Assembly (NCBI RefSeq): GCF_014596945.1
Contig: NZ_JACVXB010000002.1
Location: forward strand, 62,001 to 126,000
Direction of reading: 5' to 3'
Length of the DNA: 64,000 nt
Origin: Aestuariibaculum sediminum
GTDB lineage: Bacteria; Bacteroidota; Bacteroidia; Flavobacteriales; Flavobacteriaceae
Both the position numbers and the translations under genes were made by a program. Below the pieces are notes generated by a model that was given only the letters and a program-made list of their open reading frames with translations, searched no databases and was not told where the DNA came from. Of the stretch, positions 1 to 64,000 are shown piece by piece; position 1 is the first letter of the stretch; the number at the start of each line of letters is the position of its first letter.

Positions 1-1
1 T

Positions 2-2257
<2,256 letters not shown>

Positions 2258-2397
2258 TAAAAATAAATAACTCAATCACAAGAATCTATATAATTATGAC
2301 ATGAAAATCAAACCAAACCAAACCAACATTTTTCTTATTTCAAGTTTTTTAACAGAAACACAGAATAGCAAAAACTTAAAACAAAAAATTAATTAAT

Positions 2398-5300
2398 ATG
2401 ATAAAACTAATTAAAAAGAGGAAAGTCTTTTTTTCTTGTCCTGAATTTGATTTCAAACTTAAACTGGTCGCTCTATTTTTGTGTTTGACGACTGCTTATC
2501 AAGTTCAAGCCACTGAAGGAAAAATAGTAGATTTCAAGAATGAAACCCAGAAGCGAACCATTACAGGAGTAGTAAAAGATGCTTCGGGGGTGCCTTTACC
2601 AGGAGCTAATGTTATAATAAAAGGAACAACAACAGGGGTAACTACAAATTTTGATGGAGAATTTACATTAGATATTAATAGTAGTGCAGAAATTTTGGTC
2701 GTATCTTATTTGGGATATGAATCCGTAGAAATTGAAATTGGAACTAAATCTGTATTTAACATTTTGTTAAATGAAGATGCAGCAGCCTTAAACGAAGTGG
2801 TGGTTGTTGGATTCGGTACTCAGAAAAAGACAAGTTTAGTTAGTGCAATTACGACTATTGAACCAGAAGAAATAAAAGGTCCAACAAGTAACTTAACGAC
2901 CATGATGGCTGGTAGAGTGGCAGGTATGATTGCTTTTCAGCAAAGTGGAGAGCCAGGACAAGACAATGCAGAGTTTTTTATACGCGGATTGGGAAATTTT
3001 GGTACTGGTAAGCGCGACCCTTTAATATTAATTGATGGTGTGGAGTCTACCCCAACCGATATGGCACGCCTACAACCAGATGATATTGATAAATTCTCAG
3101 TTTTAAAGGATGCTTCTGCAGCTTCAATTTATGGCGCTAGGGGAGCAAATGGCGTTGTATTAATTAATACTAAAAGAGGTATTGTAGGTAAAATGAGTGT
3201 TCGATTTCGCACGGAACAAAAGGTGTCTACAAACTCTAAAAACTTTAAGTTTGCCGACAACATAACCTATATGAATTTGGCAAACGAAGCAGCCTTGACA
3301 AGAGATCCGCAAGCTGTATTACCTTATTCAAAAACTAAAATAGACAGAACAGCCGCAGGTTATGATCCTATTTTGTATCCAAATAACGATTGGATTGATC
3401 AATTAATTCAAGACGTAACGATAAATAATTCATACAACATTAGTTTAAGTGGTGGTGGTGAAAAGGCAAGATATTATGTAGCAAGTACCTATAACATTGA
3501 TAATGGAGTATTAAAAGTTGATAAGATTAATAATTTTAATAATAATATCAAATTACAGAATTATTCCTTTAGAAGTAATGTGGATATGAATCTTACGGAG
3601 ACAACAGATTTGGCGGTAAATTTATACGCTCAATTTGATGACTATACCGGCCCTATAGGAGGAGGAACTAACATTTTTAATCGAGCAATTTGGTCTAATC
3701 CTGTGAAATTTCCAGCAGTATATCCGCAAGAATTAAGACCTTATGTAGAACACCCACTTTTTGGTGGTGCTGTTACTGGACAGGGAAGTACTACACTATT
3801 AACAAACCCTTATGCCGAAATGGTTAGAGGGTATTCCGTAAGAAAAGCGGCTAATGTTCAAGCGCAAATACAATTAAGACAAAATTTAAGTGATTTATTA
3901 ACAGGGTTAAGTTTAAGAGCGATGGGATATATTAGGAGGATTTCATCGTATGAAATAAATAGATCATACAACCCTTTTTATTATCAAGCTAATGTAAACC
4001 CTGATACTAATGAAATTAATTTATCCCTTATCAATAATGGTCTTCAGGGGTCTATTGGTACACCAGGACGTGAGTATTTAAATTATGGTGAAGGAGCAAA
4101 AGATCTTAATTCAAGAGCTTGGTTAGAAACGGCAATTAACTATAATCACACTTTTGGTGAGAAGCACGATGTTTCAGGTATGTTAATTGGTATTATGTCT
4201 AATTATGAAACGGCGAACGCAGGGTCACTGCAACTATCTTTGCCTTACAAGAATTTAGGTTTATCAGGTAGGTTTACTTATGGTTACGATGATAGGTATT
4301 TGGTAGAGATGAATTTTGGGTATAATGGATCTGAACGTTTTGCTAAAAATAATCGTTTTGGGTTTTTTCCATCGTTTGCACTAGGTTATATAATTTCAAA
4401 TGAAAAATTCTTTGAATCTTTAAAACCAGTGGTTAGTAACCTAAAACTAAGAGCAAGTTACGGATGGGTAGGAAATGATCAAATTGGTGCTCCAAATGAA
4501 AGGTTTTTCTATTTACCAGAAGTGAATCTCGATAATCCTACTTATGGAGCCAGTTTTGGAGAGTTAAATAATTATTATCGTCCAGGTATTTCTATAATAC
4601 AATACCCTAATGAACAAATAAGTTGGGAAAAATCTAAGCAAATTAATTTAGGTATCGACTTAAGTCTTTTTAATAATTCTCTAAGCATTGTTGCAGATGT
4701 ATTTAAACAGAATAGGTCAGATATATATCAGCGCAGAACAGCAATTGGTTCTACTTTAGGTTTAGCTACCACTCCTGCAACTAACTTTGGAAAAGCCGAA
4801 AGTAAAGGTTTTGATGGCTCTATTAGTTATAATAAAGATTTTTATAACGGATGGTGGACAAACTTACGAGGAAACTTTACGTACTCTACAAGCGAGATAA
4901 TTAGACAAGATGAAATAAATTATCCTGAAGAATTAAGCTATAGAAGTGTCGTAGGAAATTCTGTTGCTCAGACCTACGGATACATAGCAGAGCGCTTGTT
5001 TATTGATGATCAAGAAGCAGCTAACTCACCTACTCAATTTGGAGAGTATGGCGGAGGAGATATAAAGTACAAGGATGTAAATGGAGACGGGGTAATTACA
5101 GAGTTAGACCTTGTACCAATGGGGTATCCTACCGTGCCAGAAATCATTTATGGTTTTGGAGGTAGTGTAGGTTACAAAAAATTTGATTTTAGTGTGTTTT
5201 TTCAAGGAGCTGCGCGTACATCATTTTTCATAAACCCTCAAAATATATCGCCATTCGTTATTAATGGCGGGGCACAAAATGGATTGTTAAAAGTAGTAGC

Positions 5301-5625
5301 AGAAGATCATTGGTCTGAAGATAATCGAAACTCTTATGCATTCTGGCCTAGGTTAAGTGAATATTTTGTAGATAACAATAATAGAACATCTACTTGGTGG
5401 ATGAGAAATGGCGCATTTTTAAGACTTAAAAGTATAGAATTAGGTTTCAATATGCCACAGAATTTCTTAGATAAAATGAAGATAAATAGCTTGAGATTTT
5501 ATGCAAATTCATTGAATCCAGTGGTGTTTAGTCAATTTAAAATGTGGGATCCGGAAATGGGCGGAAATGGTTTAGGATATCCAATACAGACCACTTACAA
5601 TTTTGGAATATTATTGGAATTATAA
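2398..5625 (+). CDS. SusC-like TonB-dependent outer-membrane transporter
   Basis: This is a 1,075-residue TonB-dependent receptor of the SusC/RagA type, which imports oligosaccharides across the outer membrane with its SusD partner. After a hydrophobic leader there is a carboxypeptidase-regulatory-like domain (about residues 50-130; TITGVVKDASGVPLPGANV, then NFDGEFTLDI). A TonB-box-like stretch NEVVVVGFGTQKK follows, then the plug domain (VLKDASAASIYGARGANGVVLI) and the long beta-barrel ending in an aromatic-rich strand (YNFGILLEL). Length is normal for SusC. The ATG at 2398 gives a somewhat long N-terminus before the hydrophobic segment. The susD gene starts 24 bp after the stop, so the two are co-transcribed. 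The cargo is inferred only from neighbouring enzymes. Confidence 0.95.
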   Translation: MIKLIKKRKVFFSCPEFDFKLKLVALFLCLTTAYQVQATEGKIVDFKNETQKRTITGVVKDASGVPLPGANVIIKGTTTGVTTNFDGEFTLDINSSAEILVVSYLGYESVEIEIGTKSVFNILLNEDAAALNEVVVVGFGTQKKTSLVSAITTIEPEEIKGPTSNLTTMMAGRVAGMIAFQQSGEPGQDNAEFFIRGLGNFGTGKRDPLILIDGVESTPTDMARLQPDDIDKFSVLKDASAASIYGARGANGVVLINTKRGIVGKMSVRFRTEQKVSTNSKNFKFADNITYMNLANEAALTRDPQAVLPYSKTKIDRTAAGYDPILYPNNDWIDQLIQDVTINNSYNISLSGGGEKARYYVASTYNIDNGVLKVDKINNFNNNIKLQNYSFRSNVDMNLTETTDLAVNLYAQFDDYTGPIGGGTNIFNRAIWSNPVKFPAVYPQELRPYVEHPLFGGAVTGQGSTTLLTNPYAEMVRGYSVRKAANVQAQIQLRQNLSDLLTGLSLRAMGYIRRISSYEINRSYNPFYYQANVNPDTNEINLSLINNGLQGSIGTPGREYLNYGEGAKDLNSRAWLETAINYNHTFGEKHDVSGMLIGIMSNYETANAGSLQLSLPYKNLGLSGRFTYGYDDRYLVEMNFGYNGSERFAKNNRFGFFPSFALGYIISNEKFFESLKPVVSNLKLRASYGWVGNDQIGAPNERFFYLPEVNLDNPTYGASFGELNNYYRPGISIIQYPNEQISWEKSKQINLGIDLSLFNNSLSIVADVFKQNRSDIYQRRTAIGSTLGLATTPATNFGKAESKGFDGSISYNKDFYNGWWTNLRGNFTYSTSEIIRQDEINYPEELSYRSVVGNSVAQTYGYIAERLFIDDQEAANSPTQFGEYGGGDIKYKDVNGDGVITELDLVPMGYPTVPEIIYGFGGSVGYKKFDFSVFFQGAARTSFFINPQNISPFVINGGAQNGLLKVVAEDHWSEDNRNSYAFWPRLSEYFVDNNNRTSTWWMRNGAFLRLKSIELGFNMPQNFLDKMKINSLRFYANSLNPVVFSQFKMWDPEMGGNGLGYPIQTTYNFGILLEL

Positions 5626-5649
5626 TTTAGATACAAAAATTAAAAAAAT

Positions 5650-7617
5650 ATGAAATATTATAACAAAATAATAATCAATAAACTTAAAGCATCTTTAGCT
5701 TTGAGTACGCTTAGTTTGGCATTATTGTTTATGCAATCTTGTGAAGATTATTTAGATGTTGTTCCAGATAACGTTGCAACAATAGATAATGCCTTTAAGT
5801 TAAGAAATGAAGCAGAAAAATATCTTTTCTCTTTGTATTCATATTTACCAAAAGATGGAGATGTCATTTTTAATATAGGTATGCTATCAGGAGATGAGAT
5901 GTGGATCCCTTATCAAACTTCAATTACTAGTGATGCCTTTGAAATCGCCAGAGGTAACCAAAGAATATCAAATCCGTACATGAATGTTTGGGAAGGTACC
6001 TGGACAGGAGGCGGGCCAGGAGACAATTACAATCTATTCGAAGTACTTAGAAATTGTAACACTTTCATTGAAAATATGAATGATTTAAGTAAGGTGCCAG
6101 ATATTGAGTCTTCAGAAAGAAAACGTTGGATTGGAGAAGCTGAGTTTCTAAAAGCTTATTACCATTATTATCTTTTAAGAATGTATGGTCCAATTCCAAT
6201 CATCGATAAAAATGTACCAATTGATGCTCCCGAATCAGAGATAAATGTGAGTAGAGACCCTGTAGATGAGTGTGTGGCGTATATAGTAGATTTATTAGAT
6301 AGTGCTACAGAAAAACTACCAAATGATAATGAACTTATAGTAACAACGGAAGCAGGAAGATTAACAAAAACTATTGCCTTAAGTATAAAAGCAAAAGTAT
6401 TGTTAATGGCAGCCAGTCCTTTATTCAATGGTAATTCAGATTTTGCTAGCCTAGTTAATAGGGATGGAACAGCTTTATTTAACCCTGAATACGATGAGAA
6501 TAAATGGAAATTAGCTGCAGATGCCGCTTTAGAGGCGATACAATCGGCTCACAGTAATGGGAAATCACTTTATGTTTTTCCAGAAACACCTTTTTCGCTT
6601 TCTGAAACTACAATGACTCAAATGAGTATACGTCAAGCAGTTTGTGAAAGATGGAATGAAGAAATAATCTGGGCAAACCCGAATAGTAGAACATGGGACC
6701 TGCAAAGATTGTGTATGCCACCGTTAATTGCAAGTCATAACCATAACGATGCTAGAAAGATTATTTCTCCGCCATTAAAAATAGCTAGAATGTTCTATAC
6801 GAAAAATGGAGTTCCTATCAATGAAGATAATTCGTTAGAGTTTTTTGATGAAAAAGAATTACGAGAAGCTACTTCTGAGGAAAGGTTTAATATTAAAGAG
6901 GGCTATTTAACTGCTCGACTTAATTACGATAGAGAACCACGCTTTTATGCCGACTTAGGTTTTGATGGTGGTATTTGGTATAAATATGACAGTGAATCAC
7001 AATCAGATGAAGGTGATGTTTGGTATGTACAGGGAAAATTTGGAGATCCAGCAGGGGCAAGCCATGCTTTCCATACTAACGTTACGGGATATTTTGTTAA
7101 AAAGTTGGTCGATTGGAATCAAGTTACTTTTACTACAGGAGGCGCCACATATCAAGATTACGCATGGCCCGAAATGCGCTTAGCCGATTTATATTTAATG
7201 TATGCCGAAGCCTTAAACGAAGCAGATGGACCATCAGCAGAAGTTTATGAGTATTTAGATCTTGTAAGGGAAAGAGCAGGTTTAGATGGTGTTGTAGAGT
7301 CATGGGCCAATTTTTCAGTAAATCCAACTAAACCTACAACGAAAAATGGTTTACGCGAAATTATTCATAGAGAACGATTAATTGAGTTAGCTTTTGAAGG
7401 ACATCGTTTTTGGGATTTAAGACGATGGAAAAAGGCTGCACAAGAATTAAATGCACCAATTACAGGTTGGAATATAAAAGGAGAAGATAATGTGTCTTAT
7501 TATCAAATAAGAACCGTTTATCAACAAAGTTTTGTTTCGCCTCGAGATTACTTTTGGCCAATTCCTGAAAGTCAAATGTTAAGAAATTTGAATTTAGTTC
7601 AAAATTTAGGATGGTAA
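5650..7617 (+). CDS. SusD/RagB-like surface glycan-binding lipoprotein
   Basis: This 655-residue protein has a lipoprotein signal (LALLFMQSCEDYLD, with Cys as the lipidation site) and SusD-type TPR architecture. Recognisable parts are the EAEFLKAYYHYYLLRMYGPIP helix region, MRLADLYLMYAEALNEADG, and the C-terminal ERLIELAFEGHRFWDLRRWKKA motif ending in a FWPIPESQ segment. SusD proteins sit as lids on SusC barrels at the cell surface and capture glycans. It follows its SusC partner directly and is followed 18 bp later by another lipoprotein, as expected in a polysaccharide utilization locus. It is longer than the classic 550-residue SusD. Confidence 0.95.
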   Translation: MKYYNKIIINKLKASLALSTLSLALLFMQSCEDYLDVVPDNVATIDNAFKLRNEAEKYLFSLYSYLPKDGDVIFNIGMLSGDEMWIPYQTSITSDAFEIARGNQRISNPYMNVWEGTWTGGGPGDNYNLFEVLRNCNTFIENMNDLSKVPDIESSERKRWIGEAEFLKAYYHYYLLRMYGPIPIIDKNVPIDAPESEINVSRDPVDECVAYIVDLLDSATEKLPNDNELIVTTEAGRLTKTIALSIKAKVLLMAASPLFNGNSDFASLVNRDGTALFNPEYDENKWKLAADAALEAIQSAHSNGKSLYVFPETPFSLSETTMTQMSIRQAVCERWNEEIIWANPNSRTWDLQRLCMPPLIASHNHNDARKIISPPLKIARMFYTKNGVPINEDNSLEFFDEKELREATSEERFNIKEGYLTARLNYDREPRFYADLGFDGGIWYKYDSESQSDEGDVWYVQGKFGDPAGASHAFHTNVTGYFVKKLVDWNQVTFTTGGATYQDYAWPEMRLADLYLMYAEALNEADGPSAEVYEYLDLVRERAGLDGVVESWANFSVNPTKPTTKNGLREIIHRERLIELAFEGHRFWDLRRWKKAAQELNAPITGWNIKGEDNVSYYQIRTVYQQSFVSPRDYFWPIPESQMLRNLNLVQNLGW

Positions 7618-7635
7618 TTTTAAAAGAAAATAATC

Positions 7636-8835
7636 ATGAAAAACATAATTAATAATATAAAATGGGTTTCTGCAGTATTACTTGTAGTAGTTTATGCTTG
7701 CGATGAAAATAAATTGGAACCTTTAGAAAACAATATGACTCCGCCAGGCATCGTATCCAATGTTCTTGTAGAAAATCTACCAGGCGAGTCTAAGTTAACT
7801 TATACACTTCCGGATGATCAAGATTTGTTATATGTTAAGGCAGAATATAAATTGAATAGCGGAAGGATGATGGAAGTGAAATCTTCCTATTACAACAACT
7901 CGCTAACCGTTGAAGGATTTGCTAATGAGGAGGAGCAAGAGGTTAAGCTATACGCGTATAACAGAAGTGAAATAGCTTCAGAACCTGTAACGGTAAACAT
8001 TCATCCTTTAGAGTCTCCAATTTGGGACGTATTTCGAAGTTTATCTGCAGATGCCGCTTTTGGAGGTGTTCGTTTAACTGCAAAAAACCCTTTAAGACAT
8101 GACCTTGCAATTTTATTGATGGAAAAAAATCAGCAAGGAGACTGGGAAATTCACCCTAACAGTGTTTATACTTCTACAGATTCTATAAACAAGACGATAA
8201 GAGGTTTTTCAATTAAAGAGCATGAATTTGCTGTTACCGTAAGAGACAGGTGGTTAAATACCACAGATACCTTATTTGCTAATGTAACACCTTTTGTTGA
8301 AGAAGCGTTACCGAAGGCTAATTACAAGCATTACCCTTTACCGGGAGACACACCTTCGCATACTACAGCTGTTCCAAGTGGTATGTGGGATGGAAATATA
8401 ATGGATTGGCCAAGAGTTTTTTTAACACAAGGAGCCGTATCTGGACAACATATTGTTACAATTGATACAGGCGTATTAGCTAAAATGAGTAGAATTGTAA
8501 TTTGGGATTATCCAGAATATTACAATGGAAGAACATACTATTACATTGGTAATTTAAAGGAATTTGAAATTTGGGGTTCTGCTAATCCAAATCCTGATGG
8601 AAGTTTAGATGAATCATGGGTGAAATTAGGATCTTATAATGCTGTTAAGCCATCAGGCTTACCCTTTGGAGAACAAACAGATGAAGATTACCAAACAGCA
8701 AATGCAGGTTTTAGTTGGGAGTTCGATGTTGCTGCACCTAAAGTACGTTATTTAAGAATAAAGTCACTTAAAAACTGGGCAGGTATTGGTACTATGGCTA
8801 TTGGAGAAATCCAAGTTTATGGAAACCCTAATTAG
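7636..8835 (+). CDS. PUL lipoprotein, DUF4959/DUF5126/DUF5000-like
   Basis: A 399-residue lipoprotein (signal ending VVVYACDEN). The N-terminal third resembles the FN3-like DUF4959 module, which usually follows the lipid anchor in this family (PPGIVSNVLVENLPGESKLTY). A middle FN3-like DUF5126 region follows (about residues 115-215). The C-terminal half (residues 225-399) resembles DUF5000, a discoidin-type beta-sandwich: MWDGN, then TIDTGVLAKMSRIVIWD, and a final VRYLRIKSLKNWAG...IGEIQVYG. Such proteins lie directly downstream of SusD in many loci and are thought to be surface glycan-binding proteins. No catalytic motif is visible. Domain names are recalled from family patterns, not searched. 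Confidence 0.8.
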   Translation: MKNIINNIKWVSAVLLVVVYACDENKLEPLENNMTPPGIVSNVLVENLPGESKLTYTLPDDQDLLYVKAEYKLNSGRMMEVKSSYYNNSLTVEGFANEEEQEVKLYAYNRSEIASEPVTVNIHPLESPIWDVFRSLSADAAFGGVRLTAKNPLRHDLAILLMEKNQQGDWEIHPNSVYTSTDSINKTIRGFSIKEHEFAVTVRDRWLNTTDTLFANVTPFVEEALPKANYKHYPLPGDTPSHTTAVPSGMWDGNIMDWPRVFLTQGAVSGQHIVTIDTGVLAKMSRIVIWDYPEYYNGRTYYYIGNLKEFEIWGSANPNPDGSLDESWVKLGSYNAVKPSGLPFGEQTDEDYQTANAGFSWEFDVAAPKVRYLRIKSLKNWAGIGTMAIGEIQVYGNPN

Positions 8836-8865
8836 ACCTATGTTTAATAAATAAAAAGAATAATT

Positions 8866-10083
8866 ATGAGTAATATAATTAAAAAATATTTTTGGCAGGC
8901 ATTTGTTATGTTGGCAATTGTTATAGCCATATCGGCTTGTACAAAGATGGATGATGGGTATAAAGAATTTTTAGAAGGAGGAGAAATTTCTTATACAGGT
9001 AAAATAGATTCTCTTAAAGTATATTCTGGTAAAAACAGGGTTAAAGTTGAAGGTCTTTTTATGTCAGATCCAAAGATAACAGAGTGTCGTGTTTTTTGGA
9101 ATAATGGAGAGGATTTTGTTTCTGTACCAGTCAATAGAACCAATGGTGTAGATACCTTAGAAGTAATTATAGACAACCTTGAAGAGAATATATATAGTTT
9201 TGATGTTAGAACATATGATGCGTTGGGTAATGAATCTGTAAGTGTTTCTGGTATTGGTTCAGTTTATGGTGAACGCTATCAAAATAGTTTATATAGTAGA
9301 CCTGTTTATTCTAATGTTTTGGTAGGAAATGAGTTAGAGGTTAAATTAGGGGATATGGATTTAAGTTCAGGGGTTATTGGTAGTGAAATTGTTTACACGA
9401 ATCAATCCGATGAAGAAAGTAAAATCTTTGTTCCAATAGATTCTTTTACACAAAAAATTCCAGATTTTAAAGCTGGATCTATTTACAGTTTCAGTACATT
9501 ATTTTTGCCAGATGAGACTTCAATAGACACATTTTATACAACGCCTATTGAATATAAACCTGTCCCTACTCCTGTATTGGGTAACGCCGCAATACCGTTT
9601 AAAGCTGAATCAACGTCAGGAAGATGGGGCGTATTAGCAGCGCCTTGGATTTCCAATGATGCGGTTAAAAACCATAATGGCTATGGTGGCTGGGATGAAT
9701 GGAATGGAAATATTTTCAATATTGAGTCTGGTTGGGGAGCGGCTCCAGTAATTAATGGTAAAATTTATCAGGTAGTTGCAGCAGAACCAGCAACTTATCA
9801 ATTAAAAGTTGTTATTCGTGATACAAACCACGATGCAACAGCAGATAGAGGTGCTTACTTTATGATAGCACAAGGAGATGGATTACCAGATTTTGTTAAT
9901 GTTGAAACAGCTCCAGAGGTTTTAGGTTATAAAAGAATACTATCGACATCTTCTTTAGAATATTTGATAACTTTTACGGTAGATGCACCAACAAATATCT
10001 CTGTGGGTCAGGTTACTACACAACCAGAAGGGTTTAACCGTTACTGTAATATTAGATCTTGGGAAATAATAGTGGTTAATTAA
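8866..10083 (+). CDS. PUL lipoprotein, DUF4998-like, putative surface glycan-binding protein
   Basis: A 405-residue lipoprotein (IAISACTKMDDGYKEFLEGG). The opening after the Cys, GEISYTGKIDSLKVYSGKNR, is the typical start of DUF4998 proteins, which are FN3-like modules. Residues about 235-405 form a second beta-sandwich, with a Trp-rich stretch (GRWGVLAAPWISN, GGWDEWNG) and ATYQLKVVIRD, resembling C-terminal binding domains of SusE/F-like or DUF5013-type proteins. It is the last gene of the SusCD cluster before a clear terminator 20 bp downstream. Likely role: binding glycan at the cell surface for the SusCD pair. No enzyme motif is seen. Confidence 0.75.
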   Translation: MSNIIKKYFWQAFVMLAIVIAISACTKMDDGYKEFLEGGEISYTGKIDSLKVYSGKNRVKVEGLFMSDPKITECRVFWNNGEDFVSVPVNRTNGVDTLEVIIDNLEENIYSFDVRTYDALGNESVSVSGIGSVYGERYQNSLYSRPVYSNVLVGNELEVKLGDMDLSSGVIGSEIVYTNQSDEESKIFVPIDSFTQKIPDFKAGSIYSFSTLFLPDETSIDTFYTTPIEYKPVPTPVLGNAAIPFKAESTSGRWGVLAAPWISNDAVKNHNGYGGWDEWNGNIFNIESGWGAAPVINGKIYQVVAAEPATYQLKVVIRDTNHDATADRGAYFMIAQGDGLPDFVNVETAPEVLGYKRILSTSSLEYLITFTVDAPTNISVGQVTTQPEGFNRYCNIRSWEIIVVN

Positions 10084-10094
10084 GTTATTAGAGT

Positions 10095-10124
10095 AAAAAA
10101 TGAGGGGCTTACCCCTCTTTTTTT
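10095..10124 (+). terminator. Rho-independent terminator after the SusCD cluster
   Basis: A perfect 6-bp GC-rich stem (GAGGGG at 10102-10107, CCCCTC at 10112-10117) with a 4-nt loop is followed by seven T. An A-run at 10095-10100 pairs with the T-run, so it may also work on the other strand. It closes the SusCD-lipoprotein unit before the GH16 gene. Confidence 0.8.
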
Positions 10125-10145
10125 ACTGTTTAATTTTTTTGGGTT

Positions 10146-10991
10146 ATGACATGTTTTAAGTATTCAATGGTTTTTTGTGCCTCAATTATTTATACTTCGT
10201 TATTTGCTAAATCTGGTAATAATAATGATTTAAAAAATAGTACAGTAAAGGATTCTATTAAACCTATTGTTTATTTAGACTCAACAAGTTTCAATAATAA
10301 AAAAGTGTTCGAAGCCAATTGGAGTATGTTTTACCCTTGGGGAACTGATCATAATGGTACGGCAAGGATGTTTACGGAAAATGTTAGTCTCAAAAAAGGA
10401 GGTATTCTTGAAATTAAGGCCTATTGGAATAAAGGAAGAGATGAAGGGAAAAGCTCAGCCGATCCTCATTTACCGATCGCATTTCATTCGGGAGCAGTTC
10501 ATTTAAAAAAGAAAATAAGGGTTACAGAAATATTACCTTACTGGGAGATTAGTGGGGATTTTCAGGCTCCGATAGAACATGGGAGCTGGCCTGCATTTTG
10601 GATTACAGGTGCAACATCTTGGCCTCCGGAGGTAGACATACTAGAGTTTAAAGGGAGCCCCATTTGCTGGCAAAATACAGTTACAGGAAAAGATTGGAGA
10701 AGTACGATTTGGACGACCGAAAAAACAGAATTAATTGATGCAGCAAAAATTTGGCATCATTACAAAGTAACATTAGAATATGTAGATGAAGTAAACACCC
10801 ACGTTAAATTGTACATAGACAACATTTTAAAGTCGGATGAAATTAAAGATTTTACAAATCATCCATTTTGACTAATAATTAATATGCAAATGGAAGGTGC
10901 TAGTGGAATGACCAATAAAGATTCTAAAGTACGCAATGAAAATCCAGTATTTAAGGCAAGAAATATTTATGTAGCTGCAACTCCTAAATAG
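10146..10991 (+). pseudogene. GH16 beta-glycanase interrupted by an in-frame TGA
   Basis: The open frame runs from 10146 to a TGA at 10869-10871 (241 codons). It has a signal peptide (ending near SLFAKS) and the GH16 catalytic motif EVDILE, with Glu162, Asp164 and Glu167 as expected nucleophile, helper and acid/base. The same frame continues without interruption for another 39 codons to TAG at 10989. Those codons keep the family's end pattern: an aliphatic run, then INMQMEGASGMTN, then VFKARNIYVAATPK. In related enzymes the position after HPF is Trp (PFWLI...N), so TGA most simply reflects a TGG-to-TGA change. TGA is a normal stop elsewhere here (the gene at 2257 ends in TGA). The truncated product would lack the last strands of the jelly roll. 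Known GH16 activities include endo-beta-1,3-glucanase, galactanase, agarase and porphyranase; the specificity cannot be read here. Confidence 0.85.
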
Positions 10992-11473
10992 GGAGGGCAT
11001 TAAATAAATTATGCAAAAACTTGATATACCGCTAATAAAGGTAACATGCGTTTACTCATATTTCTTTTAGTAGAAGAAGACAATAAAGAATGAGGAGTTT
11101 TCATAAGATACACAATATGTTAACGCTTAGAATAAGTTGTAAAAACAAAAGATTAACTAGCTAAAGTCAAATAATAGAATCTAAAATATTGATAGTAGTT
11201 TAATAATAAAGCAAAGACTCTACAAGGTTTAGTCCCGATAATGTATTTCATTCGATAAAGGGGGAAACGATATAAATTTTAATTATTTAAAGAACTAAAG
11301 AACTAAAGAACTAAAGAACTAAAGAACTAGGGTTTTATTTTAAAACATTAAGGATGTTAAGTAGTATACTTGATAATAACAGTGAGAGCTGGTACTTGAG
11401 TATAATTTAGTACACCTTAAAACAAGAAATTACTACGGCGTAAAAAATAAGTACGAACAAAAATTAATTAGTT
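10992..11473. other. Intergenic region (480 bp), no gene found
   Basis: There is no open frame with coding character on either strand. It contains the 8-bp tandem repeat listed separately and is otherwise AT-rich. It probably carries the promoter for the HExxH lipoprotein gene, but I could not identify a convincing -33/-7 pair. Confidence 0.6.
11289..11336. repeat. Tandem repeat, six copies of 8-bp AAAGAACT
   Basis: Six perfect consecutive copies of AAAGAACT lie in the noncoding stretch between the broken GH16 and the HExxH lipoprotein, about 140 bp upstream of that gene's ATG. A perfect 8-mer array of this length is prone to slippage. Confidence 0.95.
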
Positions 11474-12718
11474 ATGAAAGAGTATTTCAATCAACCAGTA
11501 AGTAAGTTCACATTAGGATCAATAATGTTGCTGTTTATAATAGCTTTTTCTTGCTCTTCAAATGGTGCATCAGATGATGATGTTGTTCAAGAGGAAGAAG
11601 TAGAAGAAGTAGTAGAACTACCAGAGGTAAGTACAAATGAGCCAGAAGATTTGACGGCTATTAGTGCCACGTTTTGGGCGAAAATTGTAAATGATGGAGG
11701 TGCAAGTATTACAGAAAGAGGAATTTGTTATGGGTTTAACGAAAACCCTACTTACAGTAAGGATTTTAAAACAAAAGCGAATTCTTATAATGGATCTGGA
11801 GAGTTCAAAACAAACCTTACAGACCTAGAAAGCAATAAAACATATTATGCGCGAGCTTATGCTATAAATAGCAAAGGAGTAGGGTATGGTAATCAAATTA
11901 GCTTTGTAACTCAAAATGTGCAAGACCCGGTTTTGGCAATTGGCGAAAAGGTCTCGGGAGCTCATGATATCTTTTTAGAGATTATTTTAGAGGATTCAGG
12001 AGATTTAGATATAGAAGAAGTAGGGATTGTTTATAATACTTCAGGAGGAGCTACAATAGATGAAGATAGTAAAATTGTGAGTAGTGAAGTTCAAAATAAT
12101 TACTTGCAAAGAGTAACAGGATTGGACCCTGAAACACCTTATTTTTTTAGACCATATGCTAAAACTACTAAAGGGGTTATTTACAGCGACCAGGTTTCGG
12201 TGAGCACTATAAAAAAAGGGAATTTCACATGGGATTTATGGAATCCAGCCTCTAACCCAGATGCAGAAACACAAGCCGCTTATGATCGTATAACTGAAGC
12301 TTTTAATATTGCTACGACTTACTATAATAATTTCACATCTATTGTAAAACATGTTAATGTAAATTATTCTCCAGGAACACCTACAGCTGATGCCAACTTT
12401 GATGGTTGGATAAATATGGGGGCAAAAGTTAGTTATCAAAAAGCAGGTACCGCAATGCATGAAATGGCTCATACTGTGGGAGTGGGAACGCACTGGAAAT
12501 ATGCAGAGTTAATGCAAGGAACATGGCAAGGTTCTCGTGCAAATACAATTTTAAAACTACTTACTAGAGATAGTAATGCGGTAATAAAAGGTGATGGTAC
12601 GCATTTTTGGCCATATGGAATTAATGGTGCTCATGAAGATAGTGGATCCGATGAGTTGTATATGATACATGCCCTTATCATACAAGGTATGAAGACAGAT
12701 GGATTACCAAGTAATTAA
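11474..12718 (+). CDS. Lipoprotein with FN3-like repeats and C-terminal HExxH zinc-peptidase-like domain
   Basis: A 414-residue lipoprotein (IIAFSCSSNGASDDD) with a short acidic linker. Two FN3-like repeats follow at about residues 50-145 and 150-240 (each has the TERGICYG / EEVGIVYN strand and the TYYARAYAINSKG / PYFFRPYAKTTKG strand). The C-terminal domain of about 170 residues contains GTAMHEMAHTVGVGTHW: HExxH at residues 329-333 and a third His at 340. That resembles a zinc-binding gluzincin/metzincin-like site, but the spacing HExxHxxGxxxH is one residue longer than the metzincin motif. Later motifs are THFWPYGINGAHED and ELYMIHALIIQGM. I do not recognise a characterised family. Within a carbohydrate locus it could be a glycopeptidase acting on a protein-linked glycan, or a non-catalytic binding protein. 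Confidence 0.75.
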   Translation: MKEYFNQPVSKFTLGSIMLLFIIAFSCSSNGASDDDVVQEEEVEEVVELPEVSTNEPEDLTAISATFWAKIVNDGGASITERGICYGFNENPTYSKDFKTKANSYNGSGEFKTNLTDLESNKTYYARAYAINSKGVGYGNQISFVTQNVQDPVLAIGEKVSGAHDIFLEIILEDSGDLDIEEVGIVYNTSGGATIDEDSKIVSSEVQNNYLQRVTGLDPETPYFFRPYAKTTKGVIYSDQVSVSTIKKGNFTWDLWNPASNPDAETQAAYDRITEAFNIATTYYNNFTSIVKHVNVNYSPGTPTADANFDGWINMGAKVSYQKAGTAMHEMAHTVGVGTHWKYAELMQGTWQGSRANTILKLLTRDSNAVIKGDGTHFWPYGINGAHEDSGSDELYMIHALIIQGMKTDGLPSN

Positions 12719-12805
12719 AATAAATTCATTCAATTAAACCGACGCGTTACTCTTTTTATAAAAGAGGAGAGAAATAAAAATAATCAATAACTAAATTTAA
12801 AGAAC

Positions 12806-13678
12806 ATGAAAAAAATTACAAATTTTATTTTGACGGCAATTATAATGGTTGCCACTAATGGAGTAATAGCTCAAAACTTGATTCCAGATTGGGATGCAAA
12901 TGGTTTAACAGGAGCAGGTACAGAAGCCAACAAATGGGGGTTTGGATCAGATGGTGCTGTATGGGGTGAAGCCAATGGAGGCAGCTGTAGATATCGAGAT
13001 GGAATTACTTATAATATAGAAGGCGGAGGAACTTACGGAGGAAGACATTTTCTTTACAGATGGGATGGTGATACAGCAAATGCAAATTCAGTAATGTCAT
13101 TAGGTGTGCCTGTGAATAAAGGGGTAACAACTGAACAAGCAGGCATACCAATGACAGGGAATTTGAATTATACTATTACCGGATATTATGCTTGGTTAAA
13201 TAATGCAAATGCTCCTACTTATGAATTTGGGTTTGGTCAAACTCCAACAGGAACACCAATAACCTCAGCATCTTTTGAAGCACCAGTGAGAGAAATTTAT
13301 CACCCTTTTACACTCAACTTTACCCCAACTGTGAGTGGAGACTACTTTTTTCAAGTAAGACAAATAGACGGAAGAACTAGTGGTACAACAGGAAATGGAG
13401 GTATCATATTGTTGGCTAACCTAAGTATTGAACAGAATACTTTAAGTATAAATAATGCTACATCACCAGTCTCTTCAAATATTAAAGGTATTGGAAACAG
13501 AGTTTTTGTATCTGATGTAAAAACTGCTACAGAAATAAAAATTTACAGTATAGATGGTTCTTTAATAAAGACTATAAATACATCTAATGATATGGATTTT
13601 AATTTCAGATCAGGCCTTTGGATTGCGACCTTAAAAACCTCTGAAGGACAAAAATCGGTAAAACTTTTAGTGAAATAA
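12806..13678 (+). CDS. Secreted T9SS-type protein, stand-alone putative carbohydrate-binding module
   Basis: A 290-residue protein: signal peptide (ending GVIAQ), one beta-rich module of about 190 residues, then a short C-terminal domain of the T9SS sorting type (KIYSIDGSLIKTI, then LWIATLKTSEGQKSVKLLVK). The YPNP core usual for such domains is absent. The module (NLIPDWDANGLTGAGTEANKWGF, the RYRD motif, FLYRWDGD, NNANAPTYEFGFG, REIYHPFTLNFTP) is clearly homologous to the N-terminal module of the next gene. No catalytic signature is seen. It may be a secreted accessory binding protein for the BNR-4 enzyme's substrate. A hairpin terminator follows 40 bp later. Confidence 0.8.
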   Translation: MKKITNFILTAIIMVATNGVIAQNLIPDWDANGLTGAGTEANKWGFGSDGAVWGEANGGSCRYRDGITYNIEGGGTYGGRHFLYRWDGDTANANSVMSLGVPVNKGVTTEQAGIPMTGNLNYTITGYYAWLNNANAPTYEFGFGQTPTGTPITSASFEAPVREIYHPFTLNFTPTVSGDYFFQVRQIDGRTSGTTGNGGIILLANLSIEQNTLSINNATSPVSSNIKGIGNRVFVSDVKTATEIKIYSIDGSLIKTINTSNDMDFNFRSGLWIATLKTSEGQKSVKLLVK

Positions 13679-13718
13679 ACTTTAGTTTTTCAAAATTTTG
13701 AATGAATTTATTTAAATA

Positions 13719-13757
13719 AAATTAGGCCGAGACGTAATTGTTTCGACCTAATTTTTA
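13719..13757 (+). terminator. Hairpin terminator between the two module-sharing genes
   Basis: A 15-bp stem (13719-13733 with 13740-13754) with one mismatch and one G-T wobble and a 6-nt loop leads into a T-rich run. It follows the stand-alone module gene and lies just upstream of the BNR-4 gene start. Confidence 0.7.
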
Positions 13758-13784
13758 TTAATGTTAAAATTAATTTTTATAAAA

Positions 13785-16700
13785 ATGAAAATACGAGCAT
13801 TAATTTTATTCCTTTTTTTAATTGTATTAACAATAAGCAATGTTAATGCTCAAAATTTAATTTCATACTGGGACGCCAATGGGTTAACAGGAGAAGGGAG
13901 TGAAGCCAATAAATGGGGTTTCGCAGCTTCAACAGGAGGTACAGACTGGCAACAGGCTAATCAATTAGGTGTAAGATATCGAGATGTTACAACAGTATCT
14001 GTCGAAGGAGGCTCAACTTTTACAGGACGAGAATTTTTATACCGTTGGGAAGGAAGTTATATTGGGTCAATGATGTCTTTAGGTACACCATTAAACCAAG
14101 GTGTAAACACCGATAGACGTGGAATAAATTTAGAAGAAGGAAAAGCTTATAACTTTTCAGGTTTATTTCAATGGATAAATAATGCAAATGCTCCAACTTA
14201 CGAGTTTACAGTTTCAGATGCTCCAATAGGAGGAAATGTTATCGTTAGTAAGACTTATAATACATCTACAAGAGAATTGTATAAACCTTTCGAGATTTAT
14301 TTTGAAGTACCCTCGAGTGGCGAGTATTATATTCGGGTAGAGCAAATTGCAGGTCTAAGTGGAACACAAGGAGGACTTATTGGTTTGGCTAATTTAGATT
14401 TAAAAGAAACAGCAGTTGTAACACCTTCACCCCCTTATTTAAAAACTGGAACTAAAATTTTAACTGAAGATGGAACTTGGTGCTGGTTTCAGGACCCCAG
14501 AGCTATATACCACAAAGGACAGAAGGAACAAACATATTCAGGTTGGATTACTCACGACGGTAAAATACAAGTAGCAAGTTACAACCATGAAACAGGAGAG
14601 ATTATAGAAACCACAATTAAAGAAGATTTTCAGGTAGATGATCATAACAACCCAACTTTTTTAATTAGAAATGATGGACGCATCATGGTGTGTTATTCTG
14701 GACATTTTTTTGGGCCTATGCGTGTGCTAATATCAGAAGCCCCTGAAGATATAACCTCATTTGGTCCAGAATCAACTTTCGGAACATCAGTAACCTATGC
14801 TAACCCCTATCAAATTGGTAGTAGTATATATATGTTTTACCGAGATGGAAGCACATGGCACCCGAGTATTGCGATTTCAAATGATGGAGGCGTAACATGG
14901 GGAGCGCCACAAACACTTATAAAAAGAGATGCTAATCAAAAAAGACCCTACGTAAAATACACCCAAGATAGCCAGGAAGGAATTCACATCACTTTTACAA
15001 CTGGGCATCCTAGGCAGGAAGCGGCAAATAAAATCTACTATGTGTATTTTAAAGATAATAAATTTTATAAAGCCGATGGGACTTTTATTAAGGACTATAC
15101 AGGAACAGCTTCTGCTTTAGATATTGATGCCGGAGAACCAGAAGTTGTTTACGATGCTTCACAAGGAAAAGGCTGGACCTGGGATATTGCTCTTGATGAA
15201 AATGAAGACCCTGTAATATTATATGCAGCTTTTCCAGACGATTATAATCACCATTATTATTATGCGACATGGGATGGCACACAATGGAATAATAGACATA
15301 TTGTAAACAGTGGTCGATGGTTTCCTCAAACTCCAAGTGGACAAACAGAACCTGAACCTAATTACTCAGGTGGGTTGAGTGTAGATCCGAACGATGTGTC
15401 AACAGTTTATTTATCTAAGCAAGTGGATGGTGTATTTGAAATTTATAAGTATCAAACACCAGACGCTGGTATAACATGGACTTCAGAAGCTATAACACAA
15501 AATACACCGTCTAACATGATTAATGTGAGGCCTGTTGTACCACGTCATCATAAATCAGGATATTTTGATGTTATGTGGATGAGGGGCACATACGTGACTT
15601 ACCAAAACTATTATACATCGATCATGTATTTAAGTCCAAATGACGATATAAAATACTTCGACTTTGGCACCAATAACTCAGAATTGGACACAGACGCTAT
15701 TCAAGTTACTAATAACTCACAATATAATGGTGACTATGGTTTTGTTGATGTTACAGGTTTATTGGCAGTCGATGAATCGCAAAATAATAAATCTCAAACA
15801 GATTATGTTGAAGGAACGAGTCCATATACATTTAAAGTTAATGCATTTAACGGAACGTATACTATAACTCTTGTACAAGGAACAAACACAAAAGCACTCA
15901 GCGGACAATATGTTAAAGCTAACGGAGTAACAGTTATTAATAACGGATCATCTAGCATAGGGGAGTGGAAATCTTATACTTTTGATGTTGATGTAACTAA
16001 CGGTACGTTAGAGCTAGAAATAAGTGGTTCTAATGAAAATAATAATTTGTGGGTTATTAATAGTTTGTTGATAGAAACCAAAGAATTAGATGCTAATGGC
16101 TTAAATATAAATGAAGAGAATATAGAACTTTATGAAGTTGATGAAGCTCAATTACATTATACCACATTCCCAGTAAATGTTAATCCAGAAGACATTTCAT
16201 GGACATCAAGTAATGAAAATATAGTTACAGTTGACGCCAATGGATTGGTAACCGCTGTCTCACCAGGAACAGCTACCATATCTGCCAGTATTAATCAAGG
16301 CACTATTCAAGATTCTTGTTTATTAACAGTTAACCCAATAGTAACAATGCCAGATGCGGTAACTTTTGATTTTGGTACCACTACTTCGCCATTATTATCT
16401 GGAGCTGAAAGAGTTGATGAAACCAGTATGTTAAATGCTTCATATGGTTGGTTAACTACCAATGGAATATTAACACGGGATCGTGGGAGTTCAGATGCTT
16501 ACCCAGAACGCGATTTTGCTTTGTCATCGATAGATAAAGAATTTAGAGTGTATTTAGATAATGGTATTTATCATATTAAAACAACTCATGGGGATAATCA
16601 ATATGCACATGATAATATGTTTTTACAAGCAAATGGAGAAAATGTGGTGAATAATTTTTCGTGTGTATCTGGAGATTATATAATCAACGAGTTCGATATT

Positions 16701-17054
16701 AACATTACAAATCGAAAATTAGAAATTATTATTGGAGACCAGGGAGGGAGTGATGTAAACTGGGTATGGAATACTCTTGAAATAGTTAAAACGGGTAGTT
16801 TAGGTATTGAGGACGAGTCATATGCAGAAAACGGGTTTAAATTATATCCGAATCCAGTTGACAATATTTTAAATATAACATCTTATAAAAATCAAATTCA
16901 AAAAATAGAAATATTCAATGTACTTGGTAAGAAATTGCTAGAAATTAAAGATTCGCACCGTATCGATGTTTCTAATTTTAGTAACGGACTTTATTTTTTC
17001 AGAGTTTATTCAGATAATGAGCAGGTATATACAAAATGTATAGTCAAGAAATGA
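13785..17054 (+). CDS. Multidomain BNR-4 beta-propeller protein (putative lyase or glycosidase), T9SS-exported
   Basis: The start is placed at the second ATG (13785), which gives a clean signal peptide (MKIRALILFLFLIVLTIS...NAQ); an ATG at 13761 is also in frame. Residues about 25-200 are the same module as in the preceding gene. Residues about 215-630 are a BNR-4 propeller (TWCWFQDPRAIYHKG, the DDHNNP motif, and Asp-box-like SNDGGVTWG). Next come a malectin-like domain opening with FDFG (about 630-765), a bacterial Ig-like BIG2 domain (near 780-850), a second FDFG malectin-like domain (about 860-1010), and a T9SS sorting domain with YPNP. Seven-bladed propellers of this kind occur among ulvan lyases and rhamnose/glucuronate-acting enzymes, so an uronate- or rhamnose-directed activity is plausible but unproven. 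Confidence 0.8.
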   Translation: MKIRALILFLFLIVLTISNVNAQNLISYWDANGLTGEGSEANKWGFAASTGGTDWQQANQLGVRYRDVTTVSVEGGSTFTGREFLYRWEGSYIGSMMSLGTPLNQGVNTDRRGINLEEGKAYNFSGLFQWINNANAPTYEFTVSDAPIGGNVIVSKTYNTSTRELYKPFEIYFEVPSSGEYYIRVEQIAGLSGTQGGLIGLANLDLKETAVVTPSPPYLKTGTKILTEDGTWCWFQDPRAIYHKGQKEQTYSGWITHDGKIQVASYNHETGEIIETTIKEDFQVDDHNNPTFLIRNDGRIMVCYSGHFFGPMRVLISEAPEDITSFGPESTFGTSVTYANPYQIGSSIYMFYRDGSTWHPSIAISNDGGVTWGAPQTLIKRDANQKRPYVKYTQDSQEGIHITFTTGHPRQEAANKIYYVYFKDNKFYKADGTFIKDYTGTASALDIDAGEPEVVYDASQGKGWTWDIALDENEDPVILYAAFPDDYNHHYYYATWDGTQWNNRHIVNSGRWFPQTPSGQTEPEPNYSGGLSVDPNDVSTVYLSKQVDGVFEIYKYQTPDAGITWTSEAITQNTPSNMINVRPVVPRHHKSGYFDVMWMRGTYVTYQNYYTSIMYLSPNDDIKYFDFGTNNSELDTDAIQVTNNSQYNGDYGFVDVTGLLAVDESQNNKSQTDYVEGTSPYTFKVNAFNGTYTITLVQGTNTKALSGQYVKANGVTVINNGSSSIGEWKSYTFDVDVTNGTLELEISGSNENNNLWVINSLLIETKELDANGLNINEENIELYEVDEAQLHYTTFPVNVNPEDISWTSSNENIVTVDANGLVTAVSPGTATISASINQGTIQDSCLLTVNPIVTMPDAVTFDFGTTTSPLLSGAERVDETSMLNASYGWLTTNGILTRDRGSSDAYPERDFALSSIDKEFRVYLDNGIYHIKTTHGDNQYAHDNMFLQANGENVVNNFSCVSGDYIINEFDINITNRKLEIIIGDQGGSDVNWVWNTLEIVKTGSLGIEDESYAENGFKLYPNPVDNILNITSYKNQIQKIEIFNVLGKKLLEIKDSHRIDVSNFSNGLYFFRVYSDNEQVYTKCIVKK

Positions 17055-17114
17055 TTTTAGGAAATTAACACAATCGAATAATAACATAAATAACTATTTT
17101 TTAATATAAAGATT

Positions 17115-19871
17115 ATGAAAAGCATAATGAATAAAACAAATATAAATTCATGTCTCCAGAGTATGAATTTATTTATATATAAAGAGCCAAGAAGTATGCA
17201 ACTTTTTCTAATAATGTTATTTAGTGCTTTTGCTTTGGAGTCCTTTTCTCAAACAGATGTTACTAGTATTTATTTAACAAATGCAGACTTTAATACAAAT
17301 TGTAATTATACTACGGGAACATCGGGGACAGTTGCAACGGCAGATCCGGCGAATACAAGTACCATTGAAGGTTGGACACTTACTTCAGCTCAAGCCTGGA
17401 GTGCAGCAGCTACTTTCGAACATGGTTGGAACGGCTCCTTTAATGGTGTTACAACTCCTACTTCAGGAGCAGATGGAGCTTTTGGAACAGGGCAGGGAGC
17501 AATAGGATTAACAGCAGGATGGAGTGGAAGTCTTATTTATAGTCAGCAGGTTACTTTAGATCCTGGTTTGTATACCTTCGAATTTGCTACAGCCTTTTTA
17601 GGACAAAATAATATTGCAGAAAACTTGACGGGTTGGTTGGGTGATGATGGATATGTTGTTTTATCTAACGCCAATTCAGTGCAAGCGTTAGGATATTGGT
17701 ATACCCTTCAATTATCAATTCGCATAGTATCTCAAACAACTGGTAAGATACAAGTAGGAATGAAACCACATCAGTCAGGCTCCACATCAAACGCGAGAGT
17801 TTTTATTGACTATGTGAAAATTATTAGTCAGCCTGTTAATAAAGATGCATTACAAGCATTAGTTAATACCGCAAATAGTATGTTAGCTAATCCTGAAGAA
17901 GTCCCTGCTGGGTCTACAGTATACCAAGATCTTCAATCAGCTGTATCTAATGCGCAAGAAGTTCTAGATAATGGTGCTGCTACAACAAGTGCTATTTTGA
18001 AAGCGGAAGATGATATGAATAAGGCAATTGATGATGTAGAGGCTGCAATTTTCGAGGCCTCACAAACAATTTTTGATAATTATACAGCTACTTATACCTC
18101 GCTTACAGATATTAATATGAAGTTAACGGGTAAGGGGCAAGTTACTTTAACTTCGTCGTCAGACCCCATAGTTAATAGTGCTATCGATTTAGCCTCACCT
18201 GATGCTTGGGTTTATTTTGAAAACTTAAAACCATCTCAGGTTGCAACCTCATATTTAAACTATTTTAAAGTTAATGGGCAGGACGCAGCTGTAGGAAATA
18301 ATATAAGAATTACCAATTATTTGAATGGGGCAATGGTTATAGCTCATTCTAATAACTATAACGCTTTAACCGTGTTTGATGGAGCCGCCCAGGGAGGAAC
18401 ATCAAGGAACCTTTCAATTAATCAGCATTACAAAACCGCAGAATTAGGAGCAATGGCTGATAATATTGAGTCATTTATACTTAAACGTGGATATATGGCA
18501 ACATTTGCCAGTAACGAAAACGGAACAGGAACAAGTAGAGTGTACATAGCAGATGATGACGATGTCATTGTAGATGTTATGCCCGAGGGACTTTCCAATA
18601 CCGTGTCTATGGTAGTAGTGCGGCAATGGAGATGGACAACAAAAAAAGGTTGGAGAGGAAGCGCATCTGGAGCAGATCAGTTCAATGCAGGCTCAAGTTA
18701 TGATTATAATAATTCAAATTACGGGACATTAGATGTGGAGTATGTACCAATGAGACACAATCCAAACTGGAATGCTTACAGTAATTTTATGGATAAATTT
18801 GGAAGTACACATGCACTTGGTTATAATGAACCAGATAACTCTGTCGATGATGGTTTTAGCTCGGTAGCTGATGCTATTAATGCGTGGCCGAACATGATGG
18901 CATCTGGGTTACGCTTGGGTTCACCAGCACCAACTGATGGTGGTCTAAATTGGTTATACAGTTTTATGGATCAATGTGATGAATTAGGTTATCGTGTAGA
19001 TTTTGTAGCTTGGCATTTTTATCGTGCAAATAATACGGCACAACAGCTTTACGACCAATTATTAGCCATACATAACAGAACAGGACGCCCTATTTGGATA
19101 ACCGAATTTAATAACGGATGTAACTGGACTTATAATGGTAACGAACCAACTCAGGAAGAAAACGCTCAGGTTATTCAAGATTTTATTAATATGTTGGAAG
19201 ATGCACCTTTTGTAGAAAGGTATTACGTTTGGGATGGTTGTAATGAATCTTTGAGAATGACCAATTACGACGGATCTTTGAAACCAGCGGGAATAATTTA
19301 TCGTGATCTTGAATCTACTATGGCTTTTGGGGAAGACTTTTATAACGATTGTGAGCAACCAGTAATTACACCTTATGTTCAGGTTAACAACGGAGAATGG
19401 ACAACTAATACAGATCTAACTGTAAATCCAGGTGATCAAGTAAGGTTCGGACCACAACCATTCGGGGGCACTTGGAGTTGGAGTGGATGTGGTATCTCAG
19501 GTTCATCTAGAGAACAAGTTATTTACCCAACCGACCCATGCACAGTAACAGCAACAAACACCAGCATTTGTGGCGCAAAAAGCACTGTGGTTTATAAAAT
19601 AAACGGAGGAACTTTAAGTACGGATCAAGTTGAAAATAATATAGGTATATACCCCAACCCTGCAAACAATTTTATAAATATTGTTTTAAAAGGAAATTAC
19701 GATGATACCAATGTAATACTTTTCGATTTAACGGGGAAAATTGTTTTAAAGACTAATTTAATAAAAGATGAGAATAAGATTGATTTAAGTCATCTTTCTT
19801 CTGGTATGTATGTAGTTAAAATTAAAAATCAAAATCAATCGTTTAGTGTTAAGAAAATAATAAAATTATAG
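17115..19871 (+). CDS. GH128-like (Asl1-type) glycoside hydrolase with N-terminal modules, T9SS-exported
   Basis: A 918-residue protein. The hydrophobic signal segment starts at an internal Met (17196, MQLFLIMLFSAFALESFSQ), which may be the true start. Residues about 50-235 are a beta-sandwich binding-like module. A FIVAR-like helical segment follows (near 245-305), then a second beta-rich module (310-500). The catalytic region has LGYNEPDN with Glu572 and RPIWITEFN with Glu664, the acid/base and nucleophile pattern of the Glyco_hydro_cc/GH128 fold; FVAWHFYR lies between. The C-terminus has YPNP and GMYVVKI of the T9SS domain. Characterised GH128 enzymes are beta-1,3-glucanases, but this modular bacterial subtype may differ. 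Confidence 0.75.
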   Translation: MKSIMNKTNINSCLQSMNLFIYKEPRSMQLFLIMLFSAFALESFSQTDVTSIYLTNADFNTNCNYTTGTSGTVATADPANTSTIEGWTLTSAQAWSAAATFEHGWNGSFNGVTTPTSGADGAFGTGQGAIGLTAGWSGSLIYSQQVTLDPGLYTFEFATAFLGQNNIAENLTGWLGDDGYVVLSNANSVQALGYWYTLQLSIRIVSQTTGKIQVGMKPHQSGSTSNARVFIDYVKIISQPVNKDALQALVNTANSMLANPEEVPAGSTVYQDLQSAVSNAQEVLDNGAATTSAILKAEDDMNKAIDDVEAAIFEASQTIFDNYTATYTSLTDINMKLTGKGQVTLTSSSDPIVNSAIDLASPDAWVYFENLKPSQVATSYLNYFKVNGQDAAVGNNIRITNYLNGAMVIAHSNNYNALTVFDGAAQGGTSRNLSINQHYKTAELGAMADNIESFILKRGYMATFASNENGTGTSRVYIADDDDVIVDVMPEGLSNTVSMVVVRQWRWTTKKGWRGSASGADQFNAGSSYDYNNSNYGTLDVEYVPMRHNPNWNAYSNFMDKFGSTHALGYNEPDNSVDDGFSSVADAINAWPNMMASGLRLGSPAPTDGGLNWLYSFMDQCDELGYRVDFVAWHFYRANNTAQQLYDQLLAIHNRTGRPIWITEFNNGCNWTYNGNEPTQEENAQVIQDFINMLEDAPFVERYYVWDGCNESLRMTNYDGSLKPAGIIYRDLESTMAFGEDFYNDCEQPVITPYVQVNNGEWTTNTDLTVNPGDQVRFGPQPFGGTWSWSGCGISGSSREQVIYPTDPCTVTATNTSICGAKSTVVYKINGGTLSTDQVENNIGIYPNPANNFINIVLKGNYDDTNVILFDLTGKIVLKTNLIKDENKIDLSHLSSGMYVVKIKNQNQSFSVKKIIKL

Positions 19872-20007
19872 ATGAATAAAAAGTAATAGCCTTATTAGTC
19901 TATTATTTGTTTTTACAATTTATATGCAAATTATTTTACCTTAACTAAAACCTTAAACTGTTGCTTAAAAATATAATGTTAATAATACTTCTGAGTTAAA
20001 AAATAGT

Positions 20008-22143
20008 ATGATAAAATTAAAATTATTTGTGAATCTTTTTTTTGCGGTTTTATTTCTAACGCTACTGTCATGTGAGGCAGAGGAAAAATATACCACGTAT
20101 TTATTCACATATTTTACAGGAAATAGCGGAGATGAAGAAGCTATACGCTATGCTTTAAGTAGTGATGGCTACAATTATTATGCGCTTAATGGCAATCAAC
20201 CTATTATTGATTCAAAAGTTATTAGCTCAACTGGAGGCGTTCGTGATCCGCATATTTTAAGAGGTGCCGACGGAAAAACCTTTTATATGGTAGTAACGGA
20301 TATGGTTTCGGCCAATGGCTGGAGTTCTAACAGAGCCATGGTACTCATGAAATCTAAAGATTTAATTAACTGGACATCCTCTGTAATAAATATTCCAAAA
20401 ACCTATCCGAAGGAATTTGGCGACGTGGTGCGTGTATGGGCACCTCAAACTATTTACGACGATAAAACGAATCAATACATGATTTACTGGTCTATGCTTG
20501 GTGAAAAAGGCCCGGATATTATTTATTACGCCTATGCTAACAAAGATTTTACTGGTCTGGCAACTGTACCTAAGCAGTTATTTTTTAGTCCAACAAACAG
20601 TGCTTGTATCGATGGCGATATCATTTACAAAGATGGTAAATACAACTTATTTTTTAAGAATGAAAGTCACGGTGGTGGCATTCGTAAAGCAGTATCAGAT
20701 AAATTAACAGAAGGCTATGTACAGCAAGATGGCTTTTACGATCAAACCGATGAAGCTGTTGAAGGTTCGGGAATTTTTAAATTAATAAATTCTGAAGATT
20801 ATATTCTCATGTATGATATGTACATGTCTGGAACGTATCAGTTTACAAAATCAAGTGACTTAGAGCATTTCAAAGTGGTTGATGATGCAATTTCTATGAA
20901 CTTCCATCCGCGTCACGGAACAGTAATCCGAATCACGGAAAGTGAAAAAAATGTCCTTTTAAATAAATGGGGAACACTCGATAAAAGTGTTTTTTTAAAT
21001 TTTGGTAACAAAGCTGTTCGAGAAAATAATATCGATATAAATGATGAATCAGAAACTATATATATTCCGGTGTCACTTGGTACAGATATTTCTAACTTAG
21101 ATTTAAATATTGAAACCATTCCGTGGGTCAATATTTTAACTACTGGAGTACAAGATTTTTCAAATGGAGCTGTTAATTATACCATTGAAACCGTCGGAAA
21201 ACAAAAAACGTACAAAGTAGCAGTTCACGAAGATAATAACCCAGTGTTAAGCGGGTTTTATGCCGACCCTGAAATCATCTATTCCCAAAAGGATAAAAAG
21301 TATTATATCTATCCAACAAGCGATGGGTTTAATGGCTGGTCGGGTACATATTTTAAAACCTTTTCGTCGCCAGATTTAGTGAATTGGACAGATGAAGGTA
21401 TTATTCTCGATTTAAAAAAAGATGTAAGCTGGGCAGACCGTAATGCCTGGGCTCCATGTGCTATTGAGAAAAAAGTGGATGGAAAATATAAATACTACTA
21501 TTATTTTACTGCCGCACAAAAAATAGGTGTTGCTGTGGCCGATAGCCCTACAGGGCCTTTTGTCGATTCAGGACAACCAATTATAGGCAAAAAACCTGAA
21601 GGCATTAATAGAGGTCAGGAAATAGACCCCGATATTTTTACCGATCCTGTTTCTGGTAAAAGTTATCTATACTGGGGTAATGGTTATATGGGTGTCGTAG
21701 AACTAAATAATGATATGGTTTCCGTTAAACCGAATAGCTTTAAACTTTTAAATCCTGGAGTTACTTTTAGAGAAGGAACAGAAGTGTTTTATAGAAACGG
21801 CACCTATTATTTTTTATGGAGTGAAAACGATACTAGAAGTCCAAATTATCGTGTCCGTTACGCAACCGCCAATTCGCCATTAGGACCACTAAATATTCCT
21901 GAAAATAATTTAATTTTAGAAAAAAGACCTGAAAAAGGCATTTATGGAACAGGGCACAATAGTGTGATTAACGTACCAGATACTGACCAATGGTATGTCA
22001 TTTATCATCGTTTTAATCGACCGAAAGGCATCACAATGGGAAGAGCCGCAGGGTTTAATCGCGAGGTTTGTATTGATAAAATAGAGTTTAATGACGATGG
22101 AAGTATAAAACCTGTAGAACCAACACTATCTGGAGTTACATAA
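20008..22143 (+). CDS. Two-domain GH43 glycosidase lipoprotein
   Basis: A 711-residue lipoprotein (LTLLSCEAEE) with two five-bladed GH43-type propellers. Domain 1 (about residues 30-320) has the three acidic sites in GVRDPHIL, CIDGDIIY and AVEGSGIF. Domain 2 (about 410-711) has FYADPEII, EIDPDIFTD and FREGTEVF. Both therefore keep the Asp/Asp/Glu triad, and both may be active on different linkages. The linker at about 325-405 is beta-rich. GH43 enzymes typically remove alpha-L-arabinofuranose, beta-xylose or beta-galactose. Domain 1 belongs to the same close group as the genes at 22167 and 23230. The next gene starts 23 bp downstream. Confidence 0.88.
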   Translation: MIKLKLFVNLFFAVLFLTLLSCEAEEKYTTYLFTYFTGNSGDEEAIRYALSSDGYNYYALNGNQPIIDSKVISSTGGVRDPHILRGADGKTFYMVVTDMVSANGWSSNRAMVLMKSKDLINWTSSVINIPKTYPKEFGDVVRVWAPQTIYDDKTNQYMIYWSMLGEKGPDIIYYAYANKDFTGLATVPKQLFFSPTNSACIDGDIIYKDGKYNLFFKNESHGGGIRKAVSDKLTEGYVQQDGFYDQTDEAVEGSGIFKLINSEDYILMYDMYMSGTYQFTKSSDLEHFKVVDDAISMNFHPRHGTVIRITESEKNVLLNKWGTLDKSVFLNFGNKAVRENNIDINDESETIYIPVSLGTDISNLDLNIETIPWVNILTTGVQDFSNGAVNYTIETVGKQKTYKVAVHEDNNPVLSGFYADPEIIYSQKDKKYYIYPTSDGFNGWSGTYFKTFSSPDLVNWTDEGIILDLKKDVSWADRNAWAPCAIEKKVDGKYKYYYYFTAAQKIGVAVADSPTGPFVDSGQPIIGKKPEGINRGQEIDPDIFTDPVSGKSYLYWGNGYMGVVELNNDMVSVKPNSFKLLNPGVTFREGTEVFYRNGTYYFLWSENDTRSPNYRVRYATANSPLGPLNIPENNLILEKRPEKGIYGTGHNSVINVPDTDQWYVIYHRFNRPKGITMGRAAGFNREVCIDKIEFNDDGSIKPVEPTLSGVT

Positions 22144-22166
22144 CTGAAGTAAATATTAATACTATC

Positions 22167-23219
22167 ATGGGTAAACATATTTTCATTTTTTTTATGCTTT
22201 TAGTAAGCTTTTGCAGCTGCAAATCTTCCGTAGAGAAAAATAAAAAAGACGAAGATTTTAGCGCTTACCTCATGGTGTATTTTAAAGATAACGACCACAG
22301 TCTGCATATGGCCTTAAGTGCGGATGGCAAAAGTTTTACCGATATAAATCAAGGAGAAGCCATTATATCCGGTGATACAATTGCCAGCCAAAAAGGCATT
22401 CGCGATCCACATATTTCTCGAGGTCCTGACGGTGCTTTTTATTTAGTAATGACCGATTTACACATCTTCGGTAAACAAAAAGGATACAGAACAACCCAAT
22501 GGGAACGTCCGGGAGACCTTTACGACTGGGGCAATAATCGTGGTTTTGTGCTTATGAAATCTTATGATTTAATTCATTGGACACATAGTAATTTTTTGTT
22601 CGATGAAGGTTTTGAAGATTTTGAAAATATAGGTTGCGCCTGGGCGCCACAAAGTATTTACGACCCTAAAGAAAAAAAGATGATGGTGTATTTTACCATG
22701 CGTTTGGGGCATGGTAAAACCAGACTATACTACGCTTATGCTAATAAAGAATTTACTAAACTAGCCACCAGACCTGAATTATTATTTGAATATCCCGATG
22801 AAAAAGTACAGATTTTAGATGCTGATATTACCCAAATTCCAGATGGTCGCTATTGTATGATGTATGTTGCTCAGGAAAACCCGATAGGAATAAAAATGGC
22901 ATTTTCAAATGAAATTAATAGCGGTTATCAATATAACCCAGATTGGATAGATAAAGAGCCTGGATCTTGTGAAGCGCCTAACGTATGGAAACGCTTAGAT
23001 AGCGATAAGTACATTTTAATGTACGATATTTATAGTATCAATCCGCATAATTTCGGATTTGTAGAAACCTCCGATTTTAAAACCTTTTCGGATATAGGGC
23101 ATTTTAACGAAAGTGATATGAAAACCACCAATTTCACATCTCCAAAACACGGCGCAGTAATTCCATTAACAAAACAGGAAACTTTGCGTTTGGCAAAGCA
23201 ATGGAACTATAATCTTTAA
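22167..23219 (+). CDS. Single-domain GH43-family lipoprotein
   Basis: A 350-residue lipoprotein (LLVSFCSCKSS) that is one GH43 propeller. The triad is visible as GIRDPHIS, ILDADITQ and SCEAPNVW. The opening (AYLMVYFKDNDHSLHMALSADGKSF) matches the opening of the first domain in the flanking GH43 genes, indicating local duplication. Two stretches (around residues 95-125 and 150-160) are longer than in its neighbours and may reshape the active-site rim. It is 10 bp upstream of the next GH43 gene. Probable exo-acting arabinosidase/xylosidase/galactosidase; substrate undetermined. Confidence 0.85.
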   Translation: MGKHIFIFFMLLVSFCSCKSSVEKNKKDEDFSAYLMVYFKDNDHSLHMALSADGKSFTDINQGEAIISGDTIASQKGIRDPHISRGPDGAFYLVMTDLHIFGKQKGYRTTQWERPGDLYDWGNNRGFVLMKSYDLIHWTHSNFLFDEGFEDFENIGCAWAPQSIYDPKEKKMMVYFTMRLGHGKTRLYYAYANKEFTKLATRPELLFEYPDEKVQILDADITQIPDGRYCMMYVAQENPIGIKMAFSNEINSGYQYNPDWIDKEPGSCEAPNVWKRLDSDKYILMYDIYSINPHNFGFVETSDFKTFSDIGHFNESDMKTTNFTSPKHGAVIPLTKQETLRLAKQWNYNL

Positions 23220-23229
23220 CTATAATTGT

Positions 23230-25128
23230 ATGAGGAAATTATTGAAAATACAATGGTTTTTTATGTTTTGCGTACTTTCTGTAGGTGCTCAAACTCATAA
23301 TTTCGATGGTTATTTGTTTGCTTATTTTGAAGGAGCGGCCGAAAACCGAAAAAGCGAAGAGCAGTTGCGGTTTGCCATTAGTGAAGATGCCATAAATTGG
23401 AAAGCATTAAATAATAATCAGCCTATTTTAAATTCCGACGACATTTCGCAATCGGGCGGTATTCGCGATCCGCACATTTTACGTGGAGAAAATAACGATT
23501 TCTTCATGGTTGCCACCGATATGTCTACCGCTGCAAATGGCTGGAAAGAAAACCCCGGTATTGTTTTGCTTAAGTCGGATAATTTAATCGATTGGACGCA
23601 TAGTACCATAAATTTATCGAAAGATTATCCCGAAGCTTTTGGTGATGCTTATTGGGTTTGGGCACCACAAACTATTTTCGACCCTGAAGTTAAAAAGTAT
23701 TTAATTTATTTTACGCTAAAGCGGAAAGACGACTCTAAACTTGATTTTTATTCGGGTTATGCCAATACAGATTTTACAGGATTTGAAACCGAACCAAGGT
23801 TAATGTTTTCAGCCAAAGATGGAGCAATCGATAGCGATATTGTTTATAAAGATGGGCTATATCATCTGTTTTATAAAGGAAATACAAAGGATGAAAACGG
23901 AAAAGAATTCGAAAACGGTATTAAACAAGCCACAAGCAAATCCCTTCAAGGGCCTTGGAAGGAAAGTTTCGATTATATTGATTTTTATGCCGATAAAAAA
24001 ACTACGGTTGAAGGTTCTTCAGTCTTCAAATTAAATAATTCTGATGATTATATATTGATGTACGACTTGTATTCCAGTGGTCGTTATGAATTTCAGCGTA
24101 GTAAAGATTTATTTAATTTTACTCAAAAACCAGAATCTTTTACAAAAGATTTTCACCCCCGTCATGGTAGTGTAATTGGTATTACGCAGGACGAATTAGA
24201 GAGGTTAAAAAATCAATGGTTTCATTCTTCAGAATATCCTAAAATAATTAGAACTGAAGGAAACCCCATTTTCACTCATAAATATACCGCCGATCCTGCT
24301 GCAATTGTTTTAAATGATACTTTGTGGTTGTATACAGGTCACGATTTTGAAGGTGGACAAAAAGGCTATAAAATGAAAGATTGGCTAGTATTTTCAACCA
24401 CCGATTTAGAGCATTGGACCGAATATCCGGTGCCAATGAAAATTACAGATTTTTCCTGGGCAAAAAGTGGCGATGCTTATGCTGGCCATGTGGCCGAAAG
24501 AAACGGAAAATACTATTGGTACATAAGTACAAACTGGACAGGAATTGGTGTTGCGGTTGCCGATACACCGGAAGGTCCTTTCAAAGACGCCTTAGGAAAA
24601 CCGCTTTTAACAAACAACGATTGTTTTGCCTCTTCACATTCATGGGCATGTATCGATCCTGCTATTTTTATTGATGACGATAATCAACCTTGGATATTTT
24701 GGGGCAATGGGCAATGTTATTACGCCAAATTAAAGGATAGCATGATTGAAATTGATGGTGAAATTAAGCAAATGAATTTTGAAGGCTTTGAGTTTACCGA
24801 AGCACCTTGGATTCATAAATATAAAGGAAAATATTATTTAACATATGCTACAGGATTTCCCGAAAAAATAGCTTATGCAATGGCAGATACTATTGAAGGA
24901 CCCTACGAATATAAAGGTATTTTAAATGAAATTGCTGGGAATAGCAATACCAACCATCAGGCAATCGTAGACTATAAGGGAAAATCCTATTTTATTTATC
25001 ACAATGGCGGTATTCAAACCGATGGCGGAAGTTACAGTCGCTCTGTATGTATCGATAAATTGGAGTACAATGAAGACGGCACAATAAAACCTATTATTAT
25101 GACCACTTCAGGTATTATAAAAAACTAA
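23230..25128 (+). CDS. Two-domain GH43 glycosidase, secreted
   Basis: A 632-residue protein with an ordinary signal peptide (ending SVGAQ). Two GH43 propellers are present: domain 1 (about residues 25-330) with GIRDPHIL, AIDSDIVY and TVEGSSVF; domain 2 (about 345-632) with YTADPAAI, CIDPAIFI and FTEAPWIH. Both triads are intact. The layout parallels the gene at 20008, but there is almost no linker and no lipid anchor, which suggests a periplasmic or secreted location. The stop codon lies inside a CTAA tandem repeat that fills the gap to the GH27 gene. Confidence 0.88.
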   Translation: MRKLLKIQWFFMFCVLSVGAQTHNFDGYLFAYFEGAAENRKSEEQLRFAISEDAINWKALNNNQPILNSDDISQSGGIRDPHILRGENNDFFMVATDMSTAANGWKENPGIVLLKSDNLIDWTHSTINLSKDYPEAFGDAYWVWAPQTIFDPEVKKYLIYFTLKRKDDSKLDFYSGYANTDFTGFETEPRLMFSAKDGAIDSDIVYKDGLYHLFYKGNTKDENGKEFENGIKQATSKSLQGPWKESFDYIDFYADKKTTVEGSSVFKLNNSDDYILMYDLYSSGRYEFQRSKDLFNFTQKPESFTKDFHPRHGSVIGITQDELERLKNQWFHSSEYPKIIRTEGNPIFTHKYTADPAAIVLNDTLWLYTGHDFEGGQKGYKMKDWLVFSTTDLEHWTEYPVPMKITDFSWAKSGDAYAGHVAERNGKYYWYISTNWTGIGVAVADTPEGPFKDALGKPLLTNNDCFASSHSWACIDPAIFIDDDNQPWIFWGNGQCYYAKLKDSMIEIDGEIKQMNFEGFEFTEAPWIHKYKGKYYLTYATGFPEKIAYAMADTIEGPYEYKGILNEIAGNSNTNHQAIVDYKGKSYFIYHNGGIQTDGGSYSRSVCIDKLEYNEDGTIKPIIMTTSGIIKN

Positions 25129-25149
25129 CTAACTAACTAACTAACTAAC
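25125..25149. repeat. CTAA tetranucleotide repeat, six copies
   Basis: Six perfect CTAA units (25125-25148) overlap the TAA stop of the GH43 gene and fill most of the 26-bp spacer before the GH27 start. Slippage would change spacer length without altering either protein. Confidence 0.95.
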
Positions 25150-25154
25150 GATAC

Positions 25155-27002
25155 ATGAAATTAATTCACATTATAAAACTCGTAGTAATAACAGCAATTT
25201 TTGTAGGATGTGATGAAGTAAAAAAGAAACCATCAAAACCAGGTGAATTTAAAAATTGGGCAAAATCCCCGCCTAAGGGCTGGAACAGTTGGGATTGTTT
25301 TGGGCCTTCGGTGATTGAAAGTGAAGTTAAAGCCAATGCCGATTATATGGCAAAACATCTTAGAGATTTTGGTTGGGAATATGTGGTTGTCGATATTCGT
25401 TGGTACATCGATAATCAAACTACGGGGCATTATAATGCCTACGATAAATCAGATTTTATTATTGATGAATTCGGAAGATATATACCCTCTCCAAAGCGTT
25501 TTCCGTCGTCGGTGAATGGAGCAGGATTTAAACCTTTGGCAGATTATGTGCATAGTTTAGGATTGAAATTCGGAATTCACATCATGCGAGGCGTTCCAAA
25601 GGAAGCGGTTTTTAACAAAATGCCTATTAAAGGAACCGATATTACTGCAGATCAAATTTATTCAACCGAATATGAGTGTACATGGTTAAAAGACAATTAC
25701 ACCATTGTAAATGATAAACCTGGAGCTCAGGAATATTATAATTCCATTCTCGATTTATATGCCGAATGGGGTGTCGATTTTATTAAAGTAGATAATCTTT
25801 CTCGTCCGTATCATACCGATGAAATTGAAATGCTTCGTAAGGCTATCGATCAAACGGGGCGTCCCATTGTATTTAGTATGTCACCAGGAGCTACACCAAT
25901 CAAAGACCACGCGCATGCCACGGCGAACGCGAATATGTGGCGTACCATTGATGATTTTTGGGATAATTGGGCACAACTTAATTATTCATTCGAAAAATGT
26001 GCCGAATGGGCACCTTATATATCTCAAGGAGCTTGGCCAGATGCCGATATGTTACCCTTGGGAAAATTTATTAGAGGAGAACGCGCTACCAACCGATACA
26101 CGAAATTTACCAAGGATGAACAATACACCTTAATGACGCTTTGGACCATGTTTAAATCACCTTTAATGTTCGGTGGAAACCTGCCAGATAACAATGATTT
26201 CACCAACAGTTTGTTAACCAATAAAGAAGTTTTAGAGGTTCACAGTAAGTCGATAAACAATAAGCAATGGTTTAATGAAAAGGATTTAATTGCATGGGTA
26301 GCCGACGACCCTGACAGTGACGATAAGTTTGTTGCGCTGTTCAATAGTGCTGGAGATGGTTTTGTTTCAACTAAAAATATAGTATATCGCAGCGGCACAG
26401 TGTCCCATTTAACAGATGGTTTCGGAAAAGAAATAAATGTTGAATTACCTGAAGGAAGTAAAGAAATATATTTAATTGTGAACGATGGCGGTGATGGTAT
26501 TTCCTGGGATCATGCCAACTGGATAAACCCAATCATTCATTTAGAAAATGGCAAAATAATAAACCTTACCGATGTAGCATGGGAATCGGCATCAGCAGGT
26601 TGGGGCACAATCGGAATTAATAAAAGTATTTCTGGTGGTGCGTTAAATATAAAAGGAACGGCTTATAATAATGGTATCGGCACCCATTCACAATCCATTA
26701 TAAAATACAAGTTACCAGAAAACAGTAAGCGTTTTACAGCGTTTGGCGGATTGGATATTGTGGGTACTAACGATAAAGCGGGTTCAACGGTAGAATTTAT
26801 GATTTCTACAGAAGACCCAATACCAAAAAATGAAGCACCAACAGCCATTCCTGTAGATTTAGAGGCTTTAGGTTTTACAGGTGAATGTACGATTCGTGAT
26901 TTATGGAGTCACAAAGATTTAGGAACATTTTCAAAAGCTGAATTTTCACCAACTATTAATTTTCACGGCGCAGGATTATACCGAATTTCAAAAGATAAAT
27001 AA
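25155..27002 (+). CDS. GH27 alpha-galactosidase-type enzyme with C-terminal NPCBM domain
   Basis: A 615-residue lipoprotein (AIFVGCDEVKKKP). The TIM barrel opens with the GH27 signature PPKGWNSWDCFG. The nucleophile Asp213 is in VDFIKVDN, and the probable acid/base is Asp266 or Asp267 in RTIDDFWDNW. A beta-sandwich follows, and residues about 470-615 form an NPCBM-like domain (WGTIGINKSISGG, GIGTHSQSIIKYKLP, AFGGLDIVG). The family includes alpha-galactosidases, alpha-N-acetylgalactosaminidases and beta-L-arabinopyranosidases. The last activity would suit an arabinogalactan substrate, but that is inference. It lies between GH43 genes with 3-26 bp spacing and is presumably co-transcribed. Confidence 0.9.
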   Translation: MKLIHIIKLVVITAIFVGCDEVKKKPSKPGEFKNWAKSPPKGWNSWDCFGPSVIESEVKANADYMAKHLRDFGWEYVVVDIRWYIDNQTTGHYNAYDKSDFIIDEFGRYIPSPKRFPSSVNGAGFKPLADYVHSLGLKFGIHIMRGVPKEAVFNKMPIKGTDITADQIYSTEYECTWLKDNYTIVNDKPGAQEYYNSILDLYAEWGVDFIKVDNLSRPYHTDEIEMLRKAIDQTGRPIVFSMSPGATPIKDHAHATANANMWRTIDDFWDNWAQLNYSFEKCAEWAPYISQGAWPDADMLPLGKFIRGERATNRYTKFTKDEQYTLMTLWTMFKSPLMFGGNLPDNNDFTNSLLTNKEVLEVHSKSINNKQWFNEKDLIAWVADDPDSDDKFVALFNSAGDGFVSTKNIVYRSGTVSHLTDGFGKEINVELPEGSKEIYLIVNDGGDGISWDHANWINPIIHLENGKIINLTDVAWESASAGWGTIGINKSISGGALNIKGTAYNNGIGTHSQSIIKYKLPENSKRFTAFGGLDIVGTNDKAGSTVEFMISTEDPIPKNEAPTAIPVDLEALGFTGECTIRDLWSHKDLGTFSKAEFSPTINFHGAGLYRISKDK

Positions 27003-27005
27003 TGT

Positions 27006-28016
27006 ATGAAGTTCCGAAAAGTAACATTAAACATACCAAGTTTTACCATTGCGGTTGTTTTTGTCATGGCTTTTAGCTGTTGTGCGCAACGCGAGGTTAG
27101 GCATAGAGTACCCCTAAATGAAATCCGCTTGAGTGATCCCGCTATACTTACCGATAAAGAAACGCAAACTTATTACATGACAGGAACAGGAGGCTTACTT
27201 TGGAAAAGCAAAGATTTAAAATTATGGGAAGGGCCATATCATGTAGCTAAAACCGACCCCAATTCGTGGATGGGACCAAACCCGATGATTTGGGCTGCCG
27301 AGCTTCATCATTATAAAAACAAATACTATTATTTCGCAACTTTCACCAATAGAGATGTAAAAATCGATACCGTCGCAGGAAATATTATAGAACGTCGGGC
27401 AAGTCATATTTTGGTTTCTAATAAGGCTGAGGGTCCTTATATTCCTATGGAAGATGAAACCTATTTGCCAGCCGATAAACCCACGTTAGATGGTACGTTT
27501 TGGGTAGATACCAACGGAAAACCATACATGGTGTATTGTTATGAATGGTTGCAAAATGGTAATGGTACTATGGAAAAAATTGAATTAAAACCCGATTTAA
27601 GTGGTTCTATTGGGGAAAGTGAATTGTTGTTTAAAGCTAGCGATTCACCTTGGAGTAGAGAAAAGGATGAAAACGGAAATGACAAACCTAATAAAGTTAC
27701 AGACGGTCCCTATTTATTTAAAACTGAAACCAATCGCATAGGTATGATCTGGACAAGCTGGATTTACGATGTTTATACACAGGGTGTTGCTTATTCTGAA
27801 AGCGGCACTTTATCTGGTCCTTGGATTCATGAGAGTGACCCGATTACACCGCCAAATTTCGGTCATGGAATGCTATTTAAAACTTTCGAAGGAATAACAA
27901 TAATGTCCGTCCATAGCCATAAAAAAGTGAATGGCAGAACGATTAGAATTCCGCATTTTTATGAAGTGGATTGGATAGGTGATAAATTGAAAGTTGTTAA
28001 ACCTTATAAACCTTAA
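27006..28016 (+). CDS. GH43-family protein with Asp in place of the usual acid Glu
   Basis: A 336-residue exported protein (signal with AFSCCAQ, possibly a lipoprotein). The five-bladed propeller has RLSDPAIL for the base Asp and LDGTFWVD for the middle Asp. Where GH43 enzymes usually carry the catalytic Glu (EGP or EAP), this protein has VTDGPYLF, an Asp. It also has a long insert (about residues 118-150). It starts 3 bp after the GH27 stop, so it is in the same operon. It may belong to a GH43 subfamily with a shifted acid, or have reduced or altered activity. Confidence 0.82.
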   Translation: MKFRKVTLNIPSFTIAVVFVMAFSCCAQREVRHRVPLNEIRLSDPAILTDKETQTYYMTGTGGLLWKSKDLKLWEGPYHVAKTDPNSWMGPNPMIWAAELHHYKNKYYYFATFTNRDVKIDTVAGNIIERRASHILVSNKAEGPYIPMEDETYLPADKPTLDGTFWVDTNGKPYMVYCYEWLQNGNGTMEKIELKPDLSGSIGESELLFKASDSPWSREKDENGNDKPNKVTDGPYLFKTETNRIGMIWTSWIYDVYTQGVAYSESGTLSGPWIHESDPITPPNFGHGMLFKTFEGITIMSVHSHKKVNGRTIRIPHFYEVDWIGDKLKVVKPYKP

Positions 28017-28055
28017 AATAAATTAATAACCATAAAAATTTATTTGTAAAAGAAT

Positions 28056-30074
28056 ATGAAATTGAAGTCAATTACAGTTGGAGTGCTACTTGTATTATTA
28101 ACACATTTAAGCATGTTTTCACAAGGTACTACCGATGTTTTTAAAATTAACAATCCTGATTATAAATTAAGTCCGTATACAGGTATGACGAAGCAGCACT
28201 GGAAAGATGCCGCTTTATATTTACTTGAAGGTGCCTTTAGTTATATACAAGGTTTAGACGACCCCATGAAATTTCCAAAGCAACCAGGCAAAAGTTATCC
28301 GCACGATGAACGCCGCGTACCAACCGAAAAGTTGGAGGGCTTATGCCGAACTTTGTTTGTCGCAGCGCCGCTTTTAAGAAATAATCCGGGTTTGGCTATA
28401 AATAACATAAAAGTTGCAGAGTATTACCGCCATCAAATTGCGAATCTCACAGATCCCGAAAGCGAATCTTATATTGTACCCCGACCAAAAAATGGTGGGC
28501 CAAGTCAGAATTTAGTAGAATTTGGTGCCTTGGCATTGTCTATGCTTATCAGTCCAGATGTGCTATGGGAACCTTTGTCGCAACAAAAAAAGGATGAGTT
28601 AGCTAAAACAATGTTAAGCTATGGCGATGGCCCTACAGTAGATTCTAACTGGAAATTCTTCAACATTTTTGTTTTAAGTTTTTTTAAGGAACAAGGTTAT
28701 ACAGTTAATGAAGATTTATTGGTAGAATATCTGGAAAAATCTTTAACCCATTACCGAGGGCAAGGTTGGTATAACGATAGTCCAGCGTACGATTATTACA
28801 GTATGTGGGCGTTCCAGATGTATGGTATGATTTGGTCTGAATATTTTGGGAAACAATACTACCCTGAAATAGCTAATAAATTCATTTCAAACTTTAAAGA
28901 TTTAAAATATAATTACCCGTATTTGTTTAGCGAAAACGGAGAAATGATTATGTACGGACGTAGCATTAGTTACCGTATTGGATCCATTATCCCTTTTCCG
29001 CTAATGGGTTTTGAGGAACATGATTCTGAAATAAATTTCGGTTGGATGCGTCGCATTTCATCTGGCGTAATCAAACAATTTTTTACGCATCCTGATTTCA
29101 TGAAAGATAATGTGCCAACCCTTGGATTTTATGGTGCCTTTGAACCAGCGGTTCAGGTTTACAGCTGTCGCGGAAGTGTTTATTGGATGGGGAAAGCCTT
29201 TTTAGGATTGTTAGTCCCAGATGATAATCCGTTTTGGACAGCCACTGAAAATAATGGCGCTTGGGATGAGACCTTCAAAAAAGATGAAGTTTACAATAAT
29301 TTTCAGAAAGCTTCAGAAATTCTAATCACTGATTATCCAAATATCGGGGCTTCAGAAATACGTGCCTGGTGTCATGAAAAGGTTAAAGATGACTGGCAGA
29401 AATTCCGTTCTACCGAAAATTATAATCGATTGTCTTACAATAGCGCTTTTCCTTGGCAGGCCGATGGCCCTAATGGTGAAGTCGCTATGAATTATGTTGT
29501 TAGAAACAGTAATAGCCAATGGGAGGCTTTCCGATTATATGATTTTAAAAAATTTGAAGACGGAGTTTACTATCGGGATGTCGAATTGGAAACTGATGAA
29601 AACGTAAAATTCAGTCTAGCCGATATACCGCTTGCCAATGGTATTTTAAGAGTAGACAGAAATGACAGTGATAAACCGATTACTTTTCGGTTGGGACACT
29701 ATGCTTTACCTCAATTAGATCAGGAGATTAAAGTCACTAAAAAGAAAATTGGAAGTATTGAAGCTACAATAATGGACAATGGGAAGTACCAGTTAGCCAT
29801 GGTTCCTATAATGGGGTGGGATAATGTAGAAGTACTGGCTTCGGAAGGCTTACACCCAGAAAGTGAGCATAGTAAAGTGATAAACGTGTTAAAAAAGGTT
29901 AGTGTTCAAGATACACTTAATTCGGAAATTTATATTACCTTGATGCTTTGGAAAAAAACCGGTGAAAACTGGACCAAAAACCAGCTAACACCAATTAAAA
30001 ATATCAAGCTTTTAGAAAATGGAGATGTTAACATTGAAATTAAAGGTTCTGGATACAAAACAATTAAATTTTAA
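28056..30074 (+). CDS. DUF2264 protein, GH154-type putative beta-glucuronidase
   Basis: A 672-residue protein with a signal peptide (ending HLSMFSQG). Residues about 35-400 match the DUF2264 (alpha/alpha)6-type domain: LEGLCRTLFVAAPLL, RPKNGGPSQNLVEFGALAL, DGPTVDSNWKFFN, YRGQGWYNDSPAYDYY and MYGRSISYRIGS. The remaining 270 residues are beta-rich. As I recall, CAZy family GH154 beta-glucuronidases fall in this Pfam family and occur in arabinogalactan loci. Glucuronate removal would fit the uronate-directed enzymes nearby. The next ORF overlaps its 3' end by 56 bp. Confidence 0.78.
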   Translation: MKLKSITVGVLLVLLTHLSMFSQGTTDVFKINNPDYKLSPYTGMTKQHWKDAALYLLEGAFSYIQGLDDPMKFPKQPGKSYPHDERRVPTEKLEGLCRTLFVAAPLLRNNPGLAINNIKVAEYYRHQIANLTDPESESYIVPRPKNGGPSQNLVEFGALALSMLISPDVLWEPLSQQKKDELAKTMLSYGDGPTVDSNWKFFNIFVLSFFKEQGYTVNEDLLVEYLEKSLTHYRGQGWYNDSPAYDYYSMWAFQMYGMIWSEYFGKQYYPEIANKFISNFKDLKYNYPYLFSENGEMIMYGRSISYRIGSIIPFPLMGFEEHDSEINFGWMRRISSGVIKQFFTHPDFMKDNVPTLGFYGAFEPAVQVYSCRGSVYWMGKAFLGLLVPDDNPFWTATENNGAWDETFKKDEVYNNFQKASEILITDYPNIGASEIRAWCHEKVKDDWQKFRSTENYNRLSYNSAFPWQADGPNGEVAMNYVVRNSNSQWEAFRLYDFKKFEDGVYYRDVELETDENVKFSLADIPLANGILRVDRNDSDKPITFRLGHYALPQLDQEIKVTKKKIGSIEATIMDNGKYQLAMVPIMGWDNVEVLASEGLHPESEHSKVINVLKKVSVQDTLNSEIYITLMLWKKTGENWTKNQLTPIKNIKLLENGDVNIEIKGSGYKTIKF

Positions 30075-33000
30075 TTATCAATTTTATTTAGCGCTTTGTT
30101 GTTTTTTATATCCTTTATCAAACATAACCTACGCACAATCATTTGAGCATGTAGAGAATTATGTTGGTTTCGAAAATGTTCGCGATAATAATGGAGCAGC
30201 TTTAGCAGATTACGATGCCGATGGCGATTTAGACATATTTATTGTAGCTAAAGCTCAGGATATCATTAATGATGAAACAACGTATAGTAAGCTGTTCCGA
30301 AATAATAACGATGGAACGTTTACTGATGTGACCCAAAATTCAGGTTTGTTAAACCTGTTTCCTACGGGAGAAACAGGAGAAGTATCAATTGCACTTACCG
30401 GCTATAAGTTTGGAGCTTTTTGGGGAGATTATGATAACGATGGTTTCCCTGATATTTTCATGACACATACCAATAAGATGCAATTATTTCATAATGAAAC
30501 CAATGGTACATTTAAAGAGGTTACAACCGAAGCCGGATTTAAAAAATATAACGATTGCATCAATACAGGAGCAACTTGGTTCGATTATAATAAAGACGGA
30601 TTTTTAGATATATTTATCGCCGATTGGGATAGTGATTGTGAAGGAAACAGACTTTATAAAAATAATGGTAATGGAACGTTTACAGATGTAAGTAGTATTA
30701 TTCAAGGTGTAACCAGTAAGCATTCTTATCAAAGTATTCCTTTTGATTTTAACGGTGATGGTTGGCTAGATTTGTACGTTGCTAACGATTTTAATCCAGG
30801 ACCAAATGATCTTTTAATAAATGATAATGGTAACGGTTTTACCGAACAAGCCGCACAATATGGTTTAGATACCTCCAGAGGAGATATGGGTGTTACTATA
30901 GGAGACTATAACAACGATGGCGAATATGATTTATATATAACTACTATTGGAGATAATGCACTCATGCGAAAAACATCAAATGGTACGTATGAAGATTTGG
31001 CGAGAACTTATAACATTTATAACGGTGGCTGGGCCTGGGATGTGTCATTTTCAGACTTTGATTTAGATCGAGACGAAGACTTGTTTATTCTTAATGGTTT
31101 TGATTATCCAAATTCTGGTGACTGGCATAATGTCTATTTTGAAAATATGTTAGAAACAGGAACTGAAGCATTTATAAATAGTTCCGCCAAAACAAAACTT
31201 GAAGATGAAGCCATCAGCGTTACCGAAGCCGTTTTCGATTACGACAACGATGGCGATTTAGATATTTTTGTGACCAATAATGATGGGGCTTCATTTTTCT
31301 ATGAAAACACACTTCTCGATGTCAATCAATCGTCCGAGAATTTGCATTGGTTTAAAGTTAAATTAGAAGGTACGACTTCCAATCGCGATGCAATTGGAAC
31401 AACTTTAAGTATTAAAACATCTAGTGGATATATACACCGCTATTACACAGGTAAAGGTTTTTTATCACAGCATTTAAAGCCCGTTCATTTTGGTTTGGGA
31501 GCGGATACAGAGATTTTAGAACTTAAAATTAACTGGCCTTCCGGTCTTGAAGAGACCCACACCAACATTGCTGCCGATAACACCATACTGGCTAAGGAAG
31601 GGCAAGGGTATCAGATTTTAGATATTGCTCCCAGTATAAAAGCCTATGGGTGCACCGATCCTAATTCCTGTAATTACAATCCCAACGCAACGATAAGTAC
31701 TGGTCTTTGTAGTTATTTGGAAACTAATAATATTACAGGGACAGTTAAAGCCCATAAAAACAGTATAGAGTCTTACAGTTATCCTTCAAGTGAAAATTTA
31801 AATCTGAACTGGCAGGTAATTGGCGGATATATATTAGAAGAACAAAGCAGCGGCAGTATTATTGTAAAGTGGGGTAGAGTAAGTACAGGAAAGGTAATTT
31901 TAACCGTATCAAATAGCCGCTGCGTGAGCGAGCCAGTAGAAATTTCGGTTACCCTCTTAAATGAAGAAGTAAATTTCAACGACCAATCCGTAGCACGACT
32001 GTGGAATGAGACCTTATTATCGTTAATTCGTAAAGATTATGCGCGACCAACAGTACATGCCAGAAATCTGTTTCATACCAGTGTAGCCTTATACGATGCC
32101 TGGGCAGTGTATGATGATCACGCATCGCCTTATTTACTCGGAAATACAGTTCATGGTTTTACTAGTGACTTTGAAGGCTTTCAAACAACCGAAAACCTTA
32201 TTGAGGCCAGAAAGAAAAGCATTAGTTATGCGGCTTACAGATTATTAAGTGAACGTTTTGCCCATGCGCCTAATCCTGGTTTATCACAAAGTATTTTAGA
32301 TGAAACTATGGCAAGTCTGGGATACGATATGACGATTACAGACACCGATTATAGTACTGGTAGTTCAATAGCCTTGGGGAATTATATAGCCAAAGAAATT
32401 ATAGCCTACGGACTTCAGGACGGTTCTAACGAAACAAATTTATATGCAAACAAATATTATGAGCCAGTTAACGAACCTTTGAGCTTATCGTTTCCAAGCG
32501 GTATTGAAAACATAAACCCAGATAGATGGCAACCTTTAAGCTTTAATAATTTTATCGATCAGAGTGGTAATGTTATAGGTGGTGTAACCCCCGGATTTTT
32601 AAGTCCGGAGTGGGGCAATGTTCAGCCATTTTCACTAGAAGAAACAGAAAAAACCACCTATAGTAGAGATGGTCATAAGTATCAGGTGTATTATGACCCA
32701 GGAGCCCCACCGCTTAGTACTTCCGAAGATTATAAATGGTGTTTTTCATTAGTATCCAAATGGAGTTCCCATTTGGATCCCCATGATGGTGTGCTGTGGG
32801 ATGTGTCACCAAAATCTTTAGGAAATATCAGCCCAGATCATTATCCAAAGCAGTATTCAGATTATAAAGATTTTTATAAAGAACTGGAAGGCGGAGATAT
32901 AAGTGTTGGCCGCTCAAGAAACCCAGTGACGCAGTTGCCTTATCAGGAGCAAATAGTACCCAGAGGCGATTACACAAGAGTATTGGCAGAATTTTGGGCC

Positions 33001-34092
33001 GATGGACCAGATTCGGAAACCCCACCAGGTCATTGGTTTACCATTTTGAACTACGTGAACGACCATGAATTGTTTGTAAAACAGTTTGAAGGAGAAGGTA
33101 ATGTGCTATCAGATTTAGAATGGGATGTAAAGGCATACTTTCTCATGGGGGGTGCTATGCACGATGCGGCTATAGCAGCATGGGGTGTAAAGGGCTGGTA
33201 TGATTATATTCGACCTATTTCGGCGATTCGTTATATGTGCGAGATCGGACAATGTACCGATACGTCTCAGCCAAATTATAACCCCGACGGGATCCATCTT
33301 CAGGATGGATTAATAGAGTTGGTAAAGGCAGGCGACCCTTTGGCAGGAGAAAACAATGAACATGTAGGGAAGATAAAATTATATGCCTGGAAAGGTCATG
33401 ATTTTATAAATGATCCAGCTATTGATGAAGCGGGCGTAGGTTGGATTCTTGCAGAGACTTGGTGGCCCTACCAACGCCCAACATTTGTAACGCCTCCTTT
33501 TGCAGGGTTTGTATCGGGACATTCAACCTATTCTAGAGCAGCGGCCGAGGTGATGACTTTATTAACAGGCGATGCTTATTTTCCAGGAGGTATGGGTGAG
33601 TTTTTGGCAAAGAAGAACGAGTTTCTGGTCTTCGAGGAAGGACCATCGGTAGATGTTACTTTGCAATGGGCAACTTACAGAGATGCTTCGGATCAGTGTA
33701 GTTTATCCAGAATCTGGGGAGGTATTCATCCGCCAGTCGATGATATACCAGGACGGATAATGGGTATAGAAATCGGTCAGCAGGCCTTTAGCTATGGTAA
33801 GCAATATTTTAATATTAAGGAGCCATTAGTAGAAAATCCAACGGACGGGGAGTTAATGGTATACCCAAACCCAATCACCACATCTTCGAACAGGATATTG
33901 GTATCGCAAACACAGGCAAGCGATGTGTTCGAGTTATTTGATATTAATGGTAGGTTCTTGCAAAACCCGAGTAAAAGCTACAATGAAGACACTAAAGTAT
34001 CCGAATTGAAGTTTAGTAAATCCTTATCAACTGGAGTTTACGTTTTAAAAATCAATAGCATATCAAAACGAATTGTGGTGATAAATAAATGA
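30019..34092 (+). CDS. FG-GAP/UnbV-ASPIC and vanadium haloperoxidase-like fusion, T9SS-exported
   Basis: A 1,357-residue protein. The N-terminus precedes a hydrophobic segment ending ITYAQ; the only ATG starts (30019 or 30025) lie inside the preceding gene, implying translational coupling. Residues about 60-430 hold at least seven FG-GAP-type Ca-binding repeats (DYDADGDLDIF, DYDNDGFPDIF, DYNKDGFLDIF and others). An ASPIC/UnbV domain follows (about 440-520). After a short Cys-rich segment (CTDPNSCNYNPNATIS), residues about 660-1280 are a PAP2/vanadium haloperoxidase domain: Lys1058 and Arg1065 in GVKGWYDYIRP, Ser1166 and His1168 in SGHST, Arg1231 and His1237 in SRIWGGIHPP. All vanadate ligands expected for the family appear present. 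A YPNP T9SS domain ends the protein. Role in glycan use is unknown: phosphatase, haloperoxidase or oxidant defence are all possible. Confidence 0.85.
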   Translation: MEMLTLKLKVLDTKQLNFNYQFYLALCCFLYPLSNITYAQSFEHVENYVGFENVRDNNGAALADYDADGDLDIFIVAKAQDIINDETTYSKLFRNNNDGTFTDVTQNSGLLNLFPTGETGEVSIALTGYKFGAFWGDYDNDGFPDIFMTHTNKMQLFHNETNGTFKEVTTEAGFKKYNDCINTGATWFDYNKDGFLDIFIADWDSDCEGNRLYKNNGNGTFTDVSSIIQGVTSKHSYQSIPFDFNGDGWLDLYVANDFNPGPNDLLINDNGNGFTEQAAQYGLDTSRGDMGVTIGDYNNDGEYDLYITTIGDNALMRKTSNGTYEDLARTYNIYNGGWAWDVSFSDFDLDRDEDLFILNGFDYPNSGDWHNVYFENMLETGTEAFINSSAKTKLEDEAISVTEAVFDYDNDGDLDIFVTNNDGASFFYENTLLDVNQSSENLHWFKVKLEGTTSNRDAIGTTLSIKTSSGYIHRYYTGKGFLSQHLKPVHFGLGADTEILELKINWPSGLEETHTNIAADNTILAKEGQGYQILDIAPSIKAYGCTDPNSCNYNPNATISTGLCSYLETNNITGTVKAHKNSIESYSYPSSENLNLNWQVIGGYILEEQSSGSIIVKWGRVSTGKVILTVSNSRCVSEPVEISVTLLNEEVNFNDQSVARLWNETLLSLIRKDYARPTVHARNLFHTSVALYDAWAVYDDHASPYLLGNTVHGFTSDFEGFQTTENLIEARKKSISYAAYRLLSERFAHAPNPGLSQSILDETMASLGYDMTITDTDYSTGSSIALGNYIAKEIIAYGLQDGSNETNLYANKYYEPVNEPLSLSFPSGIENINPDRWQPLSFNNFIDQSGNVIGGVTPGFLSPEWGNVQPFSLEETEKTTYSRDGHKYQVYYDPGAPPLSTSEDYKWCFSLVSKWSSHLDPHDGVLWDVSPKSLGNISPDHYPKQYSDYKDFYKELEGGDISVGRSRNPVTQLPYQEQIVPRGDYTRVLAEFWADGPDSETPPGHWFTILNYVNDHELFVKQFEGEGNVLSDLEWDVKAYFLMGGAMHDAAIAAWGVKGWYDYIRPISAIRYMCEIGQCTDTSQPNYNPDGIHLQDGLIELVKAGDPLAGENNEHVGKIKLYAWKGHDFINDPAIDEAGVGWILAETWWPYQRPTFVTPPFAGFVSGHSTYSRAAAEVMTLLTGDAYFPGGMGEFLAKKNEFLVFEEGPSVDVTLQWATYRDASDQCSLSRIWGGIHPPVDDIPGRIMGIEIGQQAFSYGKQYFNIKEPLVENPTDGELMVYPNPITTSSNRILVSQTQASDVFELFDINGRFLQNPSKSYNEDTKVSELKFSKSLSTGVYVLKINSISKRIVVINK

Positions 34093-34449
34093 TAAAACAC
34101 CTTGTTTGAATTGGGGCAACTAACTCGATACAATTGAAAATTTACATTTACAATTAATTTTTACAGTGGTTTAATTTTAAGTAATACATACCATTAGTTA
34201 TTCAAAATCACCCTATTTATATTCGCTAGTGATTACATAGGTAATACCAGTTTTCCAAAGTCGTTTACCGTTGCTACAGGGTACATTTCAGGTAATGTTT
34301 CCAATGCTTGTTTTGGACTCTACGGTTATATTTTTCAGATGATATTTATCAATTTTAATTAAGTCCTATAGGATTTAATGAATTCGTTGTAAACTCTTAA
34401 TGCTTTAACATCACCCAGCGCATACCTGCTTATAACATTGTGGTTTGGG
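34093..34449. other. Intergenic region between converging blocks, no intact gene
   Basis: This 357-bp gap separates the + strand block 1 from the - strand operon of block 2. It contains a short relic of a coding frame (34233-34319, listed separately) and a 20-bp imperfect palindrome (34359-34378, around TCCTATAGGA). I see no intact gene or clear T-tailed terminator. Confidence 0.6.
34233..34319 (-). pseudogene. Possible C-terminal relic of a lost gene
   Basis: On the - strand a 28-codon open stretch reads SPKQALETLPEMYPVATV followed by NDFGKLVLPM and a stop. It has the look of a real protein C-terminus, but it is preceded directly by a stop codon and has no start. I cannot name the parent family. 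It may be the leftover of a gene lost when the two blocks were joined. Confidence 0.35.
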
Positions 34450-36255
34450 TTATTGTTCTTTTAATTTTTCAAATTCTTTTTGAGAGATTGTAAAAATAGT
34501 ACCGTGTCTTGTACCTTTCGGAAATTCAATTTTATCTGATATATCTTTCCAGCTTTTTAAGTCTGATGACTGAACTGCACCATATTTATGGTCGGTGTAT
34601 TTATCGAAATACACCATCCATTTTCCGTTTACTTTAATAGCTGTAGGTCCTTCAGCCCAATAGTTTCCCGTAATGGGTTCGCTGGCTTCGGAATAAGGCC
34701 CTTCTAAATTATTGCTAAAAGCCACTTTTAGATTTTTTTGGACTGGTTTTTTTGTTTCATCTTTTAAAAACATCACATAGTTATCTTTATTAACTTTCTG
34801 AATAGTAGCGTCTATAACGTTAAAACCAGGTTCGTAAAACAGTTTCGTAGGTGTAAATGTTTCAAAGTCTTTAGTTTTGGTATAATACATTCTGTGGTTG
34901 TACCCTTTATCTTCATTAGTTTGTGTTTCTGGGAATTTACCAATAACGGTACTTGCCCAGTAAATAATGTATTCACCTGTTTTCTCGTTAAAGGTAATTT
35001 CAGGAGCCCATGTGTTTCTTGTACCTTTTTCGTGTTCCATAACAGGAATAAATTGTTGTTCAGACCAATGAATTAAATCTTTTGAAGAAGCATATCCTAT
35101 ACCTTTATCGGTCCAGCTAACCGTCCAAACCATATGGTAACGCCCATCGCCACCTTTAATAATACAAGGATCTCGCATTAATTTATCTTTACCAACTTCA
35201 GGGGTTAAAAAAGATTTGTCGTTTTTTAAAGCAATCCATTTGAATCCATCGATACTGTAAGCCAAGTGTAAACCATCTTCACCGTTACCTTTAAAATAAG
35301 AAAACATATAAATAGGTTTTTCAGAAATAATGTTGTTTGCTCGAAGCCAATTTTCGCAAGCTTCAGGCCATTGTGTATGCGTTCCACTTCGTCCAAGCCC
35401 AAAGCCATGACCACCATCTTCATAAATATGCATTTCCGCAGGTACCTTATTTGCTTTTAGAGCCATGTAGTAATTAATGCTATTTTCAACAGGCACCGCA
35501 TGGTCGTCGGTGGAATGAATTAAAATTGTAGGCGGTGTATTTTCATTAACTTGCTTTTCGTTGGAATATTTTTCAATTAATGCCTCCGTAGGGTTTTTTC
35601 CTAAAAGATTTACTTTAGATCCGTTGTGCGTAATGCCATTTTCCATAGAAATAACAGGATAGATTAACATGGAAAAATCTGGACGGGCACTTATGTTTTC
35701 AGTATTATAAACATCGTCATTATAATGTGTAGAGGCTGTAGAAGCTAAATGTCCACCAGCAGAAAACCCTATAATGCCTATTTTTTCAGGATCAAGATGC
35801 CAATCTTTGGCATGACGTCTTAAAGTGCGAATGGCTTCTTGAGCATCTTGAAGTGGCCCAATGGTTTTATTTTCCATTATAGCATCACTTGGCAACCGAT
35901 ATTTTAAAACAAACGCCGAAATTCCTAAACTGTTTAACCATTCGGCAATTTGATCCCCTTCTTTAATATGCGATAAAACGGCATAACCACCACCAGGACA
36001 AACCACAACAGCCGGGTTATTATCACTACTATTTTTAACTAAAAAAGGTTTTAGTGTTGGAGTTTTTACTTGGCGAATAGCGTTCGGATTTCCTTTGGAA
36101 TCTAATCTGAACTCTTCATTGTAATTTTCATTTTTGACGGCTCCTGGTATGTTGTCCCAAAGTGGAATTTCATCGTGCTGAGCAAAGCTATTTAGAGTTG
36201 CTGTAATCAATAGTAACGTGAGTAAATGATTAATTTTAGTCATTAATTTTTTCAT
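34450..36255 (-). CDS. Fusion of carbohydrate esterase (alpha/beta hydrolase) and GH43 domain
   Basis: About 601 residues with a signal peptide (LLITATLNSFAQ). The start is uncertain among ATGs at 36270, 36255 and 36243; the last overlaps the GH2 stop by 8 bp. Residues about 20-300 are an alpha/beta-hydrolase esterase: oxyanion region VVCPGGGYAVL, nucleophile Ser165 in GFSAGGHLA, Asp in HSTDDHAVP, His in EDGGHGFG. The rest is a GH43 propeller with LMRDPCII, VIDATIQK and WAEGPTAI. Its opening (MFSYFKGNGEDGLHLAYS) resembles the GH43 group of block 1. The protein probably removes acyl groups and a side-chain sugar from the same oligosaccharide. It is the last gene of the leftward operon. Confidence 0.88.
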   Translation of the reverse strand: MKKLMTKINHLLTLLLITATLNSFAQHDEIPLWDNIPGAVKNENYNEEFRLDSKGNPNAIRQVKTPTLKPFLVKNSSDNNPAVVVCPGGGYAVLSHIKEGDQIAEWLNSLGISAFVLKYRLPSDAIMENKTIGPLQDAQEAIRTLRRHAKDWHLDPEKIGIIGFSAGGHLASTASTHYNDDVYNTENISARPDFSMLIYPVISMENGITHNGSKVNLLGKNPTEALIEKYSNEKQVNENTPPTILIHSTDDHAVPVENSINYYMALKANKVPAEMHIYEDGGHGFGLGRSGTHTQWPEACENWLRANNIISEKPIYMFSYFKGNGEDGLHLAYSIDGFKWIALKNDKSFLTPEVGKDKLMRDPCIIKGGDGRYHMVWTVSWTDKGIGYASSKDLIHWSEQQFIPVMEHEKGTRNTWAPEITFNEKTGEYIIYWASTVIGKFPETQTNEDKGYNHRMYYTKTKDFETFTPTKLFYEPGFNVIDATIQKVNKDNYVMFLKDETKKPVQKNLKVAFSNNLEGPYSEASEPITGNYWAEGPTAIKVNGKWMVYFDKYTDHKYGAVQSSDLKSWKDISDKIEFPKGTRHGTIFTISQKEFEKLKEQ

Positions 36256-39205
36256 AAAATTCAATTTCAACTATTCGTAAGTCACCTTTTCTATTAGCGG
36301 CTTCTTTATCTTTATATAAATCCAGTTCTTTATTCGGGTCTACTTCAACTATTTCATTAAAGGCATCGTTTTCGGTATTTACTCCTATAAGTTCTATAGT
36401 TATTTGCTTGGCTAAAACAGGCTTTAATGGTAGGGTTATATACCCTAAGCTTTGTTCTGTTTTACCTTCGAAAACAAGTTTGTTATCGGCTAATATACGA
36501 ATTGGATAACTTTTAGAACGCCATCCTGTAAACTTGGCCACACATGCATTAACTATGGAAGGTTTGGCTAGGGTATATGTTATTTTTCCTGTGCTTATTT
36601 TACCGTCGTTACGCCACTCAGTTAGTTCATTATCGTCATAACTATAGTACACTTGTTCTGAATTCGATTCGGCTTCGGCATGCCTAATGAATATGGGATG
36701 TCTTTTAATAGTATATGAGGGTGTTTCGGGGGTAGGTCCACGCTCTAAGTAGGATTTTAAATAGGCATTAGGAAGTAATTCTGAAAGCCCGTTAAATGTT
36801 TCAACTGAAATGGTTTCTAAAGTTATTTTTGCAGATTTTATTCCGTTAGAAGTAGCCTCAACTTTAATTTTGTCGGGTTTAAAACCTGATCGAATCATCA
36901 CTCGGTTTACGCCATTTTCAACAGGAAGCTTTTTTGAAAGAATATAATTATCTGGACCTTGGGCAATACCACCTAACCAAATAGCATCACCAGTTATTTT
37001 AAAGTTTATTAAGCTGTTATCTATGGGACTACGTTGCCCGTTTTTATCAACAACTTCAACATTAACTAAAGCCACATCGGCAGCATTGGCTTTGAAACCC
37101 GAGGGATTTGTTAAAGCCGTTAGTTTAATGGCATGAGGTTGTCCTGCTGTTGCTTTTTCATCTGAACTAATAATTTTATTATTTGCATTATAACCTATTG
37201 CTTTTATGCTGCCTTTGTGAAATTTTATATTATCAAATGTAAATAGAAAGGCCTTGCTTCGTTTTCCAAATCCTTTAGATTTTCCTTTAATAAAAAGTTC
37301 TACTTTTTTGGCTGATGACACCACGTAAATTGGTTTTGTAATGGTGTCATTATAATTCCAATGCCCTAAAATATGCGTTCGAGGGTTTTCAATATCTACC
37401 CAACCATCCCACATTACCTGATGAGCGAAATAACCATCTTTAGGAATACGCATGGGATCTACTTCGCCGCTAGTTCTATAATTCGATTCACCACGATGAT
37501 GTGTATTGGTATCTGAAAATACAATATTTACCCCTCCAGAGCTTATACGATGCCCTGTACCTGGACGTTCGCGATAATAATCGTACCAGCGGGTTACGTT
37601 TTCAATGGTGTGCGCATCTTGGTTATGGTTATAATCGTTGGCGGGTTTGCCTCTATATAAAGGGCCGACGCCTTCTTTATGGTATGGCGGACTATATTCA
37701 TCCCAGTATTTTCGTAGGCCTTCGTCTCTGGAGTATTCGGTAGCCCAAAGCGGTTTGCCAGCACTTTTGTTTATATATAGCATTTCGCCACCGTATTCGG
37801 CTTCTCGGCTATCGAGCATTTCGCGAGAGCCTATGGCGCGACCTCCAAAAGGATCGAAGGTGTTACGCAGACTTTTCATTTCGTGCATATGGGCTTCACT
37901 TATCACTTCGTTACCACATTCATAAAAAATAATACTTGGGTTGTTTCTATTGTAAATTATGGCATCTCGCATGAGGTTTACCCGTTGTTTCCAATGGTCG
38001 CCTTGCGAATCTTTTTCGGCGTCGCCGGCAGGCATGGCTTGCATAAGTCCCACACGATCGCAGGATTCTATATCTTGTTTCCAAGGGGTAACGTGCATCC
38101 AGCGCACTAAATTACCGTTGCCTTCAACAATCATGCGGTTGCTAAAATCGCTTAGCCATGCGGGAACAGACATACCTATGGCAGGCCATTCGTTACTAGT
38201 GCGTTGCGCATAACCTTTAATTTGAATGACGCGGTCGTTTAAAACAACTTCTCCGTTTTTAAACGCCGTTTTTCTAAATCCGGTTTTGGTAATCACTTCA
38301 TCGTTAAGTTTTCCGTTTATTTTTAAATAACTTTTTACCGTGTATAAATAACCATAACCCCAACTCCAGAAATTTAAATCGTTTAGAATGTTGTGAGTTT
38401 TTAAAGTTTTGGTTTCATTGGGTTTTATAGTGCATACTTCCGAAGAAAAATGGGCTACTTTTTCATTTTCAATATTAAAAATTTCAACATACAATTCGGC
38501 TTGTTTTTCGGTTTCAAATTCGTTTTTAATTTGAGATTCTACGTAAATATTAGCCGATTTATTTTTAATGTCGATGTCTTTTGCATACACATATACTCCT
38601 GTGGTTTTCAGGTTGGAGTAGAGTGGAAGTGTTTGAAATAATTTATCTGAAATATGCAGATATACATTTTTAGGAATGCCACCGTAATTGGCATTAAAAT
38701 TTATGTTATTCCATCGATAAGTAGCATTGGTTGCCGTTTCGCGATAATGCCAATCGTTATCGATGTGTAATGCAATTACATTATTATTCGGATAAGGTTT
38801 TACGTAGTCTGAAATATCAAACCCGAAAGCCATTACACCATTTTCATGCATACCCACCTTTTGTCCGTTCACGTAAATCGTGCCACCCTGGCGAATGCCT
38901 TCAAATTCAATAAAAACCTTTTTATCTTTTGCGTTTTTAGGGAGTTTAAACTGTTTTCTGTACCAAACAATACCGGTGGTTAAATCTTCAATATCTTTTA
39001 AAAAAGCCTCCCGTTGATTGTAAGCATAAGGTAATGTAACCTGTTTCCAGTTTTTGTCGTTATAATTTATTTGAAAAGCCTGCTCGAAATCACCTGTTTT
39101 CAATTTCCAATCGGAATTAAAATTATATTTCGTTCTTTGAAATTCTTGCGAAAATAAAGAAGAACAACAGCCTAATATAAGTGAAAATATGAGTTTAATT
39201 TTCAT
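36236..39205 (-). CDS. GH2 family glycoside hydrolase with C-terminal discoidin-like domain
   Basis: A 989-residue protein with a signal peptide (LILGCCSSLFSQE). It has the standard GH2 order: sugar-binding jelly roll (TTGIVWYRKQFKLP, FEGIRQGGTIYVNG), Ig-like domain, TIM barrel with acid/base Glu433 in FYECGNEV and probable nucleophile Glu490 in WATEYSRDEG. A DUF4982/Ig-like region follows, and residues about 850-985 look like an F5/8 type C (discoidin) domain (DDNELTEWRNDGKIST). GH2 members hydrolyse beta-galactose, beta-glucuronate or beta-mannose; this long clade is not assignable by eye. Its start overlaps the GH115 3' end by 11 bp, and its 3' end overlaps the next gene, so the genes are tightly coupled. 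Confidence 0.9.
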   Translation of the reverse strand: MKIKLIFSLILGCCSSLFSQEFQRTKYNFNSDWKLKTGDFEQAFQINYNDKNWKQVTLPYAYNQREAFLKDIEDLTTGIVWYRKQFKLPKNAKDKKVFIEFEGIRQGGTIYVNGQKVGMHENGVMAFGFDISDYVKPYPNNNVIALHIDNDWHYRETATNATYRWNNINFNANYGGIPKNVYLHISDKLFQTLPLYSNLKTTGVYVYAKDIDIKNKSANIYVESQIKNEFETEKQAELYVEIFNIENEKVAHFSSEVCTIKPNETKTLKTHNILNDLNFWSWGYGYLYTVKSYLKINGKLNDEVITKTGFRKTAFKNGEVVLNDRVIQIKGYAQRTSNEWPAIGMSVPAWLSDFSNRMIVEGNGNLVRWMHVTPWKQDIESCDRVGLMQAMPAGDAEKDSQGDHWKQRVNLMRDAIIYNRNNPSIIFYECGNEVISEAHMHEMKSLRNTFDPFGGRAIGSREMLDSREAEYGGEMLYINKSAGKPLWATEYSRDEGLRKYWDEYSPPYHKEGVGPLYRGKPANDYNHNQDAHTIENVTRWYDYYRERPGTGHRISSGGVNIVFSDTNTHHRGESNYRTSGEVDPMRIPKDGYFAHQVMWDGWVDIENPRTHILGHWNYNDTITKPIYVVSSAKKVELFIKGKSKGFGKRSKAFLFTFDNIKFHKGSIKAIGYNANNKIISSDEKATAGQPHAIKLTALTNPSGFKANAADVALVNVEVVDKNGQRSPIDNSLINFKITGDAIWLGGIAQGPDNYILSKKLPVENGVNRVMIRSGFKPDKIKVEATSNGIKSAKITLETISVETFNGLSELLPNAYLKSYLERGPTPETPSYTIKRHPIFIRHAEAESNSEQVYYSYDDNELTEWRNDGKISTGKITYTLAKPSIVNACVAKFTGWRSKSYPIRILADNKLVFEGKTEQSLGYITLPLKPVLAKQITIELIGVNTENDAFNEIVEVDPNKELDLYKDKEAANRKGDLRIVEIEFYEKIND

Positions 39206-42104
39206 GGGAATAAATTTTAGTTTCAGCAGGTAAACTGTAAGGTTCCAGTTGGGATTTGGTATTCAAAATGAAGTAATCTAATACAACTCCAGCATCAATC
39301 ATATAGATTTTCAAGGTTTGTTTCCCTGTTTTATCGATAGCTATTTGCATTTGTTTTTTTGCTGTATTACTTAAAACGTTTTGTTTCCAGGTGCTGCTTC
39401 TACCTTCGGTTTTAAAATCTATAATTTTTATCGGGGAGTCGTTCCATTGTACGCCAATACGCACTTGTCCGCTGGTGGTTAGTGGGTGCGTTGGGAGTGC
39501 TACGATGTTTAAATGCGCTTCAGGATTTATAGTTTCGGCATAAATATCGTATTCTAAAACAGGTGTATTTTTAAATTCTGAAAATGATTCAGAAGCTACA
39601 GGTGAAGCTTGTAATGGGTGTTGCGAATGCCCTAAACCGTTTAAAATTTGCCAAAATGCTTTATTTTTTTCTTCGTTTTTACTAAAACTATGGGCATACC
39701 AAACTGCTAATCCGTTTTTTTCGATGATGCTGTTTTTAGGTAAATTTGAATAGTTTTCTGAAATTTGAATTTCAATGTCTTCTTTGAAATCACCTGATTC
39801 TAAAGTGATGATTTCTGAAAGTGGTTTACGAGACTGATTCCATAATTTCCAATCGATTGAAACATAAATGCGTGTTTCAGGAGTGTTTTTAGGATTTAAA
39901 ATGCCGTTGGTTTTTGAAAAATTCAACCATTTGGGAAGATTTGTAAGTTTCCAGGAAGTTTCATTTTCCGATTTCAGAAATACATCAATAAAATATGACT
40001 TAAAATCGTTTTCATAAAATGTTGGCAGTTTGCTAATACCTTGAATATTCCTTAAAGTATCTTCAACAGCAATTCCTAAAATATCTTTTGAACTATTTTC
40101 AGAAAGTGTAATTTCAGGATTTTGATATACTGGTAAATTTCTAGGTTTCATGTGCATGATACCCTGCCATTTTCCGTTAGAAAGCGCATTATATTTTTCT
40201 GTTAAAGTGATAATATTTTGATAAGCCAAATTTGAAGAGTCTTTATGTTTTTTGGCACTTATTCTGTTTTGTTTGGCGTAGGTTAAAGCCAAATCGCGAT
40301 ACAGAAACTTTTTGTTCATATTCGAGGCGGCTTCAACAGGGTATGCTACCAATTGAAAAAAAGAGCTTTTTAAATTTTTGGGTAAATTTTGAGCTATTTT
40401 CTGGGTTTTATTTTCAATAGTTTTATACGCTGAAATTCGTTTGGAAATTTCATCGCCATATCCAAGCGAATTATAAGCTGTTTGATAAATGGGAGTTGTT
40501 GGCTCAGTTTGACTCCAACCCATAAATTCGGGTTTACGTTCGAATGCTAATTGGTAATATTTTGCTTTTATGTTAGCAATCGTTTTTCCGTATTTTTCAC
40601 CAAAAATATCAGTAAAAAAGTCCTCTTGATGTTTATTTACGGCTTCAATGGTTTCAAATTTTGAAGCATTGTAAGCCATATCTAAAAATAGTTGCGTGTT
40701 ATATTCGGCAGGTTTAATATCGCCAACATTTAAAATCCAGATAGTTTTGTTATTCAATGTATAAGCTTTTATCATTTCTTCCCAAACTAAACATGGGCTT
40801 GTGGTGCTTAGCCACAAATAATCGTGCGGACGCCCCCAATAGGAGGCATGATAATAAACACCGCCACCACCAGAGCGTTTTTGCTCTTCAGGGTTACTTA
40901 AAGATCGAATATAGCCGTAATTATCGTCGGTCCAAACCAACGTAATATCATCAGGAACTTCGAGTCCGTTTTTATATAAATCTAAAACTTCTTTATAAAC
41001 TGTGAAGGCTTGTGGTATTTTAGTTGGGTCTTCGTTAATGTAGGTTTTTAGCAATTGTCTTTGGTCTTTTAAAATACCGTCTAACAAAGCGACAGCCTCA
41101 TCTTTGCTTTTAACGCCTTCCATACCACTATCGTGAACACCACGCATACCCATGGTATAGATGGCATCGATGTTTTTAGCTTCTTTAACACGATTTTCCC
41201 AATAATTGAAAACAGCATTTTTATTGGTTTTATAATTGAAATCGCCGAGTGTCTTTTTATCCCATTCGTCAACATTATTTCTTAACATAGGTTCGGCATG
41301 CGAAGAGCCAATAACAATATTGTACATTTCGGCCATTTTAGCATTTCCTGGATAATGAAAAAAAGCTTTAGTGCTCGGGTGCATGGCGGGCCAAATGGTG
41401 TTGGCGTTGAGTCTTAGTAATAATTCGAAAATCTTGGCGTATGTTTTGGGACCAATATCGCCCGTTTCGGGTTCTAAAGTTTTAGACGCCCAAGGTTGTA
41501 AGCCCCAATCTTCGTCGTTTAAAAAAATGCCCCTGAATTTTACCGATGGAGCCTTGCTTATAGAATCGGATTGGTCAAGTATTAATTCTTTACGAGATTT
41601 TACAGGCACATCGGCCCACCAATACCATGGGTTTACACCAATTTCTTTTGAAATATTAAAAACCCCATAAGCGGTTCCTCTGGGGGTTGTTCCTGCAATA
41701 ATAAATGCCTTTTTTATGCTTTTGCTGGGTTTAGCAATGGTTTTATATAGATAGCTTTCCCATTGATTTTTAAAATCTGAAGGTATTTCAGAAGACTTAA
41801 TAAATGCATTTATAAGTTTAGAATTAATATTCCCGATAATGATTACGTTTCCTTTTGCCTGTTTCAGGTTTGTAATAATTTCAGGTTTGTAGTTGGTAAC
41901 TTTAAAAATATCTTCTGCTAATAAATGAGCCGAAATAGAATCTAATGGAGTTCCCTCTTTGTCGTAAACAATAGTACTCTTATGTTTGGCGGTATAAACT
42001 TCAAAAGTTATTAATGAGTTTATTCTATCAGAAATAGAAAAACCTTTTGTTAGAATTAACAGGCAAAAGCATATTGTTAAAATTGTTCGGAGACAAAAAT
42101 TCAT
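39195..42104 (-). CDS. GH115 alpha-glucuronidase-type enzyme
   Basis: A 969-residue exported protein (signal ending TKGFS). It matches the GH115 family along its length: an N-terminal alpha/beta domain (NVIIIGNINSKLI, IIAGTTPRGTAYGVFNIS), a linker PWYWWADVPV, the barrel with FRGIFLNDEDWGLQPW (about residues 190-205), NANTIWPAMHP and MGMRGVHDSGMEG. The C-terminal beta-sandwich has HPLTTSGQVRIGVQWND. GH115 enzymes remove 4-O-methyl-glucuronate or glucuronate from internal or terminal positions of xylan, and some act on arabinogalactan. With GH105, GH106 and GH43 beside it, glucuronate removal from a branched, rhamnose-containing glycan is the likely role. It begins 3 bp after the preceding gene. 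Confidence 0.93.
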   Translation of the reverse strand: MNFCLRTILTICFCLLILTKGFSISDRINSLITFEVYTAKHKSTIVYDKEGTPLDSISAHLLAEDIFKVTNYKPEIITNLKQAKGNVIIIGNINSKLINAFIKSSEIPSDFKNQWESYLYKTIAKPSKSIKKAFIIAGTTPRGTAYGVFNISKEIGVNPWYWWADVPVKSRKELILDQSDSISKAPSVKFRGIFLNDEDWGLQPWASKTLEPETGDIGPKTYAKIFELLLRLNANTIWPAMHPSTKAFFHYPGNAKMAEMYNIVIGSSHAEPMLRNNVDEWDKKTLGDFNYKTNKNAVFNYWENRVKEAKNIDAIYTMGMRGVHDSGMEGVKSKDEAVALLDGILKDQRQLLKTYINEDPTKIPQAFTVYKEVLDLYKNGLEVPDDITLVWTDDNYGYIRSLSNPEEQKRSGGGGVYYHASYWGRPHDYLWLSTTSPCLVWEEMIKAYTLNNKTIWILNVGDIKPAEYNTQLFLDMAYNASKFETIEAVNKHQEDFFTDIFGEKYGKTIANIKAKYYQLAFERKPEFMGWSQTEPTTPIYQTAYNSLGYGDEISKRISAYKTIENKTQKIAQNLPKNLKSSFFQLVAYPVEAASNMNKKFLYRDLALTYAKQNRISAKKHKDSSNLAYQNIITLTEKYNALSNGKWQGIMHMKPRNLPVYQNPEITLSENSSKDILGIAVEDTLRNIQGISKLPTFYENDFKSYFIDVFLKSENETSWKLTNLPKWLNFSKTNGILNPKNTPETRIYVSIDWKLWNQSRKPLSEIITLESGDFKEDIEIQISENYSNLPKNSIIEKNGLAVWYAHSFSKNEEKNKAFWQILNGLGHSQHPLQASPVASESFSEFKNTPVLEYDIYAETINPEAHLNIVALPTHPLTTSGQVRIGVQWNDSPIKIIDFKTEGRSSTWKQNVLSNTAKKQMQIAIDKTGKQTLKIYMIDAGVVLDYFILNTKSQLEPYSLPAETKIYSHEN

Positions 42105-42107
42105 TAA

Positions 42108-43706
42108 TTATTCAGATTTTATTAAAGTTACATCATCTATCTGGCAACTTGCATTTGCTTCACCATCGGCATAAAAACCGATTTCAATTTTACCATTTTT
42201 TACAGGGATATTTTTTAAGACTATTTCAGTCCAATTTTCGGATGAGCTATTAACAGCAAGTTCTTTTTTTATACCTGCACTTTCTGCATATATGTTAAGC
42301 GTATTAAAATTTCCTTTATGCTTTATTTTAGCTTTCAAATTAAACAGTGCATTAGGTAAATTTACATAAGGTGTAGATTCAATAATTTGATAAATCTTTC
42401 TTTTAAAAGGAATTTTATCTTCTATGTTCAAACTTTTTTCACCAATAACATATTTGCGATCCTCCTGACTATTGAAATAATTTAGTTGTGGGGAATCAGA
42501 ATCTCCAACAAGTATTACATTTCCTTGATAGACTTTAGTTACCCATCCTGTAATATGTTCCTGAATGGGTTTGACAGGTGAAGGAATAGCTCTTCGGTCG
42601 GCTTCGAAACTTGGGTTTTTTACATAATTGTTGTCTTCTGCTACTTGCCATTCGCCCGTTGTTTCATTAAGATGCCAAGAATTTAGAGAATTAAAAATTG
42701 GTGTTTCACCTTCAAAAGACAAAGGTGTCCATTGATTGTAGCCGAGGCCATTTCCTGCGAATTCAGCCCAGCGATCGCCACAATACATAACCGTTTCTTT
42801 TTTATTACCCTTTATATTAATAAAAAAACCTGTTTGTGTAATATGAGCAAAATCGTCCATACATCCAGGAGTAATAAGCATTTCATTATGAGGTAAATAA
42901 GGTCCTTTTATGTTATCGGAAACTAAATAATAGGCATATGACGAATCCCAGCCGTAAAGATTTGAAGCAAAAACGTAATATTTGTTGTTGTATTTAAACA
43001 TGCAATTTCCCTCGCGACCTTTACCCTTATAAATTTGATTGCAATCGAGTAAATCTACTTTGCCATTTTTTACACCAATTTCTGAAATGTATATTTTATT
43101 ACGACCTCTTCCGTAGGAATATACCAGATAAGATTTCCCTGTATCGTAATCGGTGAAAATGGTTTGGTCGCCAGTGTTTGGCGTGCCAATCATTTCAGTC
43201 ATATCAAGACGATTATGTTTTTTAAATTGTCCAGTAGGCGAATGAGACAAAGCGATAAGTACACTATTGTTATGTTGAATAAATAAGGCATATTGCTTTT
43301 TTTCTGGGACATAAGCCACGCCCATACGCCCTAACCAACCTGTACGACCATTTTGTTCGATCTCCTTTCTTTCCAATACATTGTTTTCAAAGTTCCAGTT
43401 TACTAAATCTTTGGAACTGTAGCAGGTAACTGAAACAAAATTATTTCTTTCATATGTTTCGTCAGGATTGTTTCTATACAATTCGGCTTCTTTATAATGC
43501 ACACCATACCAATAGTAGGTTTCTTCACCTGTGTTGGGGTTTGGAAATTTAAAAATGCCCCCACCTTGGCTATAAATTGGCTTTTCATCTATAGAACTCC
43601 AGAACTGGTCATTTTTAATTTTGTTGAATTGTGCGAAACCTATTAAGTTTAAAAGTAATATTGATAAACTTATGTGTTTTTTTATAAATTCAAATTTCAA
43701 GATCAT
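42108..43706 (-). CDS. GH43-like (GH43_24-type) enzyme with C-terminal binding-like domain, lacking the base Asp
   Basis: A 532-residue exported protein. The propeller (about residues 35-345) has GDQTIFTD for the middle Asp and GREGNCMF for the acid Glu. The first-blade position that usually reads DP is IYSQGGGIFKF, with no Asp. This is reminiscent of subfamily 24 exo-beta-1,3-galactanases, which lack the standard base. YYWYGVHY and AGNGLGYNQWTPL are further landmarks. Residues about 355-532 form a beta-sandwich (NYVKNPSFEADRR, later SCQIDDVTLI) of carbohydrate-binding type. If the subfamily call is right, it would cleave a beta-1,3-galactan backbone. Confidence 0.75.
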   Translation of the reverse strand: MILKFEFIKKHISLSILLLNLIGFAQFNKIKNDQFWSSIDEKPIYSQGGGIFKFPNPNTGEETYYWYGVHYKEAELYRNNPDETYERNNFVSVTCYSSKDLVNWNFENNVLERKEIEQNGRTGWLGRMGVAYVPEKKQYALFIQHNNSVLIALSHSPTGQFKKHNRLDMTEMIGTPNTGDQTIFTDYDTGKSYLVYSYGRGRNKIYISEIGVKNGKVDLLDCNQIYKGKGREGNCMFKYNNKYYVFASNLYGWDSSYAYYLVSDNIKGPYLPHNEMLITPGCMDDFAHITQTGFFINIKGNKKETVMYCGDRWAEFAGNGLGYNQWTPLSFEGETPIFNSLNSWHLNETTGEWQVAEDNNYVKNPSFEADRRAIPSPVKPIQEHITGWVTKVYQGNVILVGDSDSPQLNYFNSQEDRKYVIGEKSLNIEDKIPFKRKIYQIIESTPYVNLPNALFNLKAKIKHKGNFNTLNIYAESAGIKKELAVNSSSENWTEIVLKNIPVKNGKIEIGFYADGEANASCQIDDVTLIKSE

Positions 43707-43719
43707 CTAACAGGAAATT

Positions 43720-44844
43720 TTATTCTATTCTATAAATTTCGGCTCCAGCTAAAAGGAAACACCCTAAACCATAATCTTCAAAATCGGGAACTTTAGTGTA
43801 CGATAGAGGCATACCGTCTTTAGGCTCTTTTCCAGTAGATTGTAAATAACCTAAAAAACCGTTATCGTTTAAAGCTTCGGTAGTTATAGCATGCCAACCT
43901 TTTTGTATTACAGGAAGAAATTTGTCTTTGTCTAAAATGCCGTTGTTCACGCCATAAGCCATGCCGTAGATAAATAGGGCAGTACCAGACGTTTCTTTGC
44001 CGCCAAAATGCGAAGGGTCGTGCAAACTTGCATTCCAAAACCCATCGTTTCGCTGAATTGGGACAAGCGCTTCGGCCATAGCTTTTAAATCTTTAATGTA
44101 TTGTTCTCTGTGTGGTGCATCTTCTGGAATGATAGATAACACTTTAGCTAATGCGCCAATAACCCAACCATTACCCCGACTCCAGTAACAATCTTCTCCA
44201 TTAGGCTCGGTGTACGGCGGATCAAAATCGGCATCGCGCCACCAAAGTCCATCTTTAGGATTAAAAAGTCCGTTATCGCCATGTTTATCTCTGGTAAACA
44301 TATACATGTCATACATTTTTTCGAAATAGCGCGTATCGTTTTCTAAAACGCCCAATTTAGCAAATACAGGCATGCCCATTTGAATCGCGTCAATCCACGA
44401 CCAATCATCTAATTGAGGCGTGTTCAACAACATATTAATGCAAGCTTTTGTGTTTCTAAGTTTTTTAGAATCGGGTTCTAAATTGTATAAATCAATATAG
44501 GTTTGCGCCGCACAATAATCGTCGGCATTGCGGTTGGCATTCCCGTTTCTAAAACCCCAGTTATGAAATTCGGCCCAATCGTAGGCGTATTTATAATAGC
44601 TTTCTTCAGGATAAATGTCGTATAAAGCCATTAAACCTTCGTAATACACACCACGAGTCCAGATGTTACTGGGACGTTCTTTATTAGTGATGATGGTTTT
44701 ACCAACATCGGGCCATTTTTCCATAAAATAACCGTTAGCAAGTTGCATGTTTTGTAAAATTTCCGCTCTGTTAAATGGTTGCTGGGCGAAGCTTAAACTA
44801 GCGATAAAAAGCGTGAAAAAGGAAGCCCATATTTTATTTTTCAT
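43720..44844 (-). CDS. GH105 unsaturated glucuronyl/galacturonyl hydrolase
   Basis: A 374-residue exported protein (signal ending ASLSFAQ) with the (alpha/alpha)6 fold of GH88/GH105. Landmarks are NIWTRGVYYEGLMALYDI, ADDYCAAQTYIDLY, the catalytic Asp152 in WSWIDAIQMGMP, and WSRGNGWVIGALAKVL, with GTALFIYGMAYGVNN near the end. The enzyme removes the 4,5-unsaturated uronic acid that polysaccharide lyases leave at the non-reducing end. Its presence therefore implies that a lyase acts upstream in the pathway; the BNR-4 and PL22-like proteins are candidates. The length is normal. A 104-bp gap before it, with a palindrome, may hold an internal promoter. Confidence 0.93.
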   Translation of the reverse strand: MKNKIWASFFTLFIASLSFAQQPFNRAEILQNMQLANGYFMEKWPDVGKTIITNKERPSNIWTRGVYYEGLMALYDIYPEESYYKYAYDWAEFHNWGFRNGNANRNADDYCAAQTYIDLYNLEPDSKKLRNTKACINMLLNTPQLDDWSWIDAIQMGMPVFAKLGVLENDTRYFEKMYDMYMFTRDKHGDNGLFNPKDGLWWRDADFDPPYTEPNGEDCYWSRGNGWVIGALAKVLSIIPEDAPHREQYIKDLKAMAEALVPIQRNDGFWNASLHDPSHFGGKETSGTALFIYGMAYGVNNGILDKDKFLPVIQKGWHAITTEALNDNGFLGYLQSTGKEPKDGMPLSYTKVPDFEDYGLGCFLLAGAEIYRIE

Positions 44845-44901
44845 CAGTTTATTTTTATTTGTTTTTAATTAGTCAGATGTAATTCGCCATTAAACTTTTC
44901 G

Positions 44902-44913
44902 GTTGGTACCAAC
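44902..44913. promoter_or_regulatory. 12-bp perfect palindrome in the GH106-GH105 gap
   Basis: GTTGGTACCAAC is a perfect inverted repeat in the largest gap of the leftward operon, 58-69 bp upstream of the GH105 ATG. It could be an operator or a processing site. There is no T-run, so it does not look like a terminator. Confidence 0.35.
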
Positions 44914-44948
44914 TTAATTGTTATGGCTCATTTCATATTAAAATTGAA

Positions 44949-47681
44949 TTATTTTATTGTTTGTTTTAGTGGTGTTAACGTTACAGGACCTAATAATCCG
45001 GAAGGCATCGGGTTCCATAGTGTGGCGTCGAATTTTTGATAATCTTTATTCACCATATTAATTTCGAAAAATATTTTCCATTCTTCGCCTCGTAATTCTT
45101 TAGCACGTATTCTATTAGCAGGCAAATTGGTGACTTGTATTTTTAATTCGTTAGTCCCTTTTTTCAATTTGCCTAATTGAATATTGAAAGGTGCCGACCA
45201 GACATCTTCAACATACGTGCCATTTAACCAAACCTTCGCACTTTCACGAACATCGCCTAGGTTGAGTTTCCAATTGTCGGCTTCTATTTCAGGAGCTTCA
45301 AATTGAATCGTATAAGTTGCTGTCCCCGAAAACGCTTCGGCTTCAGTATTTAAATTAGTCCATGATTTTAAAGTGTTAATTTTTGCAGAATCAGGAAGTT
45401 TTGGGCCGCCTTTTTGAAAATTGATTGTCCAGGTTCCTGTTATTGGTATCGCTTCTGCGGAAGCGTTAAAATACAGCCAATCCTTTTGCGATTTTTTATT
45501 TTCGGTTTTAAGAAAGAGCGATTTTCCAGGTTCAATTTGAAGTTTTACCAAAGTCTGATTTTCTTCTTTTTTAACCAAAGCATTTCCAACCTTGCGCGTT
45601 AACGGATCTAAAATAATCACTTCTTTGTTCTTTGCTGTAATAGGAATAAAACCATCAATCGTGTTCGATGTATGATTTACCAAATAGTATATTTTTTCAC
45701 CATTTACATCTCTTCTAATGTATTTTAAACCGGTTTTAACTAAAGTTTCAGAATTTATATTGGCAGCTTTTAAATCGCCGAATAAATCTGATGTTGTTTC
45801 GAATAAGTTTTCATTGTTTGAAATTAAATCTGCTAATTCTTTATTTTGACTTTCGTAATCGTTAAAGCCAGGAACCGATTCTGGTAATCCTTCAAAGATG
45901 ATATGCCCTCCAGCTTGTTTTAATTTAAGTAATTTTTTCAAGGTTTTAAGCGGCATAAATTCAGAATCTGGAACCACTAACGATTTATAAGTTCCGCCAG
46001 GTAAAACAATAAAACCATTTTCAACAGAAGCTTTTTCAATAAATTTATCTGAAATAAAATCGGTGTTAATGCCTTTATCCATTAAGGTTTTGCAGGTGTT
46101 GTAAAATGGTGTATCGTGCAGCCATTCGTCTAAAGAGTGAATTTTAAACTGAAAGAATAATGAGTTTTTTAAGTTTTTACCCCAGGTATCATAAATGGGC
46201 CAATAGAGTAATGTTTCGTTATCTGGTTGCCCCGATTGAAGCATGGATTGACAATTGGAAATATATGAAAATAACGATGGCACATCTTCCCAAATGGTGT
46301 TATTCGGATTAAAGTTAACTGAAGCATAGAATTTCCATCCTGGCCAACCCGCTCTTTGAGGGGAGTAGGTAGAACCGTGTAAAAATACGTGGTTAATGCC
46401 GTTAAGCATTAAATCTTCAACCTCTGGTTTACATTGTGATAAAGCTGTTTTAAAGTGGTCGCGAAGCCATGTAAAGGTTTCTGAGGATGTTAAAGGTTTC
46501 CCGGCAATATGTGCTGCCGACGACGAAAATTTTAGCATTACAGGATCGGCATCGCCTTCGCGAATATCTTCAAGTTCTCTGCGAAACCCTGGAATATCGT
46601 AAGGCATCGAACCAAATGTTTCACACTCTGGAATATCGGCAGAAGCGTATAAATCAATAAGGTTTCCAGGAGAACCGTGCGCTTGTAGTTTGGTTTTAAA
46701 TTGTTTAGAATTTGCCCAGTATGTCCACGGAATATCGAATTTATTCAACAATAAATCCGATAAGGTTTCTCTGTAATCACTTTTAATACGGGTGCTAATT
46801 TCGTTATCGGTAGTGTCTAGCAATTGTTGTAAATGTGGTAATAAGTCGTAACCACGACGCGTTTTAAATTCATCAAAGAATTGAGGTGTAAATGTGGTAC
46901 CGTAAACCTCGTAACTGTCGTTAAAAATAGCACGAATTTTTCCATCGAAACCTTTTAAAGCTTCATTAAAAGGGGCAACATACTCGTTTAAAGCCTCGGT
47001 AGAGTAGTGGTCTAAGGTATATCCTTTACCGCCCGGCGCAGCACGTTTAACCTGCTGGCGTGTTTTTCCGCTGAATACAGCATAAATAGTGTAATCGGAA
47101 TCTTGAACTTGCCAGTTTAATAGGTTTTTGTTGTCGAGTTTATCGGTAATTTCTAGTGCATTTCCTGTATTATCGAAGGCGATAACATGTAATAGTTTAG
47201 CTAAACCATGCTGTTTTTTATCCTTCGGTTCTATGGTTTTGTTTATCGTTGCGCCTTTTTTTACGTGATATTTTTCAATAAGTAATTGCGTTGCAGCATA
47301 CTCGGGAGTGACTTGCGGTCCGCCATAAGGCCAGCCTGTTCCTAAAACCATATCGACACCTATTTGTAAACTATCGGCGATACGAATGGTATAATCTAAG
47401 ATATCCATGTATTTTGGCGATAGGAAATCTATAAAATTTTCTTCTTCACCTTTAACACCATAAATAGGCGTGATTTCTACACCACCTAATCCTGCTTTTT
47501 CAAAAGCTATTAAATGCGATTTAATGTTAGGTTTATCAACAGCACTTCCCATCCACCACCAGCGTGTCCATGGTTTTGTTGTTTTGGTTTGTTCTGGCCA
47601 AGGATTTGTATTTGGCTGCTTACAGTTAAAAAGCGTTAGGCAAATGACAATAACAAGCGAATATGTATGTTGAATTTTCAT
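44949..47681 (-). CDS. GH106 alpha-L-rhamnosidase
   Basis: A 910-residue lipoprotein (CLTLFNCKQPN). It opens with the GH106 signature KPWTRWWWMGSAVDKPNI, followed by FEKAGLGGVEITPIYG and DMVLGTGWPYGGPQVTPEYA. Further landmarks are IFNDSYEVYGTTFTPQF, ETFGSMPYDIPGFRRE, and a C-terminal GH2-like jelly roll (LNLGDVRESAKVWLNGTYVE, ELKIQVTNLPANRIR). It removes alpha-linked L-rhamnose from rhamnogalacturonan, arabinogalactan or ulvan-type chains. It is linked with an L-rhamnose mutarotase at 57.8 kb. I did not assign the two catalytic Glu residues with confidence. Confidence 0.92.
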   Translation of the reverse strand: MKIQHTYSLVIVICLTLFNCKQPNTNPWPEQTKTTKPWTRWWWMGSAVDKPNIKSHLIAFEKAGLGGVEITPIYGVKGEEENFIDFLSPKYMDILDYTIRIADSLQIGVDMVLGTGWPYGGPQVTPEYAATQLLIEKYHVKKGATINKTIEPKDKKQHGLAKLLHVIAFDNTGNALEITDKLDNKNLLNWQVQDSDYTIYAVFSGKTRQQVKRAAPGGKGYTLDHYSTEALNEYVAPFNEALKGFDGKIRAIFNDSYEVYGTTFTPQFFDEFKTRRGYDLLPHLQQLLDTTDNEISTRIKSDYRETLSDLLLNKFDIPWTYWANSKQFKTKLQAHGSPGNLIDLYASADIPECETFGSMPYDIPGFRRELEDIREGDADPVMLKFSSSAAHIAGKPLTSSETFTWLRDHFKTALSQCKPEVEDLMLNGINHVFLHGSTYSPQRAGWPGWKFYASVNFNPNNTIWEDVPSLFSYISNCQSMLQSGQPDNETLLYWPIYDTWGKNLKNSLFFQFKIHSLDEWLHDTPFYNTCKTLMDKGINTDFISDKFIEKASVENGFIVLPGGTYKSLVVPDSEFMPLKTLKKLLKLKQAGGHIIFEGLPESVPGFNDYESQNKELADLISNNENLFETTSDLFGDLKAANINSETLVKTGLKYIRRDVNGEKIYYLVNHTSNTIDGFIPITAKNKEVIILDPLTRKVGNALVKKEENQTLVKLQIEPGKSLFLKTENKKSQKDWLYFNASAEAIPITGTWTINFQKGGPKLPDSAKINTLKSWTNLNTEAEAFSGTATYTIQFEAPEIEADNWKLNLGDVRESAKVWLNGTYVEDVWSAPFNIQLGKLKKGTNELKIQVTNLPANRIRAKELRGEEWKIFFEINMVNKDYQKFDATLWNPMPSGLLGPVTLTPLKQTIK

Positions 47682-47702
47682 TGAAATTATTAAAATATCG
47701 AA

Positions 47703-48968
47703 TTAATTGATTTTTGATGCTTTGGCGATATCTACAGCGTAAATTTGTGAATTTCCCTCAAAGTTAGCTCTAAATATAATTTGTTTCCCGTTAGGTGAAA
47801 AATGTACGTTTGGCTCTAAATCGTAATCATGATGTTTCATATTAACAAGCTTTTCAGAAACCAAACTATCTCCCTTGGGAGTAAAATGATATAGCCACAT
47901 ACCGTCTTTAGCGCGCGCCACTTGTCCAGGGTCGCCACCATCTCCGGCAAAAGATTTTTGGTCGGGTGAAATATTATAATGAATGGACCACTCGTCGCGT
48001 TTTAATGCGTAGCGTGTTTCTTCACCAGAATCTAAATTTTTTCCTGCCAAATAAAAAGTTACGCTACGAGGTATTTGTAAATCGAACCAAATGGTTTTTC
48101 CGTCAGGACTAAAAAATTCATGTCCCGCAATTTCACGATGTACTGTTCTTTTATGGATTAAAGTAGTGTCTTTGGTTTTTATGTTAATATTCCAGATACG
48201 ATCTACTTTATGCCAGGGTCCTTCATGACAATACATAAGTAAATCTGTATGATCAGGGGAAAACTGTATATGATTAAGCCAAGCGTTTTCAGAGTAAATA
48301 CTAGAGAATTCTTTTGTTTTTATATTGATGGTAATTAAGCTACGTTTTAGTTTAGCATCATAAATTTTATCGAAATAACTTGATTTTTTTGGGTTCTTTT
48401 TAAAAATCTCTTGCTCTTCTTTAGTAATTAATGCACCAGCTAATAGAGTTTCATCAGCATTTAAGGTGGTAACCGAGCCTATAACATCATCATTGAATTT
48501 GTAGATGAATTCTGTTTTATGCGTGTCTATATGAGTTGAAAATACACTGTCTTTTATCATGTAGAATATCTTTCTGGTTTTAGATCCTACAATTTCCCCT
48601 CGTTTATTGCCTTTTTTATTTGTGATTTGCTGAACCTCTTTCGTAGCCAGATTAACTGTAAAATATTGATTGCCTGTTGGGGTATCTCCCGAAAAAACCA
48701 TTAAATCGTCTTGACCATCTGCAGATTTTAAAAAAGGGTTATTATGAAAATAGAAACTTCTGTTCGAACCTGACCTATTGACAATTTTTTCAACTTTATG
48801 ACCAGTTATAGAATCTATCCATATTTTGGTTAGAGAACTGGTTTTTCCTGTTTTCATTATAGGAATATTAATTAAGCTTTGTTCTACCAAATCTTTCTCC
48901 GAAGAATTTGTCTTGCAAGAACAATGAAGTAAAAGTATACTTACTAATATGATGGATGAACATTTCAT
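47703..48968 (-). CDS. PL22-like (oligogalacturonate lyase-type) seven-bladed propeller lipoprotein
   Basis: A 421-residue lipoprotein (LLLHCSCKTNSS) made of TolB-like propeller blades (QYFTVNLATKEVQQIT, FFSPDGKTIWFDLQ, VHFSPNGKQIIFRANFEG). The segments SFYFHNNPFLKSADG and WSIHYNISPDQKSFAGDGGD are those expected for PL22 oligogalacturonate lyases. In typical PL22 the last blade carries an HPH metal-ligand cluster before SFTP; here the aligned stretch is LEPNVHFSP, so metal ligands may be altered. It could act on an oligouronide other than galacturonate. It is 9 bp after GH28 and 21 bp before GH106 in the leftward operon. Confidence 0.75.
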   Translation of the reverse strand: MKCSSIILVSILLLHCSCKTNSSEKDLVEQSLINIPIMKTGKTSSLTKIWIDSITGHKVEKIVNRSGSNRSFYFHNNPFLKSADGQDDLMVFSGDTPTGNQYFTVNLATKEVQQITNKKGNKRGEIVGSKTRKIFYMIKDSVFSTHIDTHKTEFIYKFNDDVIGSVTTLNADETLLAGALITKEEQEIFKKNPKKSSYFDKIYDAKLKRSLITINIKTKEFSSIYSENAWLNHIQFSPDHTDLLMYCHEGPWHKVDRIWNINIKTKDTTLIHKRTVHREIAGHEFFSPDGKTIWFDLQIPRSVTFYLAGKNLDSGEETRYALKRDEWSIHYNISPDQKSFAGDGGDPGQVARAKDGMWLYHFTPKGDSLVSEKLVNMKHHDYDLEPNVHFSPNGKQIIFRANFEGNSQIYAVDIAKASKIN

Positions 48969-48977
48969 AAATTATAT

Positions 48978-50345
48978 TTAATAGTCTTTAAAATTTAAAA
49001 CATTAGAATGAATATGTTTTTCTTTTGTTAGAGTATCCACAATTACTTGTTTTAAAAAAATATCTTTAACAGGAAGTTCTTTTTGTCCTTCAATATTAGA
49101 TATATATTGTGTTTTTGTTGTTTTGATATTTGTAAGGTGTATGTTTTCGATTGGTGTAAGTTTACGTTCAATTGTTGGTACTAAATCGCGCCATTGGTAA
49201 AGTACATCGGTTTCTATGCCTAATACGCCGTTGGCAATGTTACCAGCTTTAATATTTTCAACAAAAATATTCTTTACATATCCACCCCGACGCTCATTGG
49301 TTTTAATAAAGACTAAATGATACATTTTAGCTCTGTTTTCAACAGTACAGTTTTCTACATAAACATTTTCTATTCCACCCGAAAGTTCACTCCCAATAGC
49401 AACCAATTGATGCCCGTTTTTCATTATGCAATTACGCATTACAATATTTTTTGAAGGTGTGTTAAGTCGCCAAGCATCTTGATTTCGACCGGATTTTATG
49501 GCAATAGCATCATCACCTTGATCGAAAACACAATTTTCAATTAATACATTTTCACTCATTTCAGGGTCTACGCCATCATTATTATGTCCGTGAGCATAAA
49601 CGTTTAAATTCCTGATTACTACATCTTTTGATAAATAGGGGTGAATGGTCCAAAACGGACTATTTTCAATAGAAATACCTTCTAATAAAATGTGTTTACT
49701 GCGATTAAACTGTATAAACTGCGGACGAAAATGAGCAGTATCATTTACCATTTGTCGTTCTTCAACAGGTTTGTTATATGAGGCGAGGTTGTAAAGCCGT
49801 TTTAAACTATTCATGTGGGGTTTTGGACGAGGAAACCAGGTTTCCCAAACATCCATTTTTGATTTCATAAGGCCCTCTCCAGTAATGGCAATATTCTCGC
49901 AATTATAAGCATAAACTAAAGGCGAATAATTATAACATTCCATACCTTCCCATGTAGAATGAACAGCAGGTAGGTAATCTTTAGGGGCTTCTGAAAATAG
50001 TAAAATAGCGCCTTTATTTAGATGCAAGTTGACATTACTTTTTAAATGAATGGCTTTGGTTAACCATTCGCCTTTAGGAATAACCACAATACCTCCATTG
50101 TTTTTGTTAGCTTCATTAATGGCATCGGAAATAGCTTTTGTAGTTAAATTTATGTTTCCTTCTTTAGCACCAAAAACCGTGATATTGAATTTTTTACAGG
50201 CGGTAAAATCAGGAATTTTAATAGCAGGCATGTTAAATGGAGCCTCTATTTTTATTGATGAAAATTTTATTTTACTCACCTGTTTACTGCAGGAATAAAA
50301 TATCACGAAAACAAAAAGCAATAAGACCTTAAAATGTTTAGACAT
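48978..50345 (-). CDS. GH28 polygalacturonase-type lipoprotein
   Basis: The start is set at 50345, which gives a lipoprotein signal (LLFVFVIFYSCSKQ); an upstream in-frame ATG at 50450 would lie beyond the predicted promoter. The right-handed beta-helix runs from FNITVFGAKEGN onward. Active-site acids are Asp257 in NNDGVDPE and Asp278/Asp279 in QGDDAIAIKSG. The usual GHG motif is GHQ here, and the usual RIK is FIK (FIKTNERRGGYV), so the substrate-binding subsites differ from classic polygalacturonases. GH28 members hydrolyse alpha-galacturonic or rhamnogalacturonan linkages. It is the first gene of the leftward operon, divergent from SusC. Confidence 0.88.
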   Translation of the reverse strand: MSKHFKVLLLFVFVIFYSCSKQVSKIKFSSIKIEAPFNMPAIKIPDFTACKKFNITVFGAKEGNINLTTKAISDAINEANKNNGGIVVIPKGEWLTKAIHLKSNVNLHLNKGAILLFSEAPKDYLPAVHSTWEGMECYNYSPLVYAYNCENIAITGEGLMKSKMDVWETWFPRPKPHMNSLKRLYNLASYNKPVEERQMVNDTAHFRPQFIQFNRSKHILLEGISIENSPFWTIHPYLSKDVVIRNLNVYAHGHNNDGVDPEMSENVLIENCVFDQGDDAIAIKSGRNQDAWRLNTPSKNIVMRNCIMKNGHQLVAIGSELSGGIENVYVENCTVENRAKMYHLVFIKTNERRGGYVKNIFVENIKAGNIANGVLGIETDVLYQWRDLVPTIERKLTPIENIHLTNIKTTKTQYISNIEGQKELPVKDIFLKQVIVDTLTKEKHIHSNVLNFKDY

Positions 50346-50374
50346 TAATTTGAAATGTTTGTTTAGTTGCGTAG

Positions 50375-50382
50375 TAAAGATA
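50375..50382 (-). promoter_or_regulatory. Predicted -7 box (TATCTTTA) of the GH28 operon
   Basis: On the - strand TATCTTTA matches the Bacteroidota TAnnTTTG consensus in all but the last base. It lies 30 bp upstream of the GH28 ATG and exactly 18 nt downstream of the tandem motif at 50401-50420. Confidence 0.5.
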
Positions 50383-50400
50383 TTTTTTAGGTTTAAAAAT

Positions 50401-50420
50401 AGTATCCTGTAGCATCCTGT
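50401..50420 (-). promoter_or_regulatory. Tandem operator-like motif, site A (GH28 operon)
   Basis: Read on the - strand this is ACAGGATGCT followed directly by ACAGGATACT, two 10-bp direct repeats that differ at one position. The same architecture recurs at 50524-50543 and 55283-55302. It ends 18 nt before the predicted -7 box, where the -33 element would lie, as expected for an activator that contacts RNA polymerase. Confidence 0.65.
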
Positions 50421-50523
50421 TTTTGTCGCACACGTGAAAAAAATAAACATGTGATTATACTTGAAAAATGAAATTGAAAAAGGAACACTATTAGTTATAA
50501 TGTAAGATTATTCTTTGTTCAAA

Positions 50524-50543
50524 GCAGGTATGTACAGGATGCG
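50524..50543 (+). promoter_or_regulatory. Tandem operator-like motif, site C (SusCD operon)
   Basis: GCAGGTATGT followed by ACAGGATGCG. The second half-site is almost identical to those of sites A and B; the first is more divergent. It ends 18 nt upstream of TTTATTTG, the predicted -7 box of the SusC gene. Confidence 0.6.
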
Positions 50544-50561
50544 TTTTACATGAAATACAAG

Positions 50562-50569
50562 TTTATTTG
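50562..50569 (+). promoter_or_regulatory. Predicted -7 box (TTTATTTG) of the SusCD operon
   Basis: TTTATTTG differs from TAnnTTTG at one position. It lies 70 bp upstream of the SusC ATG and 18 nt after site C. Confidence 0.5.
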
Positions 50570-50639
50570 ATTACCAGCTAGATGTTAGGTGTGTGTAAAT
50601 CTGATGTTTAGCGAATAATTTAACTAAACTAAATAATTT

Positions 50640-53609
50640 ATGAAAAACAAATTTACTCTATTATTGGGGTTGCTCGTGTATTTAAACATGTGTACATTGA
50701 GTTTTGCTCAGGAAAAAACTGTAACAGGAGTTGTTACAGATCAATCTAGTACTCCGCTGCCAGGTGTTAATGTACTTGTTAAAAATGCAAGTAGAGGAAC
50801 AACAACAGATTTTGATGGGAACTATAGTGTTTCTGTTTCACTTGGTGAAACTTTAATTGTTTCCTATGTAGGTTTTAAGACTACTGAAGTTACTATTGGA
50901 AGCAAGGATGTTTACAATATTTCATTAGAAACAGATAATGCGCAATTAGATGAAGTGGTTGTTATTGGTTACGGAACACAAAAAAGGAAGGATGTAACTG
51001 GAGCTGTTGCTTCGATTAAATCGGAAAGTTTTATTGATGCACTACCCGTTGCACCAGAACAACTATTACAAGGAAAAATTGCAGGTGTAAACATTGTACA
51101 AAGTAGTGGACAGCCGGGTGCTGCTTCTACTGTAAGAATTAGAGGAACGAGTTCTATTTCTGCAGGAAATGATCCGCTTTATGTGGTTGATGGTGTACCA
51201 TTACAATTTGGAAGTGCTAATAATAGCATTCGTGTAGCAACTTCTGGATCTTCACCTCTATCAGAAGAGGCCATAAACCCTCTAACTTTAATTAACCCGG
51301 CAGATATAGAAAGTATAGATGTCTTGAAAGATGCTTCAGCCACTGCTATTTATGGCTCAAGAGGTGCGAATGGTGTGATAGTAATAACCACGAAAAATAA
51401 AGGTAAATTTGGAAGTTTTTTAACTTACGATTCATATTTTGGTGTTTCAAATGTTAGAGAGTATTTACCTGTTTTATCAGCAGAAGAATACCGGGATTAT
51501 GCAACAAGCAATAACTTGCCATTTTCAGATCAAGGAGCTAATACAAACTGGCAAAAGGAAGTATTTAGAACAGCCATAACGCAAAACCACAACATTTCAT
51601 TTGCAGGAGGATCAGAAACAACTAATGTTACCGGTTCATTAGGATATAATAATCAGGAAGGAACCATTTTAAATTCTCGCTTAAAGAAATATACGTCGAG
51701 ATTAAATGCCAATCATTCAGCCATTGATAATAGACTGAAACTGGGGGTAAATATAACATATGCAAATATAGATGATCAAAGAGCAGCAGTGAACTCTAAT
51801 ATTGCAGATGAAGGAGGAAATGCTTTAAAAGATGCCATTAGATGGGTGCCAACATTACCGGTTTACAATGCTGATGGTAGTTATTACCAAATTGGACCTT
51901 TACGAATAAACCCAGTATCTTGGGTTGATGTTACAGATCAAAGCGAGACATCGTTGTTTCTAGGTAATTTAGACGCCTCTTTTGAAATTATTGATGGTTT
52001 AAAGTTATCAACAAACATTGGGCATTCTAATGAAAATGTAAGTCGGTTTAATCAAATACCTTCAACGCATCCAGCAGGAGAAGGACAGGGAGGGTTCGCG
52101 TCGATTGGAAAATATAAAAACACCAATATTTTAGCGGAAACCAACCTTACTTTCGAAAAGCAACTTAATGCAAACAATCATATTTCTTTATTGGCAGGAT
52201 ACTCCTATCAAAGATTTGTAACACAAAATACATTTACTTCTGCAAATAATTTTGTGTCTGATGCTACCGAATGGAATTTAATTCAATCTGGAAGTATACA
52301 ATCTAATACTTCATTTAAAGATGCGAATCGGTTATCGTCTTATTACGGACGTTTAAATTATAAATTAAAAGACAGGTATTTGTTAACGTTTACATTAAGA
52401 CGTGATGGGTCTAGTAGGTTTGGAGCAAATAATAAGTGGGGTACTTTTCCTTCTGGTGCTTTAGCTTGGAATATAGCAGATGAAGATTTTATGACGGATT
52501 CTAAAATAAGTAATTTAAAACTAAGAGTAGGTTATGGTATAACTGGTAATCAGGAAATACCTAATAACCTTTACCGAGAGCAGCTTTCTATTGCTGGTTC
52601 TGCAGTATATTTGTTTGGAGGGCAAGCTATACCCAGTGTTCTTCCAACAAATTTTCCAAATCCAGATTTAAAATGGGAAGAAACTAGCCAGTTAAATACA
52701 GGTATAGATTTTGGTTTTTTTAATCAAAGATTTTCGGGTTCTATCGATTATTATGTGAAAAAAACAAACGATTTACTTTTACAATTCTCAACGGCAGCTC
52801 CTTCGGTTGTTTCAACACAATGGGCAAATGTAGGAGAAGTAGAAAATAAAGGTTTCGAAGTTAACTTAAATGCAGATATTTTAAATAAAGGTGATTTCAG
52901 ATGGACGGCTAACTTAAACTTTTCAACAAATAAAAATGAAGTTATAAGTCTATCTAATGATAACTTTCAAAGAGATGAGATTCGAACCGCTAGTGGTTCG
53001 GGGGTTGTTGGTAATAATGCAGCCACACAAATAATTAAGCCAGGATTACCTTTAAACACTTTTTATGGATGGAAATTTACAGGGTACGATGAAAATGGTT
53101 TAGAAACATATTTAGATGAAGACGGTGAGGATGGAGCAGACGAAGTAGTTATTGGCGATGCAAATCCAGATTGGACCTTCGGCTTTAATAATACTTTTAA
53201 CTATAAAAGAATAGATGTAACCTTAAATTTTCGAGGTGTAGTAGGTAATGATATATACAATAATACTGCGGCAGAGTTTTCATATGTAAGTCAGGCACCT
53301 GGTATTAATGTTCTAAAATCGGCCTTAACTACTGGAGCTAGTAGAACCCAAACAGCACAATATTCTTCACAATGGTTAGAAGATGGAAGTTATTTAAGGT
53401 TAGATAATTTAACCGTAGGATACAATTTTAATGTTGATAAAGTAAGTTTTATTAATAAAGCAAAATTGTATCTAACAGGTAGTAATTTATTTGTTATTAC
53501 GGGATATTCAGGTTACGATCCTGAAGTAAGAACACGATCTGTAGGAATAGATTATCTCGTTTACCCTCGACCAAGGACTTTTCAGATAGGAACAAGTATC
53601 TCATTTTAA
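50640..53609 (+). CDS. SusC-like TonB-dependent outer-membrane transporter (block 2)
   Basis: A 989-residue SusC-type receptor with a clean signal peptide (ending TLSFAQE). A carboxypeptidase-regulatory-like domain follows (KTVTGVVTDQSSTPLPGVNV, DFDGNYSVSV). The TonB-box region is DEVVVIGYGTQKRKD; the plug has the usual VLKDASATAIYGSRGANGVI and a VRIRGTSSISAGNDPLYVVDG segment. The barrel ends in QIGTSISF. It imports oligosaccharides released at the surface by block 2 enzymes. The leader region carries the tandem motif shared with the divergent GH28 operon and the sulfatase operon. Its SusD partner starts 19-31 bp downstream. Confidence 0.96.
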   Translation: MKNKFTLLLGLLVYLNMCTLSFAQEKTVTGVVTDQSSTPLPGVNVLVKNASRGTTTDFDGNYSVSVSLGETLIVSYVGFKTTEVTIGSKDVYNISLETDNAQLDEVVVIGYGTQKRKDVTGAVASIKSESFIDALPVAPEQLLQGKIAGVNIVQSSGQPGAASTVRIRGTSSISAGNDPLYVVDGVPLQFGSANNSIRVATSGSSPLSEEAINPLTLINPADIESIDVLKDASATAIYGSRGANGVIVITTKNKGKFGSFLTYDSYFGVSNVREYLPVLSAEEYRDYATSNNLPFSDQGANTNWQKEVFRTAITQNHNISFAGGSETTNVTGSLGYNNQEGTILNSRLKKYTSRLNANHSAIDNRLKLGVNITYANIDDQRAAVNSNIADEGGNALKDAIRWVPTLPVYNADGSYYQIGPLRINPVSWVDVTDQSETSLFLGNLDASFEIIDGLKLSTNIGHSNENVSRFNQIPSTHPAGEGQGGFASIGKYKNTNILAETNLTFEKQLNANNHISLLAGYSYQRFVTQNTFTSANNFVSDATEWNLIQSGSIQSNTSFKDANRLSSYYGRLNYKLKDRYLLTFTLRRDGSSRFGANNKWGTFPSGALAWNIADEDFMTDSKISNLKLRVGYGITGNQEIPNNLYREQLSIAGSAVYLFGGQAIPSVLPTNFPNPDLKWEETSQLNTGIDFGFFNQRFSGSIDYYVKKTNDLLLQFSTAAPSVVSTQWANVGEVENKGFEVNLNADILNKGDFRWTANLNFSTNKNEVISLSNDNFQRDEIRTASGSGVVGNNAATQIIKPGLPLNTFYGWKFTGYDENGLETYLDEDGEDGADEVVIGDANPDWTFGFNNTFNYKRIDVTLNFRGVVGNDIYNNTAAEFSYVSQAPGINVLKSALTTGASRTQTAQYSSQWLEDGSYLRLDNLTVGYNFNVDKVSFINKAKLYLTGSNLFVITGYSGYDPEVRTRSVGIDYLVYPRPRTFQIGTSISF

Positions 53610-53640
53610 TTAAAACCAGTAAAATTTAATGAATCACAAA

Positions 53641-55224
53641 ATGAAAAATATATATAATTTAATAAAAAAGGTGAAGTTTCTGGTTATTAGCTGCACGTTG
53701 CTTGTAATAACAGCCTGTAGTCTTGAAGAAGACGTGTATTCTATATACACGCCAGAAACATTTTATTCAAATGAAGCACAAGTGCTTTCTTCTTTATCAG
53801 GTATTTATAGGAACTTTGCTGCTACTACCGGTATGGGAGTAGAGTATAGATGTTTAGAACTTCCTGCCGATCAGGTAGTCGTGCATGAAAAAATTCAAGG
53901 CTGGTGGGGCGGAGCTAATTTTGCAGAACTTATGGAACACACCTGGACACCGAGTCATGCTTATATAGCTGGTACATGGAATTCCTATTTTAGAACAGTT
54001 GGGCAAACAAATGCTTTAATAGCTTCATTAGAAAGTTCAGCACTAAGTGAAGAGGAAATTGCAGGGCCACTTGCTGAATTACATTCGTTAAGAGCTTATG
54101 CCTATTTCTTCTTAATGGACTTATTCGGAAACGTGCCGATTTTTACGCTTCCAAAGGTTGATGCTCTAAATTTACCTGAACAAAATACTAGGGCAGAGGT
54201 TTTTGATTTTGTAACTTCTGAATTAATAGAAGCATCTAAAAATTTGCCAACTAAGGCGGCTTCAGGAGATGGCTATTATGGACGTTTTACAAAAGAAGCA
54301 GCTCAGGCATTATTAGCAACTATTTATTTAAATGCTGAAGTGTATACAGGAACCTCAGAGTATGAACTAGCTGAAAAATATGCAGACTCTGTAATAAACT
54401 CTAACGCTTATAGTTTATTACCTGATTATTTTGATAATTTCGTTTATAATAACCAAAATAATAACGAGTTTATTTTTGGAGCAATTTATTCACCAGATAT
54501 TGCTGGAGGTATAGGGCATCCACTTGTTCAAAAAGTACTTCCAGGAATACAGGGTGGATTATTTGGATTACCGTACACTCCTCAGAATGGATTTGGTACT
54601 AGACCATCAATTTTGGCACTGTATGAAGATGAAGACGATAGAAAAAAACTGATAATACCTTATGGAGAACTAAAAGATCCTAGAACAGGGGAGACTGTAA
54701 TGGTTGAGCGCATTGTTCCAGATAATAACTCAGTTCTATATAAAGAAGGTGTGTCTTCAGAAGGACCTGTTCCATATGAAATTATTCCAGCAACAGGAAT
54801 TCGTTTACAACCAATGAATGCAGGTTTAAAATGGATTAAATGGGGCCTAGACCCTAATACCAATGGCGGTAATGCTGGAAATGACATTGCATTTATCAGG
54901 TTTGCAGATATTCTACTTATAAAGGCAGAGGCCCTTGCAAGACAAGGTAAATTTGATTTAGCCAAGGACTGGGTAAATAGAGTAAGGTTAAGAAGTCATG
55001 CCAACCAATTAGATAGCGTGACTTTAGATGATATTTTAAACGAAAGAGGTCGAGAATTAGCCTTCGAAATGAGTAGAAGGCGTGATTTAATTCGTTTTGG
55101 GAAATTCGGAGATGCTTGGGAGTTTAAAGAGGTGTCTGAGCCTTATAGAACTATTTTTCCAATTCCTAAAACAGCTATCGAGTCTAACCCTAAATTAACA
55201 CAAAACCCAGGGTACCCGAACTAA
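53641..55224 (+). CDS. SusD/RagB-like lipoprotein (block 2)
   Basis: About 527 residues; the start is placed at the second ATG (53641; 53629 is also possible). The lipoprotein signal ends TLLVITACSLEED. SusD hallmarks: ELHSLRAYAYFFLMDLFGNVPIF, FIRFADILLIKAEALARQGK, and the C-terminal ERGRELAFEMSRRRDLIRFGKF with FPIPKTAIESNPKLTQNPGY. It forms the lid of the preceding SusC. A strong terminator follows 22 bp after its stop, so the SusCD pair forms its own transcript. Confidence 0.95.
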   Translation: MKNIYNLIKKVKFLVISCTLLVITACSLEEDVYSIYTPETFYSNEAQVLSSLSGIYRNFAATTGMGVEYRCLELPADQVVVHEKIQGWWGGANFAELMEHTWTPSHAYIAGTWNSYFRTVGQTNALIASLESSALSEEEIAGPLAELHSLRAYAYFFLMDLFGNVPIFTLPKVDALNLPEQNTRAEVFDFVTSELIEASKNLPTKAASGDGYYGRFTKEAAQALLATIYLNAEVYTGTSEYELAEKYADSVINSNAYSLLPDYFDNFVYNNQNNNEFIFGAIYSPDIAGGIGHPLVQKVLPGIQGGLFGLPYTPQNGFGTRPSILALYEDEDDRKKLIIPYGELKDPRTGETVMVERIVPDNNSVLYKEGVSSEGPVPYEIIPATGIRLQPMNAGLKWIKWGLDPNTNGGNAGNDIAFIRFADILLIKAEALARQGKFDLAKDWVNRVRLRSHANQLDSVTLDDILNERGRELAFEMSRRRDLIRFGKFGDAWEFKEVSEPYRTIFPIPKTAIESNPKLTQNPGYPN

Positions 55225-55245
55225 TTAGTATTGAGTTTAATAATT

Positions 55246-55282
55246 AAAATGCACTGCAGTAATTTTGCAGTGCATTTTTTTT
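55246..55282 (+). terminator. Strong rho-independent terminator after SusCD
   Basis: A perfect 13-bp stem (55246-55258 with 55266-55278, core ATGCACTGCA) and a 7-nt loop are followed by a T-run to 55282. The next promoter's tandem motif starts immediately after it. Confidence 0.9.
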
Positions 55283-55302
55283 ACAGTATACCACAGGATA
55301 CT
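55283..55302 (+). promoter_or_regulatory. Tandem operator-like motif, site B (sulfatase operon)
   Basis: ACAGTATACC followed by ACAGGATACT. The second half-site is identical to one in site A (on the other strand). It ends 18 nt upstream of TATATTTA. Confidence 0.65.
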
Positions 55303-55320
55303 CTTCAAATTCTAAACTAA

Positions 55321-55328
55321 TATATTTA
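55321..55328 (+). promoter_or_regulatory. Predicted -7 box (TATATTTA) of the sulfatase operon
   Basis: TATATTTA matches TAnnTTTG except for the last base. It lies 31 bp upstream of the sulfatase ATG and 18 nt after site B, the same geometry as at the other two promoters. Confidence 0.5.
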
Positions 55329-55359
55329 CTATCAAAATTAAATCTGAATATAATTTCTT

Positions 55360-56742
55360 ATGATCAATAGGTATTTACAAGCTACTTTAAGTTTTTTCGT
55401 ATTGTCTTTACTTATAAGTTGTCAAAAAATATCAAATTCAAGAACTAGTAAAGAAAACCTAAGCCAACCAAATTTTTTAGTAATAATTACGGACGACGCG
55501 GGTTGGAATGATGTTGGTTATAATGGTTCTGAAATTAAAACGCCGAATATTGATAGTTTAGCGCACCGCGGAGTAAAATTAAATCGGTTTTATGTAAGCC
55601 CTACCTGCTCACCTTCGCGGGTTTCTTTGTTAACAGGCATGCCCTCAAGTAGAATTGGTGTTGTTGCCCCTATTAGCGGAAAAAGTAATAAAACTTTACC
55701 TGATTCTATAACAACCTTACCACAAGCTTTAAAACTAAACAATTATCAAAATGCTTTATTTGGAAAATGGCATTTGGGGTTAGATATTAATAACGGACCT
55801 AATGCTTTCGGGTTTGATTATTCTTATGGATTTTTGCATGGTCAAATCGATCAGTATACACACCGATATAAAAATGGTGATGCCAGTTGGTATAGAAATA
55901 ATAAAATGATTGATGAAGAAGGCCATACCACAGATTTAGTGACAAAAGAAGCGATTGATTGGTTAACTAAAAAACGCGATACTTCCAAGAGTTTTTATGT
56001 GCAGTTAGCCTACAGCGCTCCACATTTTCCGTTGCAGGAAGAAGAAAAATGGAAAGCACCCTATTATAATACAATAAAAGATAGCTCGAGAATGGATTTT
56101 GCAGCAGCCATGACGCATATGGATTATTGTATTGGCAAAGTTATGGAAACATTGAAGTCTGAAAATCTTGAAGAAAATACGTTAGTTATTTTTATGAGCG
56201 ATAATGGAGCTATGGAACATTGGTATCCAACTTATCAATACGATGGAAAATTTAAAGGAAATGATGTTTTAGGGAGTAATTTTCCGTTGCGCGATTGGAA
56301 AACTTCTAATTTTGAAGGCGCCATTCGAGTACCTGCAATAGCTTATTGGAAAGATCATCTAAGTCCTCAAGACAATACAAATTACATGTCAGTAAGCGAT
56401 ATTATGCCAACCATTTTATCATTAATTGAAGCAGACATTCCTGATTATGCTGAAGGAACAAATGTTTGGACTTCAATTTTAAATGCTGAAATAGAAACCA
56501 ATCACGATATTTATATACGAGGTCATATTCAGGAAAGCCTTATTCATAAACCTTGGAAAATTATTAGAAATCGTCACAAAAATGGTTCATTAGCAGTATA
56601 TCAATTATATCACATTGAAAATGACCCAGAAGAAAAATTCAACCTGATTAATGATGAAGTTGAAATTGCTAAACAAATGAAAATTTTACTTGAAAAACAG
56701 TTTTTAAAGGACGATAAAACAGTAAACGTAGAATTAAAATAG
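55360..56742 (+). CDS. S1-family (formylglycine-type) sulfatase lipoprotein
   Basis: A 460-residue lipoprotein (LSLLISCQKIS). Metal-binding acids are in IITDDAGWNDVGY near the N-terminus. The sulfatase signature is CSPSR at residues 83-87, with Cys83 to be converted to formylglycine, followed by LLTGMPSSRIG. GKWHLG, APHFPLQEEEKW and the MSDNGAMEHW segment complete the alkaline-phosphatase-like fold. It removes sulfate esters from sugars; position specificity cannot be read by eye. It shows that the block 2 substrate is probably sulfated. The maturase that makes formylglycine is not in this window. Two genes follow with 16-bp and 15-bp spacers. Confidence 0.94.
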   Translation: MINRYLQATLSFFVLSLLISCQKISNSRTSKENLSQPNFLVIITDDAGWNDVGYNGSEIKTPNIDSLAHRGVKLNRFYVSPTCSPSRVSLLTGMPSSRIGVVAPISGKSNKTLPDSITTLPQALKLNNYQNALFGKWHLGLDINNGPNAFGFDYSYGFLHGQIDQYTHRYKNGDASWYRNNKMIDEEGHTTDLVTKEAIDWLTKKRDTSKSFYVQLAYSAPHFPLQEEEKWKAPYYNTIKDSSRMDFAAAMTHMDYCIGKVMETLKSENLEENTLVIFMSDNGAMEHWYPTYQYDGKFKGNDVLGSNFPLRDWKTSNFEGAIRVPAIAYWKDHLSPQDNTNYMSVSDIMPTILSLIEADIPDYAEGTNVWTSILNAEIETNHDIYIRGHIQESLIHKPWKIIRNRHKNGSLAVYQLYHIENDPEEKFNLINDEVEIAKQMKILLEKQFLKDDKTVNVELK

Positions 56743-56758
56743 ACACTTTTTAGAATAA

Positions 56759-57769
56759 ATGAAAAATAAGCTAATTCACTTTATATGTTTATTATTTGTA
56801 ATGTCAGCATGTGTATCCCAAAAAACAAAATCAAACCAAACAGAAGTTGCCGATAAACCTTTGTTTAGAGACCCGGTTTTCGACGGGGCTGCCGATCCTT
56901 CTATTCTTTATAATGACAAAGAAAAACTTTGGTACATGTTTTACACCAACCGCCGGGCAAAAGATACCACTTTAGGTGGTGTAGCTTGGGTGCATGGAAC
57001 TAAAATTGGTGTAGCGACATCTAAAAATGGAGCACATTGGTCGTATAAAGGTACTTGTAATATCGATTATAATATTGAAAATGTTACACACTGGGCTCCC
57101 GATGTTTTAGAGTTTAATGGGTTGTATCATATGTATTTAACCATTGTTCCTGGGATTTTCGAGGGGTGGTACCACCCACGATATATTGTACATTTAACCA
57201 GTAAAAATATGATAGATTGGGAGTTCCAGTCTGAATTAAAACTAGCATCAGAGCGTTGTATCGATGCCGATGTATTTCGATTGCCTAACGGTACCTGGCG
57301 CATGTATTACAATAATGAAAACGACGGAAAATCTATTTATTATGCTGATAGTAAAGATTTGTATCATTGGGAGGACAGTGGAAAAAAAGTTATAAAAGAT
57401 AGGGGTGAAGGTCCTAATGTATTTCAATGGAAAGGTAAAAACTGGATGGTTAATGACGCCTGGCGTGGACTTGGTGTTTACTGGTCAGATGATTTTGAAG
57501 TTTGGCATCGTCAGGAGAAAAATATTTTACAAATTCCTGGGACAGGTAAGGATGATCAAGTTATTGGTGGGCATCCCGATGTTGTAGTTCGGGGAGAGAA
57601 AGCATACGTCTTTTATTTTACGCACCCAGGTCGAACCCCTGAAAATAAAGGAAAGGATACTTACGACACCAGAAGAACGTCCATTCAAGTGGCAGAATTA
57701 AAATATGTTGATGGTAATATTATATGCGATCGAAATGCATCAGTTTACATCAATTTAAATAAGAATTAA
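56759..57769 (+). CDS. GH43-like five-bladed propeller lipoprotein
   Basis: A 336-residue lipoprotein (LLFVMSACVSQKT). The triad is visible as GAADPSIL, CIDADVFR and RGEGPNVF. TNRRAKDTTLGGVAWVHGTK in the first blade and GHPDVVVRGEKAYVFYFTHPGR near the end are distinctive and set it apart from the other GH43 proteins in the window. It sits between a sulfatase and rhamnose mutarotase, so it probably acts on a desulfated, rhamnose-linked oligosaccharide. GH117-type or other clan-F enzymes are alternatives. Confidence 0.8.
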   Translation: MKNKLIHFICLLFVMSACVSQKTKSNQTEVADKPLFRDPVFDGAADPSILYNDKEKLWYMFYTNRRAKDTTLGGVAWVHGTKIGVATSKNGAHWSYKGTCNIDYNIENVTHWAPDVLEFNGLYHMYLTIVPGIFEGWYHPRYIVHLTSKNMIDWEFQSELKLASERCIDADVFRLPNGTWRMYYNNENDGKSIYYADSKDLYHWEDSGKKVIKDRGEGPNVFQWKGKNWMVNDAWRGLGVYWSDDFEVWHRQEKNILQIPGTGKDDQVIGGHPDVVVRGEKAYVFYFTHPGRTPENKGKDTYDTRRTSIQVAELKYVDGNIICDRNASVYINLNKN

Positions 57770-57784
57770 ATCAATAAAAACAGT

Positions 57785-58096
57785 ATGAGAAATGCTTTTA
57801 AAATGAAGCTGAAGCCTGGTTTTGAAGCCGAGTATAAAAAACGTCACGATAAAATCTGGCCAGAGCTTTCAAAATTACTTTCAGAAACAGGTATTCAAGA
57901 TTATAGTATTTTTCTCGATGAGGATACTTTAACTTTATTTGCAGTTCAAAAAATAAGCGACAATTTCGATCACGATTTACTGCCTAATCATCCTATTGTT
58001 AAAAAATGGTGGGCTTACATGGCTGATATAATGGAAACAAACCCAGATAATTCTCCAGTTGCTATACCGTTAAAAGAAGTGTTTCATTTAGATTAG
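57785..58096 (+). CDS. rhaM: L-rhamnose mutarotase
   Basis: A 103-residue cytoplasmic protein, the usual length for RhaM. It shows the family's dimeric alpha/beta-barrel pattern: RNAFKMKLKPGFEAEYKKRHD at the start, IWPELSKLLSETGIQDYSIF, and VKKWWAYMADIMETNP. The family's catalytic His is probably in KKRHDKIWP. It interconverts the alpha and beta anomers of L-rhamnose before isomerisation. It has no signal peptide, unlike its neighbours, consistent with acting after uptake. Its presence in the sulfatase operon is the best single indication that the glycan contains rhamnose. Confidence 0.95.
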   Translation: MRNAFKMKLKPGFEAEYKKRHDKIWPELSKLLSETGIQDYSIFLDEDTLTLFAVQKISDNFDHDLLPNHPIVKKWWAYMADIMETNPDNSPVAIPLKEVFHLD

Positions 58097-58367
58097 TAGT
58101 TTAAATTAAAAGTAGGTTGATAAGAATAATTATTTTTCAATTTATATATAAAAAATGATAGAGTGATTAAATAGGCCTGTCGAAAATTTATCGTAAAATT
58201 TGAAGTGAAAATACCTTGAAATTTTAGGCTGTTTGAGCGCGGTGAGTTCCTAAAATTTAGGTGTCGAACGATAAATTTAGATTCGTAAGCCTAGACTTTT
58301 TTGTTTCTTTTTTGGGCAATGCAAAAAAGAAATTAGATTACAATTTTGATTTCTAAACATATATTTC
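58097..58367. other. Intergenic region (271 bp) with structured element
   Basis: There is no gene. It holds the nested inverted repeats listed separately and must also contain the 3' end of the sulfatase operon transcript and the promoter of the GH2 gene. No convincing TAnnTTTG box was found. Confidence 0.6.
58184..58332. repeat. Structured intergenic repeat element with nested hairpins
   Basis: Three perfect inverted repeats lie together: AAATTTATCG (58184-58193) with CGATAAATTT (58269-58278); nested inside, AAATTTTAGG (58219-58228) with CCTAAAATTT (58249-58258); and TTTCTTTTTT (58304-58313) with AAAAAAGAAA (58323-58332), with a GGGCAATGC loop. TGTCGAA is directly repeated at 58178 and 58262. 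The GTTTGAGCGCGGTGAGTT loop and the final hairpin resemble dispersed intergenic repeats of flavobacteria. The last hairpin may end the sulfatase operon transcript. Confidence 0.75.
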
Positions 58368-60794
58368 ATGCGATTTTTATTTTTAATAGTTTTTTTTAGT
58401 GTTTTACATTCAACTTCAATTTTTGCACAATCTCGCAGGGTTATCGATTTAAAGGATGGTTGGAAATTCTCTAAAGGAAATATAGAAAAGGCATCTCAAA
58501 AAGACTTCGACGATACAACTTGGGAAACCGTAACCGTACCACATGATTGGGCCATTTACGGACCTTTTGATAAGGAAATCGATAAACAAACCGTAGCCAT
58601 AGAGCAAAACGGCGAAAAAACGGCAACAGAAAAAACAGGGCGTACAGGTGCTTTACCCTATATTGGCGATGGCTGGTACAGAAAAGCATTTAAACTTTCA
58701 GAATTAAATAAAAACGAAAAAGTATTGTTGACATTTGATGGAGCTATGAGTCAGCCAAAAGTTTATGTCAATGGTAAAAAAGTAGGCGAGTGGAACTATG
58801 GTTACAACTATTTTTATTTCGATATTACTGATGTTTTGGAAACAGAAAACGTATTGGCAGTTCATTTAACCAATCAAGGTGAGTCTTCTCGTTGGTATCC
58901 AGGAGCAGGATTATACAGAAAAGTGCGGGTAATAGTTAAAAATAAAGAAAGTATAGATCATTGGGGAACATTTATAACAACGCCTATGGTTTCAAAAGAC
59001 ATCGCTAAAATTAATGTCAAGACCAATATTTCAGGAAACAACCTGAAATTAATTACCGATATTTTTGATACAGAAGGTAATAAGGTAGCTTCAAACGAAA
59101 CAACAACGATTTTTCAGAATCAATTCGAACAAAACATACCTGTTAATAATCCAAGTTTATGGAGTCCAGAGTCACCGTATTTATATACAGCAATTTCAAA
59201 ATTGTATAAAAATAATCAATTAATTGATGAGGTTAAAACTCGTTTTGGAATTCGATATATTGCTTATGAAGCTAACAAAGGTTTTAGTTTAAATGGACAG
59301 GTTCGAAAATTTAAAGGCGTGTGTTTACACCACGATTTAGGCCCTTTGGGTGCAGCGATAAACACTTCGGCGTTACGCAGACAGTTACGTATTTTAAAAG
59401 ACATGGGTGTCGATGCCATTAGGAGTTCGCACAATATGCCATCTTTGGAACAGCTGGATTTATGCGACGAAATGGGTTTTATGTTTTTAGCAGAAAGTTT
59501 TGATGAATGGGCTAAGGCGAAAGTGAAAAACGGTTATCATCAGTTTTTTGAAACCGATGTCGAGAAAGACTTAGTTAATTTAATTCATGCCACTAGAAAT
59601 CATCCATGCATTGTCATGTGGAGTTCAGGAAATGAAGTGCCCGATCAATTTGGAGCAGCAGGTGTTAAACGTGCTAAGTATCTTCAGGATGTTTTTCATC
59701 GTGAAGACCCAACACGTCCTGTAACAGTAGGTATGGATCGTGTTGATCAAACTATGAAATCTGGCTTTGGAGCCCTTTTAGATGTTCCAGGTTTAAATTA
59801 TAGGCTACATTTATACGAAGAAGCATTCGAAAAATTTCCGCAGGGGTTTATATTGGGGTCCGAAACAGCTTCTACAGTTAGTTCTCGAGGTGTTTATAAA
59901 TTTCCCGTTGAAAAGGCGAAGATGAAACAATACGATGATTTTCAGTGTTCGTCTTACGATTTAGAGTATTGCAGTTGGTCTAATGTTCCCGACGATGATT
60001 TTGTACTTCAGGATGATAAACCTTGGGTTATAGGCGAATTTGTATGGACAGGTTTCGATTATTTGGGAGAACCAACACCTTACGATACCAAATGGCCGTC
60101 GCGTAGTTCATATTTTGGTATTAATGATTTGGCGGGTTTACCAAAAGATCGTTTTTACTTATACCGCAGCCGTTGGAACACCAAAGATGAAACGTTGCAC
60201 ATATTGCCACATTGGAATTGGGAAGGTCGTGAAGGCGAAACTACACCAGTTTTTGTCTACACGAGCTATAATAGTGCCGAGTTGTTTATTAACGGAAAAA
60301 GTATGGGCGTACAAAAAAAGAATCACGATTCGCCACAAAATCGTTACCGCCTCATGTGGATGGACGTAAAATACGAACCCGGAACTGTAAAAGTGGTTGC
60401 TTTTGATGATGATGGAAATCCTACAGAAGAAAAAGAAATACACACCGCAGGAAAGCCTTATAAAATTGTATTGGAGCCTGAAAAACAAATCTTAAAAGCA
60501 AACGGCGAGGATTTAGCATTTGTGAGAGTTTCAGTAGTCGATAAAAATGGCATTCCTTGCCCAAAAGCAACTAATCAGCTAAATTTTAAAGTTTCCGGAG
60601 AAGGAATCTATAGAGCAGCGTGTAACGGTGATGCTACCTCGTTAGAGTTGTTTCATTTGCCAACCATGAAATTGTTTAGCGGGCAATTGGTTGTTTTGGT
60701 TCAAGCTAGTAAGCAACCAGGAGATATTAAATTAAACGTAAGTGGGAAAGGATTAAAAAAAGGTGTTATACATTTGAAGTCTATTAAAAATTAA
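58368..60794 (+). CDS. GH2 family glycosidase (beta-galactosidase-type, DUF4982-containing)
   Basis: An 808-residue exported protein (signal ending TSIFAQ). The GH2 order is jelly roll (WETVTVPHDWAIYGPF, GWYRKAFKL, MSQPKVYVNGKKVGEW), Ig-like domain, TIM barrel with acid/base Glu423 in WSSGNEVPDQ and nucleophile Glu557 in VIGEFVWTGFDYLGEP, then DUF4982-like and Ig-like C-terminal domains (NSAELFINGKSMGVQ, AFVRVSVVDKNGIPCP). This clade mostly contains beta-galactosidases; beta-glucuronidase is possible. It has its own leader region, separate from the sulfatase operon. A decayed copy of its 3' end lies at about 63.7 kb. Confidence 0.92.
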   Translation: MRFLFLIVFFSVLHSTSIFAQSRRVIDLKDGWKFSKGNIEKASQKDFDDTTWETVTVPHDWAIYGPFDKEIDKQTVAIEQNGEKTATEKTGRTGALPYIGDGWYRKAFKLSELNKNEKVLLTFDGAMSQPKVYVNGKKVGEWNYGYNYFYFDITDVLETENVLAVHLTNQGESSRWYPGAGLYRKVRVIVKNKESIDHWGTFITTPMVSKDIAKINVKTNISGNNLKLITDIFDTEGNKVASNETTTIFQNQFEQNIPVNNPSLWSPESPYLYTAISKLYKNNQLIDEVKTRFGIRYIAYEANKGFSLNGQVRKFKGVCLHHDLGPLGAAINTSALRRQLRILKDMGVDAIRSSHNMPSLEQLDLCDEMGFMFLAESFDEWAKAKVKNGYHQFFETDVEKDLVNLIHATRNHPCIVMWSSGNEVPDQFGAAGVKRAKYLQDVFHREDPTRPVTVGMDRVDQTMKSGFGALLDVPGLNYRLHLYEEAFEKFPQGFILGSETASTVSSRGVYKFPVEKAKMKQYDDFQCSSYDLEYCSWSNVPDDDFVLQDDKPWVIGEFVWTGFDYLGEPTPYDTKWPSRSSYFGINDLAGLPKDRFYLYRSRWNTKDETLHILPHWNWEGREGETTPVFVYTSYNSAELFINGKSMGVQKKNHDSPQNRYRLMWMDVKYEPGTVKVVAFDDDGNPTEEKEIHTAGKPYKIVLEPEKQILKANGEDLAFVRVSVVDKNGIPCPKATNQLNFKVSGEGIYRAACNGDATSLELFHLPTMKLFSGQLVVLVQASKQPGDIKLNVSGKGLKKGVIHLKSIKN

Positions 60795-60797
60795 ATT

Positions 60798-60822
60798 AGA
60801 AATTGTTTAAAGGGGAATTTCT
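60798..60822. terminator. Possible bidirectional hairpin between convergent genes
   Basis: A perfect 7-bp stem AGAAATT/AATTTCT with an 11-nt loop lies between the GH2 stop and the end of the convergent barrel gene, partly inside the latter. It is AT-rich and has no long T-run, so it is weak. Confidence 0.3.
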
Positions 60823-61502
60823 ATTCCTATACCAGTTCTAAGTCCAGACCAATTTGTTTTTACTTTTTCTCCGCGGTCATTTTCTAATTGAAAGTCGTTA
60901 TTTTCTTGAAATTTAAGATTTCCTCCAAAAGTGAGATCAAAACCAATAGATGCTTTTAGAATAAAAAATGACATGGGGTAGCTATAAATTAAGCGACTTC
61001 CAACACCATAATTAATGGCGTTAAACCTTATGTTTTCTGTTCTTTTATCATCTAAAATTTGTGTGTAGCTTTCAATTTTCATTAAACTAAACATTCCAAA
61101 TCCACGTAGACCTAAATTAAATCGATTATTAGTTTTGGATAAGTGAACTAAATATTCGCCTCCCAAAGTAAAGGCGGTTAATGGTTGTGTGATCCTAAGT
61201 ATACCGGAATAATCTGAATAAGATATTTTACCACCAGTAGTATTGTAGCTTAGAAAAATGGCGGCATTAGTGTAATTAAAATTATAGCCCAAAGTGAAGC
61301 CTATATTAGCAGGGAAATTATCGTTAACTGTTAATTCAACCTCGCTAACATCATTAATGAATTCCTGTTGAAATTCTTTTAATGAGTTATGAGAAAATGT
61401 ATTGTAATTTATTTCAAAAAAAACACCATCGTTTTGACCAATGCAAAACAACGAACAGCTGGTTATAAATAGAGTGACTAAGTTGTATTTCATTTTATTC
61501 AT
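60807..61502 (-). CDS. Outer-membrane beta-barrel protein of unknown function
   Basis: A 231-residue protein with a signal peptide (LFCIGQ). Alternating short amphipathic strands with Gly/aromatic pairs are visible (IGFTLGYNFNY, FTLGGEYLVHL, LGLRGFGMFSL, FILKASIGFDLTFGG) and the last residues are GIGIEIPL. This fits an 8-12-stranded outer-membrane barrel of the porin/OmpW-like kind. Its start overlaps the end of the preceding lipoprotein gene by 8 bp, so the two are translated together. No link to carbohydrate use is evident. Confidence 0.65.
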   Translation of the reverse strand: MNKMKYNLVTLFITSCSLFCIGQNDGVFFEINYNTFSHNSLKEFQQEFINDVSEVELTVNDNFPANIGFTLGYNFNYTNAAIFLSYNTTGGKISYSDYSGILRITQPLTAFTLGGEYLVHLSKTNNRFNLGLRGFGMFSLMKIESYTQILDDKRTENIRFNAINYGVGSRLIYSYPMSFFILKASIGFDLTFGGNLKFQENNDFQLENDRGEKVKTNWSGLRTGIGIEIPL

Positions 61503-63396
61503 TCATGTATTGATCTAAATAATATCCGTTACGGTTTATCATTATACCATTAGCAAACCAATAGCCATTAGGAGGTAGTTTGTCCCAAATAGATACGACT
61601 CCTCTAACTTGAATTCTTTTAAAAGTATTATTTGAAAAATTATAAGAATACGCATAAGGAGGGCCAATTTGTTCAAAACCAAATTCACTTCTAACAAACA
61701 ACATTTTTTCAGAGCCATAATCGTAATCTATAATGTTAATGCGGGTAAGCTCTTCGATAGTGGATTTTGTTTTATTTTTTAAATTAAATATTACAGGATG
61801 TTCGTCGTAGGTATTATAAATACATAGGTTTTCGGCTGCTACAAACGCTACGGCGTTTATTTCATTATTTGTTTCCGTTTGGTATATTAGGTTTACGGTA
61901 TGGTTGGTAATTTCGAAGATGCTGTTGTTAGCAAAAAAGTATTTACCATTATCAGCTATTTTAAAGTATCCTGTTTGACTAGAAGTATAAAATTTGGTTT
62001 TTGTAATGGGGTCGAATAATGAAATGGTATCCTCGTTAACAATTGCAATTACGTTGTTTCTGTAATATATTTTTCCGCTCGTTTCTCCAAAGGTTGAAAG
62101 AGACCATTGTTTTATAATCGACAAATTATTTTCGTCTATTAAGAAAGTTGTTTTACCAGCGTCAATAATGAGGTTACCCGTTGTTGGATTAATAGTAAGC
62201 CTTGAATTGTAATAGTAATCCTGATCAGAAATTTGTTTAGATAGTTCGACATTTAAATTGGAGGCATTTCTTTTTTCGAGGGTAATTTTTACCAAACAGC
62301 TAGGACAAACACGATATGTTCGTAAACTGTAAGTGTTACTGTTCCAGTTGTTATACATAAATTCGAGATAACCACCTGGGCCATAATCGTCTTGAAATTT
62401 ATGGTAGTAGGATACCAAGTAGAAAATACTGGTTTTAAATTGATTCTGACCTGCGTTTTCGGCATATAATTCCAAAGTAATACCTGCTTTAGAATTATCA
62501 AACACGATGGTTTCGTTAACGGTGGTTTCGCCGCCTAAAGAACTAATTGTATGAATCTTTTGGTTTGAATCTGTGTAAGTATAATAATCAAAATTACCGT
62601 ACAAGGGATGCTTGGGGACAATGAGTTTGTATTGGTATTCGTTTAAAATGCGCATTTCCGGTATAATTTTTACTAATTCTACTCCAACCACATTACTAGT
62701 TGATTTTCCTCTGGTATTCTCAAGCGAAATTTGATATGCGATTTTGTTACTTTTATTACGAGCGTCGCTAAAGTTAGGCACTATGATGTCGTTATAACTT
62801 AGTTTAAAAAGGTCCTTTTTTGAAAGTTGCCTATGACCTACAGGAACGTCATTTTCTATAACAATAAGCAGTACTTTATCGAAATTCATTTTCTTTATAG
62901 GATTCCATGTGAAGTATATGGAACCATCAATAATTTCAGCATTTTTTAAAACAATAGTTTCTGGAAGAGATTTATCGACTATAAAATTGAATTCTTCTGT
63001 TTTTACATACCCTTCCTGGCCGTTTAAATCGGCTAAGCTTCCAGAGCCTGACGAAAAAACATATTCTACTTTTAATTTATGCGTGCCGTCTTCTAAGCGT
63101 TCGGTATTAATGGTGAATTTGCCATTTATTCCGCTCCCAGATTCAATTAATTCGTCGTCAACATAAATATTTATTTGGTATAAATAGTGTTTGTTGTTGC
63201 CTTGATAATTGTACACGATTTCTGTGGGAACATAAAATTCCTGATTATCGCTTAGGTCGTATAAATTAAGTGAAACCGTAGGTGTGGGTTGTTCGATATT
63301 GGTAAAAGCATCTTCAGAAAACTGGTATTCACAATTTAGTAGACTTAATAATGAGGCCATTATTAAGGTGGTTGAAAGTATATTTTTTAAGTTCAA
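61495..63396 (-). CDS. Lipoprotein with Ig/FN3-like N-terminus and propeller-like C-terminus, unknown function
   Basis: A 633-residue lipoprotein (LLSLLNCEYQFSEDAF). The first 240 residues look like two Ig/FN3-type domains (TEIVYNYQGNNKHYLYQINI; SIYFTWNPIKKMNFDKVLL). The second half, from about residue 380, has short repeated strands of WD/TolB type (GNLIIDAGKTTFLIDENN, NNVIAIVNEDTISLFDPIT, NGKYFFANNSIFEI), suggesting a propeller. A CPSC motif (residues 356-359) is unusual for a secreted protein and may bind metal or form a disulfide. I do not recognise the family. It is paired by overlap with the barrel protein. Confidence 0.6.
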   Translation of the reverse strand: MNLKNILSTTLIMASLLSLLNCEYQFSEDAFTNIEQPTPTVSLNLYDLSDNQEFYVPTEIVYNYQGNNKHYLYQINIYVDDELIESGSGINGKFTINTERLEDGTHKLKVEYVFSSGSGSLADLNGQEGYVKTEEFNFIVDKSLPETIVLKNAEIIDGSIYFTWNPIKKMNFDKVLLIVIENDVPVGHRQLSKKDLFKLSYNDIIVPNFSDARNKSNKIAYQISLENTRGKSTSNVVGVELVKIIPEMRILNEYQYKLIVPKHPLYGNFDYYTYTDSNQKIHTISSLGGETTVNETIVFDNSKAGITLELYAENAGQNQFKTSIFYLVSYYHKFQDDYGPGGYLEFMYNNWNSNTYSLRTYRVCPSCLVKITLEKRNASNLNVELSKQISDQDYYYNSRLTINPTTGNLIIDAGKTTFLIDENNLSIIKQWSLSTFGETSGKIYYRNNVIAIVNEDTISLFDPITKTKFYTSSQTGYFKIADNGKYFFANNSIFEITNHTVNLIYQTETNNEINAVAFVAAENLCIYNTYDEHPVIFNLKNKTKSTIEELTRINIIDYDYGSEKMLFVRSEFGFEQIGPPYAYSYNFSNNTFKRIQVRGVVSIWDKLPPNGYWFANGIMINRNGYYLDQYMNE

Positions 63397-63903
63397 TTTC
63401 TTTCTTTTGAAAAATTAAATATTTGAAATAGCTTCTTAAGCTACGTTAAAGAAACTTTTCTATTATTTTGGGAAGAGCTGGAAAGATACAAATTTGAAGG
63501 ATAATTCTATATTTTTTTGTAGTTTTTTTCTTTTATTTTTCCTGAAGTTTCTTATGTCTAATTGTCTGAATCCTGGAGGCTTCATTGTAACAACTAAGAA
63601 TCCCAAGTAACACATGTTTATGTATTTACTTTTAAGTTTATTAATACGTTTTACCAGATAATTACTGATTATTTATTAGTTTGTCAAGGAGTTAGTGAAT
63701 TGAAAGTGACATCCTAAAAGAGTTTCCTTTGCTATTATTGAAACTGTTTAAAGGGCAATTGGTAATTTTCATAGTCTGGTAATATTAAGTTAAAAGTGAC
63801 AGGTAAAGGCTGGAAATCAGGTTAAATTAAATGGGATTCAGTCATAGTATAAACCCTTAATTATTTTAACTATTTGCAGAAAATAACTTAGTATATAAAT
63901 AAT
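63397..63903. other. Intergenic region (507 bp) with a GH2 relic
   Basis: There is no intact gene on either strand. Besides the relic at about 63720-63846 it is AT-rich and presumably contains the promoter of the lipoprotein/barrel pair; no clear -7 box was identified. Confidence 0.6.
63720..63846 (+). pseudogene. Decayed 3' end of a GH2 gene related to the one at 58.4-60.8 kb
   Basis: From 63720 the frame reads EFPLLLLKLFKGQLV and, after a frameshift near 63778, GNIKLKVTGKGWKSG, stop, IKWDSV. The intact GH2 C-terminus has ELFHLPTMKLFSGQLV and GDIKLNVSGKGLKKG. The match is in order and on the same strand, with a deletion, a frameshift and an in-frame stop, so it is a relic of a related or duplicated gene. 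Confidence 0.7.
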
Positions 63904-63999
63904 TTACTTGTTAATATTGTTAGGAATCCATTTCCGTTCTGTTCCGCATCGCCATAGCCACTCTAACGGGCCGTATTTAAACAACTTAAACCACCATTT
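63904..63999 (-). CDS. C-terminal end of a DUF418 (YeiB-like) membrane protein, truncated by window edge
   Basis: The - strand frame is open from the window edge to TAA at 63904 and encodes 31 residues, including FKLFKYGPLEWLWRCGT. The pattern GPLEWLWR is the conserved C-terminal end of the DUF418 domain of multi-pass inner-membrane proteins of unknown function. The rest of the gene lies beyond the window. Confidence 0.75.
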   Translation of the reverse strand, partial: KWWFKLFKYGPLEWLWRCGTERKWIPNNINK

Positions 64000-64000
64000 G

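Follow-up and report, generated by a model that had tools for sequence, protein, structure and literature searches.

We propose that a tandem 10-bp repeat, found at three promoters in a 64,000-nucleotide stretch of the Aestuariibaculum sediminum genome (hereafter the window), serves as operator for a GntR regulator linked to rhamnose, which most likely acts as a class-II-type activator and would replace the -33 element. We consider this reading, drawn from sequence comparison, quite probable. It builds on the geometry of the sites, their promoter location, the content of the regulon, their co-occurrence with a GntR gene and the covariation of their letters with the GntR clade, all of which are computed results. 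For environmental Flavobacteriaceae, less is known about the regulators of polysaccharide utilisation loci than for Bacteroides. With one site of fixed geometry, the loci of a genome that may respond to rhamnose can be predicted from the DNA alone, and the site also points to a regulator gene in public genomes.

Three promoters sharing a tandem repeat

The window contains the following features, the three repeats having been read from the sequence.

34450-48968 (-): further genes in the orientation of the GH28 gene (PF14583 oligogalacturonate-lyase-like, GH106 alpha-L-rhamnosidase, GH88, GH43, GH115, GH2, BD-FAE esterase)
48978-50345 (-): gene for a GH28-type protein (PF00295, PF12708), the first after site 1
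50375-50382 (-): -7 box of site 1, TATCTTTA, 18 nt (N18) downstream of the repeat
50401-50420 (-): site 1, putative GH28 operon, tandem 10-bp repeat ACAGGATGCT-ACAGGATACT
50524-50543 (+): site 2, susCD, GCAGGTATGT-ACAGGATGCG
50562-50569 (+): -7 box of site 2, TTTATTTG, after N18
50640-55224 (+): susC-like TonB receptor and susD genes after site 2 (PF00593/PF07715, PF07980/PF14322)
55246-55282 (+): terminator-like hairpin and T run, between susD and site 3
55283-55302 (+): site 3, sulfatase operon, ACAGTATACC-ACAGGATACT
55321-55328 (+): -7 box of site 3, TATATTTA, after N18
55360-57769 (+): sulfatase and GH43 genes after site 3 (PF00884, PF04616)
58368-60794 (+): GH2 gene (GH2 domains), next after the sulfatase and GH43 genes

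The letters, coordinates and N18 spacing that an earlier note had given for the three promoters are all present in the sequence. The GH28 start was taken as the ATG at 50345; a mechanical ORF reaching 50450 would contain site 1. Judging from their spacing, the genes at 34450-48968 would form one operon with the GH28 gene. The hairpin upstream of site 3, whose surroundings (55225-55290) have a folding energy of -22.8 kcal/mol (z -6.4), suggests that transcription starts separately at the sulfatase promoter.

Site 1 has 0 mismatches to the family-wide pattern, and site 2 is weaker, with 5 mismatches to the tandem-only scan pattern and 3 to the family-wide one. When the window was scanned for the tandem alone with at most 3 mismatches, sites 1 and 3 were recovered against an expectation of 0.03 from shuffles, in agreement with the earlier view of a shared regulatory site rather than chance. 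At 5 mismatches, the single extra match in the window (58905) lies within an ORF and has no -7 box at N18, so that the other gene starts of the window carry no full tandem copy, as had been stated. All three sites are present at the corresponding block of a genome of the same genus (L145: 6709-, 6813+, 11639+), where the counterpart of site 2 (L145:6813) has 2 mismatches to the family-wide pattern. The absence of a regulator gene from the window also held, since Pfam found no regulator domain in its 32 ORFs of at least 120 aa, 5 of which have no Pfam match at all.

A genome-wide regulon and its linked GntR gene

The tandem site is the mark of a genome-wide regulon that extends beyond this block, to which the earlier note had tentatively confined it. 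In the genome of A. sediminum itself, one copy (L130:9047(-)) precedes the operon of the bifunctional rhamnulose-1-P aldolase/dehydrogenase (TIGR02632 above cut-off), which bears out the supposed link with rhamnose. The rhamnose isomerase was named by best match (TIGR02629, 496 bits against a cut-off of 647), and so was the FGGY kinase, for which PF00370 is above and the rhamnulokinase models are below cut-off. Other copies precede mannonate oxidoreductase, UxuA, LUD and KduI genes of uronate catabolism, two PL11 rhamnogalacturonan lyases, a second SusCD, and genes adjoining the GntR gene.

Matches were found in 112 of 397 genomes of the family, with up to 20 sites per genome; the 606 real matches compare with 18 for the reversed pattern (totals compiled by hand, reversed matches counted by eye), which had 0 matches in the genome of A. 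sediminum. A draw across the phylum gave matches in 72 of 345 genomes, and outside the family a few (G421, G701, G724, G416, G549, G577 and G648) hold 3-5. With merely three sites in the window, one could think of chance or of a repeat-element artefact. However, the shuffle expectation and the reversed-pattern counts already rule this out, and we give it a next to negligible probability.

GntR was among the regulator classes named in the earlier note, and the sites do track one GntR-family gene. In A. sediminum this gene (G000:C16:150561-151619; L133:11559-12620) lies outside the window and encodes a protein of 353 aa with an N-terminal PF00392 winged helix (53.7 bits against a cut-off of 27), which matches solved GntR domains including AraR (4egy). 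Its C-terminal effector part is weakly periplasmic-binding-protein-like (Peripla_BP_3, 20 bits, under the cut-off of 26.5). Pfam found no aminotransferase-like domain in the protein, and the NCBIfam MocR models match only to about residue 93. A second sulfatase-family gene (family F0, L133:1979-3499) is observed in the stretch that bears the GntR gene; F0 genes are common in the clusters of G110, G125 and G212, and no relatives of the sulfatase were found in viral contigs.

Co-occurrence was analyzed with site counts and with GntR and isomerase lists compiled by hand, at a GntR cut (best match E below 1e-100) chosen once the values were seen to jump from 4e-119 to 2e-87. Among the 397 family genomes, all 63 with at least 3 sites bear the GntR, and the site is present in 78 of the 79 GntR-bearing genomes; in the remaining genome, G256, the search overlooked a site located about 130 bp from the GntR gene. 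The 318 genomes without a close GntR have at most 2 sites each (39 matches in all, a small excess). Fisher p values for this co-occurrence overstate it, because related genomes are not independent. Seventeen genomes possess the rhamnose isomerase without a close GntR and have a mean of 0.18 sites, against 7.4 where both are present; these genomes rule out that the motif is tied to the rhamnose pathway instead of the regulator. As several genomes have 2-5 GntR matches, the sites may be used by more than one protein.

On the other hand, another rhamnose regulator, either an AraC-type RhaR or an AraC-domain hybrid two-component system, could bind the sites while the GntR gene is merely co-inherited. 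The known rhamnose regulator of Bacteroides is indeed AraC-type, and AraC-type and hybrid systems typically use direct repeats, according to passages of PMC3878776 and PMC3870299. However, the published repeats described in these passages have a 21-bp periodicity, or are 12-16-bp sites with 5-9-bp spacers, and not the 10 bp seen here. Moreover, site presence tracks the GntR gene and not the rhamnose pathway, and the site letters covary with the GntR helix, as described below. Altogether, we regard this explanation as improbable.

Promoter geometry and letters that follow the GntR clade

A first test of the gap used stretches picked for N18 sites, and it was thus redone for N17, N18 and N19 on the 79 GntR genomes, picked by GntR presence alone, by searching the repeat followed by TANNTTTR with at most 1 mismatch. 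We counted 83 places at N18, 3 at N17 and 6 at N19, 3 of the latter being N18 places read one base off, and the reversed pattern gave 0 places in the same genomes. The rigid promoter geometry put forward in the earlier note is supported. The period was analyzed in 39 stretches (824 kb) picked because they bear sites: 63 of 160 strong half-sites have a partner at distance 10, and any other distance from 6 to 40 gave at most 3, with 1 case at 20 and none at 21. In these site-chosen stretches, a search that did not require a -7 box gave 96 tandem sites; 88 of them have at least 5 of the 6 -7 letters at N18, and 67 have TANNTTTR there. A search of the A. sediminum genome without the -7 box returned 7 places; a -7-like box stands at N18 in 5 of them, among which are all 4 places with at most 2 mismatches.

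In a profile of 103 sites, the -7 box is of the sigma-A type and reads TA-nn-TTT-R, partly by selection. The profile reads as a direct repeat, unlike the usual GntR palindrome with GT...AC boxes; its spacer and flanks have nearly no information, and no added conserved upstream or spacer element was seen in them. The earlier note had held that many copies away from promoters would count against the proposal. This is not what we observed, since 100 of the 103 sites are at least half outside ORFs and a start codon is at most 150 nt away for 80 of 94, in stretches chosen for holding sites.

The near-constant distance to the -7 box would also suit an alternative sigma factor that reads the repeat as part of the core promoter, in which case the repeat would be no operator. 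We judge this very improbable, as the -7 box is of the ordinary sigma-A type TAnnTTTR, as tandem protein binding agrees with a similar box lying 10 bp further upstream and with the arrays of three to six copies seen at L136, L202 and L112, and as the letters covary with the GntR clade.

This covariation comes from diverged GntR proteins (39-44% identity), which accompany RCAGAACRST repeats at N18, mostly adjoining the GntR gene; the box letters change from AGGAT to AGAAC and the geometry is unchanged. A tree of 53 rows, made from tblastn hits of more than 300 residues (an earlier step kept more than 250), contains 40 rows of clade A and 7 of clade B, together with 2 intermediate rows and 4 others. 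In the predicted recognition helix, all 40 proteins of clade A have the residue pair EK and all 7 of clade B have VR or VK. EK also occurs outside clade A, in the GntR of G024, whose locus is without an A-type site and bears a related TAAGGACTGT-ATAGGACTGT repeat. Two clade B genomes (G307 and G037) have weak copies only, and the clade B letter counts rest partly on a pattern requiring those letters. The box letters covary with the GntR clade and with the predicted helix pair.

Activation or repression, and comparison with known systems

For the mechanism, we infer physical binding by a head-to-tail dimer, in which each of two GntR subunits would occupy one 10-bp box on the same helix face. 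With the Flavobacterium -7 box placed at -12 to -5, the boxes would span about -50 to -31, in place of the -33 element. The earlier note had taken such a location to favor an activator, and we agree: a protein bound there would touch RNA polymerase as a class-II-type activator, so that we prefer activation over repression. The effector would be rhamnose itself or a compound released in the degradation of rhamnogalacturonan-like glycans, and would turn on rhamnose and uronate catabolism along with polysaccharide utilisation blocks.

GntR proteins with this architecture often act as repressors, reportedly including AraR of B. subtilis and FucR of B. thetaiotaomicron, and many GntR regulators of sugar genes repress. 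One could assume that the same GntR sits on the -33 region without rhamnose and is released on sugar binding. The site indeed overlaps the position of RNA polymerase, and the final letters of box 2 (T-R-S) fall where the TTG core of a -33 element would be. However, a repressor needs no exact gap to the -7 box, whereas 83 near-perfect sites stand at N18 and 3 each at N17 and N19, and the diverged sites of clade B show the N18 gap again. No TTG core was seen either, although this comparison is without power, as TTG at 16-25 nt occurs in 0 of 19 motif promoters and in almost none of 35 other promoters. Direct-repeat-binding MocR proteins of the GntR family also include activators, according to passages of PMC5320631. 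We thus consider repression possible but rather unlikely.

Usual GntR operators are palindromes (passages of PMC4494728), and this argues against a GntR reading of a direct repeat. A parallel to the proposed GntR activator can be drawn with direct-repeat GntR regulators (the MocR proteins GabR, PdxR and TauR; NanR, FarR and NagQ), whose winged helix reads head-to-tail boxes, several MocR proteins being activators; the passages of PMC4494728 and PMC5320631 contain no comparable fixed promoter geometry. Unlike the protein studied here, MocR proteins have an aminotransferase-like domain, and their box sequences also differ.

Among rhamnose regulators, RhaR of Bacteroides is an activator with rhamnose catabolic targets and a direct-repeat site, but it belongs to the AraC family, with a 21-bp periodicity and a single target operon, whereas a GntR, a 10-bp period and polysaccharide loci are found here (passages of PMC3878776 and PMC3870299). 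DeoR-family RhaR proteins of Rhizobiales and others use imperfect direct repeats of 10-11-bp periodicity at rhamnose genes (passages of PMC3870299), but come from an unrelated regulator family and other bacterial groups. HTCS and SusR-type regulons have direct repeats upstream of SusCD-type loci as well; according to passages of PMC3878776, HTCS sites are 12-16 bp with 5-9-bp spacers and SusR centres are 67/77 bp apart. Readings with HTCS, SusR or AraC regulators were rejected on this spacing, unlike the 10-bp period here, and among the 32 window ORFs of at least 120 aa Pfam found no HTCS or SusR gene. FucR of B. thetaiotaomicron is, like our candidate, a GntR-family regulator of a 6-deoxyhexose pathway, but acts on fucose and a single operon, the comparison being by description only (PMC3878776, Table 2).

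We are inclined to think, with less assurance than for the operator itself, that the two boxes, the 18 nt and the -7 box make up a 46-bp cassette, a portable GntR class-II-type on-switch wiring many polysaccharide loci of Flavobacteriaceae to rhamnose sensing, rhamnogalacturonan here and sulfatase-rich clusters elsewhere, with box letters readable from, and changeable through, the helix pair EK or VR. If so, GntR would join AraC, DeoR and LacI, the families that passages of PMC3870299 give for rhamnose regulons. It would also give an example of direct-repeat operators in the GntR family, in which the two clades amount to a natural experiment on specificity, and help the design of inducible promoters for flavobacteria. 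The regulator gene was found in public genomes such as those of Croceivirga radicis, Zobellia russellii and Hyunsoonleella ulvae.

Promoters of the window and content of the regulon

The earlier note had described three promoters with a tandem repeat at a fixed 18 nt from the -7 box, and these are present as described. Each consists of a head-to-tail 10-bp repeat, a gap of exactly 18 nt (N18, other gaps being written likewise) and a -7 box:

50401-50420 (-), site 1
50524-50543 (+), site 2 (susCD), a weaker copy
55283-55302 (+), site 3

Searched without the -7 box at up to 3 mismatches, the tandem pattern gave 2 matches in the window versus 0.03 expected. The same note saw no regulator gene in the window, and we agree: Pfam assigned no regulator domain to the 32 ORFs of at least 120 aa, five of which lacked any Pfam match. 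A strong terminator-like hairpin occupies 55246-55282, and its T run directly abuts site 3. Elsewhere in the window, a single 1357-aa ORF (30019-34092, +) combines FG-GAP/ASPIC-UnbV repeats with a vanadium-chloroperoxidase-like domain (weak match to VCPO) and a type IX secretion tail scoring near the cut-off, an unusual fusion.

In the whole genome (4.04 Mb), repeat, N18 and -7 box were found together at 10 places with at most 3 mismatches, and at none with the reversed pattern. The match at C15:597363, with a poor -7 box, probably arose by chance. Three of the remaining nine sites precede the window's three operons; the others are:

C14:509001, before a bifunctional rhamnulose-1-phosphate aldolase/dehydrogenase (above the NCBIfam cut-off), then rhamnose-isomerase-like and FGGY-kinase genes (named by best models, scoring below cut-offs)
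C11 and C19, before two PL11 rhamnogalacturonan lyases
C15:222254, before a fasciclin-domain gene with a second SusCD
C16:149126, before a GH2 gene
C1, before a DUF4998/DUF5013 gene

A looser scan gave further sites in two examined stretches:

L130:9213, divergent, before D-mannonate oxidoreductase, UxuA, LUD-domain and KduI genes
L133, two weaker sites (3 and 4 mismatches) flanking a GntR-family regulator gene on both sides, upstream of a GDSL esterase and of a GH28 gene

The content of this regulon fits a rhamnogalacturonan-like glycan (rhamnose and uronate). The window sulfatase and its family, whose 18 members have the site clusters of G110, G125 and G212 among their locations, suggest that the regulon may also cover sulfated rhamnose glycans, these putative substrates being read from gene content alone.

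The rhamnose regulons described in 2013 depend on AraC, DeoR and LacI regulators, with 21-bp repeats for AraC proteins in Bacteroides and others and 10-11-bp repeats for DeoR proteins; by word count, 'GntR' and 'Flavobacteri' are absent from the main text of that source (PMC3870299). The HTCS and SusR motifs of Bacteroides, as given in PMC3878776, differ from our site in spacing. Among the matches listed by a literature search of titles and abstract beginnings, with subscription papers and RegPrecise outside its scope, there was no report of the motif or of a GntR rhamnose regulon in flavobacteria.

Co-occurrence with a GntR-family regulator

The site clusters of G110, G125 and G163 include rhamnose genes together with the gene of a GntR-family protein, our candidate regulator. 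Its homologue in A. sediminum lies outside the window:

G000:C16:150561-151619, GntR homologue, 353 aa

At 3 mismatches, 112 of 397 genomes of the family have at least one match, for 606 matches overall (a hand-transcribed total) versus 18 with the reversed pattern (counted by eye); all site counts vary with the mismatch limit used. A close GntR (best match E < 1e-100), searched in the same 397 genomes, is present in 79 at 53-100% identity, after which identity drops to 45% or less. At least three sites were found in 63 genomes with a close GntR and in none without (Fisher p about 1e-58, a value that overstates the case by assuming independence between related genomes), and at least one site in 78 with and 34 without. 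The single genome with a close GntR and no counted site, G256, carries ACGGTACAGT-ACAGGACAGA, N18, TAGTTTAG about 130 bp from its GntR gene, which is missing from the count because the mismatch limit excluded it.

Rhamnose isomerase is found in 92 of the 397 genomes. Mean site numbers are 7.4 with GntR and isomerase (75 genomes), 3.0 with GntR without isomerase (4), 0.18 with isomerase without GntR (17) and 0.12 with neither (301). The presence of sites tracks the GntR regulator rather than the rhamnose pathway. Thirteen named genomes, at least four of which duplicate genomes among the 397, were also searched, and the ten with a close GntR carry 3 to 17 sites: Croceivirga radicis 5, Salegentibacter sp. 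oa5 14, Zobellia russellii 11, Flavobacterium sp. CF136 13, an uncultured Winogradskyella 16, Leeuwenhoekiella parthenopeia 7, Hyunsoonleella jejuensis 16, H. ulvae 17, Jejuia pallidilutea 3 and Euzebyella marina 7. No sites were found in Maribacter sp. ACAM166 and Tamlana laminarinivorans, both without a close GntR, and a 2.5-Mb metagenome assembly whose best GntR homologue reaches 36% has 2.

Five genomes (G132, G145, G374, G044, G339) have five GntR matches of this kind each, and such paralogues may share sites. Five others without a close GntR (G219, G246, G195, G133, G337) show two site-like matches each, some of which may belong to more distant paralogues.

In a draw from the phylum, 72 of 345 genomes match; the strongest matches are within the family, with some others elsewhere in its order and class. 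Genomes of other families (G416, G549, G648, G577, G421, G701, G724) have 3-5 matches each, with a series of GCAGGACACT-ACAGGATAGT repeats in G416; the switch may reach beyond Flavobacteriaceae.

Box letters and the recognition helix

Seven isomerase-positive genomes without a close GntR encode a diverged one (39-44% identity), and these seven proteins form a separate, well-supported clade (clade B, the close GntR being clade A). A letter-blind scan covered 14 loci, looking for a -7 box preceded at N18 by two 10-mers at least 7/10 alike. ACAGAAC-type repeats came up in G108, G357 and G222, with a degenerate relative in G307; G247, G384 and G037 had none of this type. When 26 genomes were searched with altered letters, AGAAC occurred in box 2 only in G108, G357, G222, G384 and G247; G307 and G037 have weak copies only (3-4 mismatches). 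Clade A genomes gave nine matches, 9/9 with AGGA in box 2 and 2-3 mismatches; there was one stray match each in G207 and G247, and the reversed pattern gave 2. Part of the 13 tabulated clade B sites had been selected with the altered pattern, on which the letter counts of the 13 thus partly depend.

In the predicted recognition helix, a residue pair reads EK in 40/40 clade A proteins (39 SRDT[VI]EK, one SRNTVEK) and VR or VK in 7/7 of clade B. EK is also the pair in two intermediate proteins (G020, G064), whose sites are of the AGG type. Of the remaining four rows, EK is found in one, that of G024; its locus holds a TAAGGACTGT-ATAGGACTGT repeat at N18, and an A-type site was not found there.

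Spacing and mode of action

The gap was assessed in all 79 genomes with a close GntR, picked by protein and not by sites, using the repeat and TANNTTTR with at most 1 mismatch. N18 occurs at 83 places in 43 of these genomes, N17 at 3 and N19 at 6, three of the latter being N18 places read one base off; the reversed pattern gave 0 at each gap. The true N19 places are one in G030 and two in G228 (C1:766761 and C1:74242), where near-perfect repeats have the -7 box at N19 and not N18, possibly as natural spacing variants. In the genome of A. sediminum, five of the 7 tandems found without the -7 box have a -7-like box at N18, as do 4/4 of those with at most 2 mismatches.

The period was measured in 39 stretches (824 kb), namely the window and stretches of GntR-bearing genomes chosen for holding sites. 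A partner box lies at distance 10 for 63 of 160 strong half-sites, and at any other distance from 6 to 40 for at most 3. Among 96 tandem sites found without requiring a -7 box, 67 have TANNTTTR at N18, and at most 2 have it at any other gap; at least 5/6 of the -7 letters are at N18 in 88, and two of the other 8 are triple arrays in which the final pair lies at N18. A profile built from 103 sites has RCAGKATAGT-ACAGGATRS, then a spacer that carries no information, then TAnnTTTR, this last part being partly a product of selection. At least half of the site lies outside ORFs of at least 100 aa in 100/103 cases, non-coding DNA there being 15.4%, and an ORF starts within 150 nt for 80 of the 94 sites with a following ORF. 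As the Flavobacterium sigma-A box is placed at -12 to -5 in PMC9723704, the tandem boxes would cover roughly -50 to -31.

Since the repeats are direct and share one face of the helix, the subunits of the bound protein would be arranged head to tail. Several GntR-family proteins are described as having direct repeats, namely MocR proteins (activators among them), NanR, FarR and NagQ (PMC4494728, PMC5320631). A protein that touches RNA polymerase would need a near-constant gap to the -7 box. Given this regulator, we consider activation to be the probable mode, because both of the diverged clades keep this gap with few exceptions. That GntR would instead act by repression seems rather unlikely; we keep this reading because our -33 comparison had no power. 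The whole analysis was computed from sequence.

Some sites are longer than a pair. L112:1461-1520 (G184) is an array of six consecutive 10-bp boxes, and L136:8726 and L202:3495 have three each, the last pair being in every case N18 from the -7 box. Finally, in G212, divergent tandem sites lie almost back to back (L143:15030(-) and 15034(+)), which suggests four subunits on one short stretch.
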